From: a virus
Length of the DNA: 64,000 nt
IMG/VR virus record: IMGVR_UViG_3300025168_000054
Coordinates: 1 to 64,000 of that record
Direction: 5' to 3' (one strand)
The notes beneath the pieces were generated by a model. It did not search any database. It was not told the DNA's origin and saw only the letters and a program-made list of their open reading frames with translations. Positions 1 to 64,000 of this stretch are shown one piece after another. Positions within the stretch are counted from its first letter, which is position 1, and the number at the start of each line of letters is the position of its first letter. Both the position numbers and the translations under genes were made by a program.

Positions 1-364
1 AGACTCCCGCGGCGGGCTTCACGACAGCGTCGACCTTAGCCTGTAGGACTTCGTGTCGACCGTAGAGGCCTCCTACCTTCCGCTCCACTCGTTCGGTGGT
101 CTCGAGGATCTTGGACCCTTGGTCGTGGCATTCGCGCATGGACGAAAGCCACGCGATCCGGTCGGCGTCATGACTGAGTCGCTCGGCCTCGGACTGCTCG
201 ATCATGGCGTCGACCTGAGCAAGATGCTTGACGACAAGCGCCGAGCCAGCCGGAACGACGGTCTCTTTCACGAATCTCGCCGCGTACCAGACGAGACCGA
301 CGAGCAGCACGACGGACGAAGCTGGACCGGTGAGAAGGCTAATGATTTCCAAATGTTCTTCCAT
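1..364 (-). CDS. Holin-like membrane protein, C-terminus cut by window edge
   Basis: This reading frame starts at the ATG at 364 and stays open to base 1, so the C-terminus is missing. The start is one base after the stop of the upstream gene and has a GGGAG Shine-Dalgarno. The protein begins MEEHLEIISLLTG and has one hydrophobic segment at about residues 9-31 (SSVVLLVGLVWYAARF). A charged helical region rich in Glu, Lys, Gln and Ala follows and could form a coiled coil. A single N-terminal membrane segment with a helical tail, last in a virion operon, fits a holin or inner-membrane spanin. No lysis gene is otherwise visible, so an endolysin may lie just outside. The function is inferred from topology and position only. 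Confidence 0.6.
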   Translation of the reverse strand, partial: MEEHLEIISLLTGPASSVVLLVGLVWYAARFVKETVVPAGSALVVKHLAQVDAMIEQSEAERLSHDADRIAWLSSMRECHDQGSKILETTERVERKVGGLYGRHEVLQAKVDAVVKPAAGV

Positions 365-365
365 G

Positions 366-593
366 TCAACTCCCATAACCAGCGGCGATGAGGGCGTCGG
401 CGACAGCTTGGGCAGTCGGCTTGGCGTCCGCAGCGAGAAGGTCCGCAGGCAGTCTTGCGATGCGGGCCGCAGCAAGGGCGTTGGCCTCGGCAACAGGGAT
501 TAGCACGACGACCTGGGCGTATGCCTGCGAACCGCTGCCGTCGTCATAGTCGATCATCTGCTCGGGAGGAACAGTTGTTGCGGTAATCGCCAT
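366..593 (-). CDS. Small hypothetical protein, second copy of a duplicated pair
   Basis: Unrecognised 75-residue protein. It lies one base upstream of the holin-like gene and directly after the 352-residue MPIAPVFPG protein. Its layout matches the 80-residue protein at 1653-1895. Both have a variable N-terminus, a V-I-P-V-rich stretch (VVVLIPVAEANAL here, VVIPVLIPLDQIEEL there) and an end with DAL followed by GS. I read the two as diverged paralogues from a tandem duplication. It has no membrane segment or known motif. A virion accessory or chaperone role for the preceding protein is a guess from pairing. Confidence 0.65.
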   Translation of the reverse strand: MAITATTVPPEQMIDYDDGSGSQAYAQVVVLIPVAEANALAAARIARLPADLLAADAKPTAQAVADALIAAGYGS

Positions 594-594
594 A

Positions 595-1653
595 CTACGC
601 CGTCCTTAGCCGATAGGCTTGAATCTTGAACTCGGCAGACCCTACAAAGTTGTTGAACTGAAGGTGGATATAGCGTCGATTACCCGGTGTTCCTGCGCCA
701 GACGGCCCACGCCAGTCCTCGGGACCGGCAGTCCCCAACTGCTTACCGTCAACAGCCGGAAGAGACGCAGTCCCTTGGTCGAAAGACAGCTGAACGTAAT
801 CGCCGAGGATGATCCCCTGCATGCGGGTCGGCGTCGTCGTGTAGTCGGTGATCGTTCGGCTGTTGGCCGTGGTGAACTGCAGCGACGGGTACCGCGTGCA
901 TTCCCTCTCCAGCAACTTCGTCACGCCCGTGTCCCCGAGCAGCCACTGAAAATGGCCAGTGTTGTGCGGAATCGTTGTGTCGTCGGCAACTTGCCAGAAG
1001 ATCGCCGCCGAGCTGCCGCCGCTTGCGACGTTGGTCGCAACGCCGTTTACGACCCAGGGGGAGTCGTCTACATCCGCCCCGATGTCGATGATCAAGTACG
1101 CCTTGTTGCCACTACTGAGCGTACACGCGATGGTGCCCGAAGACATCGCCAGAGCGCTTGGCCCGCTGGTGCCACGGTAGTCCAAGGTCACCGACAGGCC
1201 CCCGACCGTGTGAGCGCCGGCGCCGCCGGAACCCCCTCCACCTGTCGTCAGGAAGTTGTAGCTTGTACCTGAAAAATCAACGAGGTCAGCAAGCGTGACT
1301 CCGCTGGCTGCGGCTGCAATGCTGAACGTATGTGTAGCTGTGGCAAGGGCGTTGTTGCTTGAGTCTCGGGCGGTCAGGGACAGAGTTCCAGTGTTTCCGT
1401 TGGCGTTGTTTCCAAACACATACGGGCCGCGATCTGTGCGACTGGAGATAGACGATGAGCCCACGGCATTCGTGACTACCGCGAGGTAGTTACTTTCGTC
1501 GATTAGCCCGCCGCTGTCGGTGAACGCGCTAAACGTCTTGTTTGACAGAGACGCACCCGCAGACACAGACTGAGACGTAGCCGAAGGGGCCGTGACGGTC
1601 GAGTTGTTACCGCCGCCTGCGCTGGGTCCGGGGAACACGGGAGCGATGGGCAT
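595..1653 (-). CDS. Putative virion surface/appendage protein with MPIAPVFPG N-terminus
   Basis: 352 residues, using the ATG at 1653. That ATG overlaps the upstream TGA (TGATG) and gives the same MPIAPVFPG start as the protein at 1892-2647. The frame is open further upstream, but that part lies inside the neighbouring gene. The sequence is rich in Ser, Thr, Gly and Ala. Residues about 20-125 look like an Ig-like or bacterial adhesin beta-sandwich (NNSTVTAPSATSQSV, LTARDSSNNALATATHTF). A glycine-rich hinge and a second beta-rich domain follow. Such composition is typical of head-fibre, decoration or receptor-binding proteins. Shared N-termini with different C-terminal domains suggest a common docking module. 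The function is inferred. Confidence 0.65.
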   Translation of the reverse strand: MPIAPVFPGPSAGGGNNSTVTAPSATSQSVSAGASLSNKTFSAFTDSGGLIDESNYLAVVTNAVGSSSISSRTDRGPYVFGNNANGNTGTLSLTARDSSNNALATATHTFSIAAAASGVTLADLVDFSGTSYNFLTTGGGGSGGAGAHTVGGLSVTLDYRGTSGPSALAMSSGTIACTLSSGNKAYLIIDIGADVDDSPWVVNGVATNVASGGSSAAIFWQVADDTTIPHNTGHFQWLLGDTGVTKLLERECTRYPSLQFTTANSRTITDYTTTPTRMQGIILGDYVQLSFDQGTASLPAVDGKQLGTAGPEDWRGPSGAGTPGNRRYIHLQFNNFVGSAEFKIQAYRLRTA

Positions 1654-1895
1654 CAGCTTCCCTCTTGATAGCGCTTGAGGGCGTCGAGGATGACCCGCGC
1701 CATCGGCCGCGAGTACGCAACCAAGGGCGACGTGTGTGAGCTCGGATCGTAGTTTGCAAGCAGCTCTTCGATCTGGTCGAGCGGGATGAGCACAGGGATC
1801 ACCACACACTCCGCGTCGATAGCCGTACCGTCAGTGTCCTCTCCCATCACGTGTTGGGTTGAGACCTGGGTGAAGTCTGCGTGCATGAAGCTCAT
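1653..1895 (-). CDS. Small hypothetical protein, first copy of a duplicated pair
   Basis: 80 residues. The start overlaps the end of the 251-residue MPIAPVFPG protein by four bases, and the stop shares a base with the next start, so it is translationally coupled on both sides. It is acidic in the first half, with a VVIPVLIPLDQIEELL segment and a DALKRYQEGS end, paralleling the protein at 366-593. No known domain recognised. The repeated order of long MPIAPVFPG protein then small protein suggests the two partners work together, for example as an appendage and its assembly factor, but nothing in the sequence proves that. Confidence 0.65.
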   Translation of the reverse strand: MSFMHADFTQVSTQHVMGEDTDGTAIDAECVVIPVLIPLDQIEELLANYDPSSHTSPLVAYSRPMARVILDALKRYQEGS

Positions 1896-2647
1896 GGGAT
1901 CACTGTGTTGATTGTCTGTGCGACAAACGTGGCCCGGAACCTCTGCTGGTCTCCCGCGGCGATGGTTACCGAACTACCGCTGGTGCCGACTCCAACCATA
2001 ATGTGCTGCGCGGTGCTCGCGGCGAGGTCCGTGTTGCCGTTCCGGTTGCCAAGCTTTTCTTGGAGCTCGCCAGCTTTTAAGCCCACATAATAGCCGCCAA
2101 TCATTTTCCGCCCGACGCGCAGGTTGGTGCTGATTCCGTGTGTGGTGTTTGCGTTACCAACCGCCGTCGAAGCACTTTTCTGCCACGTCCCGTAGACGCG
2201 ATTGCCGGTACCGCTGCGAGTGGCGATCCCGCCTGAACCGTCCATCGTGTCGATTACCACAGAGCTGGCGTCAGTCGCGGCGCCTACCACAACAGCCTGA
2301 TTGAAGTCGCCGTAGTCGGCCGACGCGTCCAGAGCCATCACCGTGGTGAGGATGAGCTGGTTGTCCGTGGTGATTGCGGTGTTGTCAATCGCCAACGCCT
2401 TGTACCACCGAGGTGCTCGGTGTTCGCCCCCAGCATTCCATTGGTAGTTCTGTGACCCCGAGCCAAGCACGTTCCAGGTCACCGTATTGAACCCACCACT
2501 AAAGCTCACAGTGTCAATCAGACTGTCGGGGTCAAGCAGAGTCCATGAACCGTCGGTCAGGTCCACCACGTCACCGCCCATGTTCAGCAGCGACACGCCC
2601 GTGCTGCCACCGGTCGTGACACCAGGAAAGACAGGGGCGATTGGCAT
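1892..2647 (-). CDS. Putative virion surface protein with MPIAPVFPG N-terminus
   Basis: 251 residues starting MPIAPVFPG, like the 352-residue protein at 595-1653. After a glycine/threonine linker (VTTGGSTG) the rest is beta-rich with few charges, as in phage head or tail decoration proteins. There is no catalytic motif. It shares one base with the upstream gene (TGATG) and overlaps the downstream gene by four bases (ATGA). The conserved first nine residues followed by unrelated bodies suggest a short anchoring peptide that positions exchangeable domains on the particle. Structural role inferred from composition and neighbours. Confidence 0.6.
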   Translation of the reverse strand: MPIAPVFPGVTTGGSTGVSLLNMGGDVVDLTDGSWTLLDPDSLIDTVSFSGGFNTVTWNVLGSGSQNYQWNAGGEHRAPRWYKALAIDNTAITTDNQLILTTVMALDASADYGDFNQAVVVGAATDASSVVIDTMDGSGGIATRSGTGNRVYGTWQKSASTAVGNANTTHGISTNLRVGRKMIGGYYVGLKAGELQEKLGNRNGNTDLAASTAQHIMVGVGTSGSSVTIAAGDQQRFRATFVAQTINTVIP

Positions 2648-3072
2648 CAGTCAGTCCAGGTCAGACGAACCGCTGTCCGCACAATATCCACGGTTCCGGT
2701 GTCGGTCTTGAAGAACGCAAACACCGAGTCTGACTTACTCAGGTCTGAGTATGGGATGTCGATACTGTAGACCGCGGAACCTTCTGTCACGGTGCTGATG
2801 CCAAGCGCCAGCGTAGCCTCTGTGTCGGGGACGATGATGGAAATATCTCCGTCAGCTCCGTCGGTTCCGATCTTCACGGTCAACTTCGTAGCGCTGCTGG
2901 CCAACGAGGTAATGTCGACGTACAGCGCCCCGAGACGGCCGACGAACGGCTGCCCCACCACTCGCTTCGGGTGTGGTGTGTTCAGCTTCAGCTCGACGAG
3001 CTTATCGTCGTCAAACGCGCCGGTGATACTCAGCTCCCCACCGGATTCACCAATCGCCGTATAAATGCCCAT
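2647..3072 (-). CDS. Putative beta-rich structural protein
   Basis: 141 residues of alternating hydrophobic and polar residues, typical of a beta-sandwich (LYVDITSLASSATKLTVKIG, VRLTWTD at the end). No recognised family. It resembles the 149-residue protein at 40692-41141 in size, layout and final strand (LSWRS), so the two may be distant relatives. The start has a GAGGT Shine-Dalgarno, and 18 bases further upstream is a TGCTATGCT extended -10 like those before the plus-strand late genes. This could therefore be the first gene of a sub-operon for surface proteins. Confidence 0.55.
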   Translation of the reverse strand: MGIYTAIGESGGELSITGAFDDDKLVELKLNTPHPKRVVGQPFVGRLGALYVDITSLASSATKLTVKIGTDGADGDISIIVPDTEATLALGISTVTEGSAVYSIDIPYSDLSKSDSVFAFFKTDTGTVDIVRTAVRLTWTD

Positions 3073-3090
3073 GATAGACCTCGCAGCCGA

Positions 3091-3099
3091 AGCATAGCA
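3091..3099 (-). promoter_or_regulatory. Possible extended -10 promoter element
   Basis: On the minus strand this reads TGCTATGCT, a TGn plus TATGCT extended -10, 18 bases before the start codon of the 141-residue gene. There is no good -35. It matches the pattern seen before several plus-strand genes. The 39-base gap it sits in is one of the few in this block. Confidence 0.3.
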
Positions 3100-3111
3100 C
3101 GGGGCGCAAGG

Positions 3112-3768
3112 TCAGTCCCGGTCGTCATAGAAGAACTGGCCATCTCCTTCGACGGTCCAGCTGTCTTCGACGGAGTGGTCGAACCGATTTTCGGTGAACT
3201 TCGGTGTCGCGCCCTTCTTCAGGATGTACGGATCGGTGAAGCTCGGGTCATGGAAGCAGCAGTAGTTGTTGGGTACCAAGCAGAAGTTTCCGTTATCCAA
3301 GGCGATGAAGTGCCCCTGCTTGTGCTGCCACGGCGTGTCGCTGTAGCCGTTGCCCCACCAGTCGATCGTCCACATGTAGCGACCCTGGGCGACCTCGCCG
3401 CTGCGCGGCAGTCGAACCCACACCAGCGAGGGCAGTCCGCGGAAACACTCAACGCTGAAGTTCTCTCCGAAGCAGTCCCATGCCTGCAGGTTGCGCAGTG
3501 GCATCTCCTTGACCTTCGCGGGGTCGAGCTCGTTGTTCTGCCCGTCATGACACAGCGCACTGATGGGGATGGCTGGACCAGCCCAGGAGGCCCCGTTCTC
3601 CAGCAGAAGGTTGAACCCCAAGGCCTTACCGCAGCGGCTCCTGACGCCGTACACAGCGGCCTTCATCACGGGGTCGTGTCCGGCAGGCAGCTTGCCTCCG
3701 TAAAAGTACCGCATGCGGACATAGCAGTAGAAGACTTCGTCGGGCAGGCTCGAGTGTAGGACGGCCAT
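3112..3768 (-). CDS. Hypothetical virion-operon protein, 218 residues
   Basis: Not recognised. The protein is rich in aromatic residues (Trp, Phe, Tyr) and has several cysteines. It starts MAVLHSSLPDEVFYCYVRMR and ends in an acidic YDDRD tail. No membrane segment or catalytic motif is obvious. The start lies two bases after the stop of the sulfotransferase-like gene, so the two are probably co-translated. The position among putative particle-surface genes suggests an exposed structural protein or an accessory factor for it, without direct evidence. Confidence 0.6.
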   Translation of the reverse strand: MAVLHSSLPDEVFYCYVRMRYFYGGKLPAGHDPVMKAAVYGVRSRCGKALGFNLLLENGASWAGPAIPISALCHDGQNNELDPAKVKEMPLRNLQAWDCFGENFSVECFRGLPSLVWVRLPRSGEVAQGRYMWTIDWWGNGYSDTPWQHKQGHFIALDNGNFCLVPNNYCCFHDPSFTDPYILKKGATPKFTENRFDHSVEDSWTVEGDGQFFYDDRD

Positions 3769-3770
3769 GA

Positions 3771-4283
3771 TTACTCCTTCAGGCAGGCGAATGCAGCTCC
3801 CGTATCTTGTAACACACGTGTGTGACGGAGCAGCGCATATCTCACCAAGTCGAAAGGCTCGTTGACGTAGTTACATATTCGTTCGACTGTCTGCAGGCCG
3901 TACGGCGTCTCGTAGGGCAGCACCAGCGGGTGCAACTGAAGCGCTTCTTTGAAGCCCGTTTCCAGGCCAGTAAAGGTTTCTCGCTCTGCGAACGGCGTGT
4001 TTCCGACTGCTTTTCGGTAGCTGGGAATCACCTCAGTCAGCGGCCGTTCGACGACCACCAGCCGGGGCACCATGCGGAGCAGGTCAGGGTACAGCAGCCA
4101 CGAAGATGAGCAGTCACCGTCAAGGCCGTGCATCGCTGCAACATGAGCTTGACGCACGGTGCGCTCTGAGTTCATGAATGAAAGCGCGCCTTCATGGCCG
4201 ACGACACTGTCCCCCTTGTAGAGGTAGTTCGCCAACCACCCGTGCCCTGAGCGCGGGTAGCCTGTGATGATGAACTTCATCAA
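3771..4283 (-). CDS. Sulfotransferase-like protein
   Basis: 170 residues. The N-terminus ITGYPRSGHGWL (about residues 6-17) matches the 5'-phosphosulfate-binding loop of PAPS-dependent sulfotransferases, usually G-x-P-[KR]-S-G-T-[TS]-W-L. Residues 77-88 (VVERPLTEVIPSY) match the second conserved element, R-x-P followed by S-Y, which binds the 3'-phosphate of PAPS. The protein is shorter than most family members (usually 220 residues or more), and the Thr after SG is His, so activity is uncertain. The family moves sulfate from PAPS to hydroxyl or amino groups of sugars or small molecules. Its four-base overlap with the next gene ties it to the virion operon. Modification of virion or host-surface glycans is inference. 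Confidence 0.65.
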   Translation of the reverse strand: MMKFIITGYPRSGHGWLANYLYKGDSVVGHEGALSFMNSERTVRQAHVAAMHGLDGDCSSSWLLYPDLLRMVPRLVVVERPLTEVIPSYRKAVGNTPFAERETFTGLETGFKEALQLHPLVLPYETPYGLQTVERICNYVNEPFDLVRYALLRHTRVLQDTGAAFACLKE

Positions 4284-4603
4284 GACGTTGAGATGACCAG
4301 CTTTTTCTTCTTGCCCGACTTCTTGCGCTTCGCTGTGCTGGAGCGCTTACGGCCAGGGTTGGAGTGCTGGTATGGGATACGCTTCGGCCCCGTCTTGGTC
4401 TTTTTGAAGCGCTTCTTCTCCTCAGAACTCATCTCACTCGCGGTCTTGGGCGTATCTTTTGATACACGCTTCGACGGCCGGCAGGCGGGGTACTTGCTCT
4501 TCCGAGACTTTTCGCTCTTCTGCCGACCGCATGGCTTGCCGGTCTTAATGTCGACCCACTCTTCCTTGAACCAGCGATCGAGACCGCCCTTGGTCTTTGC
4601 CAT
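4280..4603 (-). CDS. Small basic protein with GGLDRWFKEEW motif
   Basis: 107 residues from the ATG at 4603, which shares a base with the upstream TGA. The frame is open above it, but that part lies within the upstream gene. It begins MAKTKGGLDRWFKEEWVD and has KTGKPCGR and YPACRPS segments, two cysteines and a very lysine-rich C-terminus (KRSSTAKRKKSGKKKK). It resembles small basic proteins of aquatic phages and large viruses that carry GGL-xx-WF-K-E-xW-VD and CGR/YPxCRP signatures (DUF5872-like). The role is unknown. Strong positive charge suggests binding to DNA inside the particle or capsid. The four-base overlap with the sulfotransferase-like gene shows they are translated together. Confidence 0.7.
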   Translation of the reverse strand: MAKTKGGLDRWFKEEWVDIKTGKPCGRQKSEKSRKSKYPACRPSKRVSKDTPKTASEMSSEEKKRFKKTKTGPKRIPYQHSNPGRKRSSTAKRKKSGKKKKLVISTS

Positions 4604-4785
4604 CAGTCCCTCCCGCCAGCTTTGAGCTTTACCTTCTTGTACTTGCCCCCGCGCTTCTTGTACTCGCGGACAATCCATCCGTTAGCATAGGCAGATGGGT
4701 AGACCTTGAACTTCTTCTTCGCCGCAGCTTTTACGCGGGCGTAGAGAGCCTTGTCAGTGGGCACGTTCTTGGTCTTGGCAGCCAT
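4603..4785 (-). CDS. Small basic protein, DUF5872-like
   Basis: 60 residues, very basic. Its core PSAYANGWIVREYKKRGGKY is typical of small proteins of aquatic phages and large viruses, often annotated DUF5872, where this motif and the GGLDRWFKEEW motif occur together. Here the two sit on adjacent, overlapping genes. It lies three bases downstream of the scaffold candidate. Function unknown. DNA binding or capsid association is suggested only by charge and position. Confidence 0.7.
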   Translation of the reverse strand: MAAKTKNVPTDKALYARVKAAAKKKFKVYPSAYANGWIVREYKKRGGKYKKVKLKAGGRD

Positions 4786-4788
4786 GGG

Positions 4789-5799
4789 TCAGCCTCGTCG
4801 CCGGGAAGCAAACAACTGTTCTTCCATCTGTTGCTTGAGGTCGGCGTAAGATGCTCGACCGCCAGAGACCGAAGGTGGCTCGTAGGCGGCAGAGGACTCG
4901 TTGTTCATCACGTCGATAGACGCAGGGACGTCTTCAGGCGCGGTTGGGTTGAACTGCGGGAACAGTGCGCCCGTCATCTTCAGCGCGGTCTGGGGGTCTT
5001 GTGCGGCCCCTGTCTCGAGCAGCGTCGTGAAGGTAGTCAGCGCGTCTTCGTTGTTGTCATCCCACAGGTCAGGAGCGGTTTCGCTGACCCACTTGATGAG
5101 TCCGTCGAGGACTTCTTCGTTACGGGCCTGCTCCTGCTCAGCGGCAACTTGTCGCTGCTCTTGCAGCTGCTGACGAAGCTGTTCGCGTTCTTGCTCGACG
5201 GGAGACAGGCGTTCGCTGAAGTCTTTTTCCAGCTGCTCTCTCAGGATCTTCTCAGCAGCCTCTCGCTCACCGGTTGCGGACTCCAGCTTCTGCCGGAGCT
5301 CGTCGGCTTCGCGAAGCGCTTGGGTCCCAAGGTCTTCACCCGTGTCGAGCCAGCGCTTGTAGCGAGAGAGCTCTGAGGCGAGCTTCTGCTCTTTGTCTTC
5401 GGCCGCCTTTCGGAACTCGGCCATCTCTTGCGTCTTCTTGGTGAAGCCGCTCTCGAGATGCTTGTACTTGGTCTGCATCCCGTCGAGGAGCAGGTTGCGA
5501 TGCTTCTCCTCGATGCTGTTGAACCATTTTGAGTCACTGAGAGAGTCAATCTCTCCGTTCCACGAAACGGCGGTCTCTTCGACCATTCCTGCGTCAGGGG
5601 TTGAAGGTGCTCCCACCGATGACTCGGCGGTTGGTGACCGTACCTCGCTGCCGAGATCGGTGGGAGCGCTACCAGAACTGGGGGACTCGTCTGAGGCGGG
5701 AGGGGATACCGCCTGCGTAGTTGTCGACGACTCCGCCGGGGCAGGAGACCCGGTGTCAGTGCTGGTAGCTTCGGGGGTGTTGCTCACTTCGGTTTCCAC
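4789..5799 (-). CDS. Putative capsid scaffolding protein
   Basis: 336 residues. Residues 1-75 are an unstructured region rich in Ser, Thr, Pro, Ala and acidic residues. About 100-235 is an almost uninterrupted charged coiled coil (ADELRQKLESATGEREAAEK, QEREQLRQQLQEQ). The end is a less charged helical segment finishing with basic RRRG. Acidic flexible N-terminus, long coiled coil and basic C-terminal tail are hallmarks of phage scaffolding proteins, which direct coat assembly through the C-terminal tail and then leave or are degraded. It lies downstream of the portal genes, where scaffolds are common. The major capsid gene is in the opposite-strand operon, which is unusual. Confidence 0.65.
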   Translation of the reverse strand: METEVSNTPEATSTDTGSPAPAESSTTTQAVSPPASDESPSSGSAPTDLGSEVRSPTAESSVGAPSTPDAGMVEETAVSWNGEIDSLSDSKWFNSIEEKHRNLLLDGMQTKYKHLESGFTKKTQEMAEFRKAAEDKEQKLASELSRYKRWLDTGEDLGTQALREADELRQKLESATGEREAAEKILREQLEKDFSERLSPVEQEREQLRQQLQEQRQVAAEQEQARNEEVLDGLIKWVSETAPDLWDDNNEDALTTFTTLLETGAAQDPQTALKMTGALFPQFNPTAPEDVPASIDVMNNESSAAYEPPSVSGGRASYADLKQQMEEQLFASRRRG

Positions 5800-5817
5800 G
5801 TACCACTCCTATAGATT

Positions 5818-6390
5818 TCACATTCCGGGGGGCATACCAGGACCAGGCGCTGCGGGAGCGCCCATCGGCGGTCCACCCATGTCGGGACCAGCGGGCGCGC
5901 CGCCGGCCATATCCATGGGCTGGTTCATCTGGTCCTTCATGGCCATTGCGGCCTTCTCGCCCATGCTCATGATGATCTTCTTGAGCATGTCGTAGTTGCC
6001 CTTGATCTTCTTTGCCATCTGGTCAGGAGACATGTCGGCAAGGTCAGCCATTGCCATGGCCTCGCCGTAGACAGCCTGCGCGGTGATGTCATCAAGATCG
6101 AGGACGTCAGCGAACACCTTGACGGGGTCCTTGTCTGCGTCGCCGCCAGCCATGTTGGCGTCATCCTTGGCACCCATCTCGGCGGACTCAGTCACCTCGG
6201 TCTCTTCGACCTCCTCGACTTCTTCGTCCTTACCGCCGGGCCCTCCAATCTTTTCGAGCTCAGCCATCATGGTTTCTTCGCTCATCTCTTCTCCGCCCTT
6301 CATCTCGGCGTCATCCTCTTCGGGCTTGTCGGCCTTCTTCTTCTTGGACTTCATCCGATCCTTGAGCATCTTTGCGGAACCCTTAGCCAT
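5818..6390 (-). CDS. Acidic methionine-rich protein, probable head component
   Basis: 190 residues of low complexity. A basic start (MAKGSAKMLKDRMKSKKKK) is followed by a long run of Glu, Asp and Met with EVEEVEETEVTES, then a helical region (about 85-145). A Gly/Pro/Met/Ala tail ends GPGMPPGM. No family recognised. It lies between the scaffold candidate and the zinc-ribbon protein in the head operon. The acidic, flexible composition could suit a second scaffold, a DNA mimic or a portal-associated protein, but none of these is shown by a motif. Confidence 0.6.
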   Translation of the reverse strand: MAKGSAKMLKDRMKSKKKKADKPEEDDAEMKGGEEMSEETMMAELEKIGGPGGKDEEVEEVEETEVTESAEMGAKDDANMAGGDADKDPVKVFADVLDLDDITAQAVYGEAMAMADLADMSPDQMAKKIKGNYDMLKKIIMSMGEKAAMAMKDQMNQPMDMAGGAPAGPDMGGPPMGAPAAPGPGMPPGM

Positions 6391-6398
6391 GACTTACC

Positions 6399-6884
6399 TC
6401 ACGTGATGTGTTTGAACGAGTTGGCGGTGTTAGCGACCTTTTGGCGAGCATTAGCGACCGCCGTCGATCCGAGGTTACCACGCTCGGCTTTCTCCAGCTT
6501 CCTCTGGGCAGATTCAACGCGTTGCTCTGCAACAGCCTGAACATCGACACCGCGAGCTTTGCGACTGTTGGCAATCCGGCTTCGTCGATCTTCGATGCGA
6601 CGATCGACCTGACGGTCGGTAAACGAATCAACCTTGACGTGCTTGCCGGGGTTCTTGGCCTCAAGCTGCCGCTTGTAGACCGCAAAGTCACCGGTCGAGA
6701 CTTCCTTGCCGTCGATGTTCATGGAGCCGAAGCCCGAGAACGACGGGGACGCACCGCTGAACCAACCAATGCGGGTCGGAGCACCGCAGTGCTCGCACGG
6801 GGGCGGCCCATCGGCACGACGGTAAATCTCGGCGGGCATGCCGTGACCGTTCTCGCAGATGAGGTCGTGAGATACGAAACTCAC
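6399..6884 (-). CDS. Zinc-ribbon protein with coiled-coil tail
   Basis: 161 residues. The N-terminus has an incomplete zinc ribbon, C10-x3-H14 and C30-x2-C33 (LICENGH and CEHCGAP), reminiscent of the FmdB-type ribbon. From residue 75 on it is highly charged and helical, with many Arg and Lys, and probably forms a coiled coil. It overlaps the 108-residue gene by four bases and is eight bases from the acidic protein. A structural or assembly role in the head operon is likely from context. The zinc ligands are seen, the function is not. Confidence 0.6.
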   Translation of the reverse strand: MSFVSHDLICENGHGMPAEIYRRADGPPPCEHCGAPTRIGWFSGASPSFSGFGSMNIDGKEVSTGDFAVYKRQLEAKNPGKHVKVDSFTDRQVDRRIEDRRSRIANSRKARGVDVQAVAEQRVESAQRKLEKAERGNLGSTAVANARQKVANTANSFKHIT

Positions 6885-7207
6885 CGGCTCGCCTGAGCCT
6901 TATCTGCTTCTCCCGCCAGCCGGTTCTCGAGGTTTTCACGCTCTTTGTTGACGGCTTTTTCGAGCGAATCGAGGTCGTAAAAATCGTCGCCTGCTACTGG
7001 GGCGCGCAACTTTTTGGCGATGGTCTTCAGCTGATTCATCGAGCCGGGGATGCCGCTGTAGCCCTCCTGCTTTTCCGCCGCAGCTTTGCGAAGCCGCGAG
7101 TCTTGATCGCGGACCGCTCGGACAGACGCGGAAAACTTGTTGAGGCTTGCCAGATCGACAGAGTTGTCTTTGAGTTTCTCGAGAGTTTCGTCGTACTCGA
7201 ACTTCAT
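6881..7207 (-). CDS. Hypothetical head-operon protein, 108 residues
   Basis: A charged, probably all-helical protein starting MKFEYDETLEKLKD and ending with Lys/Glu-rich helices. No known motif and no membrane segment. It starts nine bases after the portal stop and overlaps the zinc-ribbon gene by four bases, so it is made with the portal. A small portal-associated or assembly protein is a reasonable guess from position alone. Confidence 0.6.
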   Translation of the reverse strand: MKFEYDETLEKLKDNSVDLASLNKFSASVRAVRDQDSRLRKAAAEKQEGYSGIPGSMNQLKTIAKKLRAPVAGDDFYDLDSLEKAVNKERENLENRLAGEADKAQASR

Positions 7208-7216
7208 ATCGGTCTC

Positions 7217-8974
7217 CTACTGGGGCGGGCTCTGGCCCTGCATCTGAGCCAGACGCTGGACTTCTGCGAGGACTTCGGGGGGAAGGTCATTCATCTCGCC
7301 ACCGGCCTCAGCCTGGGCGACTGACCGCTCGGTTGGCTGCTGACCGCCGGGCTGCTGCGGAGGCTGCTGCGGCTCTTCGCGAACGGCGGCGCCGCCCTTG
7401 GCGACCTGCTGCTGTTGAGCAGCGGCAGCCTGCTGGGCCTGCGCCATTGCCTGTCGCGCCTGAGCCTCGGGGATGAGGATGCGGTTGGGCAAGCCCAGAC
7501 CACTGACGAGCTCCTCGAACAGCTTGAACATGTCGACGTTCGGAGCCTGGGCAAGCAACGGAATCATTGCCTGCAAGGTCTCGAGCAGAACCGCGGGGTT
7601 CTTCCGAATCGGGTTGTACGACACCATCTCGAAGTCCATCTTCAGCTGCTTGAGCTGCTGGGTCCCGAGGTGCGTGAACAGGTCGCTGCCGGAGAGGCGA
7701 ACCATCTTCGGCTTCTTCATGTAGCGCTGCATCAGGTAGAACATCTTCGCAGCGACGTCCTCGAGGGCGGTGTTCAGGTGACCCTCACGGGTCGCCAGCC
7801 GGGTCCTCATCTGTGCGTCGATGATGGCCATCTCCGTCGCGGTCTTGGCTCCGGCGACCTGGCCACGTGCGGCCTCTGCCAGCGCGCTCTGGAAGGCCGC
7901 GTCGGCCTCCAGACGGCTGATGAACGAGATGATGGCCTCGGGCACCTGGGGCCGAGGCATCTCGTAGAACAGCGCACCGAAGTTGCGGAGCTCGTCAACT
8001 CCTTCAGCGTCGACCGGCACGAACGAGCCGACCATTGCTTCCATCGCCTTGTCGAGCGTGGAGCTGTCGATCTTCCCGGCATCGTACAGAATCTTCGGGA
8101 CGTTCAGGTAGGTGATGCGCTTCCACAGGGTCAGCAGCTGGTTGATGTTCGTCTGCTGGTCGAGGACCAACTGAACCTCGGAGATGCCCGTGCAGTCGAT
8201 GCCGCTGTGGTTCAGTGAGTACATACTGAACGGAACGAAGTCCAGCTGACCCTTGAACAGCACGTGGTCCGCCCCCTTGTGGTAGTGGACGACCGTGTTG
8301 CTCTCGAGGTCATAGAACTCGTAGACCAGGATGCGCTTGTCGATCCCCGCGAAGCGAGTCATCGACGTCTTCTGCACGTCGTCGAGCATCCAGGTCGGGA
8401 ACGCTTCCGGCTCAATCTTGTCGTGAGCTTCGTAGCGCCCTGACTTCACCTTGGCCTTGAAAGCCGCAGGAGTGAGGGGGCAAGCCTGAATCCAGTACCG
8501 GATGTCGTCGTTGTCACGAGCACTCAGGTCGAAGAAGACAGACGCGGGGTTCGGGTTGCTGACAACCGGCGCGTCCTTCTTGCTGTCCCACGACACCTTG
8601 AACACGCCGCGCTTGCAGAGCACGGCGTCCATGAGGGACAGCGCTGAGCGGCGCCGCATGTTGACCGTGCGGAACGCCCACTCCATCAACCCGTTCGTCG
8701 CCCCCGCCAGCTCTTGACCGTCAGGGTTCTGGGGCTGTGCGGCGACCTGTGGGTTCGGTCCCAGCAGGCTGCTGATGGCAGTGTCGGTGATGGCGTAGAT
8801 GAGATTCTTCTGGGCGTACATCGAGGACATGCGAGCGTCGAGTGTCGAGCCCTGCTTCTCGAACGTCTCCCAGAAGTCCCCGCGGTAGTAGGACCGAGCA
8901 CGATCGAAGTCGTTCTTCTCGTAGTCCTTGTAGTACGCAAGGTGCTGGTCAATCAGGTCTTTCAGCTTGGCCAC
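7217..8974 (-). CDS. Portal protein
   Basis: 585 residues, a usual size for portals of short-tailed phages. It forms the ring at the capsid vertex through which DNA is packed and ejected. Features seen: a helical start with an RSYYRGDFW segment, a wing region with beta strands, the portal-typical helix KTATEMAIIDAQMRTRL at about residues 375-391, and a Gln/Pro/Ala-rich C-terminal barrel region (about 505-585). The TATE motif followed by long helices matches the stem and clip of many portals. TerL lies upstream on the same strand, separated by three small genes, as usual for packaging modules. A short gene at 53869-54222 carries a second copy of the TATE helix. Confidence 0.85.
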   Translation of the reverse strand: MAKLKDLIDQHLAYYKDYEKNDFDRARSYYRGDFWETFEKQGSTLDARMSSMYAQKNLIYAITDTAISSLLGPNPQVAAQPQNPDGQELAGATNGLMEWAFRTVNMRRRSALSLMDAVLCKRGVFKVSWDSKKDAPVVSNPNPASVFFDLSARDNDDIRYWIQACPLTPAAFKAKVKSGRYEAHDKIEPEAFPTWMLDDVQKTSMTRFAGIDKRILVYEFYDLESNTVVHYHKGADHVLFKGQLDFVPFSMYSLNHSGIDCTGISEVQLVLDQQTNINQLLTLWKRITYLNVPKILYDAGKIDSSTLDKAMEAMVGSFVPVDAEGVDELRNFGALFYEMPRPQVPEAIISFISRLEADAAFQSALAEAARGQVAGAKTATEMAIIDAQMRTRLATREGHLNTALEDVAAKMFYLMQRYMKKPKMVRLSGSDLFTHLGTQQLKQLKMDFEMVSYNPIRKNPAVLLETLQAMIPLLAQAPNVDMFKLFEELVSGLGLPNRILIPEAQARQAMAQAQQAAAAQQQQVAKGGAAVREEPQQPPQQPGGQQPTERSVAQAEAGGEMNDLPPEVLAEVQRLAQMQGQSPPQ

Positions 8975-9340
8975 TCAATCCCCCATTGACTTCAGAGCAG
9001 CCGCGATGTTCTGCAGGCGTGCGGCCTGTCCGGCATGCGTCTCGGAAGCCTGTCGGAGTTCGCCGACCATCTCGTCGATCTGACCAGACATGTCGTTGCT
9101 CACTTCTTCGGCGTGCTCCTCTCGGTGCATCTCGCCGGGTCCTTCGTACTCCTCTTCGTCGCCGAAGAACTCGTGCATGTACTTGTCGCCTTCCATGCAC
9201 TCCATGCACCCACAGCCTTCTGGATGAGACCCAGGGTCCTGCACGACTTCGAGAACTACGGCCTCGGGGCCGAACTTCTCGAAGATGTGCGCCATGAGGT
9301 CCTTGAGACCAACCAGGTTCTGTGGGTGCATGGCACGCAT
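8975..9340 (-). CDS. Hypothetical acidic protein, 121 residues
   Basis: Unrecognised. It has a Cys-rich loop (GCGCMECMEG) that could bind metal, then a strongly acidic stretch with histidines and a helical C-terminus. It ends immediately before the portal start and shares one base with the peptidoglycan-binding gene upstream, so the three are coupled. The start chosen is the ATG at 9340. The internal Met at 9331 is an alternative. Confidence 0.55.
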   Translation of the reverse strand: MRAMHPQNLVGLKDLMAHIFEKFGPEAVVLEVVQDPGSHPEGCGCMECMEGDKYMHEFFGDEEEYEGPGEMHREEHAEEVSNDMSGQIDEMVGELRQASETHAGQAARLQNIAAALKSMGD

Positions 9341-10086
9341 CAGGTGCTTTCGGCGACGCCAAGCGCCTCAAGGAATGCCAGCATGTCTTCGCGGCCAACC
9401 TTTTCTTCCATCCGCTTCCTCAGATCTTCCGCCTTACGTGCCCGCTCTGGCTTCAGCTGGTTGAACACTTCGCCCATGCGTTCTGCGGAGATTTGGCCCC
9501 CCCTCATCATCTGAGCCCTCGTAGGCATATCCATTGCCTTGATGTCAGCGTCGCTGAAAGTACCTTCGGGCAACGCCGAGGGCGCAGGCATGTCCTCGTT
9601 TCGGACAGGTCCCACGTACTTCGCCATTTCGGGAAGCAGCGCACCGAGAGTGTTCTCTCCGATTACCCCGTCGTCCTCAAGCCCCGCGTCGCGCTGGAAC
9701 TTCTCGACAGCTTTCTTCATCTGTGGGCCGAAGTCGTTGTCGATCTCTCCGTCGTACAGGCCCTTGCCCTTGAGGAACTGCTGGATTTCCCCAACCTCCG
9801 CGCCCTTCGAGCCTACGCGGAAAACCTGGCCGCTTGAGGCCGCCGGCTTCGTCCGCTCAGTGATGCTCATTTCTCCGAAGGAGCTCTCCGGTGCGGTGTC
9901 TGCCTGGATGTCGGGGCTCTTCGTCGTGAACTTGGGCAGGCCGCCCCCAACGGTCGGGAACGCTCCGCCGGTGGTGACCGTCTCGCCCGACTCGCGAGAC
10001 ATGATAGCCTCGTCCATCACAGCCTTTCTATCGTTGAAGTCCCCAACGGGATCATCCTTCATTCGATCACGACGACGACTTCTCAT
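9340..10086 (-). CDS. Protein with peptidoglycan-binding domain (PG_binding_1)
   Basis: 248 residues. Residues about 88-151 form a typical peptidoglycan-binding domain: FRVGSKGAEVGEIQQFLKG, then YDGEIDNDFGPQMKKAVEKF and GVIGENTLGAL. The rest is low complexity or helical, and no catalytic domain is visible. Such domains usually target cell-wall enzymes to peptidoglycan. Here one lies between TerL and the portal, not beside lysis genes. Possible roles are a virion component that touches the wall during entry, or a wall-targeting partner of an enzyme encoded elsewhere. The domain call is solid, the role is inferred. Confidence 0.75.
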   Translation of the reverse strand: MRSRRRDRMKDDPVGDFNDRKAVMDEAIMSRESGETVTTGGAFPTVGGGLPKFTTKSPDIQADTAPESSFGEMSITERTKPAASSGQVFRVGSKGAEVGEIQQFLKGKGLYDGEIDNDFGPQMKKAVEKFQRDAGLEDDGVIGENTLGALLPEMAKYVGPVRNEDMPAPSALPEGTFSDADIKAMDMPTRAQMMRGGQISAERMGEVFNQLKPERARKAEDLRKRMEEKVGREDMLAFLEALGVAEST

Positions 10087-10097
10087 AACAAAACTCC

Positions 10098-10256
10098 TCA
10101 GGCCTTACGGCTCTTGCTTGTTGTGCGTTTACGACCAGAGGCGGCCATGTCAGACATCTTCTTCGAGCCGGCAGGCTTCATGGACTTGCCCTTGTACTCG
10201 TCTGCGATCTTCTTCTTCGCGGACTCGTAGTCTTTCTTGGGGGTCTTAGAAGCCAT
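10098..10256 (-). CDS. Small basic protein, 52 residues
   Basis: Reads MASKTPKKDYESAKKKIADE and ends SGRKRTTSKSRKA. The protein is very basic and lacks hydrophobic segments. Coding is supported because it exactly fills the gap between the TerL stop (two bases from this start) and the peptidoglycan-binding gene. Another small lysine-rich protein starting MAAKTKN lies at 4603-4785. Function unknown. Nucleic-acid or capsid binding is suggested by charge. Confidence 0.55.
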   Translation of the reverse strand: MASKTPKKDYESAKKKIADEYKGKSMKPAGSKKMSDMAASGRKRTTSKSRKA

Positions 10257-10258
10257 GC

Positions 10259-11902
10259 TTACCTCATCTTCGGCATAGAGAAGGGAGACTCCTGCCGACT
10301 GCGCCGCATGGTATCACGCTTGCGGTTGAACAGCCCAAAGGGGATTTGGCCTGGCTTGACCTCCTGCAGGAGCTCTTCTTCTTGGCTGTTCTTACGCGCA
10401 GCCCGACGGTCATTGTACCGCTTGACCTTCGACAGCAAGTCGGCGGCCATGATGTAGGTACGCGCACGGTCAAAGTGGTGGCCGACGTCATCTTCGCCTT
10501 TCTCTCTGCGGCTGAAGTCGCCATCGTAGCGAAGCAGCTGCTGCAGCCCGGCGCGTGACCGAATGATGAAGTCATCGTCACGGAGCAGCCGAACGAGGGC
10601 AAACTCGCCCTGGGCGATACGCTTGTGCGTCGCGTACCAGCCGGGCTGACGCTTACTGTAGGTGATGCGTACGTTGAGCTCGCGGAGCGCGGTGATGCAG
10701 CCTGCGTGGTTTGACTCCACAACGGCTCTGGCGTTGTTGTAGCGCTGGCAGACCAACTGGATGCGTACAGCAAAGCGGTCGGGAGACTCTCGCCCAGACC
10801 AGACCGCCACTTCCCGCAGTTCGCCTTTGTGAAACACAGTTAGCGCCGCGGGGTCGCCGACACTGCCGAAGCCTGTCGGGTCAGCGTAGACTTCGTAGTC
10901 TTGTCCTTCGAGCGGTGCCTCAAACTCACCGCACCCGTAGCTTCCTTCGGTCGGGTCTTCGAGGGCAGTGTCCAGCAGTACGCGCAGCACCTCTTCGGGC
11001 ATCATCGGTCGTTGGCTGCCGATCCAACCGTCGTACGGGTCGCACGGGTACTTCGAGCTGAACAGCCGAGTGTCTCCGACGAACTCTGAGCGCAGGCGCG
11101 TTCGCATGAACGAGAGATTCTCGAAGTCCATGCCGTGACGCTGCCCCATGTATTCGAGCTCAGCCTCGGTCGGAATGATGTCAGAGGAGACGGGTAGCCG
11201 GCAGGTCTCGTCCTTCCACCACTCAAGAAACAGCGGGAAGAACTGGCCATCGCGTCGAAGTGCTTCGTGCCACATGCGCTCATGAAAGGAGCCGGCACGT
11301 CCGGGGGTGCTCTCAACGACCAGCTTTGCGTTCGGTCGCTTGTTGATGCCTGGGAACAGGTTGATGATGGCCTTCTGCTGGTGGATGGCCTCGCCAAGCT
11401 CTGTGATGTGCAATCGGTCGATGGAGTGGCCGACAGCGGGCGCTCGACCTTCGAGCGACTTGATGACGATGTTGCCGCCGTGGATAAACTCGAGTTCCTT
11501 CTTGGAGCCCTTGCTTCCGGCAGCGAGCGGCATTTTGACCGGCTCGGGCAAGTTGTCATAGGCGAAACGCAGTCGACGAAACGCCATCTCAGCGGTGGCG
11601 TTGGTGTCGGCAATGAGCATGCCTGCGATACCCTGCAGGTACATGCAGTCGCGCAACAGTAGGTGCATGAGAGTGATGGTCGTAATCTTCGCCTGACGGT
11701 ACTTCGTCACGAAGGTCCAACGATTGTTCTCGATCGCCCGAATCGTTCGGACCTGAGCGCGAGTTGGGTTCAGAAACCCGGTCGTCTCGTCCTCTCGGAC
11801 AATCTTGCACATGCTGACGAACGCTTCAGGGACACTGAACATCTGATGGACAGCCGCCGCATCCATGTGAGGGGCAACGACAATCTGAGCGCCCTGTCGC
11901 AT
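10259..11902 (-). CDS. terL: Terminase large subunit
   Basis: 547 residues. ATPase-nuclease that packs DNA into the head. ATPase part: a divergent Walker A, TKYRQAKITT (about residues 66-75), of the R-Q-x3-TT type common in TerL. A Walker B plus catalytic Glu follows, DRLHITE at 162-168. Nuclease part: YADPTGFGSVGD (D341, D350), VVESN (E396) and DDVGHHFD (about 471-478), the acidic triad of the RNase H-like fold. The start ATG at 11902 is the first in frame after a stop and has an AGGCG Shine-Dalgarno. The small subunit candidate is not adjacent but about 47 kb away at 58802. Confidence 0.92.
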   Translation of the reverse strand: MRQGAQIVVAPHMDAAAVHQMFSVPEAFVSMCKIVREDETTGFLNPTRAQVRTIRAIENNRWTFVTKYRQAKITTITLMHLLLRDCMYLQGIAGMLIADTNATAEMAFRRLRFAYDNLPEPVKMPLAAGSKGSKKELEFIHGGNIVIKSLEGRAPAVGHSIDRLHITELGEAIHQQKAIINLFPGINKRPNAKLVVESTPGRAGSFHERMWHEALRRDGQFFPLFLEWWKDETCRLPVSSDIIPTEAELEYMGQRHGMDFENLSFMRTRLRSEFVGDTRLFSSKYPCDPYDGWIGSQRPMMPEEVLRVLLDTALEDPTEGSYGCGEFEAPLEGQDYEVYADPTGFGSVGDPAALTVFHKGELREVAVWSGRESPDRFAVRIQLVCQRYNNARAVVESNHAGCITALRELNVRITYSKRQPGWYATHKRIAQGEFALVRLLRDDDFIIRSRAGLQQLLRYDGDFSRREKGEDDVGHHFDRARTYIMAADLLSKVKRYNDRRAARKNSQEEELLQEVKPGQIPFGLFNRKRDTMRRSRQESPFSMPKMR

Positions 11903-11936
11903 GTCAAACGCCTGTGTTCGAGAATGTCACGAAATG

Positions 11937-12179
11937 TCATGTAAGCACGGAGTTGCTTCTGTCTGCCATCAGTTGTTCAGCTCTCCAGGTCTGAGCGCGG
12001 CGCTCGAACACTTCGAGCCCAAAGTCGACAAGCGCTCGGAGGATCTCGGAGCGCGTGACATCTTCAGGAGAGATGTTCCTCGGCAGAACTTCAGCCGATG
12101 CGTAGTCTCGCAGACTATCGACCCGATCGCCAGTTCCGCGATCGTAACGGGCCGCGATGTACTCTCGACTGCGTCCCAT
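11937..12179 (-). CDS. Small hypothetical protein, first gene of the head operon
   Basis: 80 residues, charged and helical, starting MGRSREYIAARYDRGTGDRV. The segment VTRSEILRALVDFGLEVFE resembles a ribbon-helix-helix or other small DNA-binding helix pair, but the match is weak. It has a strong AGGAGG Shine-Dalgarno and is the first gene of the minus-strand block that begins with TerL. In that position it could be a regulator or a packaging accessory protein. Not recognised with confidence. Confidence 0.55.
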   Translation of the reverse strand: MGRSREYIAARYDRGTGDRVDSLRDYASAEVLPRNISPEDVTRSEILRALVDFGLEVFERRAQTWRAEQLMADRSNSVLT

Positions 12180-12275
12180 GGGACCTCCTGCGGGACCGTA
12201 TCACAACCAGAACACATCTGCGACTATCTGCTTTGACCTGCGGTAGGGTTCAAGCGCATCATAAAGGAGGCACCT
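12180..12275. promoter_or_regulatory. Divergent intergenic promoter region
   Basis: This 96-base gap separates the leftward head/packaging genes from the rightward capsid and tail genes. On the minus strand TGATACGGT (12195-12203) is an extended -10, and AGGAGG precedes the first leftward gene. On the plus strand TTGACC (12233-12238) is followed at a suitable distance by a weak CATCAT/TCATAA, and AAAGGAGG (12263-12270) is the Shine-Dalgarno of the decoration gene. Promoters in both directions are likely, but the -10 of the plus one is poor. Confidence 0.4.
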
Positions 12276-12950
12276 ATGCCGCTTATTCGCCAGGAAGAAA
12301 TCTACCCCGCCGCGCAGTACCCTTGGGCCCAGGCCGTCGAGATGGTCGCGTCCGGCGCGGTTGCCCGTCACGACATCGTTCTTGTCAACACTGTCGCCGC
12401 CACGGGCAGCGTCATCCCCAAGGCGCTTGCCGCTAAGGCTGATGTCGCCGCCGCCCACGCGGGCATCATGATGGTCGCGGCCGGCGCAGCTGCTGATGGT
12501 GAGAAGTTCCTTGCGGTGCCTTGGGTGGTTGTCACCGGCGCGAGCAGCGACGTGCCCACCGGCAGCCTGGTCTACCTCAGCGCCGCTGTCGCTGGAGCCT
12601 TTACCAAGACCAAGCCGGCGGCTGTGGACGACGCGGTTGTCCCCGTCGGCATCGTTCTGGTCCAGAGCGCGACCGTTGGCGTTGTCATGCTCAAGCCTGG
12701 TGGCATGACGGTTGACGGCTTCAAGAAGGTCGGGACTGCCGCGGTCGCCAGCGGCACCGGTGGCGTCAGTGTCGCGTTGGGCGCTAACTTCATCAACGGT
12801 CGGGCTGTGGCCGCTTGGTCCGAAGACCCCGGCGGTGACCAGTCGCTCTTCGTGGCTATCGACGGCAGCGGCAACATGGTCATCAAGCCGACCGCCAGCA
12901 TCTCGGGCGACAAGAACTGCACCTACGTCGCGTACAGCTCGCTGCTCTGA
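12276..12950 (+). CDS. Putative capsid decoration/head-fibre protein
   Basis: 224 residues, rich in Ala, Val and Gly, with few charges. The first 145 residues resemble the beta-domain of small head-decoration or head-fibre proteins (DUF2190-like style): VARHDIVLVN, PTGSLVYLSA, VPVGIVLVQ, GVVMLKPGG. A linker leads to a second beta-rich domain. It has a near-perfect AAAGGAGG Shine-Dalgarno. It lies immediately upstream of the major capsid gene and is followed by a strong terminator, so it forms its own transcript. Decoration proteins bind the outer capsid and stabilise it. The assignment rests on composition and position. Confidence 0.55.
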   Translation: MPLIRQEEIYPAAQYPWAQAVEMVASGAVARHDIVLVNTVAATGSVIPKALAAKADVAAAHAGIMMVAAGAAADGEKFLAVPWVVVTGASSDVPTGSLVYLSAAVAGAFTKTKPAAVDDAVVPVGIVLVQSATVGVVMLKPGGMTVDGFKKVGTAAVASGTGGVSVALGANFINGRAVAAWSEDPGGDQSLFVAIDGSGNMVIKPTASISGDKNCTYVAYSSLL

Positions 12951-13007
12951 TCTCACGGCAGCGAGGCCGCCTCTGGCAGGTTGCTCCGCCAAGTGACCAA
13001 GCTGACC

Positions 13008-13056
13008 GTGGCCCCCGTTCCCCACTACCACTCTGGGGGGCGGGGGCACTTTCGTT
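13008..13056 (+). terminator. Rho-independent terminator after the decoration gene
   Basis: GTGGCCCCCGTTCCCC pairs with GGGGGGCGGGGGCAC across an 11-base loop. The stem has about 15 pairs with one bulged G and two G-T pairs, and is followed by TTTCGTTT. It lies 58 bases after the decoration stop and just before the capsid promoter. Confidence 0.8.
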
Positions 13057-13061
13057 TACTA

Positions 13062-13091
13062 TTGACACGTATAGAACACGGTTGATATACA
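13062..13091 (+). promoter_or_regulatory. Strong promoter of the major capsid gene
   Basis: TTGACA (13062-13067), an 18-base spacer, and TATACA (13086-13091) preceded by TGA, which makes an extended -10. This is the best sigma70-type promoter in the window. It directly follows a terminator and leaves a leader of about 115 bases before the capsid start. The leader contains the second copy of TCGTTTACTA (13167-13176), the first being at 13052-13061. Confidence 0.75.
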
Positions 13092-13214
13092 ACCTGTGCG
13101 CACCCAGTGTTCGAGAGCGGGCAGCCGAAAGGTCCGACAAGACAGGTCCTGGGCAGGCGTAGAAAGTCGTTTACTACTCCGCTCAAACCATCTGCCTTAG
13201 CGCAGGAGAACACC

Positions 13215-14279
13215 GTGGCTATTTCTACCGAGGTCCTGAACACGACCTACCGACAGCTGAAGGGTCCGCTGATTGACACCTTCATGCGTCGCACCCCTCT
13301 TCTTGACACGCTCATGAAGAACAACCGTGTCCGCCAGAACATCGACGGCGGCACGACCATCGAGCGCGCAATCATGACCGGCTCGCCGGCTCAGGGTCGC
13401 GGCATCTACAACGGCACCGAGCTGCTGAACCTCACCCGCAACAAGCGGACTGAGCAGCTCAAGGTCGAGCCGCACCGGCTCGCCGCTGCCATCGCAATCC
13501 CGAACCGTGAGCTCGCACAGAACGATGGCCCTCTCGCCGTCATGCGTCTCATCGAGAAGTACCCCGAGGCTTTCATGAAGTCGACGGATCGCTGCCTCGA
13601 GTCGTTCTTCCTGAGCGGCGCTGCTCCGACGGGTAACCACTCGTTCAACACCAGCGCTCTCTCCGGGTTCCTGACCCTGAACGGTCTGTTCTCGGGCGGT
13701 ACCCTCACCGGCACCACCCACGGTCTTCTGGACTTTGCCGCTCCTTCGGCTCAGACGCAGAACGTGCAGGCTCTCGACAAGCTTGAGGCCAAGTTCTACT
13801 ACAACCAGTACAAGGCCATCTCTTCTTGGACCGCTGAGGGTCTGAGAAAGCTTGGTCAGGTTATTCGTCTCGCAGGCCACTACGGCGTTGAGGGCTCCCC
13901 GACCCTCGGCTTCATGGACCCTGACTCGATGACCAACCTCGAAGACAGCAAGCGCGGTCACGTTCGTGTCCAGCTGGTTGACGACGAGCAGGAGAAGTCG
14001 GATCTCCACACCATCACTCACAACGGTGTGACGTTCCACGAGTCCCTCGACCTCGATCGGACTCTCTCGGTGTTCAACACCACGGCTATGGCTGACGGCG
14101 GCGGTTACGTTCTGAACCCCGCGTACTTCGAGCTGAGCGTCCTTCAGGAGGCCGAGCTCTCGGACTTCGAGGACATGATCGCGTCCCAGGACGTGGTCGT
14201 TTCGAAGTTCCAGTTCCACGCCAACCTCATCTGCACCAACCTCGTTGCTCAGGGCTGCTTCAGCGGCTCGGCACTCTGA
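13215..14279 (+). CDS. Major capsid protein
   Basis: 354 residues from a GTG at 13215 with AGGAG seven bases upstream. The frame is open back to 13107, but that part has no ribosome site and looks like leader. The protein starts with a helical region (STEVLNTTYRQLKGPLIDTF). Residues 35-75 (NIDGGTTIERAIMTGSPAQG) look like the extended loop, and alternating strands and helices follow, consistent with an HK97-type coat protein. Support is the size, the strong private promoter, the long leader and the flanking decoration-like genes. Unusually it is in the opposite operon from portal, TerL and scaffold. Confidence 0.75.
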   Translation: MAISTEVLNTTYRQLKGPLIDTFMRRTPLLDTLMKNNRVRQNIDGGTTIERAIMTGSPAQGRGIYNGTELLNLTRNKRTEQLKVEPHRLAAAIAIPNRELAQNDGPLAVMRLIEKYPEAFMKSTDRCLESFFLSGAAPTGNHSFNTSALSGFLTLNGLFSGGTLTGTTHGLLDFAAPSAQTQNVQALDKLEAKFYYNQYKAISSWTAEGLRKLGQVIRLAGHYGVEGSPTLGFMDPDSMTNLEDSKRGHVRVQLVDDEQEKSDLHTITHNGVTFHESLDLDRTLSVFNTTAMADGGGYVLNPAYFELSVLQEAELSDFEDMIASQDVVVSKFQFHANLICTNLVAQGCFSGSAL

Positions 14280-14291
14280 TAGGAGGCTACT

Positions 14292-14831
14292 ATGCCCAGT
14301 ATTCAGGCTATCGCTGACGCCCTCAGCACGACTTTCACCGACGAGCGCTACCCGGTCGGCACCACCTACGTCCAGACTGACAACCAGGTCAAGAGCAATC
14401 TTACTGGTGTCAGCGACCTCTACACCGACGCCAACTGGCTCGGTAAGGGCGAGCGCGTCTGGATCTTCATCAAGGCGGGCACCGGCGGCATCGACGGCGG
14501 GGAGACGGTCAAGCGAGAAGTCCTCGTCGCCACCACCGACCCGTTCGTTGGTATCGCCTCGACCGTCGCGGACAGCGTCCCTCGCCTTCTGCTCGGTGTC
14601 GCTGACCACGACATCGCAGCCGCTTCCTTCGGCTGGATCATCAAGAGCGGGGCTTGCGTCTTTGACGCAACCGGCGGAACTGTGGCTGCGGGGAACTTCC
14701 TCGCGACTGCAGGTGCTGCTGGCGTGGTCACGGTTGATGGCGACGAGGAGAGCCCGGCGATCATCGGTATGGCGACGGAAGCCAAGAGCGCCGTGCTGAC
14801 CAACTTCGCGCAGGGCTTCGTGTTCCTGTAG
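14292..14831 (+). CDS. Putative second capsid decoration protein
   Basis: 179 residues with AGGAGG upstream of the start. The protein is beta-rich with Gly/Ala/Val stretches (VFDATGGTVAAGNFLATAGAAG, residues near 118-139) and ends LTNFAQGFVFL. Its general look matches small capsid-stabilising proteins co-expressed with coat proteins. It lies 12 bases after the major capsid stop and is closed by a 15-bp hairpin, so capsid and this protein form one short transcript, as expected for partners needed in bulk. No catalytic motif. Function inferred. Confidence 0.55.
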   Translation: MPSIQAIADALSTTFTDERYPVGTTYVQTDNQVKSNLTGVSDLYTDANWLGKGERVWIFIKAGTGGIDGGETVKREVLVATTDPFVGIASTVADSVPRLLLGVADHDIAAASFGWIIKSGACVFDATGGTVAAGNFLATAGAAGVVTVDGDEESPAIIGMATEAKSAVLTNFAQGFVFL

Positions 14832-14847
14832 GCCACTCCAGGTCAAC

Positions 14848-14882
14848 AACGCCCTCGTCAGCCTCGTGCTGGCGGGGGCGTT
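14848..14882 (+). terminator. Hairpin terminator after the capsid transcript
   Basis: AACGCCCTCGTCAGC pairs fully (with two G-T pairs) with GCTGGCGGGGGCGTT around a CTCGT loop, a 15-bp stem. No long T-run follows, so termination may be partial, allowing some read-through into the tail genes. Confidence 0.65.
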
Positions 14883-14887
14883 CTGCG

Positions 14888-14896
14888 TGATACACT
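14888..14896 (+). promoter_or_regulatory. Extended -10 promoter element before the tail genes
   Basis: TGATACACT, with its TACACT hexamer starting 30 bases before the start codon at 14921. There is no recognisable -35. The hairpin ends six bases upstream. The sequence GTCAAACAG follows at 14899-14907 and recurs in two other intergenic sites (47208, 58779). Confidence 0.45.
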
Positions 14897-14920
14897 GCCG
14901 TCAAACAGTGAGAGGGTCGC

Positions 14921-16681
14921 ATGGACACCAGTCTCAAGGCTGCTCGGGAATACATCTACAACGACCGCTCTTGGGCCAGTACGGGCAAGACGCTTGACGG
15001 TCGGGTCAACACCTGCCTCTTGCGAGCGCTGCGGGATGTTTCCGGCGAGGTGCCTGAGGCTCTTGTCCCAGAGGACAAGCACATCCACGTCCGCAAGAGC
15101 ATCGTCGGTAGCGACGCGGAAGTCACCTGGACCATCAAGTCGTCTTCGGACATAAAGGTTTTGGAGCTCGTAAAGGGCGCGGGGTCGACGTGGGTGCCGA
15201 CGGTGGATGGTACCTGGGATGGGGTGATGCACGTCGAGGTCACCGACAGCGCTGGACGTGTCCGTCGTCGTCAGTCCCGTGAGTGGTGGGCTGTGACCAC
15301 GGACGGTGTGACTGCCTACTACGTCAGTCTTGATCGCCCTTGGTTTGAGACCGGTCAGAGCACCGAGTATGACTTTCGTATCTACCAGCCTGAGTTCTTT
15401 CTCCAGGCGAACGCGATTGAGATTCTGACTCCGATGCAGCTGTTTGATGACAGTGAGCAGCTGGTGGGTCAGATCAGCAGCGGCACGGCCCGTCGTTCGT
15501 ACTTGCCGGACTTTCGACAGAGAGTGTCGGGTAAGCCCACCGACTTCTGGCGTGGTCGATTCTTTCAGCTACCTACGCCGACTGAAGCCCCCACGCTGAC
15601 TACGGTTATTGCGCGGACAGAATCTGCGCCGAGCAACGGCGGCCCCGCAGTCAGCATGTCCCTACCGTGGGCGGGCCCCATGCCTGCCGGTAAGTTCGAG
15701 TTCTGCTTCACCTACGCATGGGGTCGCAAGGAGCAGGAGTGGGGAGAGACGCAAGGGCTTTTCTCGGACCCAGTCTTCGAGAGCGCACCCAGCCCCATCA
15801 GCGCCGTGTTCGACCACGCGACGGAGTTCGACGGAAAAGTGACCCCCGCGTCGGGCACTTCGGGCCCCTACAGCGCCGCGAAGGCGATTGTTGTTCAGCT
15901 CAGCAACCTCGAGGAGATGCTCGACTTTGTGGGAGACCCGCTGGGGGTACGTCTGGACGAAAGCACTTACCCCACGACGTCTGAGCCGTTGCGATTCGGT
16001 AAGAGCGGTATCAAGCTGCGACTGTACGTCCGTCGGCTGGCTACTTACGACCAGTTTGGACCAACGGACACGTTTCTTGAGAACCGAACTGCGACATCGA
16101 GCTTTGATTATTTCAATGTCATTCAATCCGATAATCGTCTGAATCGCGTAGAAGCTGATGAAAAGTTCTACCTGTTAGCGGAGTTGGACCCGCTGGAGCG
16201 GAACACGCTTCTGAATCGCTTGACCGCCGGCTCAGTGAATCAAGTCAGCACTTTCGTGTGGCAAGGCCGGTACCAGAACGAGCGTAACGGAGTCGATAAC
16301 GCCGACATCGCCATCGTGCCTGACCCGACGCGCCAGCTGGTCAAGACAACAGGCTACTACGCCTACCACATTTGGCCGATGCCGGACCAGGACTACGATA
16401 TCGACGCCCAGGTCTTGATGCAGCCGAAGGAGCTGGTCAACGACCAGGACCAGGTGCCGATTAAGCAGGAGGCGTTCAGCGCCTTCATGGAGCTCGCGCT
16501 GGCCTACATGAGTCGGTTGGACGGCGTAGACCAAAACAGCGAGATGAAGCACCGCGCGTTGTATCGCCAACTGGTGCGACGTTTTAGGTCGCAGCACGGC
16601 GACAACAACGGAATCGTTGAGAACCGCGCGTGGGGGGACATCGGCCCGCGCTTCCGGTATGGCACGTTCAGCGAGGGCTGA
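14921..16681 (+). CDS. Putative head-tail adaptor / gatekeeper-like tail protein
   Basis: 586 residues. The N-terminus (AAREYIYNDRSWASTGKTLD, NTCLLRALRDVSGE) and the helical C-terminus (IKQEAFSAFMELALAYMSRL ... YRQLVRRFRSQHGD) resemble the two ends of gatekeeper/adaptor proteins of short-tailed phages, which bind the portal and seal the channel. The central 350 residues are beta-rich and much longer than in T7 gp11, so an extra domain is present. The position between capsid genes and the nozzle-like gene agrees. The start has GAGAGG upstream. The call depends on pattern and gene order, not on a decisive motif. Confidence 0.5.
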   Translation: MDTSLKAAREYIYNDRSWASTGKTLDGRVNTCLLRALRDVSGEVPEALVPEDKHIHVRKSIVGSDAEVTWTIKSSSDIKVLELVKGAGSTWVPTVDGTWDGVMHVEVTDSAGRVRRRQSREWWAVTTDGVTAYYVSLDRPWFETGQSTEYDFRIYQPEFFLQANAIEILTPMQLFDDSEQLVGQISSGTARRSYLPDFRQRVSGKPTDFWRGRFFQLPTPTEAPTLTTVIARTESAPSNGGPAVSMSLPWAGPMPAGKFEFCFTYAWGRKEQEWGETQGLFSDPVFESAPSPISAVFDHATEFDGKVTPASGTSGPYSAAKAIVVQLSNLEEMLDFVGDPLGVRLDESTYPTTSEPLRFGKSGIKLRLYVRRLATYDQFGPTDTFLENRTATSSFDYFNVIQSDNRLNRVEADEKFYLLAELDPLERNTLLNRLTAGSVNQVSTFVWQGRYQNERNGVDNADIAIVPDPTRQLVKTTGYYAYHIWPMPDQDYDIDAQVLMQPKELVNDQDQVPIKQEAFSAFMELALAYMSRLDGVDQNSEMKHRALYRQLVRRFRSQHGDNNGIVENRAWGDIGPRFRYGTFSEG

Positions 16682-16685
16682 TGCG

Positions 16686-16694
16686 TGATATACT
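16686..16694 (+). promoter_or_regulatory. Extended -10 promoter element
   Basis: TGATATACT directly after the adaptor stop. The TATACT hexamer starts 33 bases before the next start codon at 16722. It matches the extended -10 consensus well, without a -35. AAGGAG serves as ribosome site downstream. Confidence 0.5.
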
Positions 16695-16721
16695 TCCTCG
16701 TCCACTGTAAGGAGCAACAAC

Positions 16722-17207
16722 ATGGCAACTGCACCACCTCCGGGCCCACCGCCCAAGATCGGCGACGTCTTCTGTCGTGACGACGAGCACATGGGACGCT
16801 ACGAGGCTTCCATCGTGTGGCGGAATGTACGAGACGGCGGCCACTGGGAAGCGATGCTCGTAACCAACGAGAACTTCTTCCCGCTGTCCTCGGCTCGTTT
16901 TACGCAGGCGGTTCATCACACGAACTGGCGGCCCGCAACGTGGCGCTGGAGCGACGAGGCATTCTTGTTCGCCCCGGCAAACCTCCGATGGGACGCCGCC
17001 TCGAACGCTTGGGTTGAAATCAAGGGACCTGTGCCCGAAGAGGCTGCGTCGGCGATTCCTCCGAAGACGATGATTCCGGCTCCGAAAGACCGGGAGCATC
17101 ATGCTACATGGCGGTCACGTTGTCGCCGTAAGTTCCCGGCTCTTGACTCCGACGAAGGGCTCGCCCTGCTCGGTGAGGTCTGGAACGAGTACAAGACGAA
17201 GGGGTAA
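16722..17207 (+). CDS. Hypothetical tail-operon protein, 161 residues
   Basis: Starts MATAPPPGPPPKIGDVFCRD. It has a proline-rich first ten residues, then a beta-rich Trp-containing middle (SIVWRNVRDGGHWEAMLV) and a helical end with LDSDEGLALLGEVWNEYKTK. No family recognised. It is three bases upstream of the nozzle gene, with its own extended -10 upstream, so it is probably a tail accessory or assembly protein. Confidence 0.6.
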   Translation: MATAPPPGPPPKIGDVFCRDDEHMGRYEASIVWRNVRDGGHWEAMLVTNENFFPLSSARFTQAVHHTNWRPATWRWSDEAFLFAPANLRWDAASNAWVEIKGPVPEEAASAIPPKTMIPAPKDREHHATWRSRCRRKFPALDSDEGLALLGEVWNEYKTKG

Positions 17208-17210
17208 GGA

Positions 17211-19421
17211 ATGGCTGGACCTGGTCAGCGCGCTGTCTCGCAGGTCCGCATTCAGAGCGGACAGGCACAGGTCCAGTACGCCCCGACGAACCTTGCGTAC
17301 AAGATCAAGAACCTCGAGTTGACCCCGGAGGGAACCCTCCGGGCGATTCGGGGCTCTTGCCCGTACGAGCCTGACCGTGGGGGTGACCAGTACGGGGCCT
17401 TTACGGGTAACCTCGCCAATGGTTTCGACCTCTTCTCTCGCGTCTTGTTTCCCGAAGATGTGATCACTATCTACGGCGTCTTTCACGCAGGGTTGCTGCG
17501 GGGAAAAGCGCCGACCCTCTTGGTGAGAGCGGGAGATCGCCTCTACATTCATGCGGGTTGGCGGCGATCATGGAAAGAGATCTATCGCGGACTGACGGAT
17601 GACGGCCGCGCAGGTCATCCCGACATGTTCACCGTGGTCAACGACACGATTGTCTGGACCAACGGCATCGACCCGCCCCTGGTCATTTCCCACAACGGCA
17701 TGGTTGTGCCTCTGGGATTTGATAAAGCTCCGGGTGTCCCTGAAGCCATGGGGCCACTTCAGCCAGGCGACATCACTAAGGACTACCCGAACCAGGACGG
17801 CTACACGTGGCCAGGCCGCATCGGCACTATCGGCGATTACGTTGACAACAACGACGGAGCCGTGCTTGCTGGTCGTTGGAAGTACGCCACCGCTTACGAG
17901 GATGTCCACGGAAACATCTCACCGCTATCAGGCGAGAGCGTCGAGATCGCGGTTGCCCTGCAGCGGGCGAACGCGTTTATCGAAGAAGAGCTCATTCGTG
18001 ACGCGGGAGATAACTACACTATTGGCGCGGTCAGAAAGGTTGACCAAAGCACCAAGATCGACGACCTGCCTCGGCAGTTTGTGGTCAAGGGGTCGGGAGA
18101 TGCGCCCCCGCACGCGGTAGCTACGCGGCTGTACCGCACGCCCGACGGCAACCGCTTTCCTGGCACCTACCGGCTGGTGACCCGCATGGCGGGCACGCGG
18201 AACTTTGTTTACGCCGACAACGTGCCTGACAGCCGCTTGGGTGAGCCCGCCAAGGACTACCTGCCAGTTCCGCGCTTCGGGGTCATGACGTCTCATGCGG
18301 GCGCGCTGGTGATTGCTGAAGGACCGTATGTCATGCGCAGTGACGTCGGATACCCCGGCACCTTCCCCTCGGAGTTCGCTACGACGCCTGACCCTGACGG
18401 AGCCGTCGTTACGGCGCTGGCCAGTCATCAAGGTAGGCTCCTTGCCTTCACAGAGCGGTCGGTGGTTGACATCACCGAACCGGGGGCGCCCCCGGTTGTG
18501 ATGGCCCGCGGCATCGGTTGTGTGGCGCCTCGATCGCTTCAAGGTCTTCCTGACGGAACGCTCATCTGGCTGAGCCGAGATGCTTTTTACGGCTGGAATC
18601 CTGGTAGCGGGATGGTCAAGCTGAGTGACCCGATCCACCGGCTGGTGAAGACGGAGCTTGCTACGGGGTCACTGCGCAACGCGGTGTCCATTATTGAGCC
18701 GGAGAGCCGTGACTACCGTTGCGCTGTGGCTCGGGCGGGTTCGTTCGACAATGAGCTCATCCTGGCGTTTGACGGACAGGGTTGGCGCGAGATTGACCTT
18801 GGGTACAAGATCAAGGACATGTGCGTCACTGATGACCCCAGATACCTGGTGTTGTTCGCCGGAGGAAGACGAACCCTCGTCGGCACCACGTCATCCGACA
18901 CAGTCCTGGGGCAAGAAGCGCCTTCCTTCGGTAGCGGCACCACAGCGCCAACTGTCCTGGCTTACGATGTTTACGTCATGAGCCATGAGACTACCGCAGG
19001 CACGGGTCCAGGGCTGACCTACGAGTTTCAGAGTGCGTGGCTTCGTGGCGACGACAACGCGCTGCAGCCGATCCACGTACACAACCTGTACATCGGCATG
19101 ATCGACGAGGTCAATGAGACCATCGACGTTGAAATCTTCTCCAACGGGTCGTTTGCTCCTGACGCGGACAGTCCCCGCAAGCTCAAGACTGTGGGGGTTG
19201 AGGTCAAAGACCTGCTTGGTGAGCTCGAGCTCGGCAAAGGAAAGACCCACTCGCGGCGACTGTTCTGGCGCAGGCTGCCTGTCGGCCTCCAGAGCGTGAA
19301 CACGTGGGCGTTTAAGCTCAAGTCGAAGACGCCGTTTCACATCGCGTCGTTCGCTTTCCAGACGTCGTTTGCGACCATGGGCGACCAGCTCGCCCGCATC
19401 CCTCTGGGCGAGGACGAGTAA
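17211..19421 (+). CDS. Putative tail nozzle protein (beta-propeller-like)
   Basis: 736 residues. Repeated segments of the form strand-turn-strand with NDTIVWTNGIDPPLVISHNG, GRLLAFTERSVVDITEPG and GTLIWLSRDAFYGWNPGSG are typical of phage tail-nozzle/tubular proteins (T7 gp12, P22 gp10), whose central part is a beta-propeller around the DNA channel. Size is close to T7 gp12 (about 790). It directly follows the adaptor region and overlaps the next tail gene by one base (TAATG). It is expected to be a hexamer at the tail tip with host-contact and channel roles. Family assignment inferred from pattern and order. Confidence 0.6.
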   Translation: MAGPGQRAVSQVRIQSGQAQVQYAPTNLAYKIKNLELTPEGTLRAIRGSCPYEPDRGGDQYGAFTGNLANGFDLFSRVLFPEDVITIYGVFHAGLLRGKAPTLLVRAGDRLYIHAGWRRSWKEIYRGLTDDGRAGHPDMFTVVNDTIVWTNGIDPPLVISHNGMVVPLGFDKAPGVPEAMGPLQPGDITKDYPNQDGYTWPGRIGTIGDYVDNNDGAVLAGRWKYATAYEDVHGNISPLSGESVEIAVALQRANAFIEEELIRDAGDNYTIGAVRKVDQSTKIDDLPRQFVVKGSGDAPPHAVATRLYRTPDGNRFPGTYRLVTRMAGTRNFVYADNVPDSRLGEPAKDYLPVPRFGVMTSHAGALVIAEGPYVMRSDVGYPGTFPSEFATTPDPDGAVVTALASHQGRLLAFTERSVVDITEPGAPPVVMARGIGCVAPRSLQGLPDGTLIWLSRDAFYGWNPGSGMVKLSDPIHRLVKTELATGSLRNAVSIIEPESRDYRCAVARAGSFDNELILAFDGQGWREIDLGYKIKDMCVTDDPRYLVLFAGGRRTLVGTTSSDTVLGQEAPSFGSGTTAPTVLAYDVYVMSHETTAGTGPGLTYEFQSAWLRGDDNALQPIHVHNLYIGMIDEVNETIDVEIFSNGSFAPDADSPRKLKTVGVEVKDLLGELELGKGKTHSRRLFWRRLPVGLQSVNTWAFKLKSKTPFHIASFAFQTSFATMGDQLARIPLGEDE

Positions 19422-21631
19422 TGTCTGGTGACTACCTTTTCCCTAAGCGGAAGTTCAAGGAAGGCGAGCCGCTTGACAAGGCGGAGATCAACGACGCCTT
19501 GCAGGTTTCCGCCGAACGCCTCAACGGACACCTCAACCCTCACAACATTCGAGCGCCTTTGGCGCAGAGTGTGGCGTCTGCCGCAGAGGCGTTCTTTCGA
19601 ACTGAAGTTGCTGCTGTCGACGTAGATTCTTTGATGCAACACGCACCTTCCTCTACTCCAGGCAAGAGTCCGCAACCGAGTGCGTCAGACGCGTTTCTTC
19701 TCGAGCAAGAAACCGGGTGGGTTCCTGTAACGGGTAGCGAAGACATGATTGTTGAGATGACCACAGGGTCTTCTGCACTCATCGTCACCGCGCAAGCCGC
19801 TCACTGCTACGCGGGAAAGTACGACGGCGCTACCACGCGGTATGAAACTGACGTACCCGTATTCAGCAATCCTCCACTCAAAAATGGCCGGGTACGCCGC
19901 AGTATTGTCGCTCAACTTAGGGTGACGATTACGCTGGGGTCGAACGTAAAAACTCAAACGCTGTCGGTCAGAGACGCCCGTAACTTCAATAACCACGTTA
20001 ATCAGAGCAAAGAAATCGCCAGAAGCATTGCTTCAAACAGGGTATTCAACAATCAAGGATTTTCGATTTCAGCAAATGGGCGAACTCTAAACTTTAAAGC
20101 TAAAGCTCCAGGAGCAAAACCTTCTGTCGCAACGATTCAATACACATCAGAAACTGGAGATTCCTTTACCCAAACTGTTTCTTTGACGGTCCTTAACGAC
20201 GGTGCTTCAGCATCAACCAGTGAGGCGCTTGACTCTCTGGACTCTTGTAATCCCGCAACGAGCCCCACGGTTGTTCTTTATTACCCTGCGCAGATTCAGT
20301 ACGCGTTGCGGGTAGACGGCGTGGTCATCACAGAAACCATCACTGGTCGCTTCGACAACGAGCAGGCGCCACTGTCCCCGGTGCGTATTCGTTCGCCAAG
20401 AGACGAGACCGCACTCGCAGCCGGCACGGACGTCGATAATGGTGTCACCGGCCCAATGACCGGCAGGTTTCGTGAACGGCCTGACGCAATCAACATTCCG
20501 ATGTTTAGCGTACGCCTGACCGCATCGGTCAATGTCGAACCAGGAGACCACGTCGTCGAGCTGGTTGTTCGCCGTGTGCCTACGGGTAGAAAGCGTTCGT
20601 TTACTCCTCCACCCCCGGAGGTCGGTCTTCCTGTGTCGGGTACGACGTACCTGCCCAGAGCGAGCAGGGTGTTCATCTACTCTCGGCAGCTGTCAGTTAC
20701 CGACGCGTCGATCGAACCCGTGACTTCGGCGGTGTTCGGCGAACCCTCGGTCGTTGCCTCTTTTTCGGATGAAGACGTCATCAGTAACGAATCGCTTGTT
20801 GTCGACAAGCTGCAGCCGGTGGCTGACTCCACTAACGATGTGGGCTCATTTCAGGTCGCGCGGGGAGCGATCAACGGCGACCATCTCGGGTCGTTCTCGT
20901 CGGTCTTGGCTGTGGCGTCGTCTGAAAATATCTCGACACCTACGATTGATTCAGCGCTGAATCCTTACGACTACCCGCCAGACTTCAGCGCGCACAGCTT
21001 CTCCGCTTCTCTCGACCTCTTTAAAGAGAGCGCTGTAAACTACGCCTTGCTGGATGCGGCAGTTCTGCAAAACCCCGAAGGGGCCGCCGTGTCACTCGAG
21101 GGTTCTGCGGCAAATCCTTTGGAGTGTGTTCTGACGATCGAGGCCAACGTGTTTTTGCGCCGCCTGGTTCACACCAGCAGGTCTCAAAGCGAGATGCACT
21201 TGGCCGGCGCGGTCTTTATCATCGGGCTGTTTGACACGACGCTCGGCGAGTATTGCTTCTACAGGCCCAGCATCGCATGGGTCAACAGCAACAACTACAT
21301 CGCGTACCAGGCGAGTAAAGCTTCGACAAACTTGTACAATCTCAGCAACAAGGTCGGTCTGAACTACCAGTCGCGCTATGGTCTCGGCGGCGTAGTAGCC
21401 GATAGGGTCACCTCGGGTGATTTGCCAGGTGACTTTGTCGACGTGCCAGTGACTGCCCACATCAACTTCAGCGGGGTTGATAGTGCCGGCAACTCTCGAG
21501 CACTCATTAAAACCGTTGACAAGGTTGCGATATTTGGCGCAGCTGTGTGGATGGGGAACAGCAGTTCTTCTGGCGATACCAAGTTTGTTCCGTCATCCGT
21601 GACGATCAACGCTGTCGCAATGAAGTCGTGA
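19421..21631 (+). CDS. Putative tail/appendage protein, 736 residues
   Basis: The N-terminus is helical and polar (LDKAEINDALQVSAERLNGH), as in tail-attachment domains. The rest is beta-rich Ser/Thr-containing sequence. Residues about 170-260, encoded by bases near 19930-20200, come from DNA clearly richer in A and T than the surroundings, and the codons differ accordingly. Translationally coupled to the nozzle gene by TAATG. No enzymatic motif. A fibre or hub protein is likely. The odd-composition patch suggests a domain gained from another source. Confidence 0.55.
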   Translation: MSGDYLFPKRKFKEGEPLDKAEINDALQVSAERLNGHLNPHNIRAPLAQSVASAAEAFFRTEVAAVDVDSLMQHAPSSTPGKSPQPSASDAFLLEQETGWVPVTGSEDMIVEMTTGSSALIVTAQAAHCYAGKYDGATTRYETDVPVFSNPPLKNGRVRRSIVAQLRVTITLGSNVKTQTLSVRDARNFNNHVNQSKEIARSIASNRVFNNQGFSISANGRTLNFKAKAPGAKPSVATIQYTSETGDSFTQTVSLTVLNDGASASTSEALDSLDSCNPATSPTVVLYYPAQIQYALRVDGVVITETITGRFDNEQAPLSPVRIRSPRDETALAAGTDVDNGVTGPMTGRFRERPDAINIPMFSVRLTASVNVEPGDHVVELVVRRVPTGRKRSFTPPPPEVGLPVSGTTYLPRASRVFIYSRQLSVTDASIEPVTSAVFGEPSVVASFSDEDVISNESLVVDKLQPVADSTNDVGSFQVARGAINGDHLGSFSSVLAVASSENISTPTIDSALNPYDYPPDFSAHSFSASLDLFKESAVNYALLDAAVLQNPEGAAVSLEGSAANPLECVLTIEANVFLRRLVHTSRSQSEMHLAGAVFIIGLFDTTLGEYCFYRPSIAWVNSNNYIAYQASKASTNLYNLSNKVGLNYQSRYGLGGVVADRVTSGDLPGDFVDVPVTAHINFSGVDSAGNSRALIKTVDKVAIFGAAVWMGNSSSSGDTKFVPSSVTINAVAMKS

Positions 21632-21638
21632 GGTTGAC

Positions 21639-22466
21639 ATGGCAATCGTAACGCTACCGACGACGTTTATTGACGGGTCATCCCTCCCAGTCGAAGACCT
21701 CAACAAGTCGCTGTATTCAACGACCCCCGGAGAAGGTCTGTACTCTGAGCCGAACGGCGGGGTAGAGCTGCGACCCACCGAAAACGGCAGCGCTGACTTC
21801 GCGCTAAGTCGTGAGCATCTTCAGCCTGAGCAAGTGGTCAAGACGCGATTTGATGGTTCATGGCACACGCTCGACAACATGAGCGATGTTAGCGGCCAGA
21901 CCACTGTGGAAGCCAACAACGGGGTAGTCGCTCGTTCGCAGGCGCTGCCTGGCTGTGGCTTGCGGGTCTACGTCCCCTTCAACGCTGCGGCTTTGCGGTG
22001 GAACATTTCTTTCTTCTTCTACGTGGCGAAGTGGTTCGGGTTGTCTGAGGCAAACGACGCGTTTTACTCCGAAGGTGGAAAAATCTTGGTGGCGTTGTTC
22101 GTGGACGGAGTTGAACAGCGGTCTTGGCGGCGAGAGTTCCCAATGACCTGGTTCAAGAGAGCGGTCAAGGACTACACGGTCAGCTCTGCCGACAACAACA
22201 ACAAAACACCGACCTCAACAGAGGCTGAGCAGGCGTCGTTCATGAACTTGAGCTACCTGCAGGTCAACGTAGGCCAGGGTTTCCACGAGGCTTATCTGGG
22301 GTTCTACGTCAAGCCGACCCAGGCACTCTCAGGAGACATCGCGGTTTTTCGTCGTGACACGGTGCTGAAGTACGACAAGAGCGATTTCCTCATCTCGAAA
22401 GACCTCGAGCTCTATCAGCGGCTGGGGATCGGTTGTCGCAATGCCCGCGTCGTCGCATTCCGATGA
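21639..22466 (+). CDS. Putative tail protein, 275 residues
   Basis: Starts MAIVTLPTTFIDGSSLPVED and, like the preceding protein, has a polar N-terminal segment mentioning small helices followed by beta-rich sequence (ALRWNISFFFYVAKWFG, YLGFYVKPTQ). It lies seven bases after the preceding stop. No known family. From context it is part of the tail, perhaps a fibre-like component or a smaller relative of the preceding protein. Confidence 0.55.
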   Translation: MAIVTLPTTFIDGSSLPVEDLNKSLYSTTPGEGLYSEPNGGVELRPTENGSADFALSREHLQPEQVVKTRFDGSWHTLDNMSDVSGQTTVEANNGVVARSQALPGCGLRVYVPFNAAALRWNISFFFYVAKWFGLSEANDAFYSEGGKILVALFVDGVEQRSWRREFPMTWFKRAVKDYTVSSADNNNKTPTSTEAEQASFMNLSYLQVNVGQGFHEAYLGFYVKPTQALSGDIAVFRRDTVLKYDKSDFLISKDLELYQRLGIGCRNARVVAFR

Positions 22467-22469
22467 CCG

Positions 22470-22478
22470 TGCTAATCT
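22470..22478 (+). promoter_or_regulatory. Possible extended -10 before ejection genes
   Basis: TGCTAATCT. The TAATCT hexamer starts 24 bases before the start codon at 22497 and is followed by a CGGAGG ribosome site. No -35. It would start a transcript for the three ejection-type proteins. Confidence 0.35.
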
Positions 22479-22496
22479 CATCCTCGGAGGTCTGAC

Positions 22497-23216
22497 ATGG
22501 CAGCTCTGGTCATCATGGGCGTCGGCGCGGCGGTTGCTGCGGGCGGTCAGCTTGCGTCAGGTATTTCTGCCGGCAACGCCGCGAAGAAGCAGGCTCAGGC
22601 GCAGAAGCGCGCTGCAGGCCGCTACGCCAAGGCGTTGCGGTCGCAGGCTTCGAAGATGCAGGGCGGTATGTCTGCTGCGCAGAAGCGGACGCTCAAGACC
22701 GACGCGGCGCTCGACCGAGCCGCCCTTGGTCAGCAGGCTCGTGACGAAGCGAAGCGCGGTGGTCAGAGCCCGTCCGTAGCTCTCGAGGCGGAGCTGGACG
22801 CATCGCTGCAGGCGTCAATGGCTGAGCAGCAGAAGATGATTGACCAGATGAGCAACCAGGAAGCTCAGGCGAAGGCTGCGCAGCGCCAGTCTTTGAGGGG
22901 TCAGGCCCTTCAGACCGAGATGCAGGCGCAGGCTATCGACCCCAATGCCATAAAGCAGGCGACGATGGCTCCGATGTACGGCCAGATCGCAGGCACCGTT
23001 GGCGGTTCCGCGGTGAGTCTGGCGTCTCCGACGGCTGCAACGCAGGTTTCAGGAATAGCCGGGCAGCAGCTCGCGAATCGGAACCAGGACTACTTGGCCG
23101 CGATTCAGGCGGCCACGGACTTTGACGACCTTGATCCTTCGATGAAGCTTATGCAGACCCGAGTGCAAACACTCATAGACGGCCCCTCGGACCGCTACGA
23201 CACGCGAAGGCGATAA
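22497..23216 (+). CDS. Putative internal virion (ejection) protein, T7 gp14-like position
   Basis: 239 residues. A hydrophobic Gly/Ala-rich start (VIMGVGAAVAAGGQLASGIS) could insert in a membrane. A long helical region rich in Gln, Ala and Lys follows. T7 gp14 has the same design, size range (196) and place, just before the 700-plus-residue second and the very large third ejection protein. Such proteins leave the capsid with the DNA and build a channel across the envelope. CGGAGG ribosome site. Assignment from layout and composition. Confidence 0.6.
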   Translation: MAALVIMGVGAAVAAGGQLASGISAGNAAKKQAQAQKRAAGRYAKALRSQASKMQGGMSAAQKRTLKTDAALDRAALGQQARDEAKRGGQSPSVALEAELDASLQASMAEQQKMIDQMSNQEAQAKAAQRQSLRGQALQTEMQAQAIDPNAIKQATMAPMYGQIAGTVGGSAVSLASPTAATQVSGIAGQQLANRNQDYLAAIQAATDFDDLDPSMKLMQTRVQTLIDGPSDRYDTRRR

Positions 23217-23218
23217 TC

Positions 23219-26041
23219 ATGACGTACGCTGACCTGGTTGCTTACATCAGATCCGGTGTCGCTAACGGAAGTTGGTCGGCGAGCGCGGCGGCAGACGCGC
23301 GGGAGTTCTTGACGAAGAACCGCGAAGAAATCCGCCAGAAGCTGGGCGAGTACGAAGAAAAGAAGGCAGAGGCGAGGGCAAACGGTCTCGAAGACCACGC
23401 CAATCTTATCGAAAGTTCCATGGACACGTTCATGGGGCATCTCATTAGGCAGGCATCTACGGCCGACGCTACTTCAATCGACGTGTTCAAAGACAGTGTC
23501 AAAGCAGCCGACAAAGTCATTGACGACCTGACCTTCAAAACAATCGAGAAGGTGCCCAGCGCGGTTCAGGTTCTTCTGCGTCAGATCGAGGGTAGCGAGA
23601 AGGGCGATATTCACAATCTCTTGGCTGAATCTCGTTTTGCGAACGCAGACATGTTTGAGCCGACCAGCGCCGGCAATCTTTCGGGGGCGTCAGGAGGACA
23701 ATACTTGGTGGCCAAGGCACTTCTGGGCAAGGCCGAGCAGGGTAAGCTAGTCGATACGTTCCAGTCTCCGGGCCTACCGGAAGCGGCCTACAAGAACTAC
23801 CAGACAAAGTTCGATGACGACGACCCGGAGTTTACTTCGTACTCATGGGCTCAAACCTACGTCGATGGCAACGAGGCGCTGCAGGACCAGATTGACGCCG
23901 CGGTCGAGTCGATGCTGGACCCTCTCGGCATTCCAGTGGAAGACGCTACGCAGCAGTCACTCCTAAGAGATGTGTTCGAGGGAACGGCAGTTCGCGGAGT
24001 GCAGCTCGAAGTGGCGAAACGCGACAAGGCAGCCTTTCAGGCACTTGTCGATAAGAAGGCATCAGGAGGCAAAGTCAACCAGTCTGACGTCGACGCGGCG
24101 ATCAGAGGCGCTCACAGCCTGTCACTGACGAAGCATGGGATTCTCGGCGATACGGCAGAGTCTCTGGTTCAGCGTGAGCTGTCGAAGGTGAAGGACCCCA
24201 CTGGCGGAATGACTGCGGATGAGGCCGTGGTTGCCCGTTTCGGTGAGTCCGTCATGGACACGCTCGATTACGATCGCATCGCGCTCCTCGACGGCGTGGA
24301 CTCCTCGGGTCGTCCGCTCGACAAGTACAGGAGCAAGAAGGACGTGCTCGACAGCACCCTCGGCAGGGCGTACCTGAAGCAGGTTGACCTCCGAAAGAAG
24401 CTGGCCGACAACTCCTCGTTCGCGGAGTACGCGCGGTCTCACGGGCTGAACGTCTTGCCTGGACAGATGCCGACGCCGGGACAGATGCGTCGATTTGGCC
24501 GCGACATCCGTAAAGGGACGCGGCGTCCGGTTCAGCCGTCTGGAGTGATGGCTGAACTCATCGTGGTCGATCCCGACCGCACGGTGACGCTCGGCGAGGG
24601 GGCGGAGGCCCGTCGTGTCTCGTTCACGGTGACTGGCGAAGACAATACCACTCGCTACCTCACCAAGGAAGAACTCGAGGAGAAAGGCAACGCGGCTCTC
24701 AGCGATGAGAAGACGTACCCGATTCGTGAGATTGACCTCGACAACCCGAACGCACGCGAACTTCTGTCCGCAGCAGTGCCTGGGCTGAAGCGAGATATGC
24801 AGATCATTGACAAGGGCTATCTGAGCAGCAACGACGCTATCGCAGACAGGTTCAAGGGCTCCAGCGTCTTGGTCGACGTCACTACCGGCAAGGTCGTCCT
24901 CATCGGACAGGACCGCAAGGTCATGGAGGTTGTCGATGGGGCTGGCGAGATTGGACAGCTGAAGACATTCGCCAGCAACCCAGAGTACGCGGCTATCGCC
25001 GCAGACAACGATCGGTCTCGTCGAGGAGAAGCCGGCAACGCGCTTAAGTCATTCGACGAGCGCTTTCAGAAAGGCCTTCGGGTCGACGACGTGGGCATCG
25101 CCATCCCTGAGGGCGTGACGATGACCGCGGAGGTCGCTCGTAAGAGGATTACGGGTGAGATGGGCAGGCGCAAGACTGGTCAGTCGCAGGCCGAGTTCAA
25201 CATTATTGGCCGGGACGAAGACGGGAACCCCACCTACTCGGTCATCAACGTACGCGACATTTTCGGTGAGCCTAAGGCGCTGCCGTCCGCGGACACCGCT
25301 CGGTCTTCTCGTAAGGATCGTCGAACACGCCGTAAGGATGGAGCCCCTGGCAAGCGGGGGCGTGCGGACTACCGCGAGGAGGCGCTTCCGCCTCTCCAGC
25401 GGGCGGTTGCAGCACCGGCTCCTGAGGCTGCTCCAGCGCCTGCTCCGGCTCCTGATGATGCTCCAGCACCAAAGGAAGATAAGGCTGCCCCCGCGCCTGC
25501 TCCGGCACCAGCGCCTGCTCCGGCACCCGCTCCGGCACCGGCGGCAGAGGTTGCCGCGCCTGCGGTTGAGGCCTTGGAGGCAGCCTCGGAAAGCGCGCCA
25601 ACGCCGTTCTCTCCGACGGTCGCTTTCGACGCGAGGCCGGCGCAAGACCTCGGAGAGTTTGCTGGCGTAACGGGTGACCCGAGCTTCCCCGTAGCCGACC
25701 GGCCGAGTTTCGAAGACTTGGCGGGTCCACCTTCATACGGCGCGGCGCTCACGGGGGCGATAATGGGGATGACTCCAGCCGATCGACAAGTAGTGAGATT
25801 TTCCCGCACTGGCAGAGGCAAGGCTCTGAGTCGCGCCATGAACCCGTATGACCCTAACGAGTTCAAGCAGGCGGTAGATCAGTCCAACTACAAACGAGCT
25901 TTTCAGGCTTATGGGGTAGACCCTGAATCGCTGCCCGAGCCCGAAGACGCAAACGTCGAGATGGCGCGCATTCTTTCGGGACAACTCGCCGAGGAAGAAG
26001 AGGAAGACGAGAAGCCCGCAGGGTCCTCTCCGGCTAGCTGA
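23219..26041 (+). CDS. Putative internal virion (ejection) protein, T7 gp15-like position
   Basis: 940 residues, two bases after the preceding gene. Residues 1-720 are mostly helical and charged. Residues about 732-776 are a Pro-Ala repeat (APAPAPAPAP), a flexible or extended linker. After it come a short ordered domain and a strongly acidic tail (EEEEEDEK). T7 gp15 (747 residues) holds the middle place of the ejectosome trio. This one is longer, mainly through the linker region. Gly-Lys-Thr-like strings (GKGTRRP) are not in an ATPase context. Role inferred from gene order. Confidence 0.55.
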   Translation: MTYADLVAYIRSGVANGSWSASAAADAREFLTKNREEIRQKLGEYEEKKAEARANGLEDHANLIESSMDTFMGHLIRQASTADATSIDVFKDSVKAADKVIDDLTFKTIEKVPSAVQVLLRQIEGSEKGDIHNLLAESRFANADMFEPTSAGNLSGASGGQYLVAKALLGKAEQGKLVDTFQSPGLPEAAYKNYQTKFDDDDPEFTSYSWAQTYVDGNEALQDQIDAAVESMLDPLGIPVEDATQQSLLRDVFEGTAVRGVQLEVAKRDKAAFQALVDKKASGGKVNQSDVDAAIRGAHSLSLTKHGILGDTAESLVQRELSKVKDPTGGMTADEAVVARFGESVMDTLDYDRIALLDGVDSSGRPLDKYRSKKDVLDSTLGRAYLKQVDLRKKLADNSSFAEYARSHGLNVLPGQMPTPGQMRRFGRDIRKGTRRPVQPSGVMAELIVVDPDRTVTLGEGAEARRVSFTVTGEDNTTRYLTKEELEEKGNAALSDEKTYPIREIDLDNPNARELLSAAVPGLKRDMQIIDKGYLSSNDAIADRFKGSSVLVDVTTGKVVLIGQDRKVMEVVDGAGEIGQLKTFASNPEYAAIAADNDRSRRGEAGNALKSFDERFQKGLRVDDVGIAIPEGVTMTAEVARKRITGEMGRRKTGQSQAEFNIIGRDEDGNPTYSVINVRDIFGEPKALPSADTARSSRKDRRTRRKDGAPGKRGRADYREEALPPLQRAVAAPAPEAAPAPAPAPDDAPAPKEDKAAPAPAPAPAPAPAPAPAPAAEVAAPAVEALEAASESAPTPFSPTVAFDARPAQDLGEFAGVTGDPSFPVADRPSFEDLAGPPSYGAALTGAIMGMTPADRQVVRFSRTGRGKALSRAMNPYDPNEFKQAVDQSNYKRAFQAYGVDPESLPEPEDANVEMARILSGQLAEEEEEDEKPAGSSPAS
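25412..25545 (+). repeat. In-frame Pro-Ala coding repeat
   Basis: Degenerate GCN-CCN hexamers (such as gctcctgctccagcg) encode a run of Ala-Pro dipeptides broken by DD and KEDK. It lies inside the 940-residue ejection protein. Synonymous variation shows it is kept as protein sequence and is not a recent DNA slippage tract. Confidence 0.75.
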
Positions 26042-26048
26042 GGCCTCG

Positions 26049-26080
26049 TGTTACACTCACCCGCAACCCAGGTGAGTGTA
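26049..26080 (+). promoter_or_regulatory. Extended -10 and perfect hairpin masking the giant gene's ribosome site
   Basis: TGTTACACT (26049-26057) is an extended -10. TACACTCACC (26052-26061) and GGTGAGTGTA (26071-26080) form a perfect 10-bp inverted repeat with a nine-base loop, ending one base before the ATG at 26082. The only Shine-Dalgarno-like bases (AGGTGAG) lie in the 3' arm, so an RNA reading through from upstream genes would have its ribosome site paired. A transcript starting at this -10 would lack the 5' arm and be free. It could also be a DNA operator. Confidence 0.6.
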
Positions 26081-26081
26081 G

Positions 26082-29000
26082 ATGTCGTACCTGACCTCTC
26101 TTGAGAAGCGCGCGTCCTTCCCTCTGCGCCCTGCTGAGCAGAAAGAAGAGGTCAAAGTCGACGAGGTGGCCGCTCCGGCGGCTCCCGCGTTTACTTCAAC
26201 GGTCCCAGGTACGGGGATTCGCCCCATCAGCGATCTTCTCCCCTCCGAGGGCAAGACGCCTGAGTACTCCTTCGGCGATGTCCCAACGCCGAAGGAGAAC
26301 CCCTTTGACATCGCGTTCGGTTCTCGGGAGAAAGTCGCCGCGCTGTACTCTGAGATAGTCGATACAACCGCGAGAAAGCGCTACGAAGCGGGTCAGTTGG
26401 CGGAGAAGTACAACTTCGACGACCAGGAAGAGGAGGGGTTTTTCGTCGGCCTCGCCAAGGAAGCGGGGGAGACTCTCATGGGGCGGGAGATTCTGCCGCG
26501 GGAGCCTTCGGACGAAAAGGTGGTGCTCAAGCGCACAGACGTTGACTCCTACATGGTTGAGTCACCAGTCTCAGTCTCAGGACGGCCTTCGCCGGTAACG
26601 GGACTATCTCAGCTCGTGCTGGGTGCCTCTGCGATTGATCCCGAGTCTCGCCCAGCGCGAGAGCTCAAGAAGCAAGGTCGAACGGCGAAGAAGATTCCCA
26701 ACGCAGAAGATATTCGTGTCAACGTCACGAACGAGCGGCTTCGCGCAGCGTTTATCTCTCAGGCTAAAGACAAGGAGTCCGGGGCTCAGTCGTATAGCGC
26801 CTATGTGCAGCGCATCGCCGATAACCTCGCGAAGGAAGGCAAAGACGCCACTTTCCGAGACGCGCAGCTCTTTATCGCCGGGAACGTGATTGCACGCTTG
26901 CCCAAGCCTGCAGGGCAAGGTGACCCCGGCATCGTCGTCGCACAGCGTGATGCAGTAAACCTCGTGTCGCAGTACACCGACCCGAGCTTCACGAGAGGCT
27001 TAGCGCAGACGTTGCCGATGGCCCCGCTCCGGTTGGGTGTAGCTGGGTCGGAGAAGCTGGGCGACCGTATTGACCCCAGTCGAGTTTTCGACCCGTACGT
27101 GGAAGAAGACACAGAGATGAAGCGGTCTGACCCGCTGGGTGCTCGCGCACGCGGGCCTATGACCGCGAGCGAAGCAGAGCGTGCCCAGTTCCTTGAGCAG
27201 CGGATGTTCTTCCCGGTCGACTTTGAGTACGACGAAGACAAGTCGCTGAAGACATCGACGACTGCCGCGCAGACGATGAACGACCTCATCGTGGACGGTT
27301 CTTTGATTCTTGGTGGGGCCGAGGGCAACTTCGACGACATGTACGGGGAAAGGAGTGTCACCGAGGTCTACAGCTCGAAGGTGATCTCAGGCGAGAGCGA
27401 CCAGAACCGGCTTATCGCTCTGGCGGCAAAGGCGGGTATCCCCGTCGACAAGACCTACGCTGTCACCAAGGCAGAGAGCACCGGAAATCCCGCGTCGTTT
27501 GCGTTCAACCTGCACCTGGGGCAGCACAACCCCAAGGACCCCAGCAACCCGAGGAACCGAACCGCCGAGCAAGAGCAGCGGCTGCGCCAGCTGATGGCAT
27601 CTGAGGGACTCAAGGTGAACTTCGAGTCTCGGGCGGCGCAGAACTACTACGGAAAGAACGCGCGCCGGGCGCTCGATCTCGCGGCAGCAATCAACCCGGT
27701 AGCGGCTGTTCAGGGCGGCGCCTTCGGCGAGTTCCAGGTCACGGGCAAGTACGGTGACGCGCTTGGCTACGTCAAGGAGACGTTCCCCGAGGTCGAGACT
27801 GACGAGCAGGCCGCGGGCGTCTTTCTCAACATGTTCAAGCAGAGCCCCGGTGTCGTCGGCGATGACATGTTCGTTCGGTGGTTTCAGCGGAACCCTGACG
27901 CGCAGAAAGCAGCAAACGACGGGGACATCTCAGGTCTCGCGAAGGAGTACTACGGCAGCCTTAGCGACCCCGAAGAGGTGGGCATCTCTGCTGCGGAAAA
28001 GGCGCGCCGAGAAAAGCAGGTCGAAACTCGCGACGGTTGGGTGGGCCGAGCGACCAACGCCAGCGAGGCGTACCTCGGCGGCATGATTGATTCCGCGCGC
28101 AAGGCCACGCGGCCGGAGGCACAGTCTGCGGAAACTTCTACGGATGATCCCCCCACGTCGCTGTCTCAGCAAGGACTGCTCGAGAACGAGAGCGTGTTTA
28201 CTTCTGAAGAGTCTCGGGAAGACATCTCTCAGGTCGAGGAGGCGCTACAGCTGCGCGCAGTCGAAGTCGAGACAGGCGTTTCGACTGTGATGACCATGTT
28301 TGGCGACATGGCTCAAGCGCCAACTCCAGGGTCCTCCGCGTTTATCGCTGCGGTTGCCCCGATTAAAGACGCGAAGGAAAACGACGCACAGCTCTATACG
28401 GTCGTAAAGGACAACAGAGACGCTCCGATGGGCACCGGCTATCGGAACGTGGCGAACTTCCTGTTTGAGCGTAAGGTCAACACGACGCTCGGGGAACGCT
28501 CTCTTTCGGACCTGTCTGCAGAGGAAACAAAGAGGCTGAAGGCCGAGGCGCGACAGGAAGCCTTTGCCGTGGTCACTTCCGCGCAGACAGAGAACTTGTG
28601 GCGTACTTCGTTCTACACGTCGTTCGACTATCTCTTGGGCGAAGAGGCCGACAGCGTGTTTGCTGCGATGGCACCTCGAATCGAGGTCATGGGCCGCACC
28701 AAGGACGGCTTCGTGTTTCGCCAAGAAGGTGATGTCCTGGCTGCCGCTGCGGCGCTCGACGCGCCGGCCGTACTGGGACAGTCGTTCAACATCGGAGTTA
28801 TCGGGAACTACCTATTCCCTGCGATTGAAGCTGCGTACACGGAGTACGAGCAGGGTAATCGCGGCGCGGCGTCCCTGGCGTTTGCTGTCACGGGGGAGAC
28901 TGTGGCAGCTGTCGCGGGGTCGTTTGGGGCGTACATCCCATACAGCAATGACATTGGCGTCGAGTTCCTGAACGAAGTGCATCGCGCGGGCGTTCAGGGT

Positions 29001-32000
29001 GTGGCTGAGCGGCAGAACTTTGTTGAGGTGGGCCTGAGCTCAGGAGCGGACGTCTTTGGTTTTGCCGCGGAGTCACTGCTTGAAACTGAGATGGGGCGCG
29101 AGACGCTTGACATGCTCATCGCATCGGGGTCTCTCCCGATTCCTTATGAGCTGACCTCGCCTGGCCGCAGGCACCTCGCCGTAGTCGACATGGCTCGAGC
29201 CACAGGGACTGCCGTGGGCATGCTGGGGGGCCTTGTTGCCGCTGTTGGCGTGCCGGATGCGACCGACTTCTTGCTTATCCCTAAAGTCATGAAGACAGGT
29301 CGACGTGCCTATCGTTTGATCAAGGACATTGACTTGTCGGTTGATGGGCTCGAGGCGCTCACAGAGACGAAGACATTCTCTCGGGCTGTGGGGTCGCGCT
29401 CAGAGATGTTCCTGCACGGAGAAGCTCGACGCACCACACTGGCCCAACTGGCAGCGACGCTTGAGCAGACGTCGGCAAAGGACCTGCAGGGTGCTTCGAG
29501 CGACGAAATCGCGACTCTTCTTCAGTTGGTCGATGATATTCTCGACACTTCCCGTAAGCAGGATGCGACAGACGGGGTCTTCCGTAACGATCTGACAGCC
29601 AGCGTGAAGATCGAGGTGGACCTGGAAGCAGAGAGTGCGCTGAGACTTCGAGCAGAAACTCAGACGCCCGCAGGGGAAGCCGCTCGGTACGCGTTGGACA
29701 AGGACCTCTCGAAGGACGTTCACGCCACTATCGTTGAACTCATCAAAGAGGCGTCGGCGTCAAAGGACCCTCGGCGAGTCGAGTTGGCCGAGGCACTGGG
29801 CGAGCGGCTGAAGGCTTCGCAGCTGCGCGAAGCCGTGAGCCTCTCGCCAGGCCAGACAGACGCGTTTTTGTCGGCCGCAGAAGAGGTGGTTGGTCCAAAG
29901 AAAGTCTTCGGATTCACTGAGCGTATCGAGATTCTCCGTGACGCACTCCTCCTCATCGACCCTGCCTCCGATGGTATGGCGATTCGGAAGAAAGTGTTCA
30001 GTCGCCGGGTCACTGAAGATCGCCTTAGTCGCGTGGCCAACACGGACACTGCCGACCTGCCGGGCTTTGTCGATCCGACTCTGAGCAAGGGCTTGGACCG
30101 CTACGGGCCTGTGACCGAAGAGGCTCTTAAAAAGTCTCTAAGCACTGTGAGATTGGCTGACGCCAAGAAGGGTGAGATCCTCCAGGCTCGCACAAAGCTG
30201 CAGGGTTGGCACGATCGGTTCAAGGCCGCGGTAGCCGACAACAGCATTCTTGACCCTCAGGTTCGGAGCGTGTTGCTCGACGAGTTCAAGGCAGAGAAGC
30301 TCGGAGATTCAAACTACCGGGTCTTCAGCAACTCCGATCGAAGCCGACAGAGTAGCTACTACCGAGGCGTCATAAAGGGCATCGAGGGTGTCGCAGGAGA
30401 TGCGACCAACGCGGCGTTTGGTCAGAACATCCTGGCTCGGGGTCTTCAAGGCGTACTCGCTGCCGCTGATTCGCGCGGGGCCGCGTACAAGAGGTTCGCA
30501 GTCGCACTGGTCGACAAGAGGAAGCTCGAAGCGCTGGATTCCAGCATGGACGCCGAGAAGTTCCTTGCAGGCGGAGAGACCGCTCTGCGCATGCGGAGGT
30601 TCCGCTACGCGCTCCAGTCAGCCACGAAGGAGGGAGTGATGCAGATCATGCTCTCCAATCCTGTGATGAGTCGGCTGATTCCAGAAGGCATTCGCGCGCA
30701 GTACGCTGTGTCCGCTTCGGCGAGGATGGCGAAGCGTCAGGAGATGCTGCGGCAGGGCAAGTCTCCGCTGGACCTCACCAACTTGCTGAAGCGAGAGGCT
30801 CTGACGAAGCTTTCACAGCGTCTGGCAGTGGCAACGACCAGCGGCGATCAGGCAATGGCCGCAAAGCTGACTGCCGACATTGACGAAGTCAAGTCTCCGC
30901 AGTTCTTTGCCAGGGTTTCCCAGTGGATGGACGATTCCATCACAGAGGTGAAGACCGCAGCCGCTGAAGGTCGAGAGCCGAATCTTCCCGGCATCGAGCT
31001 TCCTGTTGGGATCGACCCCGCCATCGTCAACCGTATGGACATGGATCCTAAGCCGCTGAGCGCTACCCGTAAGTTCTTCAGGGAGAGCTACTCGCCGGCG
31101 TTTGGTTTCGGTGCGGTGGAAGAAGTCCCCGCGGGTCCCTTGACCGCAGAGTTGCGCACACGGCGTGCGCGACTTTCTACCTCGGAAAAGCTCGCCAACG
31201 AGGTCGTTCTTGACCACATGCTTCGCTACATGGCAGGCGTCGATCGAACCGACACCCGCGTCATCGCAGAGCGCAAGGTCACCGACTTCCTCGAGAAGCG
31301 TCTGACGGTTCGGTCAATCGGGTCGTATGACTTCGAGTCTCGTCGAGTTGAGCTGCGTACGCAGCTTGATGACTTGTCTGAGCAGATTGCCCAGAGACGC
31401 TTCGGCCAGTCGGTCAACGACCTGGAACCACGAGCGCGCGTCCAGGTTCGCAGCGATGCGTTCAACGTCATCATTCCGTTGATGACTGACTGGGAAGCAT
31501 CTTTGATCTTGGCACGCTCGTCAGAAGAGCTGAAAGAGATCCTCGCGAACGCACGCCTCATCGGTCCGCGGCTGCCTGGCGAGGAAGCCGGAGACGTCAT
31601 TCTCTCGACCTTGTTTCAGGACCCGGAGTTTATGGCGCGCCTGCGTAAGACAGGCGGGGCTACGCGACGTCGCCGCAAGGCAAAGCCTGCCGCAAAGGCG
31701 GCACCAGAAACGGCGGAGACTACAGAAGCTCCCGCTCTGCCCGCTGCATCCGCCGTAGACACGGCCGCAGCAACCGACCGCCCGGCTCGGCGCACCCGTC
31801 GGGCGGCAGTCACTATCGACAAAGAGGCAGCTCCGACTGGTCAGGTGTATGTGGCTAAGGTCGACGAGCTCGACGAGGGCGTACCTGACTCAGTGCTTGA
31901 GGCAGAGTCTGCCTTTGGTAACTCCGCGCTGCTGTGGAGCAGTCTCAGTGATCGTATGGGCGGCCTCCTCGAACAGAGTGAGGTACTGCGTGGTTCGCCT

Positions 32001-35000
32001 ACCTTGGGGTCGGCTTCGTCTACCGTTGTCGGTCAGCGCGCAGTGGGCAGCATCGGCCGGCAAGTCCTCGGAGTCATGGTCGAAGGTCTGCAGGGCCTTA
32101 AAGCAGAGGATTCCTCTGACTTCTTCGTCAAGTTCGCGGAGGCGCTTAAGTCGACAAGTCGCTTCGACGAGCCCATTCGTTTGGCCGTGACTAACAACCC
32201 GGAGGTTGTGGTCACGTTGGCAGAGGTGTTCAGCAAGCAGGCTCGAGGCAACCTGACTCAGGCAGACGTCACTGCCGTCGAAAACCTGCTGCGTAAGGCG
32301 GGTGTACTTTCAAGCGAGTTGAGTGCGCAGGACCTGCTGAAGGTCAACGGCGAGGAAACCAAGGCGGCACTGGCGGCAGATACGGTTGCTCGGGCCGATG
32401 AGTTCGTACCGTCTCCCGCAGCTACGAAGGCTACTCTGCCTGAGGAAGTTGCGCGGAGCTCTGCGCTCGAGGAGGCCGTCGAAAACATCGCCAAGGCTAC
32501 GGGCTCCGATGAAATCCGCAGGCTGCTCACGGACTTGAAGGACTCTGACCACGGGCGAAACATCGAGGCCGTGCTTCGGGCTATCGACATGATCGGCCCC
32601 GAACGACTCAAGAACATCTCACTGGTCATTGAGCCGGCAGAGGGCCAGTCCGCGGCGAAGCGGATGTTCGACTTCACCAACGAGACCATCCGCGTCTACG
32701 ACGACGCTCTCGAGTCCGGCGAGTTTACGCCTGAGGTGCTGTCGCAGTTGTGGCAGTCGCTGACTCGGTATGTGCCTGACGCTGAGGTCAAGGCCCTCAA
32801 GGACGAGTGGCTTAAGGAGCGCGACGCGTTCATGCGGGCGAACCCTGATCGCTTCGGTCGGGACATGACTCCGATTGGAGACTTTGTTCCAGACGAAATG
32901 ACGCTCCTGTCCTTTGACCAATGGATTGCTAACGCTGCCCGCAACGTAGTTCTCGCGGAAATAAACCCAAAAATCACAAATAACCCGGTCCTTCAGGCTT
33001 TCGTCGACACGGTGTCTGCGCTTGTCGAGCAGTTCAAGCTGCGCGGCAAGAAGGTCGGGGCCATGGCCCTGGAGTTCTTGAACAAGGGCAGCCAGAAGTA
33101 TCAGGAGATGGTGCGCGATGGCTCCGTGGACACGGCGATTCGCCGAGCGACGCCTGAGCAGTACTTCGGTGAGCAGCTCAAGTGGCAGGCGTTCCTCGAC
33201 AACCCTGACGCGCGCAAGCCCTCAGTCAAGGCCGTAGGCGAGATGGAAGCCATCGACGAGTTGATCGATGGTGCTGCTGAGACCACGGTTAAAACTGTTG
33301 AGACATTCCTTGCGGAACGCTTCGGTAAGCGCGCGATTCTTACCGAAGAAGGTTTTTCCCTTCTCAAGGCAGAGGCTGTCAAGGACGATGTCTCTCGCGT
33401 ACTGTTTTCGGGGGTCGCCGCGCGGCTGCAAGAGCTGGGTGTGTCGGCCCTCGATGCAGAGGGCAAGCCGCTGTCTCCCTTCCAGATGACGGAGCTGTTC
33501 AAGGAAGTGCGCCGCGGTTTGGTCGAAGAAGCCGCGGACGCGGCTAAGCAGGAAGGTGGCGAAAACTTCAAGAAGGTACAGCGGCTGGGCGAGTTGGAAA
33601 GCGAACTCGCCAAGTTGCGCGCCGCGGGTGAGACCGAAACTCCTCGCGTGATCAAGTTGAGCGAAGACATCAACGAGCTTGACGCTGACCTTCGGGCGAC
33701 GGCGGAAAGTGCCGGCGAATCGACGTCTCCGTTCCAGCGTATGCTTGAAACGAAAACTCAGTCAGAGCGAAAGGTGCTCGCACAGAGCATCCTCGACAGT
33801 GTCGTCGCTGTGATCGCAAAGATTGATGAGTCTCCTGGGCCGATGACTCTGGATGAACTGCTCGAGGGAGTTGAAGATCAGAGTGTCATCAACGAGGTCC
33901 GGCACTTGCTTGGCGTCGCCGGCAAGCGCGGTGACCTCTTGTCGCAAGTTCGAGATGACGGGCGCCTGCTCCTGGCAAGAGCCCCTGGCCGCGTAGTGCT
34001 TCCCGAAGAAGACCTTTACGTCCAGACGCTTCGGGCGGAGGCTGAAGGTCGCGCGTACGAAGCCGACGAACTCGCCGATGAGGTTGACAAGATCCTCGGT
34101 CTGAGGCCTGACATTGCTCGGGACGAAGCTCGTAAGCTGGCTTCGGGCTACCTCGAAGAGCTTCGACAGGCCGCAGCCACTGCTCGCCGTCAACGGCTTG
34201 AGCGTGGGGCTATCGACGCAAGTATGCTGGACGAGCTTTTGCTGAACGAGGCATCGTCTCTGGCAGCTGACGCCGCACGCACGGGTCTGCGGGCCGACCT
34301 CGATGTACAGATTGATGAGATCGTCGCCGCCGTCCCCGACGCAGGGACGGTGCCGTTCAACACGACGAGAAAGGTCTCTGACGACTTCGACATCGTTTCT
34401 TTCGAGTCAAACCCTGGGGTCGAGCAGGCCGCGTTTGCCTTGTCCAACGCGAGCAGCCTCAGAAAGAGCCCGCCGAAGAGCATCAAGAAGGGCGCGAACG
34501 AATCGGCCGAAGCGTTTGCTGCGCGGAGTAAGCAGCTCATGGCGACAAACCGCTCTGCGGCTATCACGCTGGTCATCGACATGTTCGAGGGTCTGCGCCC
34601 TTACATCGCGCTTCCGGCCGAGATTGTAGTCAAGCGCAACAAGGTCGATAAGACCATCTATCTAAAGGACGTCCTGCCTGGACAGGACTTTAGCAAGCTG
34701 CGGGTTTTGGATACCAAGGCGTTCTTGAAGAAGTACACCGAGCTGATCGAGGAAGCTCTCAAGGAGCAGGGGCTACTCGAAGAGGTCAAGTCACTCTCGT
34801 CGGCGATGCAGAAGAGCGAGTTCGACGACGCCGTCGCGCGTGCTCGTAAGCAGAAGTCCGTAGAGGCCGAGCCTGTGGTGGAGCCTGCGGCAGTTGAGCC
34901 TGCAGCCGCTCGGACGGCTACTGACGACCGGTTTGTGTTGAAAGCCCGTGAGATGTTTGACGACGGCAAGACTCCTCGTGCCGCGGAGAGTGTGCGAGAG

Positions 35001-38000
35001 GCCATCGAAAAGAACGCGGGATCTGGCGCCGCGAAGGCGTTCGGCGATGAGTACAAGTCCCTCAGAGACGCCGCTGTTCAAGCCCGTGTTCGTCAGGACG
35101 CCGCTGAGGCCACCACCGGTGCCGCTGAGCCTAAGGCGACTCCTTCTCCCACGGTTGCTTCGCCAACGACTACGCGGTCTTTGCCCAAGGCAGGAGAAAA
35201 GCACACGCCGCCGACGCCAGCAGAGGCTCGCGCAGAGACTGCTGCCGCGCCGAGGAACGAACGCGGTGTCTCACTGGGCAACCCGGCACCTTCCAGAGAT
35301 GACCTACCTAAGATCGAGACGGTCGTTAAGCCCTACCGCGAGATGGGCAAGCAGTCTCCTGAGACGTTGGCTGAGCACGCGAGTGCTCGTGGAATCGACC
35401 TCGCCGATCACTCGACGCCTGAAAGTCTCGCGAACGCTGTGGGTCAGGCAGACGTAAAGTCTGCGCGCGTGGCGCAGGCTGTGTCGGGTGACGCGCCTCC
35501 GGCCGCGGCCAAGGCGGCACCGCCTGAGGCCTTTGCCGCAGCGGCAGACATCACTGCCGCAGAGGCGAAGACCGTCAATGCGATAGACGCCATGGTCGAT
35601 GCGCTCGCACCGGAGAACGCAGACAAGGTCGCCAAGCGTGTTGCACGTCTCCAGAAGCTTATCGACAAGTCGGAAGAGATCGAGGCGCTTTCAGCCAAGC
35701 AGGTGGTCGACTACGTCTTTGACGACCTGGATGTTGGCGCGCGAGAGACTCTGGCGAACTCCGGGGCAATCGACGACATCGTCAAAGACCTGACGAGGAT
35801 TTTCAACCAAAACGTCGCGGACGTAAAGCGAGAGTCTCGGCGGCTTCGTCGAACCTTTGAGAGTCTGCAGAAGCTCGCCAAGAAGCTGGAAGGCAAGGAT
35901 CGTGAGCGGGCTCTCCGTGCTGCTGCCCGAGCGGAACGGCAAGCAACATCCATGGAGGAAGCTCTTCGCGAGCTCTTGAGGTCTGACCGGCTGGACGAGT
36001 TCGCCGATCTTCTCGAGACTGAGCGAGCAGCCGGCAAGGTTCGGCGGAAGGCAGAAAAGCAGGCCCGAGAAGAGGCCATCATCTCGTTCATCAGCCGTGG
36101 GGCACCTCCCCGCCCTCCAGGTACGCCTAAGACCCCGCGCAATCGCGGAGTAGATAAGGTCCCTAAGAACGTCAAGGGGATGGTGTATTTCCTCGACGAC
36201 TCACAGGCGATTATCTACGCGTTCAAGTCGGCAGATGCTGAGACAGGTCTCCACGAGATGGCGCACGTTTTGCGGCGCAACTTGCGGGACGCAGACCTCC
36301 AGGTTTCTTTGGGCTGGGTCAACTCTCAGCTGGAAGCGCGGGGCATGGAGAAGGTGCGCCTGGCTTACGGTGTTGACAGCCGGACGGGCAACTTCATTGG
36401 TCGAGGTGACTCTGTTCACTACGCCGAAGAGCTTTTTGCTGAAGGCTTTGAGCAGTACATGCGCGAGGGCGTGGCCCCGACGAAGATGCTCGAGAACGTC
36501 TTCAAGATCATGAAGGAGCTTCTGCACAACATCTTCGTCTCGGCCAAGCGACAGCCGGAGAAGATTGAAATCAGTCCTGAGATGTACGCGGTGTTTGACC
36601 GCGTCTTCGGGGCAAAGCAGACGTTCACGATGGACGACATGCCCGACGCGATGATGTTCCTCAACGTGCAGGACGACCTCGGTCGATCTGTCGTGGGCCT
36701 GGGTGGCCGGCTTGAGACTGACCTCATCCTTGAAGACACTGTGACAGGTCGTTTCCGCCAGCTTGAGATGAGCCTCGACGACTATCGCCGTCGCATGGGC
36801 AAAAGCGGCGAGGCGGGTATCGTCGGCAAGGTCGCGTCGAAGCTGCCTACTCCTAAGGCGGCTGTGGGTGGTCTCGGCTTGGGTTCACGAACCAGCCAGT
36901 ACCTTGACCCTGTCAGTAGCCGCGTGCTGTCTGCCGAAGACCGCATGCTTCTCAACAGGTTCCGCCGCGGTGAGATCGAAAGGTCTGATCTGCCCAACCG
37001 ACTTCTGCCTGAGATCGAGAAGGGCTTGCGTGTGACTGGTGAGGCGGCGGTGCTCGTTGGCTCGCTCACACTGAAGGCTGCGCGCCTTATGTACGGCGAC
37101 GATGCTTCTCGCGTCATCCGCACGTACAACCCGGCTCAAAGAGTCCACATGAAGGCGGGAGCGAGGGAGGGTGAGGAGTTCTCTAACGGCGCGTCAGTCT
37201 TGATCAACGACATCTCTCGACGCATGGGTGCCTCTGCCGAACGCGCGCTGAACGACATCATCAGCTACTTCTCAGGTCAGTCGGCGCAGCTGTTGACTGG
37301 GTCGGAGAGAGGTAAGAGACTCAATGCTACGAATGTAGACATCTTCGAGCACGTCTCGAGAATGTTCCACGACATGCTCTGGAGGATGGACCCAGAAGCG
37401 CGGGTTGCCTTGATACAAGCGGCAGAAAATCGTTTGAGCAAGCCGCTGCACGCGACAACTCAGGATGACATCCTTCCGCTGTCAGGTTTGTGGAACGGCT
37501 ACGTCGTCCGCAACCGAGCAACCCCAGAGAAGTCGGCGCTGTCATTTTCCGGGGAAGGAATCTTGCTGAGCAATGACTACATCGACGTAGTTAAGCCTGG
37601 ACTTGCGAAGGGTGGCTCTATCGAGATCGATAGTTTTTTGCAGGACACTCTCGGAGACCTCTATGTCGCAGTGACCGGGCAGCCCCTCAGTAAAGGTACG
37701 AAGGTTCCTCCCACAGCCTTGGATATGGCTGCGCTGCTCGTGCTTCACTCCGGCGGCTCGATGCTGAAGGCTTCCGATGGAAGCGCGGTTCACCTTGACC
37801 AGGTCTTGAAGGCCGCCGGCGTGAGCCGCGGAGAGGCTTTGATCAAGGGCGTTACCGCCGAAGTCAACGGCTCGACCGTCAAGGTCCCCGGACTCATGAC
37901 GACGTCAGTCGCCGTTGAGCGTCGCTTGCCAGTGCTCATGTCTCTGGGGCATGCCGGGTTTGCGTCAGGCATGCTCGACGACGCGGCGAAGTGGGGCTTT

Positions 38001-40667
38001 GGTCTTACCGGACGAGAGTACCGAGCGTTCATGCGCTACGTCACAGGTCAGCAAGGGGCCATGTCTTTGAGCGATATCGAAATGGCGAAGAGCGTCATTA
38101 GCCGCTTCGGTATTTCGGCAGAGTTTGTCACCAACTCACGTCGTCATGGGCAGTATTACCTCCCCAAGCAGGCTCGAGACGCGCTGCGAGACCAGATGTC
38201 GCAGGCAGCACGGCAGTTTGATTACGGCGAGAAGGGTGGGAAGAGCTCCGTCGCAAGAGACGCCTTCGGCATCTACAACTCGTTGCTGTACTCAACGATG
38301 GTGTTTGGGGCAGTTGTAGTCAAGCCGTTCTACCGGCTGGCGTCGTTGATCGACTTGGGTCTCGGTGCTCTGGGTATGGGGGGCGCTCGCGCAGCCACAG
38401 CTGCGGTCACACGAGCAGGCGTAAGTACCTTGCTGGCGTTTGCTTACGAAGGGTTCCCGCTACTGTCTGCGGAACGCGCCGCAGAAGCTGTGGGGCTTGC
38501 CGGAGACGCCGGCCGCGCGGTTGTTCGACGTGTTCGAGGTGACGTAGATTCCGCGAAAACTGTGTTGGATTTCAAGCAGCAGATTCGCGATGTAGCAGCC
38601 GAGTCTGGAGACAACCTTGCTCGTATGATTACCGAGACTTCAGCCAGCGCGAAGTACCGCCCGGAAGTGCGCCCCATCATGGAAGCGCGAGCAGACATGA
38701 TCTTCGTCATCAATGGTCGTCCTTACCGGGCTTCTGACCTTCGGCGCATCTTCGTTCGGTCTGGCCTGTACAACAACATGTTCAAGTCCATCAAGGCCAC
38801 GTACATGGCGGAGGGCGGTTCGCTCACTGAAGTCATGGACCGGGTGAAGCGCAGCGTGAAGGAGAAGTACGGAGATGACGCGGCTAACGTGAAGATGCTC
38901 GACAGCTTCCTCGAAGAAACGACAGACACGAAAAATCCGTTCAACATCATGGGCGGTATCCGCGGAGCCGGTGACATGGCTCTTCGTCACGGCCTTGAGT
39001 CTGCCGACGCGTGGGCAGACCTTGAGCGCACAGGTCTGGCGGTCACATTCATGGAGTTGGGCCACTCACCGCAGACGGCGGCCCGTATGGTCGTTGAGGC
39101 GGTTTACGACTACCGAGGCTCTATGACCTCGGCTGATCGCAGCATGTTCAACAAGGTGACGCGACCGTTCTTTGCTTTCACCAAGAACGCGATTCACCAT
39201 CTCACAAACATGATGAGCTCTCCTCTCGGGCGGTTTTACGCTCGTTCGATGGCGAAGCTGCCGTTCCTTTCAGCTGACGCTGCGACTGCGGTGCTGTACG
39301 AGTTCCTGGTCGGACCTTACGGAATCAACACCTCCGCGATGAACTCAAGCGAGGTCAACGCGTACTACGACATGAGAAACTTCCTCGAGTACGGTCTGGG
39401 CGAGCAGGTTGACCGAAATACTCTGCAGCAGTACCGAGAGATTCTGCCGGATGAGGCAAAGGACATTAGCGACCAAGAGTTGATGGACCACGACTTCGGC
39501 GGATGGACCATCCGCAACGGGTACAACGGCTACGACAACGTGCCGGAAGACGCTCGAGTGTCTGTGCGTGCTTTGATCGCCAGCAGGTCGAAGCTGTACG
39601 CAAAGGGCCGGTACCTGTACGTTGCGAAGGTTCTACAGGACGAAGAACTTCGGGAGGAGTTCGTCAAGCTTGGTGGAGCTATGGCGGTTCAAGATGAGCC
39701 CAGCCGTCGCGGGCAAGCTTCCTATATGTACAACCGCTATCCGACGATTCAGGTTCCTTTTCCGGTGCTGAACGCCAGCGCGCAAGAGGCGATGCGGCTT
39801 GGCCTCAGTGATTCCGTTTACTGGATGCTGCCGGATAACTTCGTCCACTCAGGCATCGCCGAAGCCAGCGCCATGATGGCTACAGCGTTGGTTGTTCTCG
39901 ATGAATCTTTGAATGCAATCCCAGGGGGAAAGCCATTCTTCCCCGACGTCGCGGCAACGCGTGCCCAGCGTGCGGCAGCGCCTTTGATAGACATACGCGG
40001 GTACGGCAGTCCGATTGCTGCCGACATCATCAAGGGCGGCGCCGCGTTGTTCGGTAAAGGCAACTTGTTCGTCGAAGTCGACCCGCTCATCGCACGCGTG
40101 CTGCAGGGGTCAATGATTCCTGTCGCTAACGCCGACGACATCGACGAAGATGACCTGGGTATCTTGCTTCAGCTCGCCCAGTCTGACCCGGAGCTTTACA
40201 ACCAGGCGATCAAAGTCTTCAGCCAGATGATGGGCGGCAGCGTGGGCCGAGAAATACAGTTCCCTGCCTTTGCAGACGAAGTTCGAGCTGCGCGCATGAT
40301 TGTCAAGGACGGTAGGCGAGAAGTCGTGTTTGCCAATCGCGGCGGTGTCTTTGACCGTGAGTTCCTCGAAAAGGGCGCTAAAGACTCAAGCGAGAAAGCC
40401 GTCCGAAAGAAGCCGTTTCTGGTTGGTAAGTCCGCGGTGCTGTTTAAGATCACGCCGCTGGGTCAGCTCAATCAGGCGCTCTTGCAGTACCGTAAGACTC
40501 CTCAGGAAGGTCAGCTCGAAGCACAGAAGGAGCTTCGGTCGGAGATTATCCGCTTCATCACAGCCCAGGGCCGACAGGTCGGTATGCGTACTTCCGGGGC
40601 TGACGAAGAGCGCGTGACAGAAACAATCGAGCGGGCTGCGAACAAGGTCTTCGAAGAGTACAAGTGA
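26082..40667 (+). CDS. Giant 4861-residue ejection/polyvalent protein with muramidase-like and zincin domains
   Basis: One uninterrupted frame of 14.6 kb. About residues 440-625 resemble N-acetylmuramidases of the DUF3380 type: VTKAEST with Glu465 as likely catalytic residue, then INPVAAVQGGAFGEFQVTG near 538-556 and a closing AKEYYG. A zinc metallopeptidase motif, HEMAH (H3391, E3392, H3395), is followed by EELFAE (E3450 or E3454 as third ligand), in the LHE-x2-H context seen in large polyvalent proteins. Linkers rich in Ala, Pro, Lys and Arg lie near 1850-1910 and 2920-3060. Hydrophobic segments lie near 1042-1066 and 4072-4128. PFFAFTKNAI near 4362 is typical of phage internal virion proteins. 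The place equals T7 gp16 (1318 residues, wall-cutting ejection protein). It likely enters the cell with the DNA, cuts peptidoglycan and helps form the channel. Confidence 0.75.
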   Translation: MSYLTSLEKRASFPLRPAEQKEEVKVDEVAAPAAPAFTSTVPGTGIRPISDLLPSEGKTPEYSFGDVPTPKENPFDIAFGSREKVAALYSEIVDTTARKRYEAGQLAEKYNFDDQEEEGFFVGLAKEAGETLMGREILPREPSDEKVVLKRTDVDSYMVESPVSVSGRPSPVTGLSQLVLGASAIDPESRPARELKKQGRTAKKIPNAEDIRVNVTNERLRAAFISQAKDKESGAQSYSAYVQRIADNLAKEGKDATFRDAQLFIAGNVIARLPKPAGQGDPGIVVAQRDAVNLVSQYTDPSFTRGLAQTLPMAPLRLGVAGSEKLGDRIDPSRVFDPYVEEDTEMKRSDPLGARARGPMTASEAERAQFLEQRMFFPVDFEYDEDKSLKTSTTAAQTMNDLIVDGSLILGGAEGNFDDMYGERSVTEVYSSKVISGESDQNRLIALAAKAGIPVDKTYAVTKAESTGNPASFAFNLHLGQHNPKDPSNPRNRTAEQEQRLRQLMASEGLKVNFESRAAQNYYGKNARRALDLAAAINPVAAVQGGAFGEFQVTGKYGDALGYVKETFPEVETDEQAAGVFLNMFKQSPGVVGDDMFVRWFQRNPDAQKAANDGDISGLAKEYYGSLSDPEEVGISAAEKARREKQVETRDGWVGRATNASEAYLGGMIDSARKATRPEAQSAETSTDDPPTSLSQQGLLENESVFTSEESREDISQVEEALQLRAVEVETGVSTVMTMFGDMAQAPTPGSSAFIAAVAPIKDAKENDAQLYTVVKDNRDAPMGTGYRNVANFLFERKVNTTLGERSLSDLSAEETKRLKAEARQEAFAVVTSAQTENLWRTSFYTSFDYLLGEEADSVFAAMAPRIEVMGRTKDGFVFRQEGDVLAAAAALDAPAVLGQSFNIGVIGNYLFPAIEAAYTEYEQGNRGAASLAFAVTGETVAAVAGSFGAYIPYSNDIGVEFLNEVHRAGVQGVAERQNFVEVGLSSGADVFGFAAESLLETEMGRETLDMLIASGSLPIPYELTSPGRRHLAVVDMARATGTAVGMLGGLVAAVGVPDATDFLLIPKVMKTGRRAYRLIKDIDLSVDGLEALTETKTFSRAVGSRSEMFLHGEARRTTLAQLAATLEQTSAKDLQGASSDEIATLLQLVDDILDTSRKQDATDGVFRNDLTASVKIEVDLEAESALRLRAETQTPAGEAARYALDKDLSKDVHATIVELIKEASASKDPRRVELAEALGERLKASQLREAVSLSPGQTDAFLSAAEEVVGPKKVFGFTERIEILRDALLLIDPASDGMAIRKKVFSRRVTEDRLSRVANTDTADLPGFVDPTLSKGLDRYGPVTEEALKKSLSTVRLADAKKGEILQARTKLQGWHDRFKAAVADNSILDPQVRSVLLDEFKAEKLGDSNYRVFSNSDRSRQSSYYRGVIKGIEGVAGDATNAAFGQNILARGLQGVLAAADSRGAAYKRFAVALVDKRKLEALDSSMDAEKFLAGGETALRMRRFRYALQSATKEGVMQIMLSNPVMSRLIPEGIRAQYAVSASARMAKRQEMLRQGKSPLDLTNLLKREALTKLSQRLAVATTSGDQAMAAKLTADIDEVKSPQFFARVSQWMDDSITEVKTAAAEGREPNLPGIELPVGIDPAIVNRMDMDPKPLSATRKFFRESYSPAFGFGAVEEVPAGPLTAELRTRRARLSTSEKLANEVVLDHMLRYMAGVDRTDTRVIAERKVTDFLEKRLTVRSIGSYDFESRRVELRTQLDDLSEQIAQRRFGQSVNDLEPRARVQVRSDAFNVIIPLMTDWEASLILARSSEELKEILANARLIGPRLPGEEAGDVILSTLFQDPEFMARLRKTGGATRRRRKAKPAAKAAPETAETTEAPALPAASAVDTAAATDRPARRTRRAAVTIDKEAAPTGQVYVAKVDELDEGVPDSVLEAESAFGNSALLWSSLSDRMGGLLEQSEVLRGSPTLGSASSTVVGQRAVGSIGRQVLGVMVEGLQGLKAEDSSDFFVKFAEALKSTSRFDEPIRLAVTNNPEVVVTLAEVFSKQARGNLTQADVTAVENLLRKAGVLSSELSAQDLLKVNGEETKAALAADTVARADEFVPSPAATKATLPEEVARSSALEEAVENIAKATGSDEIRRLLTDLKDSDHGRNIEAVLRAIDMIGPERLKNISLVIEPAEGQSAAKRMFDFTNETIRVYDDALESGEFTPEVLSQLWQSLTRYVPDAEVKALKDEWLKERDAFMRANPDRFGRDMTPIGDFVPDEMTLLSFDQWIANAARNVVLAEINPKITNNPVLQAFVDTVSALVEQFKLRGKKVGAMALEFLNKGSQKYQEMVRDGSVDTAIRRATPEQYFGEQLKWQAFLDNPDARKPSVKAVGEMEAIDELIDGAAETTVKTVETFLAERFGKRAILTEEGFSLLKAEAVKDDVSRVLFSGVAARLQELGVSALDAEGKPLSPFQMTELFKEVRRGLVEEAADAAKQEGGENFKKVQRLGELESELAKLRAAGETETPRVIKLSEDINELDADLRATAESAGESTSPFQRMLETKTQSERKVLAQSILDSVVAVIAKIDESPGPMTLDELLEGVEDQSVINEVRHLLGVAGKRGDLLSQVRDDGRLLLARAPGRVVLPEEDLYVQTLRAEAEGRAYEADELADEVDKILGLRPDIARDEARKLASGYLEELRQAAATARRQRLERGAIDASMLDELLLNEASSLAADAARTGLRADLDVQIDEIVAAVPDAGTVPFNTTRKVSDDFDIVSFESNPGVEQAAFALSNASSLRKSPPKSIKKGANESAEAFAARSKQLMATNRSAAITLVIDMFEGLRPYIALPAEIVVKRNKVDKTIYLKDVLPGQDFSKLRVLDTKAFLKKYTELIEEALKEQGLLEEVKSLSSAMQKSEFDDAVARARKQKSVEAEPVVEPAAVEPAAARTATDDRFVLKAREMFDDGKTPRAAESVREAIEKNAGSGAAKAFGDEYKSLRDAAVQARVRQDAAEATTGAAEPKATPSPTVASPTTTRSLPKAGEKHTPPTPAEARAETAAAPRNERGVSLGNPAPSRDDLPKIETVVKPYREMGKQSPETLAEHASARGIDLADHSTPESLANAVGQADVKSARVAQAVSGDAPPAAAKAAPPEAFAAAADITAAEAKTVNAIDAMVDALAPENADKVAKRVARLQKLIDKSEEIEALSAKQVVDYVFDDLDVGARETLANSGAIDDIVKDLTRIFNQNVADVKRESRRLRRTFESLQKLAKKLEGKDRERALRAAARAERQATSMEEALRELLRSDRLDEFADLLETERAAGKVRRKAEKQAREEAIISFISRGAPPRPPGTPKTPRNRGVDKVPKNVKGMVYFLDDSQAIIYAFKSADAETGLHEMAHVLRRNLRDADLQVSLGWVNSQLEARGMEKVRLAYGVDSRTGNFIGRGDSVHYAEELFAEGFEQYMREGVAPTKMLENVFKIMKELLHNIFVSAKRQPEKIEISPEMYAVFDRVFGAKQTFTMDDMPDAMMFLNVQDDLGRSVVGLGGRLETDLILEDTVTGRFRQLEMSLDDYRRRMGKSGEAGIVGKVASKLPTPKAAVGGLGLGSRTSQYLDPVSSRVLSAEDRMLLNRFRRGEIERSDLPNRLLPEIEKGLRVTGEAAVLVGSLTLKAARLMYGDDASRVIRTYNPAQRVHMKAGAREGEEFSNGASVLINDISRRMGASAERALNDIISYFSGQSAQLLTGSERGKRLNATNVDIFEHVSRMFHDMLWRMDPEARVALIQAAENRLSKPLHATTQDDILPLSGLWNGYVVRNRATPEKSALSFSGEGILLSNDYIDVVKPGLAKGGSIEIDSFLQDTLGDLYVAVTGQPLSKGTKVPPTALDMAALLVLHSGGSMLKASDGSAVHLDQVLKAAGVSRGEALIKGVTAEVNGSTVKVPGLMTTSVAVERRLPVLMSLGHAGFASGMLDDAAKWGFGLTGREYRAFMRYVTGQQGAMSLSDIEMAKSVISRFGISAEFVTNSRRHGQYYLPKQARDALRDQMSQAARQFDYGEKGGKSSVARDAFGIYNSLLYSTMVFGAVVVKPFYRLASLIDLGLGALGMGGARAATAAVTRAGVSTLLAFAYEGFPLLSAERAAEAVGLAGDAGRAVVRRVRGDVDSAKTVLDFKQQIRDVAAESGDNLARMITETSASAKYRPEVRPIMEARADMIFVINGRPYRASDLRRIFVRSGLYNNMFKSIKATYMAEGGSLTEVMDRVKRSVKEKYGDDAANVKMLDSFLEETTDTKNPFNIMGGIRGAGDMALRHGLESADAWADLERTGLAVTFMELGHSPQTAARMVVEAVYDYRGSMTSADRSMFNKVTRPFFAFTKNAIHHLTNMMSSPLGRFYARSMAKLPFLSADAATAVLYEFLVGPYGINTSAMNSSEVNAYYDMRNFLEYGLGEQVDRNTLQQYREILPDEAKDISDQELMDHDFGGWTIRNGYNGYDNVPEDARVSVRALIASRSKLYAKGRYLYVAKVLQDEELREEFVKLGGAMAVQDEPSRRGQASYMYNRYPTIQVPFPVLNASAQEAMRLGLSDSVYWMLPDNFVHSGIAEASAMMATALVVLDESLNAIPGGKPFFPDVAATRAQRAAAPLIDIRGYGSPIAADIIKGGAALFGKGNLFVEVDPLIARVLQGSMIPVANADDIDEDDLGILLQLAQSDPELYNQAIKVFSQMMGGSVGREIQFPAFADEVRAARMIVKDGRREVVFANRGGVFDREFLEKGAKDSSEKAVRKKPFLVGKSAVLFKITPLGQLNQALLQYRKTPQEGQLEAQKELRSEIIRFITAQGRQVGMRTSGADEERVTETIERAANKVFEEYK

Positions 40668-40673
40668 TACACT
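40665..40673 (+). promoter_or_regulatory. Extended -10 overlapping the giant gene's stop
   Basis: TGATACACT, identical to the element at 14888. Its first three bases are the stop codon of the giant gene. The TACACT hexamer starts 24 bases before the ATG at 40692. AAGGAG follows as ribosome site. Confidence 0.5.
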
Positions 40674-40691
40674 CCCGACAAGGAGACTCCT

Positions 40692-41141
40692 ATGTCTGAC
40701 TACAACTACGGCGGATGGGGCCACTACGGCTTTGCCGCGAACGACAACGGCACGATCACTGCCGCATACACCGCGCTGTCGCTCGGACAGGTCGCAGGCA
40801 TTTCGCGGTCTCAAGGTGTTCCTGACGACGCGCATCTGTACGACATCGTGTTCGAACTCACCAGCATGGTGACAGGTGCCGGGGCTCCAGGGAACATCTC
40901 GTTCTACCTGGCGCGTGACGCCGCAGGGACAAAGCCGCTTACGCCGCTTCTTACCGCACCTATCGTCACGGCGCTCGGGGCAAACGTAGCGACTGGCGGC
41001 GCTCACGCGAAGATCTCAGTCGACTTCCACAGCACCAGCGGTGTCGGCCCTACGGCCTACAACACGCTGCAGCTCATTGTTCGTCACGACGGCTCAGCTG
41101 ACAACGTCACCGCCGACATCTTCCTCAGCTGGCGCTCCTGA
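40692..41141 (+). CDS. Putative beta-rich virion protein, last gene of the rightward block
   Basis: 149 residues starting MSDYNYGGWGHYGFA, then beta-rich sequence ending DIFLSWRS. No family recognised. It resembles the 141-residue protein at 2647-3072 in overall layout and final strand. It has its own extended -10 and Shine-Dalgarno. It ends one base from the stop of the converging helicase gene, with no visible terminator between them. Probably a particle protein, judging from block and composition. Confidence 0.55.
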   Translation: MSDYNYGGWGHYGFAANDNGTITAAYTALSLGQVAGISRSQGVPDDAHLYDIVFELTSMVTGAGAPGNISFYLARDAAGTKPLTPLLTAPIVTALGANVATGGAHAKISVDFHSTSGVGPTAYNTLQLIVRHDGSADNVTADIFLSWRS

Positions 41142-41142
41142 G

Positions 41143-43296
41143 TCAGTCCTCGCCCTGGGCGAGAGCTGACCAGGAAGAGTCGCTGTAGGTGACCTGTTCG
41201 TCAATGAGATCCAGCTGGGCATCCGCGACGTCCGCTGTCTCGATGTCCGGGCGTTCAGCCGTCATGAGCTCCTCGTAAACATCGCGACGAAGGCAGACGC
41301 ATGGAGACGGAATGCCGTCGATGCGTTTGCTTCGCGTGACCCCTCGGGTCGTGACGTTCAGCCAGTCGCGCGCGCCCCAGCGAGGAACAACCTCGTCGAA
41401 CGTATAGCCGTATCTGTCCAGAATCCCTTGAAGAGCGTGCGGTTCGATGCAGATTTCGTCCCACTCGGGCTTGCCGTCGTCCCACCGCCCAGCCCAACCG
41501 TTGCCAGGAGTACCATTCTCCAGAGCAGCGCGACTTCCCCAGAAGCGGTGACGGTTCATCGTCGCCCACGAAGCGGCAGCCACGAAGGCGTCGCGAGCAC
41601 GGTCGGCGTCGTTGGCTCCGTCACGGACAGCCTGAATGAGGAACTCGATGGGGTCACGCGTCGGGGTCGGAACCCCCAGTGTTTCGCAGACTGCTTGCGC
41701 CAGGTCGAGACTGGCGACGTAGGCTGCGAGACGACCACCGACCGCGGTGTTGGTGATGCCGGCGTAACTGTCCCGCCGGGCCTCAAAGGCGGCACGAAAG
41801 TCTGGCCACGAGTCCTTGTGGTAGACGAGGTACTTGACCACGCGGCGGCCCAGGTGACCATAGTGGACGTACAGTCGCCCTCTGACCGTGTCTGCCACCA
41901 CTCGGGCAGTCTGGGCAGGGCCAGAGATTGGCGCTCCTTGCAGGGCCAGTACGCGGGCACGGATGCCGCCGTCCTGGGTGAACGAGGTCAAACGCTGCTC
42001 TCCGGTCGAGAGCAGCACGGTATTCCACGAGTTGACCTTGTCGATTCCCTGCAGCGTGCCTCTTCCTCGGCCCTTGCCTGAGCAGAAGTCGTAGAGAACG
42101 TCAGCCACATGCTGCTTGTTTTTGACTCGCTTGGTCTCGTCGAGGATGAGCGGGATGCTGTGGAGGAAGCCTGCCGCACGTTCGACCCACACCTTTGTGC
42201 TGTCCCACGAGTAGATGTAGCCTTCGTCGTCATCGTCAGCCGGGTAGCCCCACACTGACGCTGCGACGCGCAAGCTCGTGGTCTTTCCGCTGGAGGTCTC
42301 GTTTGACCAGTCAACAGCGTAGTTCTGGCAGCGCACGATGCGCTGCAGTACCGACGCGACTGACGCGTAGATGGAGAGCATCGCCAGTGGGTGGTCGCGG
42401 AGGAGCTCGACCACTTCGAGCCACCCTTCCCACGAGCCGCCGGTTCTAAGCGACTTCATGATGGGCTCCATCCCTTCCTTAGGGAACAGCTTGAGTTCCA
42501 TGTGCTTGTCGAGCTTGATGTGACCGTCGGGCAGAAGAAAGGACCCATCGCGCTGCCAGCCCAACCGGCTTGCGCCGTTGGTCAGGGGCACCTTGTGCTG
42601 GTTGATGTCTTCGTACGCGGTCAACCACCGCACGGTATCGGCTGCGGTGATGGACGTGACCGGGGCTCCGTAGTCGATGAGCGACACGATCTTCCGAGTA
42701 TCGAACAAGACGGACCGTTCGACGGTGTGAGTCCGCCACTTCGGCCGACCCTTCCCTGGTCCAGGGGGCTCGACCCACGCCACCTCGATCTGCATGTGAC
42801 CCGTCTCGGCGTCACGCCCACGCTGGGTGATGATGATGGGGGCGGTAGCAATCTTCTCGCGGGTCACCGTTCCTTCGTCGAAGTTCGCCTGCAAGGTGTA
42901 GACGCCGCCCAGGTCGACGTCGAAACCTGTGGGGATGAGAAGGGAGGGGAACCCTTCGACCAAGTAGTCGGGCAGATTCTCGTTCAAGGTGTTCGTCACG
43001 CCCAGCTGCTGCAGTACGTTCTGCTGCTGCTGCTGCCGGGCTCGACGCTGCGCACGCTTGATCGTCTGGGTCAGTTCACGCGTTCTCGCTCCCATCCCTC
43101 GGACTGAGCCAAGGTGTGTGAGCAGCGTTTCAAACTGAAACTCGTGCTCGCCCCAAGCGTTGGCGAACTGCTCGACGCGAGCCAGCGAGAAGAAGGCTGT
43201 AAAGGCGGGCGCGCGGTCAGCAGACTCCATCGCCTGTACGGACTCGACAAACTCATTCAGCTCAGCAACAAGATCAACACTTTCACTGTCGGACAT
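41143..43296 (-). CDS. DUF927-type replicative ATPase/helicase
   Basis: 717 residues. The core has a Walker A in WSNETSSGKTTSLRVAASVW (about residues 327-346) and a Walker B, IPLILDETKRV, about 50 residues later. These and SVWG match the DUF927 family, superfamily 3/RecA-like ATPases usually paired with primases in mobile elements. The N-terminal 300 residues hold a Gln run (RRARQQQQQNVLQQL) and a beta-rich domain. An AEP-type primase is encoded at 57157-58017, so the two may form the primase-helicase pair of this phage. It is the last gene of its operon, converging with the virion block. Confidence 0.75.
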   Translation of the reverse strand: MSDSESVDLVAELNEFVESVQAMESADRAPAFTAFFSLARVEQFANAWGEHEFQFETLLTHLGSVRGMGARTRELTQTIKRAQRRARQQQQQNVLQQLGVTNTLNENLPDYLVEGFPSLLIPTGFDVDLGGVYTLQANFDEGTVTREKIATAPIIITQRGRDAETGHMQIEVAWVEPPGPGKGRPKWRTHTVERSVLFDTRKIVSLIDYGAPVTSITAADTVRWLTAYEDINQHKVPLTNGASRLGWQRDGSFLLPDGHIKLDKHMELKLFPKEGMEPIMKSLRTGGSWEGWLEVVELLRDHPLAMLSIYASVASVLQRIVRCQNYAVDWSNETSSGKTTSLRVAASVWGYPADDDDEGYIYSWDSTKVWVERAAGFLHSIPLILDETKRVKNKQHVADVLYDFCSGKGRGRGTLQGIDKVNSWNTVLLSTGEQRLTSFTQDGGIRARVLALQGAPISGPAQTARVVADTVRGRLYVHYGHLGRRVVKYLVYHKDSWPDFRAAFEARRDSYAGITNTAVGGRLAAYVASLDLAQAVCETLGVPTPTRDPIEFLIQAVRDGANDADRARDAFVAAASWATMNRHRFWGSRAALENGTPGNGWAGRWDDGKPEWDEICIEPHALQGILDRYGYTFDEVVPRWGARDWLNVTTRGVTRSKRIDGIPSPCVCLRRDVYEELMTAERPDIETADVADAQLDLIDEQVTYSDSSWSALAQGED

Positions 43297-43323
43297 CCGT
43301 GCTCCTTATTGGTTGACCGTTGA

Positions 43324-45393
43324 CTACTGAGGTCCCAGAGGAACCAGGTAGTTTGCGACGGTGGTGGCAAGGTCATCCGGCGACGTGCCATCCTCGACTA
43401 CGAGGACAGGATGCGCAAGACGAAGTACCTGGAGAGTCATCTCAATCCCGTTCTCGGTGATGAACAACGCCACGTGACGCTTGAGAGAGCGGAACTTTCC
43501 GCCGCGAGCACGACCACTGGAAGCGTCGTAGCGCTCGCGCAGAGCTTCCGGCAACTCGGGCAGCGACGGCGTCACCTGAACGGCTTCCGGTGCCGCCTGT
43601 GGGGGGAGTGACGGCGCGACCATACGGGCCTTCGCGGGAGGCGGGGCGCCGCCCAGGTTGATAACCGTCCAGCCCGCGTGGTCTTCCTTGGCAGGCATGA
43701 CCGTCGAAGTCAGCATCACCATCTGCGGGACCTCACGAAGAGCTTGCATCATGCTGCCCAGCGTGGATGGATCCCATCCCCGGTCTTCCGGGGCAAGCAC
43801 CGACAACGGGGTCGGCAGCATCTCATCCAACACGGCACACATGGCGACGAGCACAGACACGCGCTGCGCTTCCGACAGACCCACCTTCAGGTAGCGGGCA
43901 TCTTCGTCACCATCGAACAAGCCGTAGTAGAAAACGTCACGTCCGCTGTCCGTCACCATGACGCCGAACTCCCACCCATCGGGCAGGTAGCCGCTGACAC
44001 GCTGACAGAATCCGTCGACCCGGTCTTCAAGCAGCTTCGCGACAGCCTTCTGAGACAACCTCTTGAAGTTAGAGAACTTTTCCGCCAAGGCGTAGTTGGT
44101 ATCGACCAAGTTCTTGGCTGCGGTCAACTGATGCCACTTGGTTGCGGATTCGTTGAGAGCTTCGAGCTTGGCCTGCGCCTGGGCGAGCGCTGTACGAGTG
44201 TCATCGACAGACACCGCACTGCGGCTGTCCATTGTTGCGGGTAGTCCTTCGAGGTCAGACTCATGCCGCAGAATCTGGGCGCGAGCACCTGACAGAGCTT
44301 CCTTGTCCCGCTGGCGAGACGCCCGGAGCTCTTGCAGCTTCTTGGTCTGAGCGCCCAGGTCCTTGACCTTGTCGGCGTAGAAGTCGTGGCACGCTCGGAG
44401 ATGAGCGTTGCCGACCGGCGAGGAGCAGATGGGACAGCCGTCAGCATCCTCATCCAGAGCCCACGCCAGAGCATGTACAGCCCCTACGCTGCCCTTGTAC
44501 TCAAGGGTCTCACTCTGTTCAAGGTTGCGGATGTTGGCGTCGGCGACGACAACTTCCGCCAAGAGACGCTGTTCTTCTGCGCGCAGTTTGCCAAGCAGAT
44601 CATGCAGCAGCTTCCGCTTGTCAGCCACGCCCGAAGCACCCGCTTCACGAAGGTTCTCTTCATGCAGTGCTTGGGCCTCTTTCACTGCGTCACGAGCAGC
44701 GAGCACGGCCTCGCTTCGAGGCTTCGCGCCTACCTCCGACAAGAGCTTGTCGCGCAGCGAGGTCTGAGCCTTGGCGTCCGACCGCAGCTTGCGCGCCTGC
44801 TTGTCGGCAGCGCTGACTGCTTGCATGAGCTTGTCGACGGGAGCCATGTCATCGCAACCGACTGTGAGCTCAGAGAACATGTCGACGTCGGCGCCGAGAG
44901 CCGTCAAGACGACACCGTCATCGAGGTCAGAACAGACCCACGTAAGGAATCGTTCCCGCGCTTTCTTCGCAGACCCGGTCAGGACCTCGCGGACTTCGCG
45001 GAGGGGGAAGTGCGGGCTGTGTTCTTTGCTCGTGTGGGGAATGATCCAACGAGGGCGAATGTGGATCGGCGTCTTGATCCTTCCTTCGTCCCGCTTAGTC
45101 TCCCACTGGCAGTGCTCTCCGTTGCTCAGATTGACCCGAGCGAAGACGACGCTGCCATCGTGACCATGTTGGTGTGCCAAGCTCATCAGCAACGCGGGGT
45201 CGCTGGTGATCGCACGGCCTGCGACTTCTTCGGCCGCTCCGCTGACAGCGAGGGCGACCGCCTGCACGACCGCACTCTTGCCGATACCGTTGGGTCCGAC
45301 CACGAGGGTCTTCTTGGATAGGTCGTAGCTTCGAGGGTTGCCGTCAGGCGACTTGATATTGAACGAAACGCTTGTGATCTCAGGCGTACTCAT
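43324..45393 (-). CDS. Rad50/SbcC-like ATPase with zinc hook
   Basis: 689 residues from the ATG at 45393, which overlaps the Dam methylase stop (ATGA). The open frame above it lies inside the methylase gene. Walker A GPNGIGKS is at 33-40. Charged coiled coils flank a CPIC zinc-hook motif near residue 320. LSEAQRVSVLVA looks like the ABC signature, followed by a divergent Walker B (SVLAPED). This is the plan of Rad50/SbcC, which with an Mre11/SbcD nuclease processes DNA ends. No SbcD-like nuclease is seen in the window. The C-terminal 100 residues, after a Pro-rich linker, form an extra domain. DNA end processing or recombination is inferred. Confidence 0.75.
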   Translation of the reverse strand: MSTPEITSVSFNIKSPDGNPRSYDLSKKTLVVGPNGIGKSAVVQAVALAVSGAAEEVAGRAITSDPALLMSLAHQHGHDGSVVFARVNLSNGEHCQWETKRDEGRIKTPIHIRPRWIIPHTSKEHSPHFPLREVREVLTGSAKKARERFLTWVCSDLDDGVVLTALGADVDMFSELTVGCDDMAPVDKLMQAVSAADKQARKLRSDAKAQTSLRDKLLSEVGAKPRSEAVLAARDAVKEAQALHEENLREAGASGVADKRKLLHDLLGKLRAEEQRLLAEVVVADANIRNLEQSETLEYKGSVGAVHALAWALDEDADGCPICSSPVGNAHLRACHDFYADKVKDLGAQTKKLQELRASRQRDKEALSGARAQILRHESDLEGLPATMDSRSAVSVDDTRTALAQAQAKLEALNESATKWHQLTAAKNLVDTNYALAEKFSNFKRLSQKAVAKLLEDRVDGFCQRVSGYLPDGWEFGVMVTDSGRDVFYYGLFDGDEDARYLKVGLSEAQRVSVLVAMCAVLDEMLPTPLSVLAPEDRGWDPSTLGSMMQALREVPQMVMLTSTVMPAKEDHAGWTVINLGGAPPPAKARMVAPSLPPQAAPEAVQVTPSLPELPEALRERYDASSGRARGGKFRSLKRHVALFITENGIEMTLQVLRLAHPVLVVEDGTSPDDLATTVANYLVPLGPQ

Positions 45394-45956
45394 ACGGTTG
45401 CTCCGGGGTTGGTCATGTTGCAAAGCTGTTCGGATACCACACCAAACGGCCCTTTCTCGTAGTACCAGTAGAGATGAGGCAAGAGCGCAGCGGGTCGAGA
45501 CACCATAGTGTAGAAAACGAGGGCGCTGCCCTTGGGCGCGCCTACTGCGCGCTCGCCGTCGGGCCGGACGAACTTGACCCGAGGCGAGAGGAAGATGACT
45601 GCTGCGGTGTTGGGGCAGTTCACTACCCACTTGCTCCAGTATTTTGTGTCGGTATTGGCATAGACCAGCAGCGCCACGACTTCGCAACCTTCCGTGCAAG
45701 CCTTGGCGGCCTTCTCGAACCAGTGAGAGATGCCTCTGCCGTACGGCGGGTTGCACCACACGCGCTTGCCGTAGTCGGACCAGCGCACACGGAGTGCGTC
45801 GGTCTTGGGGTCGATGAACGGATCGACCCGAGCCGCGTCGAGGTTCGTTGCGCAGGCATCGAGGTCGAACATGACGACCTCGTTGACTTGATCGAAGAGC
45901 CCGACGGGGGTCATCCAGTCGTCCTTACCCAGCGTGCGGGTAGTCGGAGCGGTCAT
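45390..45956 (-). CDS. dam: DNA N6-adenine methyltransferase, phage Dam type
   Basis: 188 residues from the ATG at 45956. Earlier in-frame codons lie in the upstream gene. Motifs of the phage N-6-adenine methyltransferase family: DDWMTPVGLFDQ at 12-23, FDLDACATN near 30-38, catalytic NPPY at 69-72 (WCNPPYGRG), and LSPRVKF near 120. The enzyme transfers a methyl group from S-adenosylmethionine to adenine in DNA, often protecting phage DNA from restriction. No matching restriction gene is near. It is coupled by four-base overlaps to both neighbours. Confidence 0.88.
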   Translation of the reverse strand: MTAPTTRTLGKDDWMTPVGLFDQVNEVVMFDLDACATNLDAARVDPFIDPKTDALRVRWSDYGKRVWCNPPYGRGISHWFEKAAKACTEGCEVVALLVYANTDTKYWSKWVVNCPNTAAVIFLSPRVKFVRPDGERAVGAPKGSALVFYTMVSRPAALLPHLYWYYEKGPFGVVSEQLCNMTNPGATV

Positions 45957-46201
45957 GATGGCTCCTTGCAACGGTGTGATCCTTCGTGACCCTCGGGCAG
46001 CGTGCATGTGTAGAGCTTTTGGCTCTTCCCGATGAAAACGCCCGCGCCGCACGGCAGCCACGGAAGAGGTCGACCCTCGCCGCCCTCGGCGTAGAACTCT
46101 GCGAGCTCTCGCGCTTGGCGCAGAAGCTCGCGCAGTCGTTTGGCTTCGTCTTCGAGGCGCTTGTAGCGGTGAGCCCAGTATTTTCCGCGTACGTCGATCA
46201 C
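45953..46201 (-). CDS. Hypothetical protein, 82 residues
   Basis: Not recognised. The first 40 residues form a charged helix (YKRLEDEAKRLRELLRQARE). The rest has cysteines and histidines (CGAG, CTLPEGHEGSHRCKE) that look like a small metal-binding knuckle, C-x6-H-x3-H-x-C. Four-base overlaps with the methylase and the zinc-ribbon gene show co-translation. Possibly a small nucleic-acid-binding accessory protein. Confidence 0.55.
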   Translation of the reverse strand: MIDVRGKYWAHRYKRLEDEAKRLRELLRQARELAEFYAEGGEGRPLPWLPCGAGVFIGKSQKLYTCTLPEGHEGSHRCKEPS

Positions 46202-46395
46202 TCGTCACCTCCCTTGGCGTAGCCCTCACTCGCCCATCCTCCGCCTTGTAGGGAGAAGTTGGTCTTGGAGACCTGTCGGACGGTGCGGGGGGCTCCGCAC
46301 GCTGAACAGGCCTGGTCTTTCCGAACGTCTTTCAGTGAGACCAGGACTTCGAACTGATGGCCGCACTTCCGGCACCGCTGCGAGAACAGCGGCAT
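46198..46395 (-). CDS. FmdB-type zinc-ribbon protein
   Basis: 65 residues from the ATG at 46395. It has the classic layout of FmdB-family putative regulators: start MPLFSQRCRKCGHQFEVLVS with C8 and C11, then CSACG with C30 and C33, and a C-terminal FSLQGGGWASEGY. The FmdB start chosen is confirmed by this family pattern and by the one-base overlap with the upstream gene. The family is widespread, and its function is poorly known (a regulatory or metal-handling role has been proposed). Confidence 0.75.
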   Translation of the reverse strand: MPLFSQRCRKCGHQFEVLVSLKDVRKDQACSACGAPRTVRQVSKTNFSLQGGGWASEGYAKGGDE

Positions 46396-46694
46396 CACTC
46401 TTCCCACCCGATGTAGCGGAACGTCGGCGTGTTCTGCCCCATCCAAGCTCCGCTGGTGTTGAACGAAAACCACTCAGCGGCGTCCGAATAGCTGCATTCT
46501 CCGTCCTCCATGATGGCTTCAACGCACATCTCAGCGTCGTAAACGGCCACTACGAACCCAGGCTCTCTCGGCCAGTGGTCCTCAGGGGTGTCGGTCATGC
46601 CCACAATGCAGGGGTCATAGACGCTGCGTGGTTCGAGCAGCAGCGCGTCAGGGTTGTAGTTGGCCAGGGCTTCGAGGATCTCTTCGTAGGTCAT
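46395..46694 (-). CDS. Conserved-looking phage protein, 99 residues
   Basis: Starts MTYEEILEALANYNPDALLL and contains YDPCIVGMT, VAVYDAEMCVEAIM and a final WFSFNTSGAWMGQNTPTF. This pattern is familiar from many phage accessory regions, where the protein is always of unknown function. It overlaps both neighbours by four and one bases. No catalytic motif is recognised. Confidence 0.65.
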   Translation of the reverse strand: MTYEEILEALANYNPDALLLEPRSVYDPCIVGMTDTPEDHWPREPGFVVAVYDAEMCVEAIMEDGECSYSDAAEWFSFNTSGAWMGQNTPTFRYIGWEE

Positions 46695-47161
46695 TCCTCA
46701 CCACCTTCGTCGCGGACGATGATGCGGCCCCACACCTTGTAGTCGTCACCTGGTACACGAGCGACGCCCTTGACCTTGTGGTACTCGTCAGCGCGGGTGT
46801 CCCAGACCCAGGCGATCTTACCCTCGCGGACGAACCCGTCGATCATCTCAAAGGTCGGTCGACCGCAGGTTGTGTCCATTACACCGACGTACTGCCCTGG
46901 TCGGATGATCCCGTGGAAACGAGGGGTGCCGTCCCACAGGCGGCCAGCCACCACAGAGTTCGGCCACGCCTTCCAACCGCCGGCATTCGCAGCGCGGCTC
47001 CTGTAGTCGTCGCGGCCTGCGACCACCGTGATGGCATGCTCAGGGTACGCCTCACTCAATCCTTCGGTCAGACTGTCACGCCACTTGTCGACAGTCTGGT
47101 CTCCGTCCAACCGGTCGTGTGCCAGGAAGAACCTGTAGTCTTCGTCTTTCGTCTCTGTCAT
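46691..47161 (-). CDS. Hypothetical protein, 156 residues
   Basis: Start at 47161 is chosen because GGAG stands eight bases upstream (aaaggagagtggt). The 17 extra in-frame codons above lack a ribosome site. The protein is acidic and mixed alpha/beta (MTETKDEDYRFFLAHDRLDG, WKAWPNSVVAGRLW). A promoter-like TTGACA lies 46 bases upstream. No family recognised. It heads the sub-operon that includes the methylase, Rad50-like ATPase and DUF927 helicase. Confidence 0.6.
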   Translation of the reverse strand: MTETKDEDYRFFLAHDRLDGDQTVDKWRDSLTEGLSEAYPEHAITVVAGRDDYRSRAANAGGWKAWPNSVVAGRLWDGTPRFHGIIRPGQYVGVMDTTCGRPTFEMIDGFVREGKIAWVWDTRADEYHKVKGVARVPGDDYKVWGRIIVRDEGGEE

Positions 47162-47181
47162 ACCACTCTCCTTTGTGTAAC

Positions 47182-47212
47182 AGTGTAGTAAGCCGTTCCG
47201 TGCCTTTGTCAA
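47182..47212 (-). promoter_or_regulatory. Promoter between DNA polymerase and the methylase sub-operon
   Basis: On the minus strand, TTGACA (47212-47207) is followed after 17 bases by ACTACA or after 19 by TACACT. The latter is the same -10 hexamer as in the plus-strand elements. It lies just after the polymerase stop. The GTCAAACAG shared with two other intergenic sites overlaps the -35. Confidence 0.5.
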
Positions 47213-47221
47213 ACAGTTGTA

Positions 47222-50044
47222 TCACACTTCTACCCAGGTGCGGCCCACGTCCGCCTCACAGGTAAACGTCACCGGCCAACCCGGTACGTCGATCGTCATG
47301 CACTCCGTCATCTTCTTCTGCGCCCACTCCGCCAAGTGCTCAGGCACCTCGACGATGAGTGAGTCATGGACTTGCGCGGTCAAGCCTGTGCCTGGTCCCC
47401 ACTGCTGAAAGGGGAACGCCTCCAGCACGCGCTGCTCGGCGATGGCCATGACGGCGGCTTCGCACGCGAGGATGGGAAAGTTGACGACCTCGTTTTTCTT
47501 GCCGTCCTGCAAGCCTCCGCTTCGTCGACCGAACAGGGGGTCTTCCATGTAGCCCTGCTTGTCGTAGAGCATGAGCATGTCTTGCCAAGCCATCATCCAG
47601 TCGGTCTCGGCGTCGTGCCAGACCCGGTCGAAGAACCGAACCTGGTTGAGGTCGAACTGAAGGTACGGCAGGTCGGTGTGTAGATACTCGCTGCCGTCCT
47701 TGCGCTGCCGAAAGCCCGTGAGCTCGGTCGAACGAATCACGGAGTGCTTGGTCTCAGCAGAGGCCCAGTAGATCGACGCATAACGGTACGTCTTGGTCAG
47801 CTCTCGAAGCTGGCCCGCCTTGCCTTTCTTGCTTGGCTTATGCGTGGCCTTCAAGCTGAAGCCCTTTGTCCAACCTGAAGCCTGTTCAAAGTCTTTGCCG
47901 AACAAGTCGTGCGCCAACCAGCAGTGCGGGTCGAGGTCATCAGCGAAGCAGTCGAGCAGTCGTTGGATGCCCCAGTAGTTGGCGGTAATGACCAAGTGCG
48001 CCGCACTGAGGTCGCAACCCACCAGCACGTGGCCCGGCGCTGCGCAATACAACGACCTCACGCCACCCAGGTCTTTGCGGCTGGATTGGTTCTGCATGTT
48101 GGGTCCGCTCGACGAGAGGCGCCCAACAGCGGTCGTGTGACTGTTCCACGAGGAACGCACGCGCCCGTCGGGATGTAGTGACCCGCCGTCCTTCAGGGGG
48201 CGTAGGCCATACAGCTGCGTACCCAACACCTTGGTCCTGACCCGTCGATACTGGCGCAAGGTCAGAAGGAACTGCCGCTGCTTCTTGTTGATGTCAGGGC
48301 TGGCCATGTGAGACCGCAGCACCGCATCACCTGTACCCGGCAGACCAGACTCGGTGTAGAAGTCTTTGGCGTCCATGCCGTAGGGGATGCCCAGGTCCCA
48401 CCGCTCATACAGCAGGTCACGGACCTGGTCGAACGAGCCCGGATTGAAGTCCTGGTTCGCCTTGCGCTTCGCCCCCACTGCTTCGGCAAGACCTTGAAGC
48501 TGGTCGTAGAGGTCTACGGCGACCTTCTCAAACCGGTCGGTCAGCAGCGACGCCTTCTTCTGGTCGACGTAGATGCCGTTCTGGTGCATCTGCACACACA
48601 TGTCCTGTCGCGCATGGTCGAGGTTCCGCAGGTCCCAGGGACGGGCAGAGGGCCAGCTGACCGGCTTCGCCCACTCGGGCAACGGCTTGTCTGCTCCGTT
48701 GGCGTTGGCGGATCTACGCAGCGGCTCTGTGATGCGAGCGTTGACCACGGTGTCGTACTCGCAGTACGTCAACCGCTCCTTGTCGAGCACCTTCCCGCCG
48801 CTGTTCTTCTCACCGCTCTCGCTGGTCTCCCACTTGTGTACGTCAGTCAGCCGACGACCAGTGGGCTTGAGACCTTTGGGCAGGTCAGGGTGGGTGAAGC
48901 GAGCATCGAACAGTGTGTCGTGAGTCGGTTGCGGATTGACCCCGAGCCAGTGCTCAGAGACTTGGCGATCGAAGTACCCCGCGTTGTGCCCCACCTTGGT
49001 CTTGCTGGTGTTCGTGAAGAACTCCCGCAGCACTTCCTTGATGGCCTCCTCCCCGCTCGGCGAGTAGTAGCGCCGACCCGGCGAGTCTGTGCCCATGATG
49101 TTGATACCGACGCTACGTGCCAGCTGGAAGGGCTCCTCCCAGGGCATCGTTGGATTCCCGTGCCTGTCCAGGTCAGGAGTTGCAATGGCCAAGCACCGCA
49201 CACCGATGTCGCGGACGTTGATACCGTCGGTCTCGTAGTCGTAGACCCAGAAGGGTGAGGGGACTGCCAGCCATTCTCGGAGCTCGTGCGCGGTCGGCTG
49301 CTCTGATAGTTCGGGCTCAAGCCACCGAAGTACGTTGTTGAACCAGCGGAAAGCCTTACCCAGCGTGGCGTAGAACTGCGGGCGTAACTTCGGAGAGTGC
49401 TTGACATAGCCAGGGTCGTAAGTTGAAACGACTTTAACTTTCCAATCATTGCTCGACTGAGTCCAGTCGTAGGCTTGCCAGGTCAAACGGCTGACCTTGA
49501 CTTCTCGCATGTCGCCCTCGAGATGGGACATGCTTGAGGTGGTGTCGAGCACGCGCTGCGCTGCCGTACTGCCCAGCGGGAGGATGTATCCGTAGGCTGA
49601 GAGGTGAGATTGCAGGTAGGGGGCGCAGCAGTCAGCCGGGTGAGGTAGCGCTTCTTCGACCTGACGCTTTGCCTCGGCCGCGGACGTGCCTTCCTTACGC
49701 AGCTTCTTCGTCAGTGCTTTACGCCGACGGCGTAGTTGCGCCTCCATCTTCTTCCACCCGTCTCTCGGAGCGCAGGCCGTCACGAAGAACAAGTCGATCA
49801 TCGACCTGTTCAGCCCCGTGGCTCTCAAAGCACGGTCCCACTCGGCACCGTCCAGCCCGCTCAAGGGGCGGCTGTGCCTCACGTCTTCGCGCTTGGGCGC
49901 TTCAAGCACGGCAGCGACTGTCGTGCTCTCGTGTATCTCGGGGGGCACAGGCTCCCACCCGTCTCCGACGAGACAGCCGCCCGGCCCCATGGGGCACTGA
50001 TTGCACTTGGCGCCCCTCTTTCGGGGGTCGAATCGACTACTCAT
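47222..50044 (-). CDS. polA: Family A DNA polymerase with N-terminal uracil-DNA-glycosylase-like domain
   Basis: 940 residues from the ATG at 50044, eight bases inside the upstream gene's end. Residues 1-200 look like a family 4 uracil-DNA-glycosylase module as in SPO1 polymerase: CNQCPMG, VAAVLEAPKREDV in place of GEAPG, LSGLDGAEWDRALRATGL, and a later CC pair. The 3'-5' exonuclease follows: VYDYETDG near 267, HNAGYFD near 353, YCEYD near 427. Polymerase motifs: A, GCDLSAAH near 675; B, KTYRYASIYW near 750; C, VHDS near 891 where VHDE is usual. These cover proofreading and replication. The glycosylase motif is altered, so that domain may bind an Fe-S cluster or DNA without excising uracil. 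Confidence 0.88.
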   Translation of the reverse strand: MSSRFDPRKRGAKCNQCPMGPGGCLVGDGWEPVPPEIHESTTVAAVLEAPKREDVRHSRPLSGLDGAEWDRALRATGLNRSMIDLFFVTACAPRDGWKKMEAQLRRRRKALTKKLRKEGTSAAEAKRQVEEALPHPADCCAPYLQSHLSAYGYILPLGSTAAQRVLDTTSSMSHLEGDMREVKVSRLTWQAYDWTQSSNDWKVKVVSTYDPGYVKHSPKLRPQFYATLGKAFRWFNNVLRWLEPELSEQPTAHELREWLAVPSPFWVYDYETDGINVRDIGVRCLAIATPDLDRHGNPTMPWEEPFQLARSVGINIMGTDSPGRRYYSPSGEEAIKEVLREFFTNTSKTKVGHNAGYFDRQVSEHWLGVNPQPTHDTLFDARFTHPDLPKGLKPTGRRLTDVHKWETSESGEKNSGGKVLDKERLTYCEYDTVVNARITEPLRRSANANGADKPLPEWAKPVSWPSARPWDLRNLDHARQDMCVQMHQNGIYVDQKKASLLTDRFEKVAVDLYDQLQGLAEAVGAKRKANQDFNPGSFDQVRDLLYERWDLGIPYGMDAKDFYTESGLPGTGDAVLRSHMASPDINKKQRQFLLTLRQYRRVRTKVLGTQLYGLRPLKDGGSLHPDGRVRSSWNSHTTAVGRLSSSGPNMQNQSSRKDLGGVRSLYCAAPGHVLVGCDLSAAHLVITANYWGIQRLLDCFADDLDPHCWLAHDLFGKDFEQASGWTKGFSLKATHKPSKKGKAGQLRELTKTYRYASIYWASAETKHSVIRSTELTGFRQRKDGSEYLHTDLPYLQFDLNQVRFFDRVWHDAETDWMMAWQDMLMLYDKQGYMEDPLFGRRSGGLQDGKKNEVVNFPILACEAAVMAIAEQRVLEAFPFQQWGPGTGLTAQVHDSLIVEVPEHLAEWAQKKMTECMTIDVPGWPVTFTCEADVGRTWVEV

Positions 50045-50420
50045 CGTTGTTCTCCCAACGGCATCGCCGTTTGTTTGGGAAGCCTTTGTAGACTTCGATC
50101 TCGTGGTGTGATGCGTACCTTCGGATGGCCTGCTCAAGAGCGACAGTCGTGCGCGGCCAACCAACACGGTCTCGGATGATTGGGTACGACATGCGTTCGG
50201 TATTGCGCAGTCGTATGGCCTCGATCAACATCGACTCTCGTAGGAACCTCTTGGGGCTGTTGCTTCGGTCAATCTTGCCAAGGTGCTGATGAATCTGCTT
50301 TCTCAACGTACTGACGTTGACGTCCATGTCTTCGGCGACGTCCTTCCACTTCTCACCATGCTCCACCCGAGTTTTTGCTCGGCGGAGCATAGGAAACGTC
50401 CACGTACGTTGAGGCGCCAT
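50037..50420 (-). CDS. Helix-turn-helix DNA-binding protein
   Basis: 127 residues from the ATG at 50420 (TAATG overlap with upstream gene). Two helix-turn-helix-like segments are visible: KWKDVAEDMDVNVSTLRKQI in the first half, and IIRDRVGWPRTTVALEQAIR in the second. It is basic overall. It could be a transcription regulator of the replication genes or a DNA-binding accessory to the polymerase it is coupled to. Which one is not shown. Confidence 0.55.
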   Translation of the reverse strand: MAPQRTWTFPMLRRAKTRVEHGEKWKDVAEDMDVNVSTLRKQIHQHLGKIDRSNSPKRFLRESMLIEAIRLRNTERMSYPIIRDRVGWPRTTVALEQAIRRYASHHEIEVYKGFPNKRRCRWENNDE

Positions 50421-50620
50421 TAGCCGTCCACGCGGGTCATACCGCCCAAGAACCGCTCGACACTCTTGCACCAGGTTCGATGCTTCTCGTCGATGTAGAC
50501 GACCAGCACGGGGTACCGAACCGGATCATCGGCGTGCTCGTTCACGAGCATCCGCACCCGGTAGTAGTTGCCATTGCGATGCTGCCAGCGGGTTCCTGGC
50601 AGAACGTCTGTTTGCGCCAT
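50420..50620 (-). CDS. DUF1653-like small protein
   Basis: 66 residues. PGTRWQHRNGNYYRVRMLVN, PVLVVYIDEKHRTWCKSVER and FLGG follow the DUF1653 pattern: a small beta-barrel with G-x-Y-x-H-x-K/N-G, then V-V-Y and W-x-R-x3-x-F. Function of the family is unknown. Strong AGGAG ribosome site, placed just after a terminator hairpin. It is first in a short operon with the HTH protein and DNA polymerase. Confidence 0.6.
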   Translation of the reverse strand: MAQTDVLPGTRWQHRNGNYYRVRMLVNEHADDPVRYPVLVVYIDEKHRTWCKSVERFLGGMTRVDG

Positions 50621-50639
50621 GTCTCACTCCTGCAGGAAA

Positions 50640-50666
50640 GCCCCCGCCGTCATCGACGACGGGGGC
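50640..50666 (-). terminator. Minus-strand terminator after the SSB-like gene
   Basis: On the minus strand, GCCCCCGTCGTC pairs with GACGGCGGGGGC around a short loop with one mismatch and is followed by TTTCC. It separates the SSB-like/Sak4-like genes from the polymerase operon. No clear new promoter is seen between it and the DUF1653-like start, so some read-through is needed or the promoter is atypical. Confidence 0.7.
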
Positions 50667-50684
50667 CAGGTTGATCGCTCTCAA

Positions 50685-51293
50685 TCAGCGAGAAGGTGGG
50701 GGCGGGAACTTGCCGTTGCTGGGAGGCGGGGGCGGCATCTTAGCGGCGGCCGGGGCCGACACCTTGGACTGCCGGCGCCAAGCGAACTGGCGAGTGTCCT
50801 CAGGCTTGTCGCCCTTGGCTTCGTGCTGCTCAAACTGGTCCTTGTTGAGGAAAGACTTGACCTCTCCGTACACACGCTGTCCCTGAGGGACGTCGTCGGG
50901 ACGACCGAGCCACGCAATGTGGGCGGTGCGGCCAACGAGGTGCTGAGTGCTCAGGCCGTTCTCGGCCATGTAGTCCTCGGTGATACCGGAGGAGAGAGCG
51001 ACTCGCTTGATCGCGGCGACCATGCCGTTGATCTTCTTGTTGCGAGTCGTCTCGTCCATCGCCTGAAGAGCCGGAGCCATGTTGCCTTCAGCGTCGAAGG
51101 GGCAGCTACCAATCTCGCGGGTGATGGCACCGTTGGGGAACTTGATGTGGATGAAGTACGAGAAGTTGCCTTGGCGGTCAAGAACGCCACGGTCCTCGAA
51201 CTCCACGACCTCGACGGGGTAGTAGCCGGTTCCGGGGGGAAGGTTGCCAGTGCCGACGGAAGCGGCAGTTTCTGCGGGAATGAAGAAAGACAT
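50685..51293 (-). CDS. Putative single-stranded-DNA-binding protein with polyproline tail
   Basis: 202 residues. The first 170 form a beta-rich core (GYYPVEVVEFEDRGVL, FSYFIHIKFPNGAI, GRTAHIAWLG). The tail is disordered and ends MPPPPPSNGKFPPPPSR. A small beta-barrel with a flexible tail, directly downstream of a Sak4-like RecA ATPase, fits the SSB-like partners of phage Sak4 recombinases. No canonical SSB signature is seen, so the call rests on fold impression and context. The leader (51294-51330) is a CAA-rich sequence, probably unstructured, that aids translation. Confidence 0.5.
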   Translation of the reverse strand: MSFFIPAETAASVGTGNLPPGTGYYPVEVVEFEDRGVLDRQGNFSYFIHIKFPNGAITREIGSCPFDAEGNMAPALQAMDETTRNKKINGMVAAIKRVALSSGITEDYMAENGLSTQHLVGRTAHIAWLGRPDDVPQGQRVYGEVKSFLNKDQFEQHEAKGDKPEDTRQFAWRRQSKVSAPAAAKMPPPPPSNGKFPPPPSR

Positions 51294-51358
51294 CTTCGAT
51301 CCTGGTTTAGTTGGTTTTTGTGGTTGTTGTTAGGTCCGGTTTACTGCCGGAACAGCCG

Positions 51359-52348
51359 TCACTCGGACGGAGGAGGTGGAGCCTTCGAGCCCTTTACGGG
51401 CTTCGGTGGATCCAATACTTTGAAAAGATTGTCGCTGCGCTGCTTCTGGATGACACCTCGTGCGATGCCGTCCTGCACTGCCCAGCGAATGTGCAGCTGC
51501 GTCTCTCGTCCGCTGCCCTTGGCGAACTTCTGCGCCTTGTTGACGCCAGCGTTTACGGCCGCACTGACGTCCCCCGTCTGCACGGCCTTCGCCACGAGGT
51601 CAGCAACTTCGTCCTGCCACTCAAGCCCCGGACGGCGAGACAGCCCGTAGTCGACAGCGCTGGCACGAAGAAGCTCACGGACATTCGGCGGGCTCTCGGC
51701 ATAACCAACACCGTTACGGTCTCCGGTTACCCAAGTGCTGTCCCATGGGTTGACGTAGAGGCCGCCTTTGATCCAAGGGTCCGGGTAGTCGCTGTTGACG
51801 ACAGCGCGAGCGTTGAAGTCGCACCAAGCCGGGACACGAACAACCTGGCCCTTGCTGCCCAGGGAGGGTCCACCGGGGACGAAGGTGCCATCCATACCTG
51901 ACCCTGGCGCCTGCTCGTGGGCGACCATGAAGACACTGACACCGATGTGCCGAGCCTTCTCGGCCAGACGCAGCAGCTTGTCCTTGAGCTGTTGGTACGG
52001 CCAAAACTTGTCGACCTTGCCGCTGTTGGTGATCTTGGGGTTGTCCTGCCAGAACCTCAAGCTCGTCTCGCACAACGCCGTCATGCCATCTACGCAGATG
52101 GCAGGGTACGAATCGACCAACCCCTGCTCTTCCAGCATGGTCATGAGGTCAAGCAAGTCAACGAGAGTTCTGACTGGGTGGTCATAGACCGTGGGTTCAA
52201 ACCCCCACTCATTCTGAGTGACGCTCTTGATCGCGTTCATCCCCTCGCCCGGAATCCACAGGGCGTTGGGGAATGCGCTCGCGACCATCGAGGTCTTCAT
52301 GCGCTTGGGCTGGCCAAAAACCATGCCCATGACCGTGGCATTCGCCAT
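51359..52348 (-). CDS. Sak4-like RecA-family ATPase
   Basis: 329 residues. Walker A GQPKRMKTS at 12-20, Walker B ICVDGMT near 84-90, and VSVFMVAHEQ further on match RecA-fold single-domain ATPases of phages (AAA_24/Sak4 type), which promote annealing and recombination together with SSB. The protein then has an extension rich in Ala/Lys and a tail ending SKAPPPPSE, echoing the tail of the SSB-like neighbour. GGAGG ribosome site. It would serve recombination-dependent replication with the Cas4-like nuclease upstream. Confidence 0.7.
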   Translation of the reverse strand: MANATVMGMVFGQPKRMKTSMVASAFPNALWIPGEGMNAIKSVTQNEWGFEPTVYDHPVRTLVDLLDLMTMLEEQGLVDSYPAICVDGMTALCETSLRFWQDNPKITNSGKVDKFWPYQQLKDKLLRLAEKARHIGVSVFMVAHEQAPGSGMDGTFVPGGPSLGSKGQVVRVPAWCDFNARAVVNSDYPDPWIKGGLYVNPWDSTWVTGDRNGVGYAESPPNVRELLRASAVDYGLSRRPGLEWQDEVADLVAKAVQTGDVSAAVNAGVNKAQKFAKGSGRETQLHIRWAVQDGIARGVIQKQRSDNLFKVLDPPKPVKGSKAPPPPSE

Positions 52349-52439
52349 GGTCGCCTCCAGTGATGTAGTTGTTGTTGTAGTGCCCCGAGGGGCTCGCCGA
52401 CTGTAACACAGACGATCGAGTTCCCTGCGGCTGTTTGTG

Positions 52440-52466
52440 GTTTACAGTCAGGGCGGGGCTGTAAAC
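52440..52466. promoter_or_regulatory. Inverted repeat in the Sak4/SpeD gap
   Basis: GTTTACAG and CTGTAAAC form a perfect 8-bp inverted repeat with an 11-base spacer. A further TTACAG-type half-site (TGTAACAC on the plus strand) lies about 35 bases away near 52402-52409. The 134-base gap holds no gene. It may be an operator or a hairpin for the Sak4 transcript. Confidence 0.45.
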
Positions 52467-52482
52467 TAACTCGGCTCTTTCC

Positions 52483-52890
52483 TTATTCGTCAATCTCCCA
52501 GTGATGCTGGGTACCGGGCTCATGGCATCGGCGGATATTACGAACGCTGCCCCCCGTCAGACCCAGCTTTTCGCTCAGGAAATCAACAACTTGTTTGACA
52601 TTGAACTCCTTGCAGGAGAACAAGTCGAAGCTCACATGTCCTCGCAGAGGCCACGTATGAATACTTCCGTGCGACGTGGTCAGGATTACAGTGCCCGTGA
52701 CTCCTCCGTCGTCCTCGCCGTTCTCGACCATAGGGTCAAGCGGCACGGCGACCATTTCCGCAGGCTTCAGAATCTGCATACCTACCATCTCGACCAGTTC
52801 GTTGAGCACCGCACCGATCAACTCAGGGTCGTTGAGGCGCTGCGACTCTTGGGTCCAGGCGTCAATGATTACGTGTCTACCTGTTTTCAT
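52483..52890 (-). CDS. speD: S-adenosylmethionine decarboxylase-like (SpeD) pyruvoyl enzyme
   Basis: 135 residues from the ATG at 52890 (GGAG eight bases upstream). Matches the short bacterial/archaeal AdoMet decarboxylase: GRHVIIDAW near 4-12, LNDPELIGAVL, then TSHGSIHTWP with Ser73 and His78, and Cys93 in FDLFSC. Ser, His and Cys have the same 0/+5/+20 spacing as S63/H68/C83 of the family. Ser73 would become the pyruvoyl group after self-cleavage. The residue before it is Thr, not Glu. Family role: decarboxylate AdoMet for spermidine synthesis. Some phage homologues have been reported to act on arginine or ornithine. No spermidine synthase is present here. Confidence 0.8.
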   Translation of the reverse strand: MKTGRHVIIDAWTQESQRLNDPELIGAVLNELVEMVGMQILKPAEMVAVPLDPMVENGEDDGGVTGTVILTTSHGSIHTWPLRGHVSFDLFSCKEFNVKQVVDFLSEKLGLTGGSVRNIRRCHEPGTQHHWEIDE

Positions 52891-52895
52891 GATGA

Positions 52896-53876
52896 TTACT
52901 CCGGGCCGTACTGGCATAGTTCAAACGCGCCGCACTTACCGTAGCGGTGGTAGCAAACGAGCTCGCTCTGAGCCATTTGCCAGTCCCCCTCGGTCACGTA
53001 CGCTCTCTTGTGGTTGACGAGCTGGTTGCCCAGCGACATCGCCCTCGAGTAAATCTGCCGAGCCAACTGTTCGTCACGCCAAGGTGTGGCGGGTACGTGC
53101 TGACGACTCACGGTCCAGGGGCTGCGCCGCTGCACCAAGTTCAAGATGACCCCTCCGAAGTCCTCGTACAACTGCTGGCCCATGATGCGGTTGACGGCGA
53201 ACTGGCCGTCCATGGCGTACTGCTGAGCACGAGTCTTGCTCACACTCCCGCCGGTCACCTTGTGATCCCAGATGTACGTTCGCCCGTCGGAGCTATGCTT
53301 CATCACGAGGTCGAACCGCTTGGTCAATTCGATGGGCTTGCCGTGCTGCAGCGCCGGAACGCCACGAACAGGCTCCTCAAGCCCAGGGCAATCCAGCAAC
53401 GTAGGCTCTGAGAGATTCTTGTCGAGCCATAGGCCGAAGTCTCCTTCGTGGTTGTGCCCCAAGGTCAGCTTGACCTGGTTCTCGACAGACACCACACGGT
53501 CAGAGACATAGGGCTCCTTCTGAAGATATCGACGGAAGACATCAAGCGTCGTGCCGATGTAGGGGTGAGCGTCTACGCCTTCGAGCTCTCGCCGACGCAC
53601 CCACTCACGAACTGCCGCATCGGGAGGTAGGAAGTGGTCAGGGTCTGTGACGTGCTGGCCTTCGTACTCGAAGCCTCCCTGCTCGCAGCCCTTCTGAGCG
53701 TAGTAGTGAGCGAGCACGGTGTGGCCCATTGACCCCAGTGTCAGCGCCTCGGCGTTGATGAACTCACGCTGCTTGACGTTAATGATGAACCATAATCGGT
53801 CACACTTAAAGGCTGGTCCCCAGAAGGACCAGCCTGTTGTGCTTCGACCGGTGTCGATGAGGATGGGCTCAGGCAT
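52896..53876 (-). CDS. Cas4/RecB-like PD-(D/E)XK nuclease with Fe-S cysteines
   Basis: 326 residues. The nuclease core has RFDLVMK near 186-192 and YIWDHKVTG near 201-209, giving the D and D-x-K of the PD-(D/E)XK fold. Four cysteines are placed as in Cas4/AddB: C25 near the N-terminus and C308, C315, C321 at the end (VCYHRYGKCGAFELC), expected to hold a 4Fe-4S cluster. The family cuts single-stranded DNA ends, often to prepare recombination. It lies next to the SpeD-like and Sak4-like genes and overlaps the portal-like fragment gene by eight bases. Confidence 0.8.
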   Translation of the reverse strand: MPEPILIDTGRSTTGWSFWGPAFKCDRLWFIINVKQREFINAEALTLGSMGHTVLAHYYAQKGCEQGGFEYEGQHVTDPDHFLPPDAAVREWVRRRELEGVDAHPYIGTTLDVFRRYLQKEPYVSDRVVSVENQVKLTLGHNHEGDFGLWLDKNLSEPTLLDCPGLEEPVRGVPALQHGKPIELTKRFDLVMKHSSDGRTYIWDHKVTGGSVSKTRAQQYAMDGQFAVNRIMGQQLYEDFGGVILNLVQRRSPWTVSRQHVPATPWRDEQLARQIYSRAMSLGNQLVNHKRAYVTEGDWQMAQSELVCYHRYGKCGAFELCQYGPE

Positions 53877-54222
53877 CGGGGAACTCCCCGGCGTCCTGCC
53901 CGAAGCTCAGCAGCTGGTCCTCGGTGATGATCTCCAGGGGGCCCTGGACGATGGTGATCTGGCAGCCACTCCTGGCTCCCACGTTGCGCTGGGTCGGCGC
54001 CGAGTGGCTCCTCCCGACCTGTCGGAACACCTTCTCCGCCGGGCCCTCGAAGACCACGGTGCGGACGGTGCGGACCCACTGGCCCTTGAACTCCTCGAGG
54101 GACTCGCCGAGGGTGTCGGCACCCATCGCCATGACGCGGGCGATACGGCGTTCGCGGGACGTTCGGGCCCTCATCTGCGCCTCGACGAGGGTCAGCTCTG
54201 TTGCGGTTTTGTCATCACTCAT
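53869..54222 (-). CDS. Stand-alone portal-like fragment
   Basis: 117 residues. Residues 5-20, KTATELTLVEAQMRAR, closely match the portal helix KTATEMAIIDAQMRTR encoded at about 7800-7850. The similarity extends to the DNA (about 40 of 51 bases by eye). The following helix, a strand (VRTVVFEG) and a late strand plus helix (CQITIVQGPLEIITEDQLL) follow the order of the portal's region after that helix. No other portal parts are present. It could be a duplicated portal piece kept as a regulator or decoy, or a relic. It overlaps the nuclease gene by eight bases, so it is still translated in the operon. Confidence 0.6.
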   Translation of the reverse strand: MSDDKTATELTLVEAQMRARTSRERRIARVMAMGADTLGESLEEFKGQWVRTVRTVVFEGPAEKVFRQVGRSHSAPTQRNVGARSGCQITIVQGPLEIITEDQLLSFGQDAGEFPDA

Positions 54223-54416
54223 GTCGTCTCCGGGGGGTCAGGAAGGGGTTGCCAGAAGAACTGGCCGATCTCCGTGCAGGGGCACCACACCTCGTAGTTG
54301 AACCAGATGCCGTCTTCCTCGGACTTGAAGCAGCCGATGAAGAAGGCGTCGCCATGCCACATGAGCACTTCTTCGTCGGACGGAGGCAGGGTGTGCCGAC
54401 TGTCGATCCAAGTCAC
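54219..54416 (-). CDS. DUF551-like small protein
   Basis: 65 residues if it starts at the GTG at 54416, which overlaps the upstream TGA as GTGA. The longer frame to 54455 has no ribosome site. It begins VTWIDSRHTLPPSDEEVLMW and ends FFWQPLPDPPETT. The W-I-x-LPPSDEEVL start and W-PLP-PP end are those of the DUF551 family, found in many phages with unknown function. Four-base overlaps on both sides. Confidence 0.65.
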   Translation of the reverse strand: MTWIDSRHTLPPSDEEVLMWHGDAFFIGCFKSEEDGIWFNYEVWCPCTEIGQFFWQPLPDPPETT

Positions 54417-54679
54417 GGCTGCTCCTTGAGCCAGTCTTCGTGCGCCTTCGCGCACGCCCTGGCGTAGTTGACGATGTCGGCCGGGGTCTGCTCAGCCGAC
54501 GTCGCGATGACGCAGGCCGCCCCCGGCAGGTAGTTGGCCTTGCCGCTGGAGAGGTTGTTTCTCACATCGACCTTTGCTTCGATGTCGTCGAAGCGTCCCC
54601 CCGCGGCCACACAGAAAAACAGAGTGCAGCACAGCCAGACAAGCATGAGGGCAATCTCTGTGGTGGTTCGATCTGTCAT
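54413..54679 (-). CDS. Small membrane or exported protein
   Basis: 88 residues. A hydrophobic segment at about 9-28 (IALMLVWLCCTLFFCVAAGG) after a short charged start is a signal peptide or membrane anchor. The rest is a polar domain with two further cysteines (AACVIA, ARACAKAH) that could form a disulfide outside the cytoplasm. No family recognised. It overlaps both neighbours. A periplasmic role during infection is possible. Confidence 0.6.
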   Translation of the reverse strand: MTDRTTTEIALMLVWLCCTLFFCVAAGGRFDDIEAKVDVRNNLSSGKANYLPGAACVIATSAEQTPADIVNYARACAKAHEDWLKEQP

Positions 54680-55200
54680 GCGTCTTCCTGGGGCATCACG
54701 GTGAGTGTGGTGTACTCAGGAGTCGGGTCGTCGTAATCGTAGCGTCGCTCCTCGTACTGGTAGTACTCGTACTGGTAGTACACGGTGCAGGGTGCGGAGA
54801 TCATGTGAGGTAGCACGTTCGCGCAGAAGTTCTGGATCTCATCCTCATAGTTCTTCAGCTCCGAGGAGACGTGCCAGACGCAACCATCCTCTGACCTTTC
54901 AGGGAGGATGTTCCGGAAGACGTAGTCGCTGGTTGTCGACGGTGTTTCGACGAGAACGTGCTGATGCCCGACGTCATCGAGGTCGCGACTCCCCGGAGTG
55001 TAAGACCCCCAAGGGATGAAGTCGCAGCGTCGCACTTTCGCCCAGTCGCTGAGCCACGAGAACTCGAAGTGCTCTGCAGCTATCTGCCAGGTCTTCTTCT
55101 GAGTGGTCTCGTCCGGTCTCACCTTCTCGAGGAAGTCGACGACCGCTCGCCCTGTGTCGTTCAGCGTCGCGCTGAACTTGACCGCTGTGTACATTCCCAT
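54676..55200 (-). CDS. Conserved-looking phage protein, 174 residues
   Basis: Starts MGMYTAVKFSATLNDTGRAV, a start seen in many phage proteins of unknown function. It contains FIPWGSYTP and a tyrosine-rich C-terminal segment (VYYQYEYYQYEERRYDYDD) followed by TTLTVMPQEDA. The Tyr run is unusual and probably a beta strand. One base separates it from the helicase gene, and it overlaps the membrane protein gene by four. Function unknown. Confidence 0.6.
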   Translation of the reverse strand: MGMYTAVKFSATLNDTGRAVVDFLEKVRPDETTQKKTWQIAAEHFEFSWLSDWAKVRRCDFIPWGSYTPGSRDLDDVGHQHVLVETPSTTSDYVFRNILPERSEDGCVWHVSSELKNYEDEIQNFCANVLPHMISAPCTVYYQYEYYQYEERRYDYDDPTPEYTTLTVMPQEDA

Positions 55201-55201
55201 G

Positions 55202-57160
55202 TCAGTCCTCCCCGAAGAGCGCCGTCAGTACGGACGCCTTCATCTTGTTGTGATCGTCGATGCCGAGCAGCTTGTCGTCCATGCCCTGGTACTGCTCAGC
55301 CGCCAGGAACTCCTTGATTGCAGTGATCTTGTCAGCCAGGACGCCCACGACCTTCTCGTCGTAGGACTTCCGAGCCAAGACCACCTTGAGCAGCGTGGGT
55401 CGACCACCGATGCGGTCGAAGCGACCCTTCCACTGCTCGAAGTCGCCCGGCCGCCACGGAAGCATCGCGAAGATGGCGAGGTCAGAAGACTGAAGACCGT
55501 CGACAGATTCTCCGAAGGCTTGGCCAGTGCCGATGAGCAGGCAGGGCCCGCCATGGTCGCGGTAGGTCGAGATCATGTCCTCACGTTCGCGGTCGTCTGT
55601 ACCACCATGACCCCACCAGATTACGGGCTTGACGCCCCCGAAGTTCTTCTGCTTGACCTCCTTTGCCAGAGCCTTCTCGATGTACGAGGTCCAGTCCTCA
55701 CAGTCCTGGCGACGGGCTGTGAACAATACGACCTTGCCTCCACCGCGCAGCCCGTCGAGAACTTCCTCGATGACGTACTTGCGCTTGCGGCTCGCCGCTT
55801 CCATCAGGTTCGCTTCGAGCGCTCGCTCTCGGTCAAACTCACTGTGTGTCTTGAGCGCTTCCTTCTCCGCCTTGGCGATGACTCGCTTGAACGCCGCGGG
55901 CCGGTTCTGGTCTGACGGATCGAGCCACACGACCTGGACTCGAGTGGCAGGCAGCTGGCCATGCGACTCGGTGTGCGTCACCTCTTGCATCAGGTAGGAG
56001 GCACGGTACTTGAGCTCGTCGAGGTGGCTGCTGCCCTTGTCGTCAAGCCCGCCGTACTCACCTTCCTTCGCAGCGCAGTACCGCTTGGCAAACGACCCGA
56101 AGCCCATGCCGTACGACCCAGGAGCAAGCAGGTCGAGCTGGCTCCACAACCGGCGAGGGCGGCCGTCATCGAGAGGAGTGGCGGTCAATCCCACGCGCAG
56201 CTTGAGAGACGGCAACCTACTCACATCCATCGCAGCTACCGCACGAGTCTCTCTCGTGTCGGTCTTGGTGCGGCGCTTCTCAAACTCAATCTGACCGGTG
56301 CTGTCGAAGATGGCCTTCCACCGCTTGGGCTGGCCAAACGTATGGAGCTCGTCGATGACCAGGACTTGGGGCTCCAGCTGTCTGACACCCTCCAAGTTGT
56401 CGGGCAGAGATTGCGCACCGAAGATGACGAAAGGTCTCTGTCCGCCGGCGTCCCCTACCTGTCCGGCCCAATCGCAAGAAGCGAGGTAACCGTCAAGCGT
56501 CTCGTCGCCTCTGCGCATCTGGCCTTTGGGGATGACCCGGTGCGGAACGATGTTCGTGTACTCCTGCACTTGGTCCCACCAGACCCGGCGAGCCTTGGCG
56601 GGAGCAACGACACACACCGGACCTGGGCGAGTCAGGCTGGAGAGGATGGCTGTCAGAGTCTTGCCCGCGCCGCAGGGGTAAACCAGCTTCGACCAAGGGC
56701 GGGTCGTGGCCCAGTAGACTCCTCGCGCCTGGTAGTCGGTGATGAGATCGGTGACAAAGGGCTTGACCTCGCCGTCGCTGACCAGGCCTTGCACAACCTG
56801 CCGTCCGTACTCGGCCATGGTGTCCAGAGCAGCCTGGGCCGTAGGCCACGCGAAGATGTCGTCCACGTTGATAGCGTGCTCAATCTGGTAGCGAACGCAT
56901 GCTCCCGCCAGGTCGTGCTCGAAGAGCCACGCTGCGTTGACCGGGACGTACGCCTTGTAGTAGGCGTAGCTGTTGACTTCAGCTGCAGGGTTGTCGCGCA
57001 GCTCCTTGGTCATGCGGTTCCATCGTCGGTCGCGAGCGCGGTGACCGTACGCCAGCATGCCAGGCAGGCGTGTTTCAAGGTTGGCCAGGAGTGCCCCAAC
57101 ACGCCCGGTCACTCGGTAGATGTAGTGAGGTTGATCTTTGAGCGGAGAGAACACGGTCAT
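55202..57160 (-). CDS. SNF2/DEAD-type superfamily 2 helicase
   Basis: 652 residues. Motif I PCGAGKTLTA near 160, Ia VVAPAKARRVWW, motif II VIDELHTFG near 264, motif III GLTATPLDD near 325. In the second RecA lobe: VVLFTARRQ, GTGQAFGESVDGL (V) and EQWKGRFDRIGG (VI). The DExH form and the QxxGRxxR-like motif VI place it among SNF2-like or UvsW-like helicases, which remodel forks or recombination intermediates. The N-terminal 150 residues form an extra helical domain. Coupled by ATGA to the primase gene, as part of the replication module. Confidence 0.85.
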   Translation of the reverse strand: MTVFSPLKDQPHYIYRVTGRVGALLANLETRLPGMLAYGHRARDRRWNRMTKELRDNPAAEVNSYAYYKAYVPVNAAWLFEHDLAGACVRYQIEHAINVDDIFAWPTAQAALDTMAEYGRQVVQGLVSDGEVKPFVTDLITDYQARGVYWATTRPWSKLVYPCGAGKTLTAILSSLTRPGPVCVVAPAKARRVWWDQVQEYTNIVPHRVIPKGQMRRGDETLDGYLASCDWAGQVGDAGGQRPFVIFGAQSLPDNLEGVRQLEPQVLVIDELHTFGQPKRWKAIFDSTGQIEFEKRRTKTDTRETRAVAAMDVSRLPSLKLRVGLTATPLDDGRPRRLWSQLDLLAPGSYGMGFGSFAKRYCAAKEGEYGGLDDKGSSHLDELKYRASYLMQEVTHTESHGQLPATRVQVVWLDPSDQNRPAAFKRVIAKAEKEALKTHSEFDRERALEANLMEAASRKRKYVIEEVLDGLRGGGKVVLFTARRQDCEDWTSYIEKALAKEVKQKNFGGVKPVIWWGHGGTDDREREDMISTYRDHGGPCLLIGTGQAFGESVDGLQSSDLAIFAMLPWRPGDFEQWKGRFDRIGGRPTLLKVVLARKSYDEKVVGVLADKITAIKEFLAAEQYQGMDDKLLGIDDHNKMKASVLTALFGED

Positions 57161-58017
57161 TGTTCCATCCCATGGAAGTCCAGAGGTTGATCGAGGAGCG
57201 CGGCGACTGGTCCCTTCCAGCCGCAGCTCTGTCGATGATTGCAGTACGCGTTCAGCTGTCGTGTGGGGTCAAGCCACCACCACACGGCATTGCGCCGGCA
57301 GCGGGGGCACTCGACCAAACGGACGGCTTCGTCGTTGACCACGCCGCCAAGAGTATGTCCAAGGTCAGCGCGAGCATCAGGGTCAAGGTGCAGGTTGCGT
57401 GAGCCTGTATACACAGGGACCTCACGCAGCGACAACGCGCTGGCCAACTGCACTACGTTGCCCAACGGCGCCCACTTGAGGATGTCATCGACACGAAGCA
57501 GCGGCGCTTCAACGTGCCTGAACTCGAACGAGCTCTGATGCTTGTAGTCTTCCAGGTCGCACGCGGGCAAGAGCCACGACCGTGAGATGTCCTTACAGCT
57601 TCTGTCGATGGTCTGGCCACAATGCTCTTCGGCCCACCGCCAAGCTATCGAGTATTCGCTCTTGGTGATGTCTCGGTCCAGCGGCAGCACAACCCGGAAG
57701 CGATGAGCCACCGGGCTGTGCGACCAAGACGTGTGCAGAAGTACACACCACTGCCCCCACGTGGTCAACGCTTCGTCGATGGTGGTCCCATCGTCGTAGT
57801 CGAGGACCAGGCAGGAAGCCTCTTGCGCGTTTGCCTTCTTGCGGCGGGGAGGCTCAAACCGTGCGGGGCTCCACTGCGGGAGCTTGCGCTTGTCCCACAC
57901 CCGGTACGCTTCGCCCGGCTGGGCCAGCAGTTCGACAAGTTGTACCATCGACAGCTGACGTAGCGTCGCCTCGGTCAGGAACAGGTTGTCGAACAGGCTG
58001 ACCCAGAAGCGCCTCAT
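57157..58017 (-). CDS. AEP/prim-pol-like primase with C-terminal zinc ribbon
   Basis: 286 residues. LVLDYDDG (D73, D75, D76) resembles the metal-binding D-x-D of archaeo-eukaryotic primases. HTSWSHSPVAHRFRVVLPLD (95-114) and RSWLLPA match the following conserved segments of phage prim-pol proteins. The end has a zinc ribbon, C237-x2-C240 and C259-x5-C265. It would make primers for the family A polymerase, probably with the DUF927 ATPase. ATGA overlaps both neighbours. The AEP family call comes from motif order, not from full alignment. Confidence 0.65.
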   Translation of the reverse strand: MRRFWVSLFDNLFLTEATLRQLSMVQLVELLAQPGEAYRVWDKRKLPQWSPARFEPPRRKKANAQEASCLVLDYDDGTTIDEALTTWGQWCVLLHTSWSHSPVAHRFRVVLPLDRDITKSEYSIAWRWAEEHCGQTIDRSCKDISRSWLLPACDLEDYKHQSSFEFRHVEAPLLRVDDILKWAPLGNVVQLASALSLREVPVYTGSRNLHLDPDARADLGHTLGGVVNDEAVRLVECPRCRRNAVWWWLDPTRQLNAYCNHRQSCGWKGPVAALLDQPLDFHGMEQ

Positions 58018-58271
58018 GCGTCGCCGACCACTTCACCGCAGTACATGTGCGCGGCGTGCTGCACCTTGGCGATGGTGTCGATCACATCCTTCGCAACCTC
58101 CAGGGAGATGTCTCCGGCGTCACACACTGTGGCGATGGCGAATGCCAGCTCTTCAGCGACCTGTCGATAGGAGTCACCGCTCTTGATCGCCTCGTCGATT
58201 ACCGCGCTGGTCGGTCGGTAGACCTTGCCGTAGTTGATCATTCTCATGAACTTGCCGTCGCGCTTAGTCAT
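58014..58271 (-). CDS. Hypothetical protein, 85 residues
   Basis: Starts MTKRDGKFMRMINYGKVYRP, immediately after the upstream stop, and overlaps the primase by four bases. The rest is helical (AVIDEAIKSGDSYRQVAEEL, VAKDVIDTIAKVQHAAHMYC). A Met at residue 9 or 11 is an alternative start. No family recognised. Confidence 0.55.
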   Translation of the reverse strand: MTKRDGKFMRMINYGKVYRPTSAVIDEAIKSGDSYRQVAEELAFAIATVCDAGDISLEVAKDVIDTIAKVQHAAHMYCGEVVGDA

Positions 58272-58568
58272 TCAGTTGTCCTTCGACGGTGGGTACCACC
58301 GCGCTGTCACTTTGTTGGTGTAGTTGTTTTCGCCAGAGTAGTAGAGAGCGCGCTGCCGCTTGCGCGTCCAGCCTGCCTGCTTCAGGTAGGCGCCGAGTTC
58401 GAGCCATCGTCGCCGCTCTCCGACGAAGTCTTCGAACAGGTCGGAGAAGTCTTCGTGGAATGCGATCTCGCTGACGCTCACACTCGGTAGCTTCGATGTG
58501 TTGGCGAGGAAGACGGCGATGCGGCCTACCACTTCTTCGCCGGACCTCTTGCAATATGTGTTGTTCAT
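58272..58568 (-). CDS. Hypothetical protein, 98 residues
   Basis: Start at 58568 (MNNTYCKRSGEEVVGRIAVF), coupled by ATGA to the 50-residue gene upstream. A longer frame to 58601 lacks a ribosome site. It contains FVGERRRWLELGAYLKQAGW and ends YTNKVTARWYPP, which look like a small winged or DNA-binding helical protein of phage accessory type. Not assigned to a family. Confidence 0.55.
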   Translation of the reverse strand: MNNTYCKRSGEEVVGRIAVFLANTSKLPSVSVSEIAFHEDFSDLFEDFVGERRRWLELGAYLKQAGWTRKRQRALYYSGENNYTNKVTARWYPPSKDN

Positions 58569-58717
58569 TCGGGTCCCTTCCAGTGTCGGTAAAAGTTCCA
58601 AAGAAACCAGCTCCCAAGAATCAACTTGAGTTGCCAGCCGGTTTTGTAGTGTCTGTACGGTTTCGCTCGTACTTTAGGTACGACGATGGGTTCTTCTTCT
58701 CTGGGTGATATGTACAT
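58565..58717 (-). CDS. 50-residue protein with hydrophobic C-terminal segment
   Basis: Reads MYISPREEEPIVVPKVRAKP, then a C-terminal LKLILGSWFLWNFY that could sit in a membrane. Real coding is supported by GAGGA before the ATG at 58717, the four-base overlap with the next start, and a good promoter 38 bases upstream. First gene of the long leftward operon. Function unknown. Confidence 0.6.
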   Translation of the reverse strand: MYISPREEEPIVVPKVRAKPYRHYKTGWQLKLILGSWFLWNFYRHWKGPE

Positions 58718-58754
58718 TAAGTTCCTCACGGCGCATCTCTGCACCGCAGCGCAC

Positions 58755-58783
58755 AGGTTAGCGGCCACGCACACAACTGTCAA
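58755..58783 (-). promoter_or_regulatory. Promoter of the replication operon
   Basis: On the minus strand, TTGACA (58783-58778), a 17-base spacer and TAACCT (58760-58755). This is a near-consensus sigma70 promoter for the genes from the 50-residue protein leftwards. The divergent small-terminase gene begins 19 bases on the other side, with TATGAT at 58790-58795. The element GTCAAACAG overlaps the -35. Confidence 0.7.
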
Positions 58784-58801
58784 ACAGGGTATGATGTCGC
58801 C

Positions 58802-59311
58802 ATGTCTGACCTCGAGAACATCCCTGCCCCCGACCAGTTGCTCGCTCGGTTGAACGAGCAGGACGCGGCGCTCAGCGATCCCGAAAAGGCCGGAGCTCTT
58901 CGAGAGTTGCTGCGCGCAGGCATCACGGTCGGTAAAGCAGCCAACCACCTCGACCTTCCTGTCTCTGTCGCATGGCGCATGGTCACTTCGGACAAGGCCA
59001 CGCAGAAGGCGATGAACGATGGCGACGACCTGCGGCGCAGGCAGCTTCGAGCAACGCTCGAGAACCGCGCTGACGACATGTTGCAGGTCATTGTCAGTCT
59101 CGCTCACGACCCTGACATTGACGGGTCGGTCAGGCTGAAGGCAGCACAGGACATTCTCGACCGGACGGGGCTGCTGGACAAGAACACCGGAGGCGGTAAG
59201 TCCAACCAGCAGCAAGCCGCTGCGGTCATCGAGCTCTCGTCTGTTGATCGAGACTTCCATGACCGGCTGCAGCGCATCACCGTCCGAGCAGGTACTCGGT
59301 CGGATGATTAG
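58802..59311 (+). CDS. terS: Putative terminase small subunit
   Basis: 169 residues. The N-terminal half has a helix-turn-helix (ITVGKAANHLDLPVSVAWRM). The C-terminal half has VRLKAAQDILDRTGLLDK, a segment typical of phage TerS and related TerS-like proteins. TerS recognises the packaging site and loads TerL. It is the only plus-strand gene in the right block, about 47 kb from terL. It has no clear Shine-Dalgarno. A TATGAT -10 seven bases before the ATG suggests a very short leader or an upstream promoter. A DNA-binding regulator is the alternative. The stop overlaps the stop of the converging gene. Confidence 0.6.
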   Translation: MSDLENIPAPDQLLARLNEQDAALSDPEKAGALRELLRAGITVGKAANHLDLPVSVAWRMVTSDKATQKAMNDGDDLRRRQLRATLENRADDMLQVIVSLAHDPDIDGSVRLKAAQDILDRTGLLDKNTGGGKSNQQQAAAVIELSSVDRDFHDRLQRITVRAGTRSDD

Positions 59312-59772
59312 TCTTTAACGATACGGTCGATGCCGTACTTCTCTTCGAGCTTGTGCTTTAGCTCTTGGAGATCGTCAAAGCGGGGATGCCCCATCAGTGT
59401 GTTGACGATGGCTTCGGCTGACTCTGTGAGAGGCAGCGACCGAAGAACATCATCAAACTCTTGAGCGACCTGCTCGGCCACCCTCAGGGCGTTGGCCTTG
59501 CGCTTGTAACCGTAGCCTTTGTGTCCGTCGCTAAACGTCAACCCTGTCGGCCAATGCGTAATCTTCCATCGCTTGTGTTTGGTCGAGTGACCAAACTCGA
59601 CTTCCCACGTCGTGGGGTCGTCCTTGTCCTTGATCGTGTGGTCTACGATGTTGCGCGGGTGTACGGCCAGCTGACCGTAGCACCGAGCGTTACGCGCAAT
59701 GACCTGGTAGGCACCGTCAACCTCGGGTAGCCGAGTGAAGACGGTGATGTCGTGAGTGCGCCACTTGTTCAT
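59308..59772 (-). CDS. Hypothetical protein, 154 residues
   Basis: Start at 59772 (MNKWRTHDITVFTRLPEVDG), one base after the upstream stop. Ten extra in-frame codons above it overlap that gene. It has a beta-rich centre (TWEVEFGHSTKHKRWKITHW) and a helical C-terminus. No family recognised. Part of the small-gene accessory region that may be expressed early. Confidence 0.55.
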   Translation of the reverse strand: MNKWRTHDITVFTRLPEVDGAYQVIARNARCYGQLAVHPRNIVDHTIKDKDDPTTWEVEFGHSTKHKRWKITHWPTGLTFSDGHKGYGYKRKANALRVAEQVAQEFDDVLRSLPLTESAEAIVNTLMGHPRFDDLQELKHKLEEKYGIDRIVKD

Positions 59773-59773
59773 G

Positions 59774-60280
59774 TCAGTCCTCCCAGATGCGAGAGGCATC
59801 AAGCAGCGCCGTCATAAACTTCTTGAGCTTGTCTCGCTTGTCGTCGTCCCCGTCACCCTCGAGATCCTTGATGGTGATGTAGTCGCGCTGCATCGGAGAC
59901 AAGAAGTTCACCCGCTGATGCTCGTTGTCGAACCGAACATCAACCCAGCGGGTGCCTACCCGGTACTCTGCGGCAGTGCGTCCGTCGTGGTCTGTGATAA
60001 CCAGCGCCGCCAACTGGATCGGCGGGATGAACGTCTCACGAACAGGCACCGCAAGGGGCATGTCGCCGGGCTTCATGTCCGAGAAGCCCAGCACCATGTC
60101 CTCGAGCAGCACAAGGCGGCGCGACTCGCCCTCGGTCTCCTCGTGGTTGGTGATGATCTGACACAGGCTCCAGATGTCACCTGTAGCCAGCTCCTGGTAC
60201 CAGAACTCTTGGGGGTCAGGCCAGGTGCGGGTGCTCTCGTCCAAGACTCTGCCGTTGGACTGCAGGGTGTAACGGTTCAT
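59774..60280 (-). CDS. Hypothetical protein, 168 residues
   Basis: Start at 60280 (MNRYTLQSNGRVLDESTRTW) with AAGGAG seven bases upstream. The longer open frame above it is unsupported. Mixed alpha/beta and acidic, with RYVGTRWVDVRF-like strands and a charged C-terminal helix. No motif recognised. Confidence 0.6.
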   Translation of the reverse strand: MNRYTLQSNGRVLDESTRTWPDPQEFWYQELATGDIWSLCQIITNHEETEGESRRLVLLEDMVLGFSDMKPGDMPLAVPVRETFIPPIQLAALVITDHDGRTAAEYRVGTRWVDVRFDNEHQRVNFLSPMQRDYITIKDLEGDGDDDKRDKLKKFMTALLDASRIWED

Positions 60281-60308
60281 TGCTGCTCCTTCGTGTGGTG
60301 TTGTGTGC

Positions 60309-60581
60309 CTAACCTGCGTTGCGCTGGCAGGCAAGTGTGAGTGCTTCTTCCAGTGTGAGCGGGTCGATGGACCCGTCCACGTCTCCATCATACGAGTGGC
60401 ACAGGTACCACCCGTTGGGATCGAGCTCGTCTTCGACGTAGCCCTCCGCCCACGTGACTCCCCAGACGTTGTCGCTCTCAGGCTCTACCGGGTAGGACGC
60501 AACCCACCGCACGTGTGGGTCGAGTACCTGCAGCGGCTCGAAACCGAAGGAGGCCAGCATGACGTCCTGTTCCTGGCTCAT
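60309..60581 (-). CDS. Hypothetical acidic protein, 90 residues
   Basis: Acidic, with many Trp and Tyr residues (VRWVASYPVEPESDNVWGVT, GWYLCHSYDGDVDGSIDPL). Overlaps the 40-residue gene by four bases. The strong negative charge on a small soluble protein is common among phage inhibitors of host enzymes, but no such role can be shown here. Confidence 0.5.
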   Translation of the reverse strand: MSQEQDVMLASFGFEPLQVLDPHVRWVASYPVEPESDNVWGVTWAEGYVEDELDPNGWYLCHSYDGDVDGSIDPLTLEEALTLACQRNAG

Positions 60582-60700
60582 GCGACCTCCTGCCCTTCGA
60601 TTTCGGTGAACTCGATACCGGTAATCCAGCCCGGCTTCCAGCCATTGCGGCCCAGGCGGTTCTGCTGTGCTGCCTTGATTGCAAGTGCATATCCAAACAT
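60578..60700 (-). CDS. 40-residue hypothetical protein
   Basis: From the ATG at 60700: MFGYALAIKAAQQNRLGRNG and then WKPGWITGIEF. Preceded by GGGAG at a normal distance and by the upstream stop at one base, and overlapping the next start by four bases. These couplings support it as a real gene. Function unknown. Confidence 0.5.
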   Translation of the reverse strand: MFGYALAIKAAQQNRLGRNGWKPGWITGIEFTEIEGQEVA

Positions 60701-60701
60701 G

Positions 60702-61139
60702 TCACTCTCCCTTGTTGTTGAGGTCGTGCTTGACGAGCCAGATGCCCGGCTCGCTCCCGCTGTCGATCGCACGCATCAGACTCTTGACGAACTTGCTGTC
60801 CGTCAGGCTGGAGGCGTTGGTACGCAAACCGATGTGGTCGTACACGTCGCTCGCCTTGACGATGTTGTCACTGTCGTGGTTGCAGACACGCTGCCAGGCG
60901 TAGGCCCGAGTGTAGAACTTCTCCCAGTTCTTCTCGGTGATGCGACCGATACCGACCGGCATGGTCAGCCAGATGAGCTGCTCGGTCTTCGCCGAGAAGA
61001 CGCGGAAGTCATCGTCACCGTTGTCGATGACCGTGCGCTCGCGCTTGTGCTTGCGGTAGTAGGCGATCTCCTCCGGGTCAGTGACCATGGGGAAGGTGAC
61101 ATCGCGGGAAACATCGGCGTAGTTAAAATTAAGGGACAT
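60702..61139 (-). CDS. Hypothetical protein, 145 residues
   Basis: Starts MSLNFNYADVSRDVTFPMVT. Acidic and mixed alpha/beta, with no clear motif. Its leader contains the run AACAACTAAACCAACCC (minus strand), which resembles the leader of the SSB-like gene (shared 11-mer CAACTAAACCA), followed by AGAGAGA. This gene could thus be expressed in the same way as the SSB-like gene. Not recognised. Confidence 0.55.
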   Translation of the reverse strand: MSLNFNYADVSRDVTFPMVTDPEEIAYYRKHKRERTVIDNGDDDFRVFSAKTEQLIWLTMPVGIGRITEKNWEKFYTRAYAWQRVCNHDSDNIVKASDVYDHIGLRTNASSLTDSKFVKSLMRAIDSGSEPGIWLVKHDLNNKGE

Positions 61140-61165
61140 GTGTATCTCTCTTTGGTTGGGTTGGT

Positions 61166-61213
61166 TTAGTTGTTGAGCGCAGACATCAGACGACCGTTCA
61201 AGACGTCAGGCAT
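61166..61213 (-). CDS. Possible 15-residue mini-ORF or gene remnant
   Basis: MPDVLNGRLMSALNN. It has the same AGGAGAGAGACATG ribosome cassette and the same first five residues as the 80-residue gene upstream. Its first eight bases overlap the end of that gene. It may be translated, or be the start of a gene whose body was lost by recombination between the repeated cassettes. Confidence 0.35.
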   Translation of the reverse strand: MPDVLNGRLMSALNN

Positions 61214-61226
61214 GTCTCTCTCCTGT
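61203..61226 (+). repeat. 24-bp direct repeat, copy 1
   Basis: ACGTCAGGCATGTCTCTCTC followed by CTGT, identical to 61438-61461. It contains the ribosome-binding site and start codon (minus strand) of the mini-ORF. Shorter versions lie at 61724-61739 and 63301-63316. Confidence 0.85.
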
Positions 61227-61448
61227 GTGATTGATCTGGTGCCCGTAGGCAAAGTGTCCGTTGTCCAGGTCCACGACCACTCGGTCCTCTGACACCGTGG
61301 TCCAGAGAACCTCGGTCACCTCATGCCCGTACTTTTCGCCGGGTCGCTCGGTCACCTCCAGGTGGGTGACCGTTGCTTTGAGGGGTGCGTCACGTCCCCA
61401 GCCTCCGCGCCAGATGACGACGTCTCCAACCTTCAGTACGTCAGGCAT
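61206..61448 (-). CDS. Conserved-looking small phage protein, 80 residues
   Basis: MPDVLKVGDVVIWRGGWGRD, then HLEVTERPGEKYGHEVTEVL and VVVDLDNGHFAYGHQI. The sequence is a small beta-barrel type (SH3/KOW-like), often seen in phage accessory regions without known function. It sits exactly between the two copies of the 24-bp repeat. Start fixed by AGGAGAGAGAC before the ATG. Confidence 0.65.
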   Translation of the reverse strand: MPDVLKVGDVVIWRGGWGRDAPLKATVTHLEVTERPGEKYGHEVTEVLWTTVSEDRVVVDLDNGHFAYGHQINHTGERHA

Positions 61449-61461
61449 GTCTCTCTCCTGT
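61438..61461 (+). repeat. 24-bp direct repeat, copy 2
   Basis: Identical to 61203-61226. It holds the Shine-Dalgarno and start codon of the 80-residue gene. The unit from repeat to repeat is 235 bases and contains one gene. Confidence 0.85.
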
Positions 61462-61470
61462 TGAAGTGAC

Positions 61471-61728
61471 TCAGGTGTTGCCGGCGGAGTTGCCGTCTAC
61501 CCAAACTTGGTAGTCGTCATACGGGTAGTTGAGCAGGTAGTCCGTGCCTTTCGGGGCAACCCTCCTCTGCAGGAAGTTGCCCTTGCTGTCACGCAAGTCG
61601 CGGATGACCCAGGCATCCTCCGACTTGTCAGACCAGTAGAACGTGGAGCCGTCCTCGAGAAGATCGAGAGCGTGAGGCGTGAGCGGGCCCATGCCACAGG
61701 CGGGGGGAAGTGAGTGAGTGTCGGGCAT
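61471..61728 (-). CDS. Hypothetical protein, 85 residues
   Basis: MPDTHSLPPACGMGPLTPHA, then a beta-rich part (STFYWSDKSEDAWVIRDLRD, YDDYQVWVDGNSAGNT). It has the repeated AGGAGAGAGACATG cassette. No family recognised. It begins with MPD like its neighbour because the cassette repeat extends into the first codons. Confidence 0.55.
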   Translation of the reverse strand: MPDTHSLPPACGMGPLTPHALDLLEDGSTFYWSDKSEDAWVIRDLRDSKGNFLQRRVAPKGTDYLLNYPYDDYQVWVDGNSAGNT

Positions 61729-61737
61729 GTCTCTCTC

Positions 61738-62124
61738 CTACAGGTTGATGCCGCACGCCAACGTGTGCGGCTTTCCGTTTGTGACGTTGAAGACCGCGAA
61801 CTGGCTGGTCAGCAGCGGTTGGTTGTTGCCCACCACGAACGTCTCGAGCTCGTAGGGGTTGTACCGAACTGCCTGCTCCGTTCCGTCGAGCAGGCTGAGG
61901 TGAGTGATCCACCCCTTGGCGTAGGCATGGACATGCTCCCTGCCCTCACGCCTCACGCGAGCACGGCCGGAAGGTTGCACCCTCCAGGTCACGTACTTCA
62001 ACACGATGCGCTTGGCGTACCCAACCACCAGGGCATGCTGTCGCACACTCCATTCTCGGCGGCGCTGGTTGAAGTACACCTGCACCGGGCGCTCTCGGTC
62101 GAAGAGCTGGTGGGTGCGCTTCAT
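61738..62124 (-). CDS. Conserved-looking phage protein, 128 residues
   Basis: Start at 62124 (MKRTHQLFDRERPVQVYFNQ). Codons above it lie within the upstream gene and read Arg/Ser-rich nonsense. It contains RRREWSVRQHALVVGYAKRI, REGREHVHAYAKGWI and NPYELETFV. This set of motifs is familiar from hypothetical proteins of many phages. Basic, beta-rich, function unknown. One base after the upstream stop. Confidence 0.65.
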   Translation of the reverse strand: MKRTHQLFDRERPVQVYFNQRRREWSVRQHALVVGYAKRIVLKYVTWRVQPSGRARVRREGREHVHAYAKGWITHLSLLDGTEQAVRYNPYELETFVVGNNQPLLTSQFAVFNVTNGKPHTLACGINL

Positions 62125-62125
62125 G

Positions 62126-62722
62126 TCAGTTCTCCTCGATGACGATGACGTCGTTGCTGTTGACCCAGAGGGTCTCCTCGGTTTCGTTCTCGACGTTGAT
62201 GCCGAGACGCTGGCCCGGCTTGTACCGGTCCTGACCTGTCCAGAAGACATGGCCGACCTTGCCGATGTTGTGCTGACTCTTGGGTCCAGCACGCACCACC
62301 CGGATGAAGTCTCCGCGCTGAACCTGCCGGTCCGTCTCCTCGACCAGGTGGGCGAGACTCTCAGCCCGCCGAGGCGACGGCGTCGGGGGCGGGGGCTGCG
62401 CCGCGCTCTGCGGTGCAGTGCCGAACGGGTAGCCGGCAACGGCTCCGCACTCTCGGCAGTAGTCGAATCCGACCACGCCGTCGTATCCGAAGTGGGTGGT
62501 GTTGCCGCATCCTGCGATGCAGCTCATGGTGGCGGTGGGGGTCGAGGTGGTGGGCATGGTGCTCTCCTTGGTGAGGTAGTCCTTCGGGATGAACATCCGC
62601 GAAGGCTTGATGGTGCGGTGCTGTCCTGCCTGGTAGGCGAGACGCATCACGTCGTCGGGCTGGCCGGAGTGGACCCGGCCATCGTGGTCAGTCCACTGCA
62701 GGCGTGTCTTCACACCTTCCAT
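62126..62722 (-). CDS. Hypothetical protein with possible zinc knuckle; two candidate starts
   Basis: 198 residues from the ATG at 62722 (MEGVKTRLQWTDHDGRVHSG), overlapping the upstream gene by 13 bases. A second ATG at 62557 (MPTTSTPTATMSCIAGCGN) has the far better AAGGAG ribosome site and would give 143 residues, so two products are possible. Cysteine pairs (CIAGC and YCREC) could bind zinc. The C-terminal part (FIRVVRAGPKSQHNIGKVGH, GQRLGINVENE) looks like a KOW/SH3 barrel. Function unknown. Confidence 0.55.
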   Translation of the reverse strand: MEGVKTRLQWTDHDGRVHSGQPDDVMRLAYQAGQHRTIKPSRMFIPKDYLTKESTMPTTSTPTATMSCIAGCGNTTHFGYDGVVGFDYCRECGAVAGYPFGTAPQSAAQPPPPTPSPRRAESLAHLVEETDRQVQRGDFIRVVRAGPKSQHNIGKVGHVFWTGQDRYKPGQRLGINVENETEETLWVNSNDVIVIEEN

Positions 62723-63303
62723 TGCTTTGCCTTCGACGTACAGTCGCCTTCGTAGGTGTATGTGGCTTCGCACATGTAGACGGTGCCGACATCCGGCACG
62801 TACTTGGCCGTCTCCGTGAACGTCTCCAGCACGGCGGTGTAGCCACTCTCCCAGACCCAGTAGTCGTCCTCGTGCCGGAGCGTGAACTTGATCTGTGTAG
62901 GGGGAAGCGCACGCGTCCCCTCCGTCTCTGTCCACAGAACCGGAGTGATTCGATCCCACGTCTCGTCGTTGAAGTCGATCCAGATCTCGCCCTCTTCGTC
63001 CCGGAGGATGCAACTTTCCTCGAAGTTGTACTCCGCCTCGTTCTCCCAGTGCTCAGCGCACGGGGTGTTGAACAGCTCGGGCAGGCCAGCGGCCTTGACC
63101 AAGGCGTCCATGTCGTGGAACTTGCTGGTGCTCGACTTCGCAGCGAGGTCCGTCTTGTGCTTAGCCACCAGCTTGCGGAGGGCCTCAACGGCATCCTCCT
63201 GCATCGGAGCCCACGCCTGGCATGGGTACTCCGTCGACCGGGCGTGCCATCCCGGCGTCCGGTTGGTGTCTTCCATCTCTCGCAGTTTCATCTTCGGGTC
63301 CAT
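62710..63303 (-). CDS. Hypothetical protein, 197 residues
   Basis: Start at 63303 (MDPKMKLREMEDTNRTPGWH) given by the AGGAGAGAGACATG cassette. Eleven codons above it have no ribosome site. Acidic, with a helical first half and a beta-rich second half with Trp and Tyr (DDYWVWESGYTAVLETF, VYMCEATYTYEGD). No family recognised. Confidence 0.6.
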   Translation of the reverse strand: MDPKMKLREMEDTNRTPGWHARSTEYPCQAWAPMQEDAVEALRKLVAKHKTDLAAKSSTSKFHDMDALVKAAGLPELFNTPCAEHWENEAEYNFEESCILRDEEGEIWIDFNDETWDRITPVLWTETEGTRALPPTQIKFTLRHEDDYWVWESGYTAVLETFTETAKYVPDVGTVYMCEATYTYEGDCTSKAKQWKV

Positions 63304-63370
63304 GTCTCTCTCCTGGTTGGGGTGGGTGTGGGGCACCTGTCAGGCCGTGCCCCCCTGCGCCTTGTGTCTC

Positions 63371-64000
63371 TCAGGCGACGAAGTCGAGCGCGCCGTTGCG
63401 CAGGACCTTGACCGTCTCGCGGTCCTGCTGGCGCCAGTCGTTGATCTGACGCATCAGCAGAGCTGCTCCCTCCTCGGTCAACTGACGCGCCTCGAGACCC
63501 ACGCCGCTCGCATGGGCGGCGTAGGTCATGGCGTCCACGATGGACGACGCTGAGCCCTGAGCCGACGTCGTCTCGTGAGTCAGCCCCTCGACGATGAAGG
63601 GCACGACCTCCTTGGCTGAAGGCAGCATCGAGCCGACCTTGCGCAACTCTGTCGCCAGTCCGTGCTTGGACTTGACGAACGCCTCGGCAGGTGTGGCGTA
63701 CTCCTCCTTGCTCTCGACCTCCGACGTCGACCAGATGACCGGCACCTCCTTGAGGCTCTCGTGCATGGCGATGCCCATGCCTGACGCCTCGATCATCTGA
63801 GGCAGCACCTCCGACAGAGCCGGGCGCTTCTTGCTGCCGTTCTTGATGGTCTCCAGCATGTTGCTGGTGTGCCGGTACGCGACCTGTCCGAAGGTCTCGT
63901 AGACGATGACCATGCCATTCGAGCAGAACGGATTGAAGTCAGCTGCTCTGAAGAACAGACTACTCGCGCGGGCCAGGGAAGTGCTTACGTCAATCGCTGT
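63371..64000 (-). CDS. DUF932-like protein, N-terminus beyond the window
   Basis: The frame is open to base 64000, with no stop in the 29 codons above the Met at 63913 and no ribosome site at that Met, so the gene surely continues outside. The visible part contains ADFNPFCSNGMVIVYETFG, like the R-x3-C-x-NGM segment of DUF932 phage/plasmid proteins. A helical region follows, ending NDWRQQDRETVKVLRNGALD. DUF932 function is unknown, but such genes often sit in early accessory regions and can be abundant. At least 209 residues are present. Confidence 0.55.
   Translation of the reverse strand, partial: TAIDVSTSLARASSLFFRAADFNPFCSNGMVIVYETFGQVAYRHTSNMLETIKNGSKKRPALSEVLPQMIEASGMGIAMHESLKEVPVIWSTSEVESKEEYATPAEAFVKSKHGLATELRKVGSMLPSAKEVVPFIVEGLTHETTSAQGSASSIVDAMTYAAHASGVGLEARQLTEEGAALLMRQINDWRQQDRETVKVLRNGALDFVA

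Follow-up and report, generated by a model that had tools for sequence, protein, structure and literature searches.

What kind of protein a virus encodes in one uninterrupted frame of 4,861 codons, and whether so long a gene is real, are the questions raised by the locus described here. The window analysed comprises 64,000 nucleotides, the first part of a virus record of 79,958 bases (IMGVR_UViG_3300025168_000054). The frame runs on the plus strand from the ATG at 26082 to 40667, is directly preceded by an AGGTGAG-like sequence, and predicts a product of 530 kDa, hereafter the giant. Within its span the other two forward frames contain 137 and 210 stop codons, and the three reverse frames between 51 and 226. 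GC content at the three codon positions stays at about 0.65/0.45/0.69, and since this pattern is steady along the whole length, the frame is taken to be coding throughout. The start codon is supported by two homologues with alike N-termini (MSYL..L.KRA, MSYF..LRKRA and MPYL..LSKRA in the three proteins). A chance open frame was rejected on the basis of the homologues and the coding pattern, and the single unbroken gene reported from the sequence alone is thereby confirmed.

Scanning viral contigs with the single sequence of the whole giant, or of its C-terminus, gave no match; the relatives of the virus came to light when the conserved genes for the portal, the primase and the 149-aa protein served as anchors. 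The portal-anchored scan retrieved a virus of 81.6 kb (81,570 bases), here called G001, with a giant of 5,099 aa, and a 47-kb contig 99.99% identical to it represents a second assembly of the same virus. The G001 giant is collinear with the window giant over window residues 1-1846, 2007-2389, 2397-2898, 3040-3306 and 3353-4846, with identities of 26-39%. When genome contigs were scanned, a third and more distant virus, L058, was added, on the 73,432-base contig JARGNS010000001.1. It is collinear with the window along its whole genome, with identities of 68% for the portal, 72% for the major head protein and 71% for the terminase, and carries a collinear giant of 3,886 aa. The contig is filed under a Planctomycetota MAG, which may be a binning error or a hint at the host. 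That the frame is a sequencing join or a fusion of separate genes, a reading which only its unusual length favours, has practically no probability left: two viruses assembled elsewhere have collinear homologues over the full length, which excludes an assembly fusion, and the codon-position GC is steady. The features of the locus are listed in Table 1.

Table 1. Features of the giant gene and its neighbours (positions in the window; residues of the giant).
Feature	Position	Strand	Basis or remark
239-aa Cys-free protein	22497..23216	+	first cassette gene, gp14 / N4 gp52 position
940-aa Cys-free protein	23219..26041	+	second cassette gene, gp15 / N4 gp51 position
Giant ejection protein, putative, 4,861 aa, 0 Cys	26082..40667	+	open frame, homologues, Cys count
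Conserved N-terminal region, residues 1-340	26082..27101	+	27% to L058 giant over 1-337; within the 33% G001 block 1-1846
Peptidoglycan-hydrolase module, PF11860-like, residues 440-690	27399..28151	+	phrog_2860, PF11860
N-core, residues 714-1846	28221..31619	+	conserved in three giants, 30-37% identity; ends in shared LFQ
Linker, residues 1847-2006, Ala/Pro/Arg-rich	31620..32099	+	place of ART-PolyVal in G001 giant
Variable central region, Ala/Pro-rich stretches (e.g. residues 3000-3170)	32100..35621	+	25-32% to G001, in pieces
Zincin-type metallopeptidase, about residues 3360-3556	36159..36749	+	HEMAH 3391-3395, downstream EELFAEGFEQY
C-core, residues 3557-4861, about 1,300 aa	36750..40664	+	relatives detected in the giants of this family only
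149-aa Cys-free gene, last in rightward operon	40692..41141	+	97% identical to G001

The claim that the giant holds at least two enzyme-like domains stands, as a PF11860-like muramidase and a zincin were recognised. The muramidase-like module (about residues 444-625) matched phrog_2860 with an E-value of 3.9e-6 over profile positions 9-168 of 189. Against PF11860 it scored 20.2 bits (E 7.8e-4), below the curated cut-off of 22.3, and the assignment is therefore a remote one in spite of the significant match to the wider phrog_2860. Glu465 is conserved in the motif YAVTKAESTG, and the signatures ESTG and GGAFGEFQV are conserved or nearly so in G001. In the same slot, the L058 giant carries an unrelated T4-type lysozyme (PF00959, E 4.6e-16, residues 431-556), which acts on the same substrate.

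The zincin combines HExxH with a downstream Glu, as in the polyvalent-protein class. It matched phrog_9880 with an E-value of 3e-14, gave tblastn matches to the giants of BPP-1-like phages, and was aligned by hhalign with the large proteins of the BPP-1 group at probabilities of 98.3-98.9 (E 2e-14 to 2.7e-17). Together, zincin and C-core are 41% identical to G001 and 38% to L058. A third kind of enzyme occurs in the relatives. After its N-core, the G001 giant carries an ART-PolyVal ADP-ribosyltransferase (PF18760, E 3.9e-14), and a weak relative of it (PF18760, E 0.013) lies at the corresponding place in L058; no ART-PolyVal domain was found in the linker of the window giant. The family thus joins domains of disparate activity, namely muramidase-like and zincin domains in the window giant and ADP-ribosyltransferase and T4-type lysozyme domains in its homologues.

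Pfam, PHROGs and the PDB sequences yielded no match for the remainder of the giant, the middle third having been compared with PDB by single-sequence search only, and residues 1-2666 had no match in phages. The N-core has no known relative and no PDB match. The C-core likewise lacks a PDB match, and hhalign showed no kinship to the C-terminal regions of the BPP-1 group. Conservation is lowest in the central region, which is about 750 residues shorter in L058, where it is largely absent. AlphaFold models built from a two-sequence alignment were unusable (pLDDT 44.7 for the muramidase region and 33.9 for zincin plus C-core). Hydrophobic segments, also noted in the sequence-only reading, are present in a weak form: the best 19-residue Kyte-Doolittle window reaches 1.58 (residues 1048-1066), and at a threshold of 1.6 no strong transmembrane helix was found.

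The position of the gene is informative. The giant is the last and largest of a block of three genes (239, 940 and 4,861 aa) downstream of the tail genes, in the position of gp14-15-16 in T7 and gp52-51-50 in N4, and the order of starts at 22497, 23219 and 26082 agrees with T7, N4, BPP-1 and PfDIW6. The genes for portal, terminase and major head protein lie upstream, linking the giant to virion structural genes as in polyvalent proteins, and the portal is of podovirus type (matches to phrog_332, SU10_portal and P22_portal). On the 3' side there is one 149-aa gene, followed by replication genes on the opposite strand. The 239-aa protein matched no family; homologues occupy the same place in G001 (237 aa, 0 Cys) and in the L058 contig. 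The 940-aa protein, also without a significant family match, has 863-aa homologues with 0 Cys, 26-29% identical, directly upstream of both other giants, and is the probable tunnel partner of the giant. With shallow alignments, hhalign detected no kinship of the neighbours of the giant to tail or ejection proteins of T7, P22, N4, phiEco32 and BPP-1. A PADLOC search gave no match, and a defence-system or cellular origin of the giant is without support.

Three other genes of the window deserve mention. Near the portal/terminase block, 3112-3768 on the minus strand encodes a Cys-rich 218-aa protein matching the ferredoxin family phrog_3704 (E 8e-30), likely an auxiliary metabolic gene. Between portal and terminase, an endolysin-like gene (9340-10086, minus strand; phrog_2649, E 4e-16) is poorly conserved in G001, which suggests replacement of the lysis gene. 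The minus-strand gene at 47222-50167 encodes a 981-aa family A DNA polymerase, in which a stretch resembling PF03167 (uracil-DNA glycosylase superfamily; E 1.2e-4, below cut-off) precedes the exonuclease and polymerase domains, so that a glycosylase-polymerase fusion is possible.

The block is completely devoid of cysteine, with none in the 6,040 residues encoded by the three genes (239 + 940 + 4,861). The other listed genes of the window average 10.2 Cys per 1,000 residues, and about 49 would therefore be expected in the giant. The chance of finding none is about 3e-22 at the Cys rate of the genome and 4e-12 at 5.4 per 1,000. In the other two forward frames of the gene, TGY codons occur 189 and 190 times. 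Cys is absent from all three giants (4,861, 5,099 and 3,886 aa) and from the partner encoded immediately before each of them; the head and tail genes further upstream of the cassette do contain it. The comparison set consisted of T7, P22, N4, phiEco32, crAss001, BPP-1-like phages and P23-45. No Cys was found in gp15 and gp16 of T7, gp7, gp20 and gp16 of P22, gp50, gp51 and gp52 of N4 or gp22-26 of phiEco32, and T7 gp14 has one. Across unrelated phages, proteins that are ejected or threaded through the tail have little or no Cys, a feature that the adjoining head and tail proteins mostly do not share. All three cassette genes share this trait of the ejection-protein class, a trait that is common and not specific to it. 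For the N4-like virion RNA polymerase (vRNAP), the absence of Cys has been explained by passage through the tail and the oxidising periplasm (PMC3715699, PMC3915230). The lack of Cys argues that the giant chain is threaded out of the virion; it does not by itself prove that the protein belongs to a podovirus ejectosome, because the tape measure protein of Thermus phage P23-45 also has 0 Cys.

That protein brings in another explanation, in which the virus would be long-tailed and the giant its tail tape measure protein, with enzyme domains fused in. The P23-45 tape measure protein has 5,002 residues (PMC10770324) and an annotated metallopeptidase domain besides being Cys-free, and a phage protein of the size of the giant is thus not unique. 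It differs in that it determines tail length in a long-tailed phage, has an N-terminal RNA polymerase (PMC10770324) and lies in another gene neighbourhood: its gene precedes a series of late genes, whereas the window giant ends the structural operon. No distal tail or baseplate genes follow the giant, and family searches of the window found no tail tube, terminator or baseplate families. Since the portal matches those of podoviruses and giants with this zincin occur in BPP-1-like podoviruses, a tape measure function is improbable.

Slightly less probable still is a degenerate or very divergent N4-type vRNAP, whose polymerase would lie unrecognised in mid-chain, before the zincin and a large C-terminal domain. 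The giant and the N4 vRNAP do share the slot, the absence of Cys, two Cys-free genes upstream, and an HExxH motif about 1,270-1,470 residues before the end. However, the earlier statement that no RNA polymerase motifs are present has held: the N4 polymerase and solved polymerases gave no match by phmmer, by two- and three-sequence profiles or by hhalign of the N-core, and the motif DxDGD was not found in the giant. The middle in which a polymerase would have to lie is the part that varies most and that is missing over some 750 residues in L058. Comparison of the C-core with the C2 domain of N4 by hhalign (E 0.43) detected no kinship. Nor was kinship to T7 gp16 found against solved chains, by phmmer or by profiles, residues 1847-3352 being covered by the single-sequence search. 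A direct fusion of a BPP-1-type lysozyme protein with a zincin giant was also considered and found no support, as hhalign gave no match of those proteins to the N-terminal part or to the three cassette genes.

Comparison with described systems places the giant more closely. The same mix of domains was reported by Iyer and others in injected polyvalent proteins (Iyer et al., 2017; PMC5512222). These proteins, including N4-vRNAP-like and BPP-1-type ones (PMC5512222), resemble the giant in their great length and multiple domains, linkage to virion genes, zincin hub, lysozyme-type domain and proposed injection with the DNA, and ART-PolyVal is found in its close relative. Unlike them, the cores of the window giant (about 1,130 and 1,300 residues) have no counterpart among the domains described in the searched libraries, and the family spans 3,900-5,100 residues against 1,902-3,500 in the zincin giants compared here. 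The phrog_9880 proteins of BPP-1 (Bbp10), PfDIW6, Jess A, SAC, vir555 and MZH0603 have a homologous zincin, occupy the same slot behind other internal virion genes and are Cys-free or nearly so; they measure 1,902-2,341 residues, and their C-terminal regions, though mutually related, show no detectable relationship to that of the window giant. In PfDIW6 and ctRVW222 a peptidoglycan hydrolase is annotated on the gene before the zincin giant, unlike the arrangement in the window.

T7 gp16 also follows gp14- and gp15-like genes, has an N-terminal peptidoglycan hydrolase and contains no Cys, but it has 1,318 residues, no zincin described and no detected sequence similarity. The vRNAP (gp50) of N4 and DEV is likewise a giant, comes last among the ejection proteins beside two Cys-free partners and has HExxH followed by a large C-terminal region, but it contains an RNA polymerase, is without a peptidoglycan hydrolase (PMC12633501) and shows no sequence similarity to the giant. 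As the sequence-only reading had held, the giant exceeds both T7 gp16 and the N4 vRNAP (3,500 residues).

That the giant is of virion type and occupies the gp16 slot is borne out by synteny, by the muramidase and zincin domains and by the lack of Cys, from which the location in the virion is inferred. Most probably, the giant is the largest part of the machine by which a podovirus ejects its DNA, and at the same time a polyvalent cargo protein, presumably carried in the particle. It is read as an ejection protein because of its slot, the podovirus portal, the absence of Cys, the exchange of wall-degrading enzymes between homologues, the BPP-1-type zincin and the ADP-ribosyltransferase in G001. 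On this reading it is a very large variant of the known polyvalent podovirus ejection class, like T7 gp16 and the N4 vRNAP in its working and without detected sequence kinship to either. The gene, its domains, slot swapping, Cys exclusion and synteny are the demonstrated part of the explanation.

A model for its action is given by T7 (PMC8954989), N4 (PMC12633501) and crAss001 (PMC10172136), in which the partner proteins form the outer-membrane and periplasmic tube and the largest protein follows, opens the peptidoglycan if a domain for this is present, and builds the inner end, large chains passing as separate or partly unfolded domains. By analogy, the head would contain a few copies of the giant together with the 239- and 940-aa partners. 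At infection, the partners would form the outer-membrane and periplasmic sections of the tube, and the giant would emerge from the head with its domains strung out and partly unfolded. Its muramidase would open the peptidoglycan, and the N- and C-cores may build the inner-membrane or cytoplasmic end, through which the DNA would follow. The zincin may cleave the giant itself, freeing domains before or after injection, or a host target, and the central region may serve as a cargo slot for effectors such as the ADP-ribosyltransferase of the relative. Passage of such a chain through a narrow portal had been called a puzzle; it becomes less of one in view of published precedents, namely the beads-on-a-string N4 vRNAP (PMC12633501) and the partly unfolded cargo of crAss001 (PMC10172136).

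A variant of this explanation, counted separately, is that of a maturation polyprotein, in which the zincin would cut the chain before or during packaging and the virion would hold several internal proteins. The zincin is internal to the giant and Ala/Pro-rich linkers separate the modules; autoprocessing has been proposed for polyvalent proteins, and DdrB of P1 is processed before packaging (PMC5512222). In addition, the N-core closes with [RT]LFQ in all three giants (31605-31619 in the window), and L-F-Q recurs after the ART domain, as LLFQG in G001 and ILFQA in L058. This motif is a possible cassette border or cleavage site, judged from the three sequences, and coincidence is also possible. 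On the other side, a domain of this kind is also present in the N4 vRNAP, which is nevertheless described as a virion protein of 3,500 residues (PMC12633501). Cleavage during maturation is thus rather unlikely, though a serious candidate beside ejection of the whole chain.

Compared with the remainder of the genome, the 940-aa gene and the giant stand out by a much larger divergence. Between the window and G001, identity is 90-97% for the major head protein, portal, terminase, primase and 149-aa gene, against about 26% for the 940-aa protein and 33-39% for the giant. At the DNA level, the two genomes cease to align at about 22950 and align again from 40665, short matches in the interval apart, and the 149-aa gene marks the downstream edge of the divergent block. 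Outside 23219-40667 the genome is mostly 60-97% identical to G001, the gene at 19421-21631 being intermediate (54%). The giant is nearly as far from G001 as from L058 (37% and 30% in the N-core), though the major head protein is 95% identical to the former and 72% to the latter. In a fourth virus, L040, the last 124 residues of the giant share 62% identity with G001 but 41% with the window. The adjoining 149-aa protein of L040 lies at about the same distance from both (69-70%), and between window and G001 this protein is 97% identical.

These identities suggest that an exchange of ejectosome alleles may explain the divergence best, with fast evolution under conflict as the alternative. A more far-reaching proposal, advanced here as a doubtful conjecture, is that the giant is an exchangeable ejectosome chassis of two cores, with a hydrolase slot and a central cargo slot swapped between phages. 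The 940-aa protein and the giant would move together as an allele matching the envelope or defences of the host, and the internal zincin would cut at the L-F-Q borders, releasing the cargo after injection.

The giants of 3,886, 4,861 and 5,099 aa form a natural series, with interchangeable wall-degrading enzymes, optional effector cargo and conserved cores unlike anything known, in which the threading of giant proteins through the portal and their cutting en route become testable by comparison. The size of a likely injected podovirus protein is pushed to 4,900-5,100 residues. The divergence of the 940-aa protein and the giant amid core proteins that are 90-97% identical suggests that ejection machines are exchanged or fast-evolving, like tail fibres. 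Finally, the absence of Cys could be a general marker and may assist the search for ejected proteins in phages that lack annotation.

Follow-up and report, generated by a model that had tools for sequence, protein, structure and literature searches.

A SpeD homologue among recombination genes of a marine phage, with agmatinase-like and SpeY-like genes in the same record, suggests a route from arginine to homospermidine

The window, by which we mean the whole stretch of 64,000 nucleotides that was analysed (bases 1-64,000 of a virus record of 79,958 bp), contains a speD homologue of a marine phage on the minus strand at 52483..52890. It is an ATG-initiated open reading frame (52890-52483) of 135 amino acids with a G+C content of 0.547, which we annotate from the reading frame, profiles, alignment and predicted fold as a putative pyruvoyl arginine decarboxylase of the SpeDA type. 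Its start lies 5 nt past the stop codon of the gene just upstream, a PD-(D/E)XK exonuclease gene (52896..53876, minus strand), and a likely ribosome-binding site, GGAG (52899..52902, minus strand), is located 8 nt ahead of the ATG; both the ATG and the GGAG are retained in all six relatives that were inspected. A Sak4-like AAA gene (51359..52348, minus strand) lies just downstream. These two neighbours, each assigned by a domain match, bear out the location among recombination genes given in the original prediction.

The SpeD protein matches the Pfam model AdoMet_dc (PF02675) with 82.6 bits (E 3e-23; cut-off 25) and phrog_3125 with an E value of 3e-20, and it is therefore not the product of a chance open reading frame. 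Its score with TIGR03330, the equivalog model for true AdoMetDC, is 70.1 bits, which is under the cut-off of 75.65. An AlphaFold model obtained with a 58-row alignment has a pLDDT of 90.9 and matches the structure of the T. maritima AdoMetDC (1tlu) with a Z score of 16.8 and an rmsd of 1.9 over 116 aligned residues. By profile, fold and the Ser, His and Cys residues, the protein belongs to the class 1b AdoMetDC superfamily (PF02675), in agreement with the earlier assignment as a SpeD-like, predicted pyruvoyl decarboxylase. The gene is under purifying selection: dN/dS is 0.046 in comparison with a 90% identical relative (L001), while synonymous sites are saturated in comparisons with L004 and L009.

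The SpeD segment TTSHGSIHTWPLRGHVSFDLFSC was aligned to T. maritima AdoMetDC (1tlu). Ser73 (codon 52672..52674; this and the following codons are all on the minus strand), the predicted self-cleavage and pyruvoyl residue, falls on Ser63 of the T. maritima enzyme, His78 (52657..52659) falls on His68, and Cys93 (52612..52614) falls on Cys83, which is exactly the spacing claimed at the outset. Thr72 (52675..52677) stands in place of Glu62 before the cleavage serine, as had also been noticed. A second change, beyond those in the original prediction, is Leu82 (52645..52647), which replaces Glu72 after Trp-Pro and is kept in all five aligned clade members; Glu72 of the T. maritima enzyme presumably contacts the ribose of AdoMet. 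The Ser, His and Cys are invariant across the viral clade (five aligned members), as are the blocks Thr-Thr-Ser-His and His-Thr-Trp-Pro-Leu, at identities down to approximately 51%.

In the 77-row alignment, the residue before the cleavage serine is Glu in 59 rows, Thr in 14, Gln in three, and Asp in one. Thr is found at this position (-1) in the SpeD homologue of HTVC201P, which reads ETSHIAFH, and in four Omnitrophota SpeDC-like proteins, which read ETSSITGHF; phiN3 SpeD has Asp. PMC9992855 describes the HTVC201P enzyme as a proven pyruvoyl arginine decarboxylase and phiN3 SpeD as a proven AdoMetDC. Because the proven HTVC201P enzyme and the SpeDC-like rows share Thr at -1, Thr72 is compatible with cleavage. 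The reading of this residue as a sign of lost cleavage was rejected on the basis of the two proven enzymes with Thr and Asp, respectively. We did not treat the FSCKxF motif as a reliable sign of an arginine decarboxylase, since phiN3 SpeD has this motif yet is an AdoMetDC; the same motif also defined how the cellular rows were gathered.

In IMG/VR, the relatives of the SpeD protein comprise nine sequences at 52-90% identity and one at 32%. We compared 35 loci around the Sak4-like gene for the presence of SpeD: it is located between the exonuclease and Sak4 genes in 11 of them (8 distinct contigs), 22 have both neighbours without SpeD between them, and the exonuclease was not seen in the remaining two. 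One of the 22 (L154) has a different SpeD at 7792-8280, beside a Dam gene. Thus, the locus survey together with L154 indicates that SpeD is optional in this phage group and occurs at two sites and in two types. The proposal that the company of recombination genes implies a role in DNA condensation found no support here, as related phages are without SpeD at that site and L154 has another SpeD elsewhere. The L154 protein is canonical-looking with a long extra loop, and its phage is related to that of the window. In another relative (L010, 3056-3432), a frameshift interrupts speD, possibly an assembly error.

The part of the window from 40001 to 64000 had no megablast match among 50,697 phage records. 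Its family A DNA polymerase (981 amino acids; window 47222-50167, minus strand) gave weak matches only, and the N-terminal part of this protein has a weak uracil-DNA-glycosylase-like match (22.6 bits vs a cut-off of 24.3). On the plus strand, an open reading frame of 4,861 amino acids (window 26082-40667) takes up nearly one fifth of the phage genome; no PHROG match and no tandem DNA repeats were found for it.

The virus record has an exact 127-bp terminal repeat and is therefore probably complete. We searched it for five polyamine families (PF02675, PF01564, PF00491, PF01916, and PF04371). Within the 64-kb window, speD is the sole match among them, and neither spermidine synthase SpeE (PF01564) nor AguA (PF04371) was found in the whole record. 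Past the end of the window, two divergent genes are located 24 kb from speD: a SpeY-like gene of the deoxyhypusine synthase family (PF01916; ORF 76542-77516, family match 76557-77480, minus strand) and an agmatinase-like gene (PF00491; ORF 77630-78625, family match 77705-78568, plus strand). Thus, the absence of a spermidine synthase, as originally stated, extends to the whole record; the statement that no other polyamine gene is present is correct for the window with respect to these five families and incorrect for the record.

The agmatinase-like protein matches PF00491 with 163.5 bits (E 2.2e-49), and its metal-site blocks GGDHS, DAHADLR, and DIDGLDP align with those of 3pzl and 3lhl. Its best NCBIfam model is agmatinase (TIGR01230), with 136.8 bits vs a cut-off of 174.3, and the arginase model gives 94.1; we use the label "agmatinase-like" because the score is under the TIGR01230 cut-off. 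The SpeY-like protein matches PF01916 with 134.2 bits (E 2.1e-40), and its ITWGK block, the lysine of which we take to be catalytic, is aligned to SWGK of the solved deoxyhypusine synthase (DHS). Its best model is NF001980 (homospermidine biosynthesis) with 126.9 bits, DHS models give at most 102.9 bits, and the agmatine-joining model NF002699 gives 79.4. The score with NF001980 is under the cut-off of 450, hence "SpeY-like".

The pair of genes most likely is phage DNA, as judged from a comparison with a relative (G108) of 81,570 bases with a 123-base terminal repeat. In blastn, G108 matches the record at 75,246-76,524 (86%) and at 78,667-79,916 (84%), and in G108 the gap between both matched blocks is 60 bp. 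With G108-like DNA on both sides, the pair is a clean 2.1-kb insertion. We rejected the possibility of a host flank or a chimera on account of this G108-like phage DNA on both sides and the exact 127-bp terminal repeat. The G+C content of the pair is 0.548 vs 0.603 for the record, and it is equally low in 12 of 1,558 stretches of the same size. The SpeD protein of G108 is 90% identical to that of the window, yet G108 is without the agmatinase and SpeY genes; SpeD must therefore be useful without them. No plasmid donor of the pair can be named: the best plasmid match of the agmatinase is at 42% (Persicobacter), and that of the SpeY-like protein is at only 26%. On the Persicobacter plasmid pPP3 (L199), this agmatinase gene shares an overlap with a canonical speD, at the end of the latter, and a gene annotated as arginine decarboxylase is 4 kb away.

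For phylogenetic analysis, 124 rows were assembled; one tree was built with 95 and the other with 77 of them, near-copies and some other rows having been omitted by hand, and the -1 column was removed before the 77-row tree was built. In the 77-row tree, the query clade groups with HTVC201P, a second pelagiphage-type sequence and L021 (support 93/85), and this group joins a clade of FSCK-type and SpeDC-like rows (96/84). HTVC201P is set apart by very long branches of nearly 3 changes per site. The query clade falls outside the canonical AdoMetDC rows, although constraining it with them gives an AU p of 0.274; constraining it with the SpeDC-like rows gives a borderline AU p of 0.054. The tree of cellular and phage SpeD proteins called for in the original prediction thus places the query clade with HTVC201P but does not reject a canonical AdoMetDC placement. 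It leans towards an arginine decarboxylase without deciding the matter.

The cellular context was examined by a genome scan with FSCKxF, in which 80 of 210 confirmed relatives were listed; among the matches listed, the closest cellular relative is a Woesearchaeota protein (40%). Neighbours were counted at 50 of the 80 listed loci. In 17 of the 50 genomes, we found a total of 18 FSCK-type copies with an agmatinase-family gene no more than 3 kb away; three of these copies are also near SpeE, and one of the agmatinase matches is weak, partial and at a contig edge. As for other SpeD copies in the 50 genomes, seven are near SpeE alone and four are near both SpeE and agmatinase; the canonical type was inferred for four copies next to SpeE, of which G016 has two and G025 and G045 have one each. 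PMC10407285 reports that SpeD homologues from speB/speY clusters without speE, e.g., in Ca. Marinimicrobia, are proven arginine decarboxylases. The FSCK-type copies near agmatinase genes fit these proven enzymes.

How common are such genes in viruses? A 2023 survey (PMC9992855) lists a single phage agmatinase and no viral or phage SpeY, and polyamine enzymes occur together in only one of its phages, which has AdoMetDC and spermidine synthase. We found no SpeY-like gene in 50,697 phage records. In IMG/VR, 18 loci, perhaps not all of them viral, have SpeY-like proteins at 46-52%; one phage-like tail chaperone domain occurs among nine neighbours. A SpeD homologue is also present in 9 of the 18 SpeY-holding records, and an agmatinase in one of 15 tested. 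These nine records (L183, L185, L187, L189, L190, L191, L194, L197, and L198; contigs of 27-465 kb) have no agmatinase in the seven tested and no AguA in any of the nine; perhaps their SpeD is an ornithine decarboxylase, agmatine is the substrate joined by their SpeY, or host enzymes contribute. Agmatinase-like genes occur in 8 phage records (best 31%), and a scan of IMG/VR for close relatives found none. Of the virus records in which all three families were sought (11 plus 15 SpeY-holding), the window's own is the only one with the full set. No later report of a phage SpeD-SpeB-SpeY set was found in the literature covered, which excludes subscription journals and preprints. Two further loci combine genes of these families. 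At one IMG/VR locus (L188), an agmatinase-family gene (5165-5992) ends right at the start of a SpeY-like gene (6001-6957). A record named Microcystis phage MaAM05 (L020; MW495066.1, 246500-250000) has consecutive genes for an agmatinase, a spermidine synthase and two SpeD proteins; the tree places its speH_1 near Vampirovibrio chlorellavorus, so that the record may be of bacterial origin or reflect a recent capture.

Several known systems resemble the phage genes. The SpeD homologue of HTVC201P (AXH71538; PMC9992855), the proven enzyme nearest to the query in the tree, is likewise a phage protein with Thr before the cleavage serine, encoded two genes after an exonuclease gene; however, it is very distant, and its HSWDE corresponds to HTWPL of the query. 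The SpeD-SpeB-SpeY clusters known from Ca. Marinimicrobia, Woesearchaeota, and other lineages (PMC10407285) comprise the same three families without SpeE, and SpeD is a proven arginine decarboxylase in several of them; the genes are clustered in the cells, whereas the phage speD lies 24 kb from the divergent pair. Chlorovirus PBCV-1 also encodes a route from arginine to homospermidine, but it is a eukaryotic virus and uses other enzyme families (PLP-type ADC, AIH, NCPAH, and HSS), and an uncultured Caudovirales phage with AdoMetDC and spermidine synthase has more than one polyamine enzyme, but as a putrescine-to-spermidine module (both in PMC9992855). In Thermus thermophilus, CdmS and a ureohydrolase (PMC10981699) similarly combine a coupling enzyme with a ureohydrolase and lead from agmatine to homospermidine; that route is bacterial and differs in the order of steps.

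We propose, with a probability of roughly 0.58, that the phage SpeD homologue is a SpeDA-type enzyme that starts a route from arginine via agmatine and putrescine to homospermidine. The three genes, with their families and key residues, are located in one terminal-repeat phage record, and we infer that their products act as one pathway. The class 1b SpeD-fold proenzyme would cleave itself between Thr72 and Ser73, forming a pyruvoyl group on Ser73, and would then decarboxylate L-arginine, rather than AdoMet, to agmatine. The agmatinase-like protein would convert agmatine to putrescine, and the SpeY-like protein would convert putrescine to homospermidine in an NAD-dependent reaction, so that the route as a whole would need neither PLP nor AdoMet. 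SpeDA is recognised by the lack of a SpeE partner in a genome equipped to use agmatine, which is the arrangement found here, with an agmatinase-like gene in the record. Together with the grouping with HTVC201P (93/85), it indirectly supports arginine as the substrate; thus, the original guess of an altered decarboxylase gains ground for arginine, and for ornithine, grouping with the SpeDC-like rows is disfavoured (AU p 0.054). On the other hand, the AU p of 0.274, the long branches to HTVC201P, the occurrence of SpeD alone in G108, the 24-kb distance and the sub-cut-off scores of the partners count against the SpeDA pathway. So may the Trp-Pro that the query keeps: PMC10407285 names a Pro that AdoMetDCs conserve and SpeDA enzymes do not, which may or may not be this Pro.

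The SpeD protein could instead be a true AdoMetDC that feeds a host spermidine synthase; in that case, the other two genes would be later arrivals that act separately. The retained HTWP, the AU result for the canonical placement and the presence of SpeD without the other two genes in G108 speak for it, as do several tested phage SpeDs that are AdoMetDCs (PMC9992855), phiN3 SpeD also having a residue other than Glu before the serine. We consider it unlikely but credible, given that the phage has no SpeE and an agmatinase-like gene instead, that the TIGR03330 score is under the cut-off, and that Glu62 and Glu72 are both replaced. Quite unlikely is a route of the CdmS type, with a different order of steps, in which the SpeY-like protein would act on agmatine: the phage has exactly the enzyme families required by the route in PMC10981699, but its SpeY-like protein scores higher with NF001980 than with NF002699.

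Direct production of putrescine by a pyruvoyl ornithine decarboxylase of the SpeDC type would agree with Thr at -1, as in the SpeDC-like rows, and with the ornithine decarboxylases among phage homologues (PMC9992855). We find it very unlikely, since only Thr is present of the four diagnostic residues (Gln, Thr, Phe, and Tyr; PMC10407285; positions inferred from Omnitrophota SpeDC-like sequences), grouping with the SpeDC-like rows is disfavoured, and the agmatinase-like gene would be left without a substrate. The replacement of two conserved Glu residues would also suit a SpeD protein kept for binding or regulation with no decarboxylase activity, which the invariant Ser, His and Cys in the clade and the dN/dS of 0.046 make barely plausible.

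Phages need polyamines for replication, yet the known examples mostly contribute just one enzyme. Taken alone, the SpeD gene is a further member of the known phage enzymes; the three-gene set, the activities of which we infer, is novel as a combination in a phage. We would give about even odds that this is the first bacteriophage known with an arginine-to-homospermidine route consisting of a SpeD-fold arginine decarboxylase, an agmatinase and SpeY. An auxiliary gene that stands alone within a window may belong with others at a distance in the same genome, and with genes for three consecutive steps in one phage record, a whole triamine pathway, and the question of which triamine is needed, become testable. 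If the arginine-to-homospermidine reading is correct, the phage would synthesise a triamine of its own with no need for PLP or AdoMet, the host polyamine could shift from spermidine to homospermidine during infection, and related phages with SpeD only would represent an earlier stage that relies on host enzymes.
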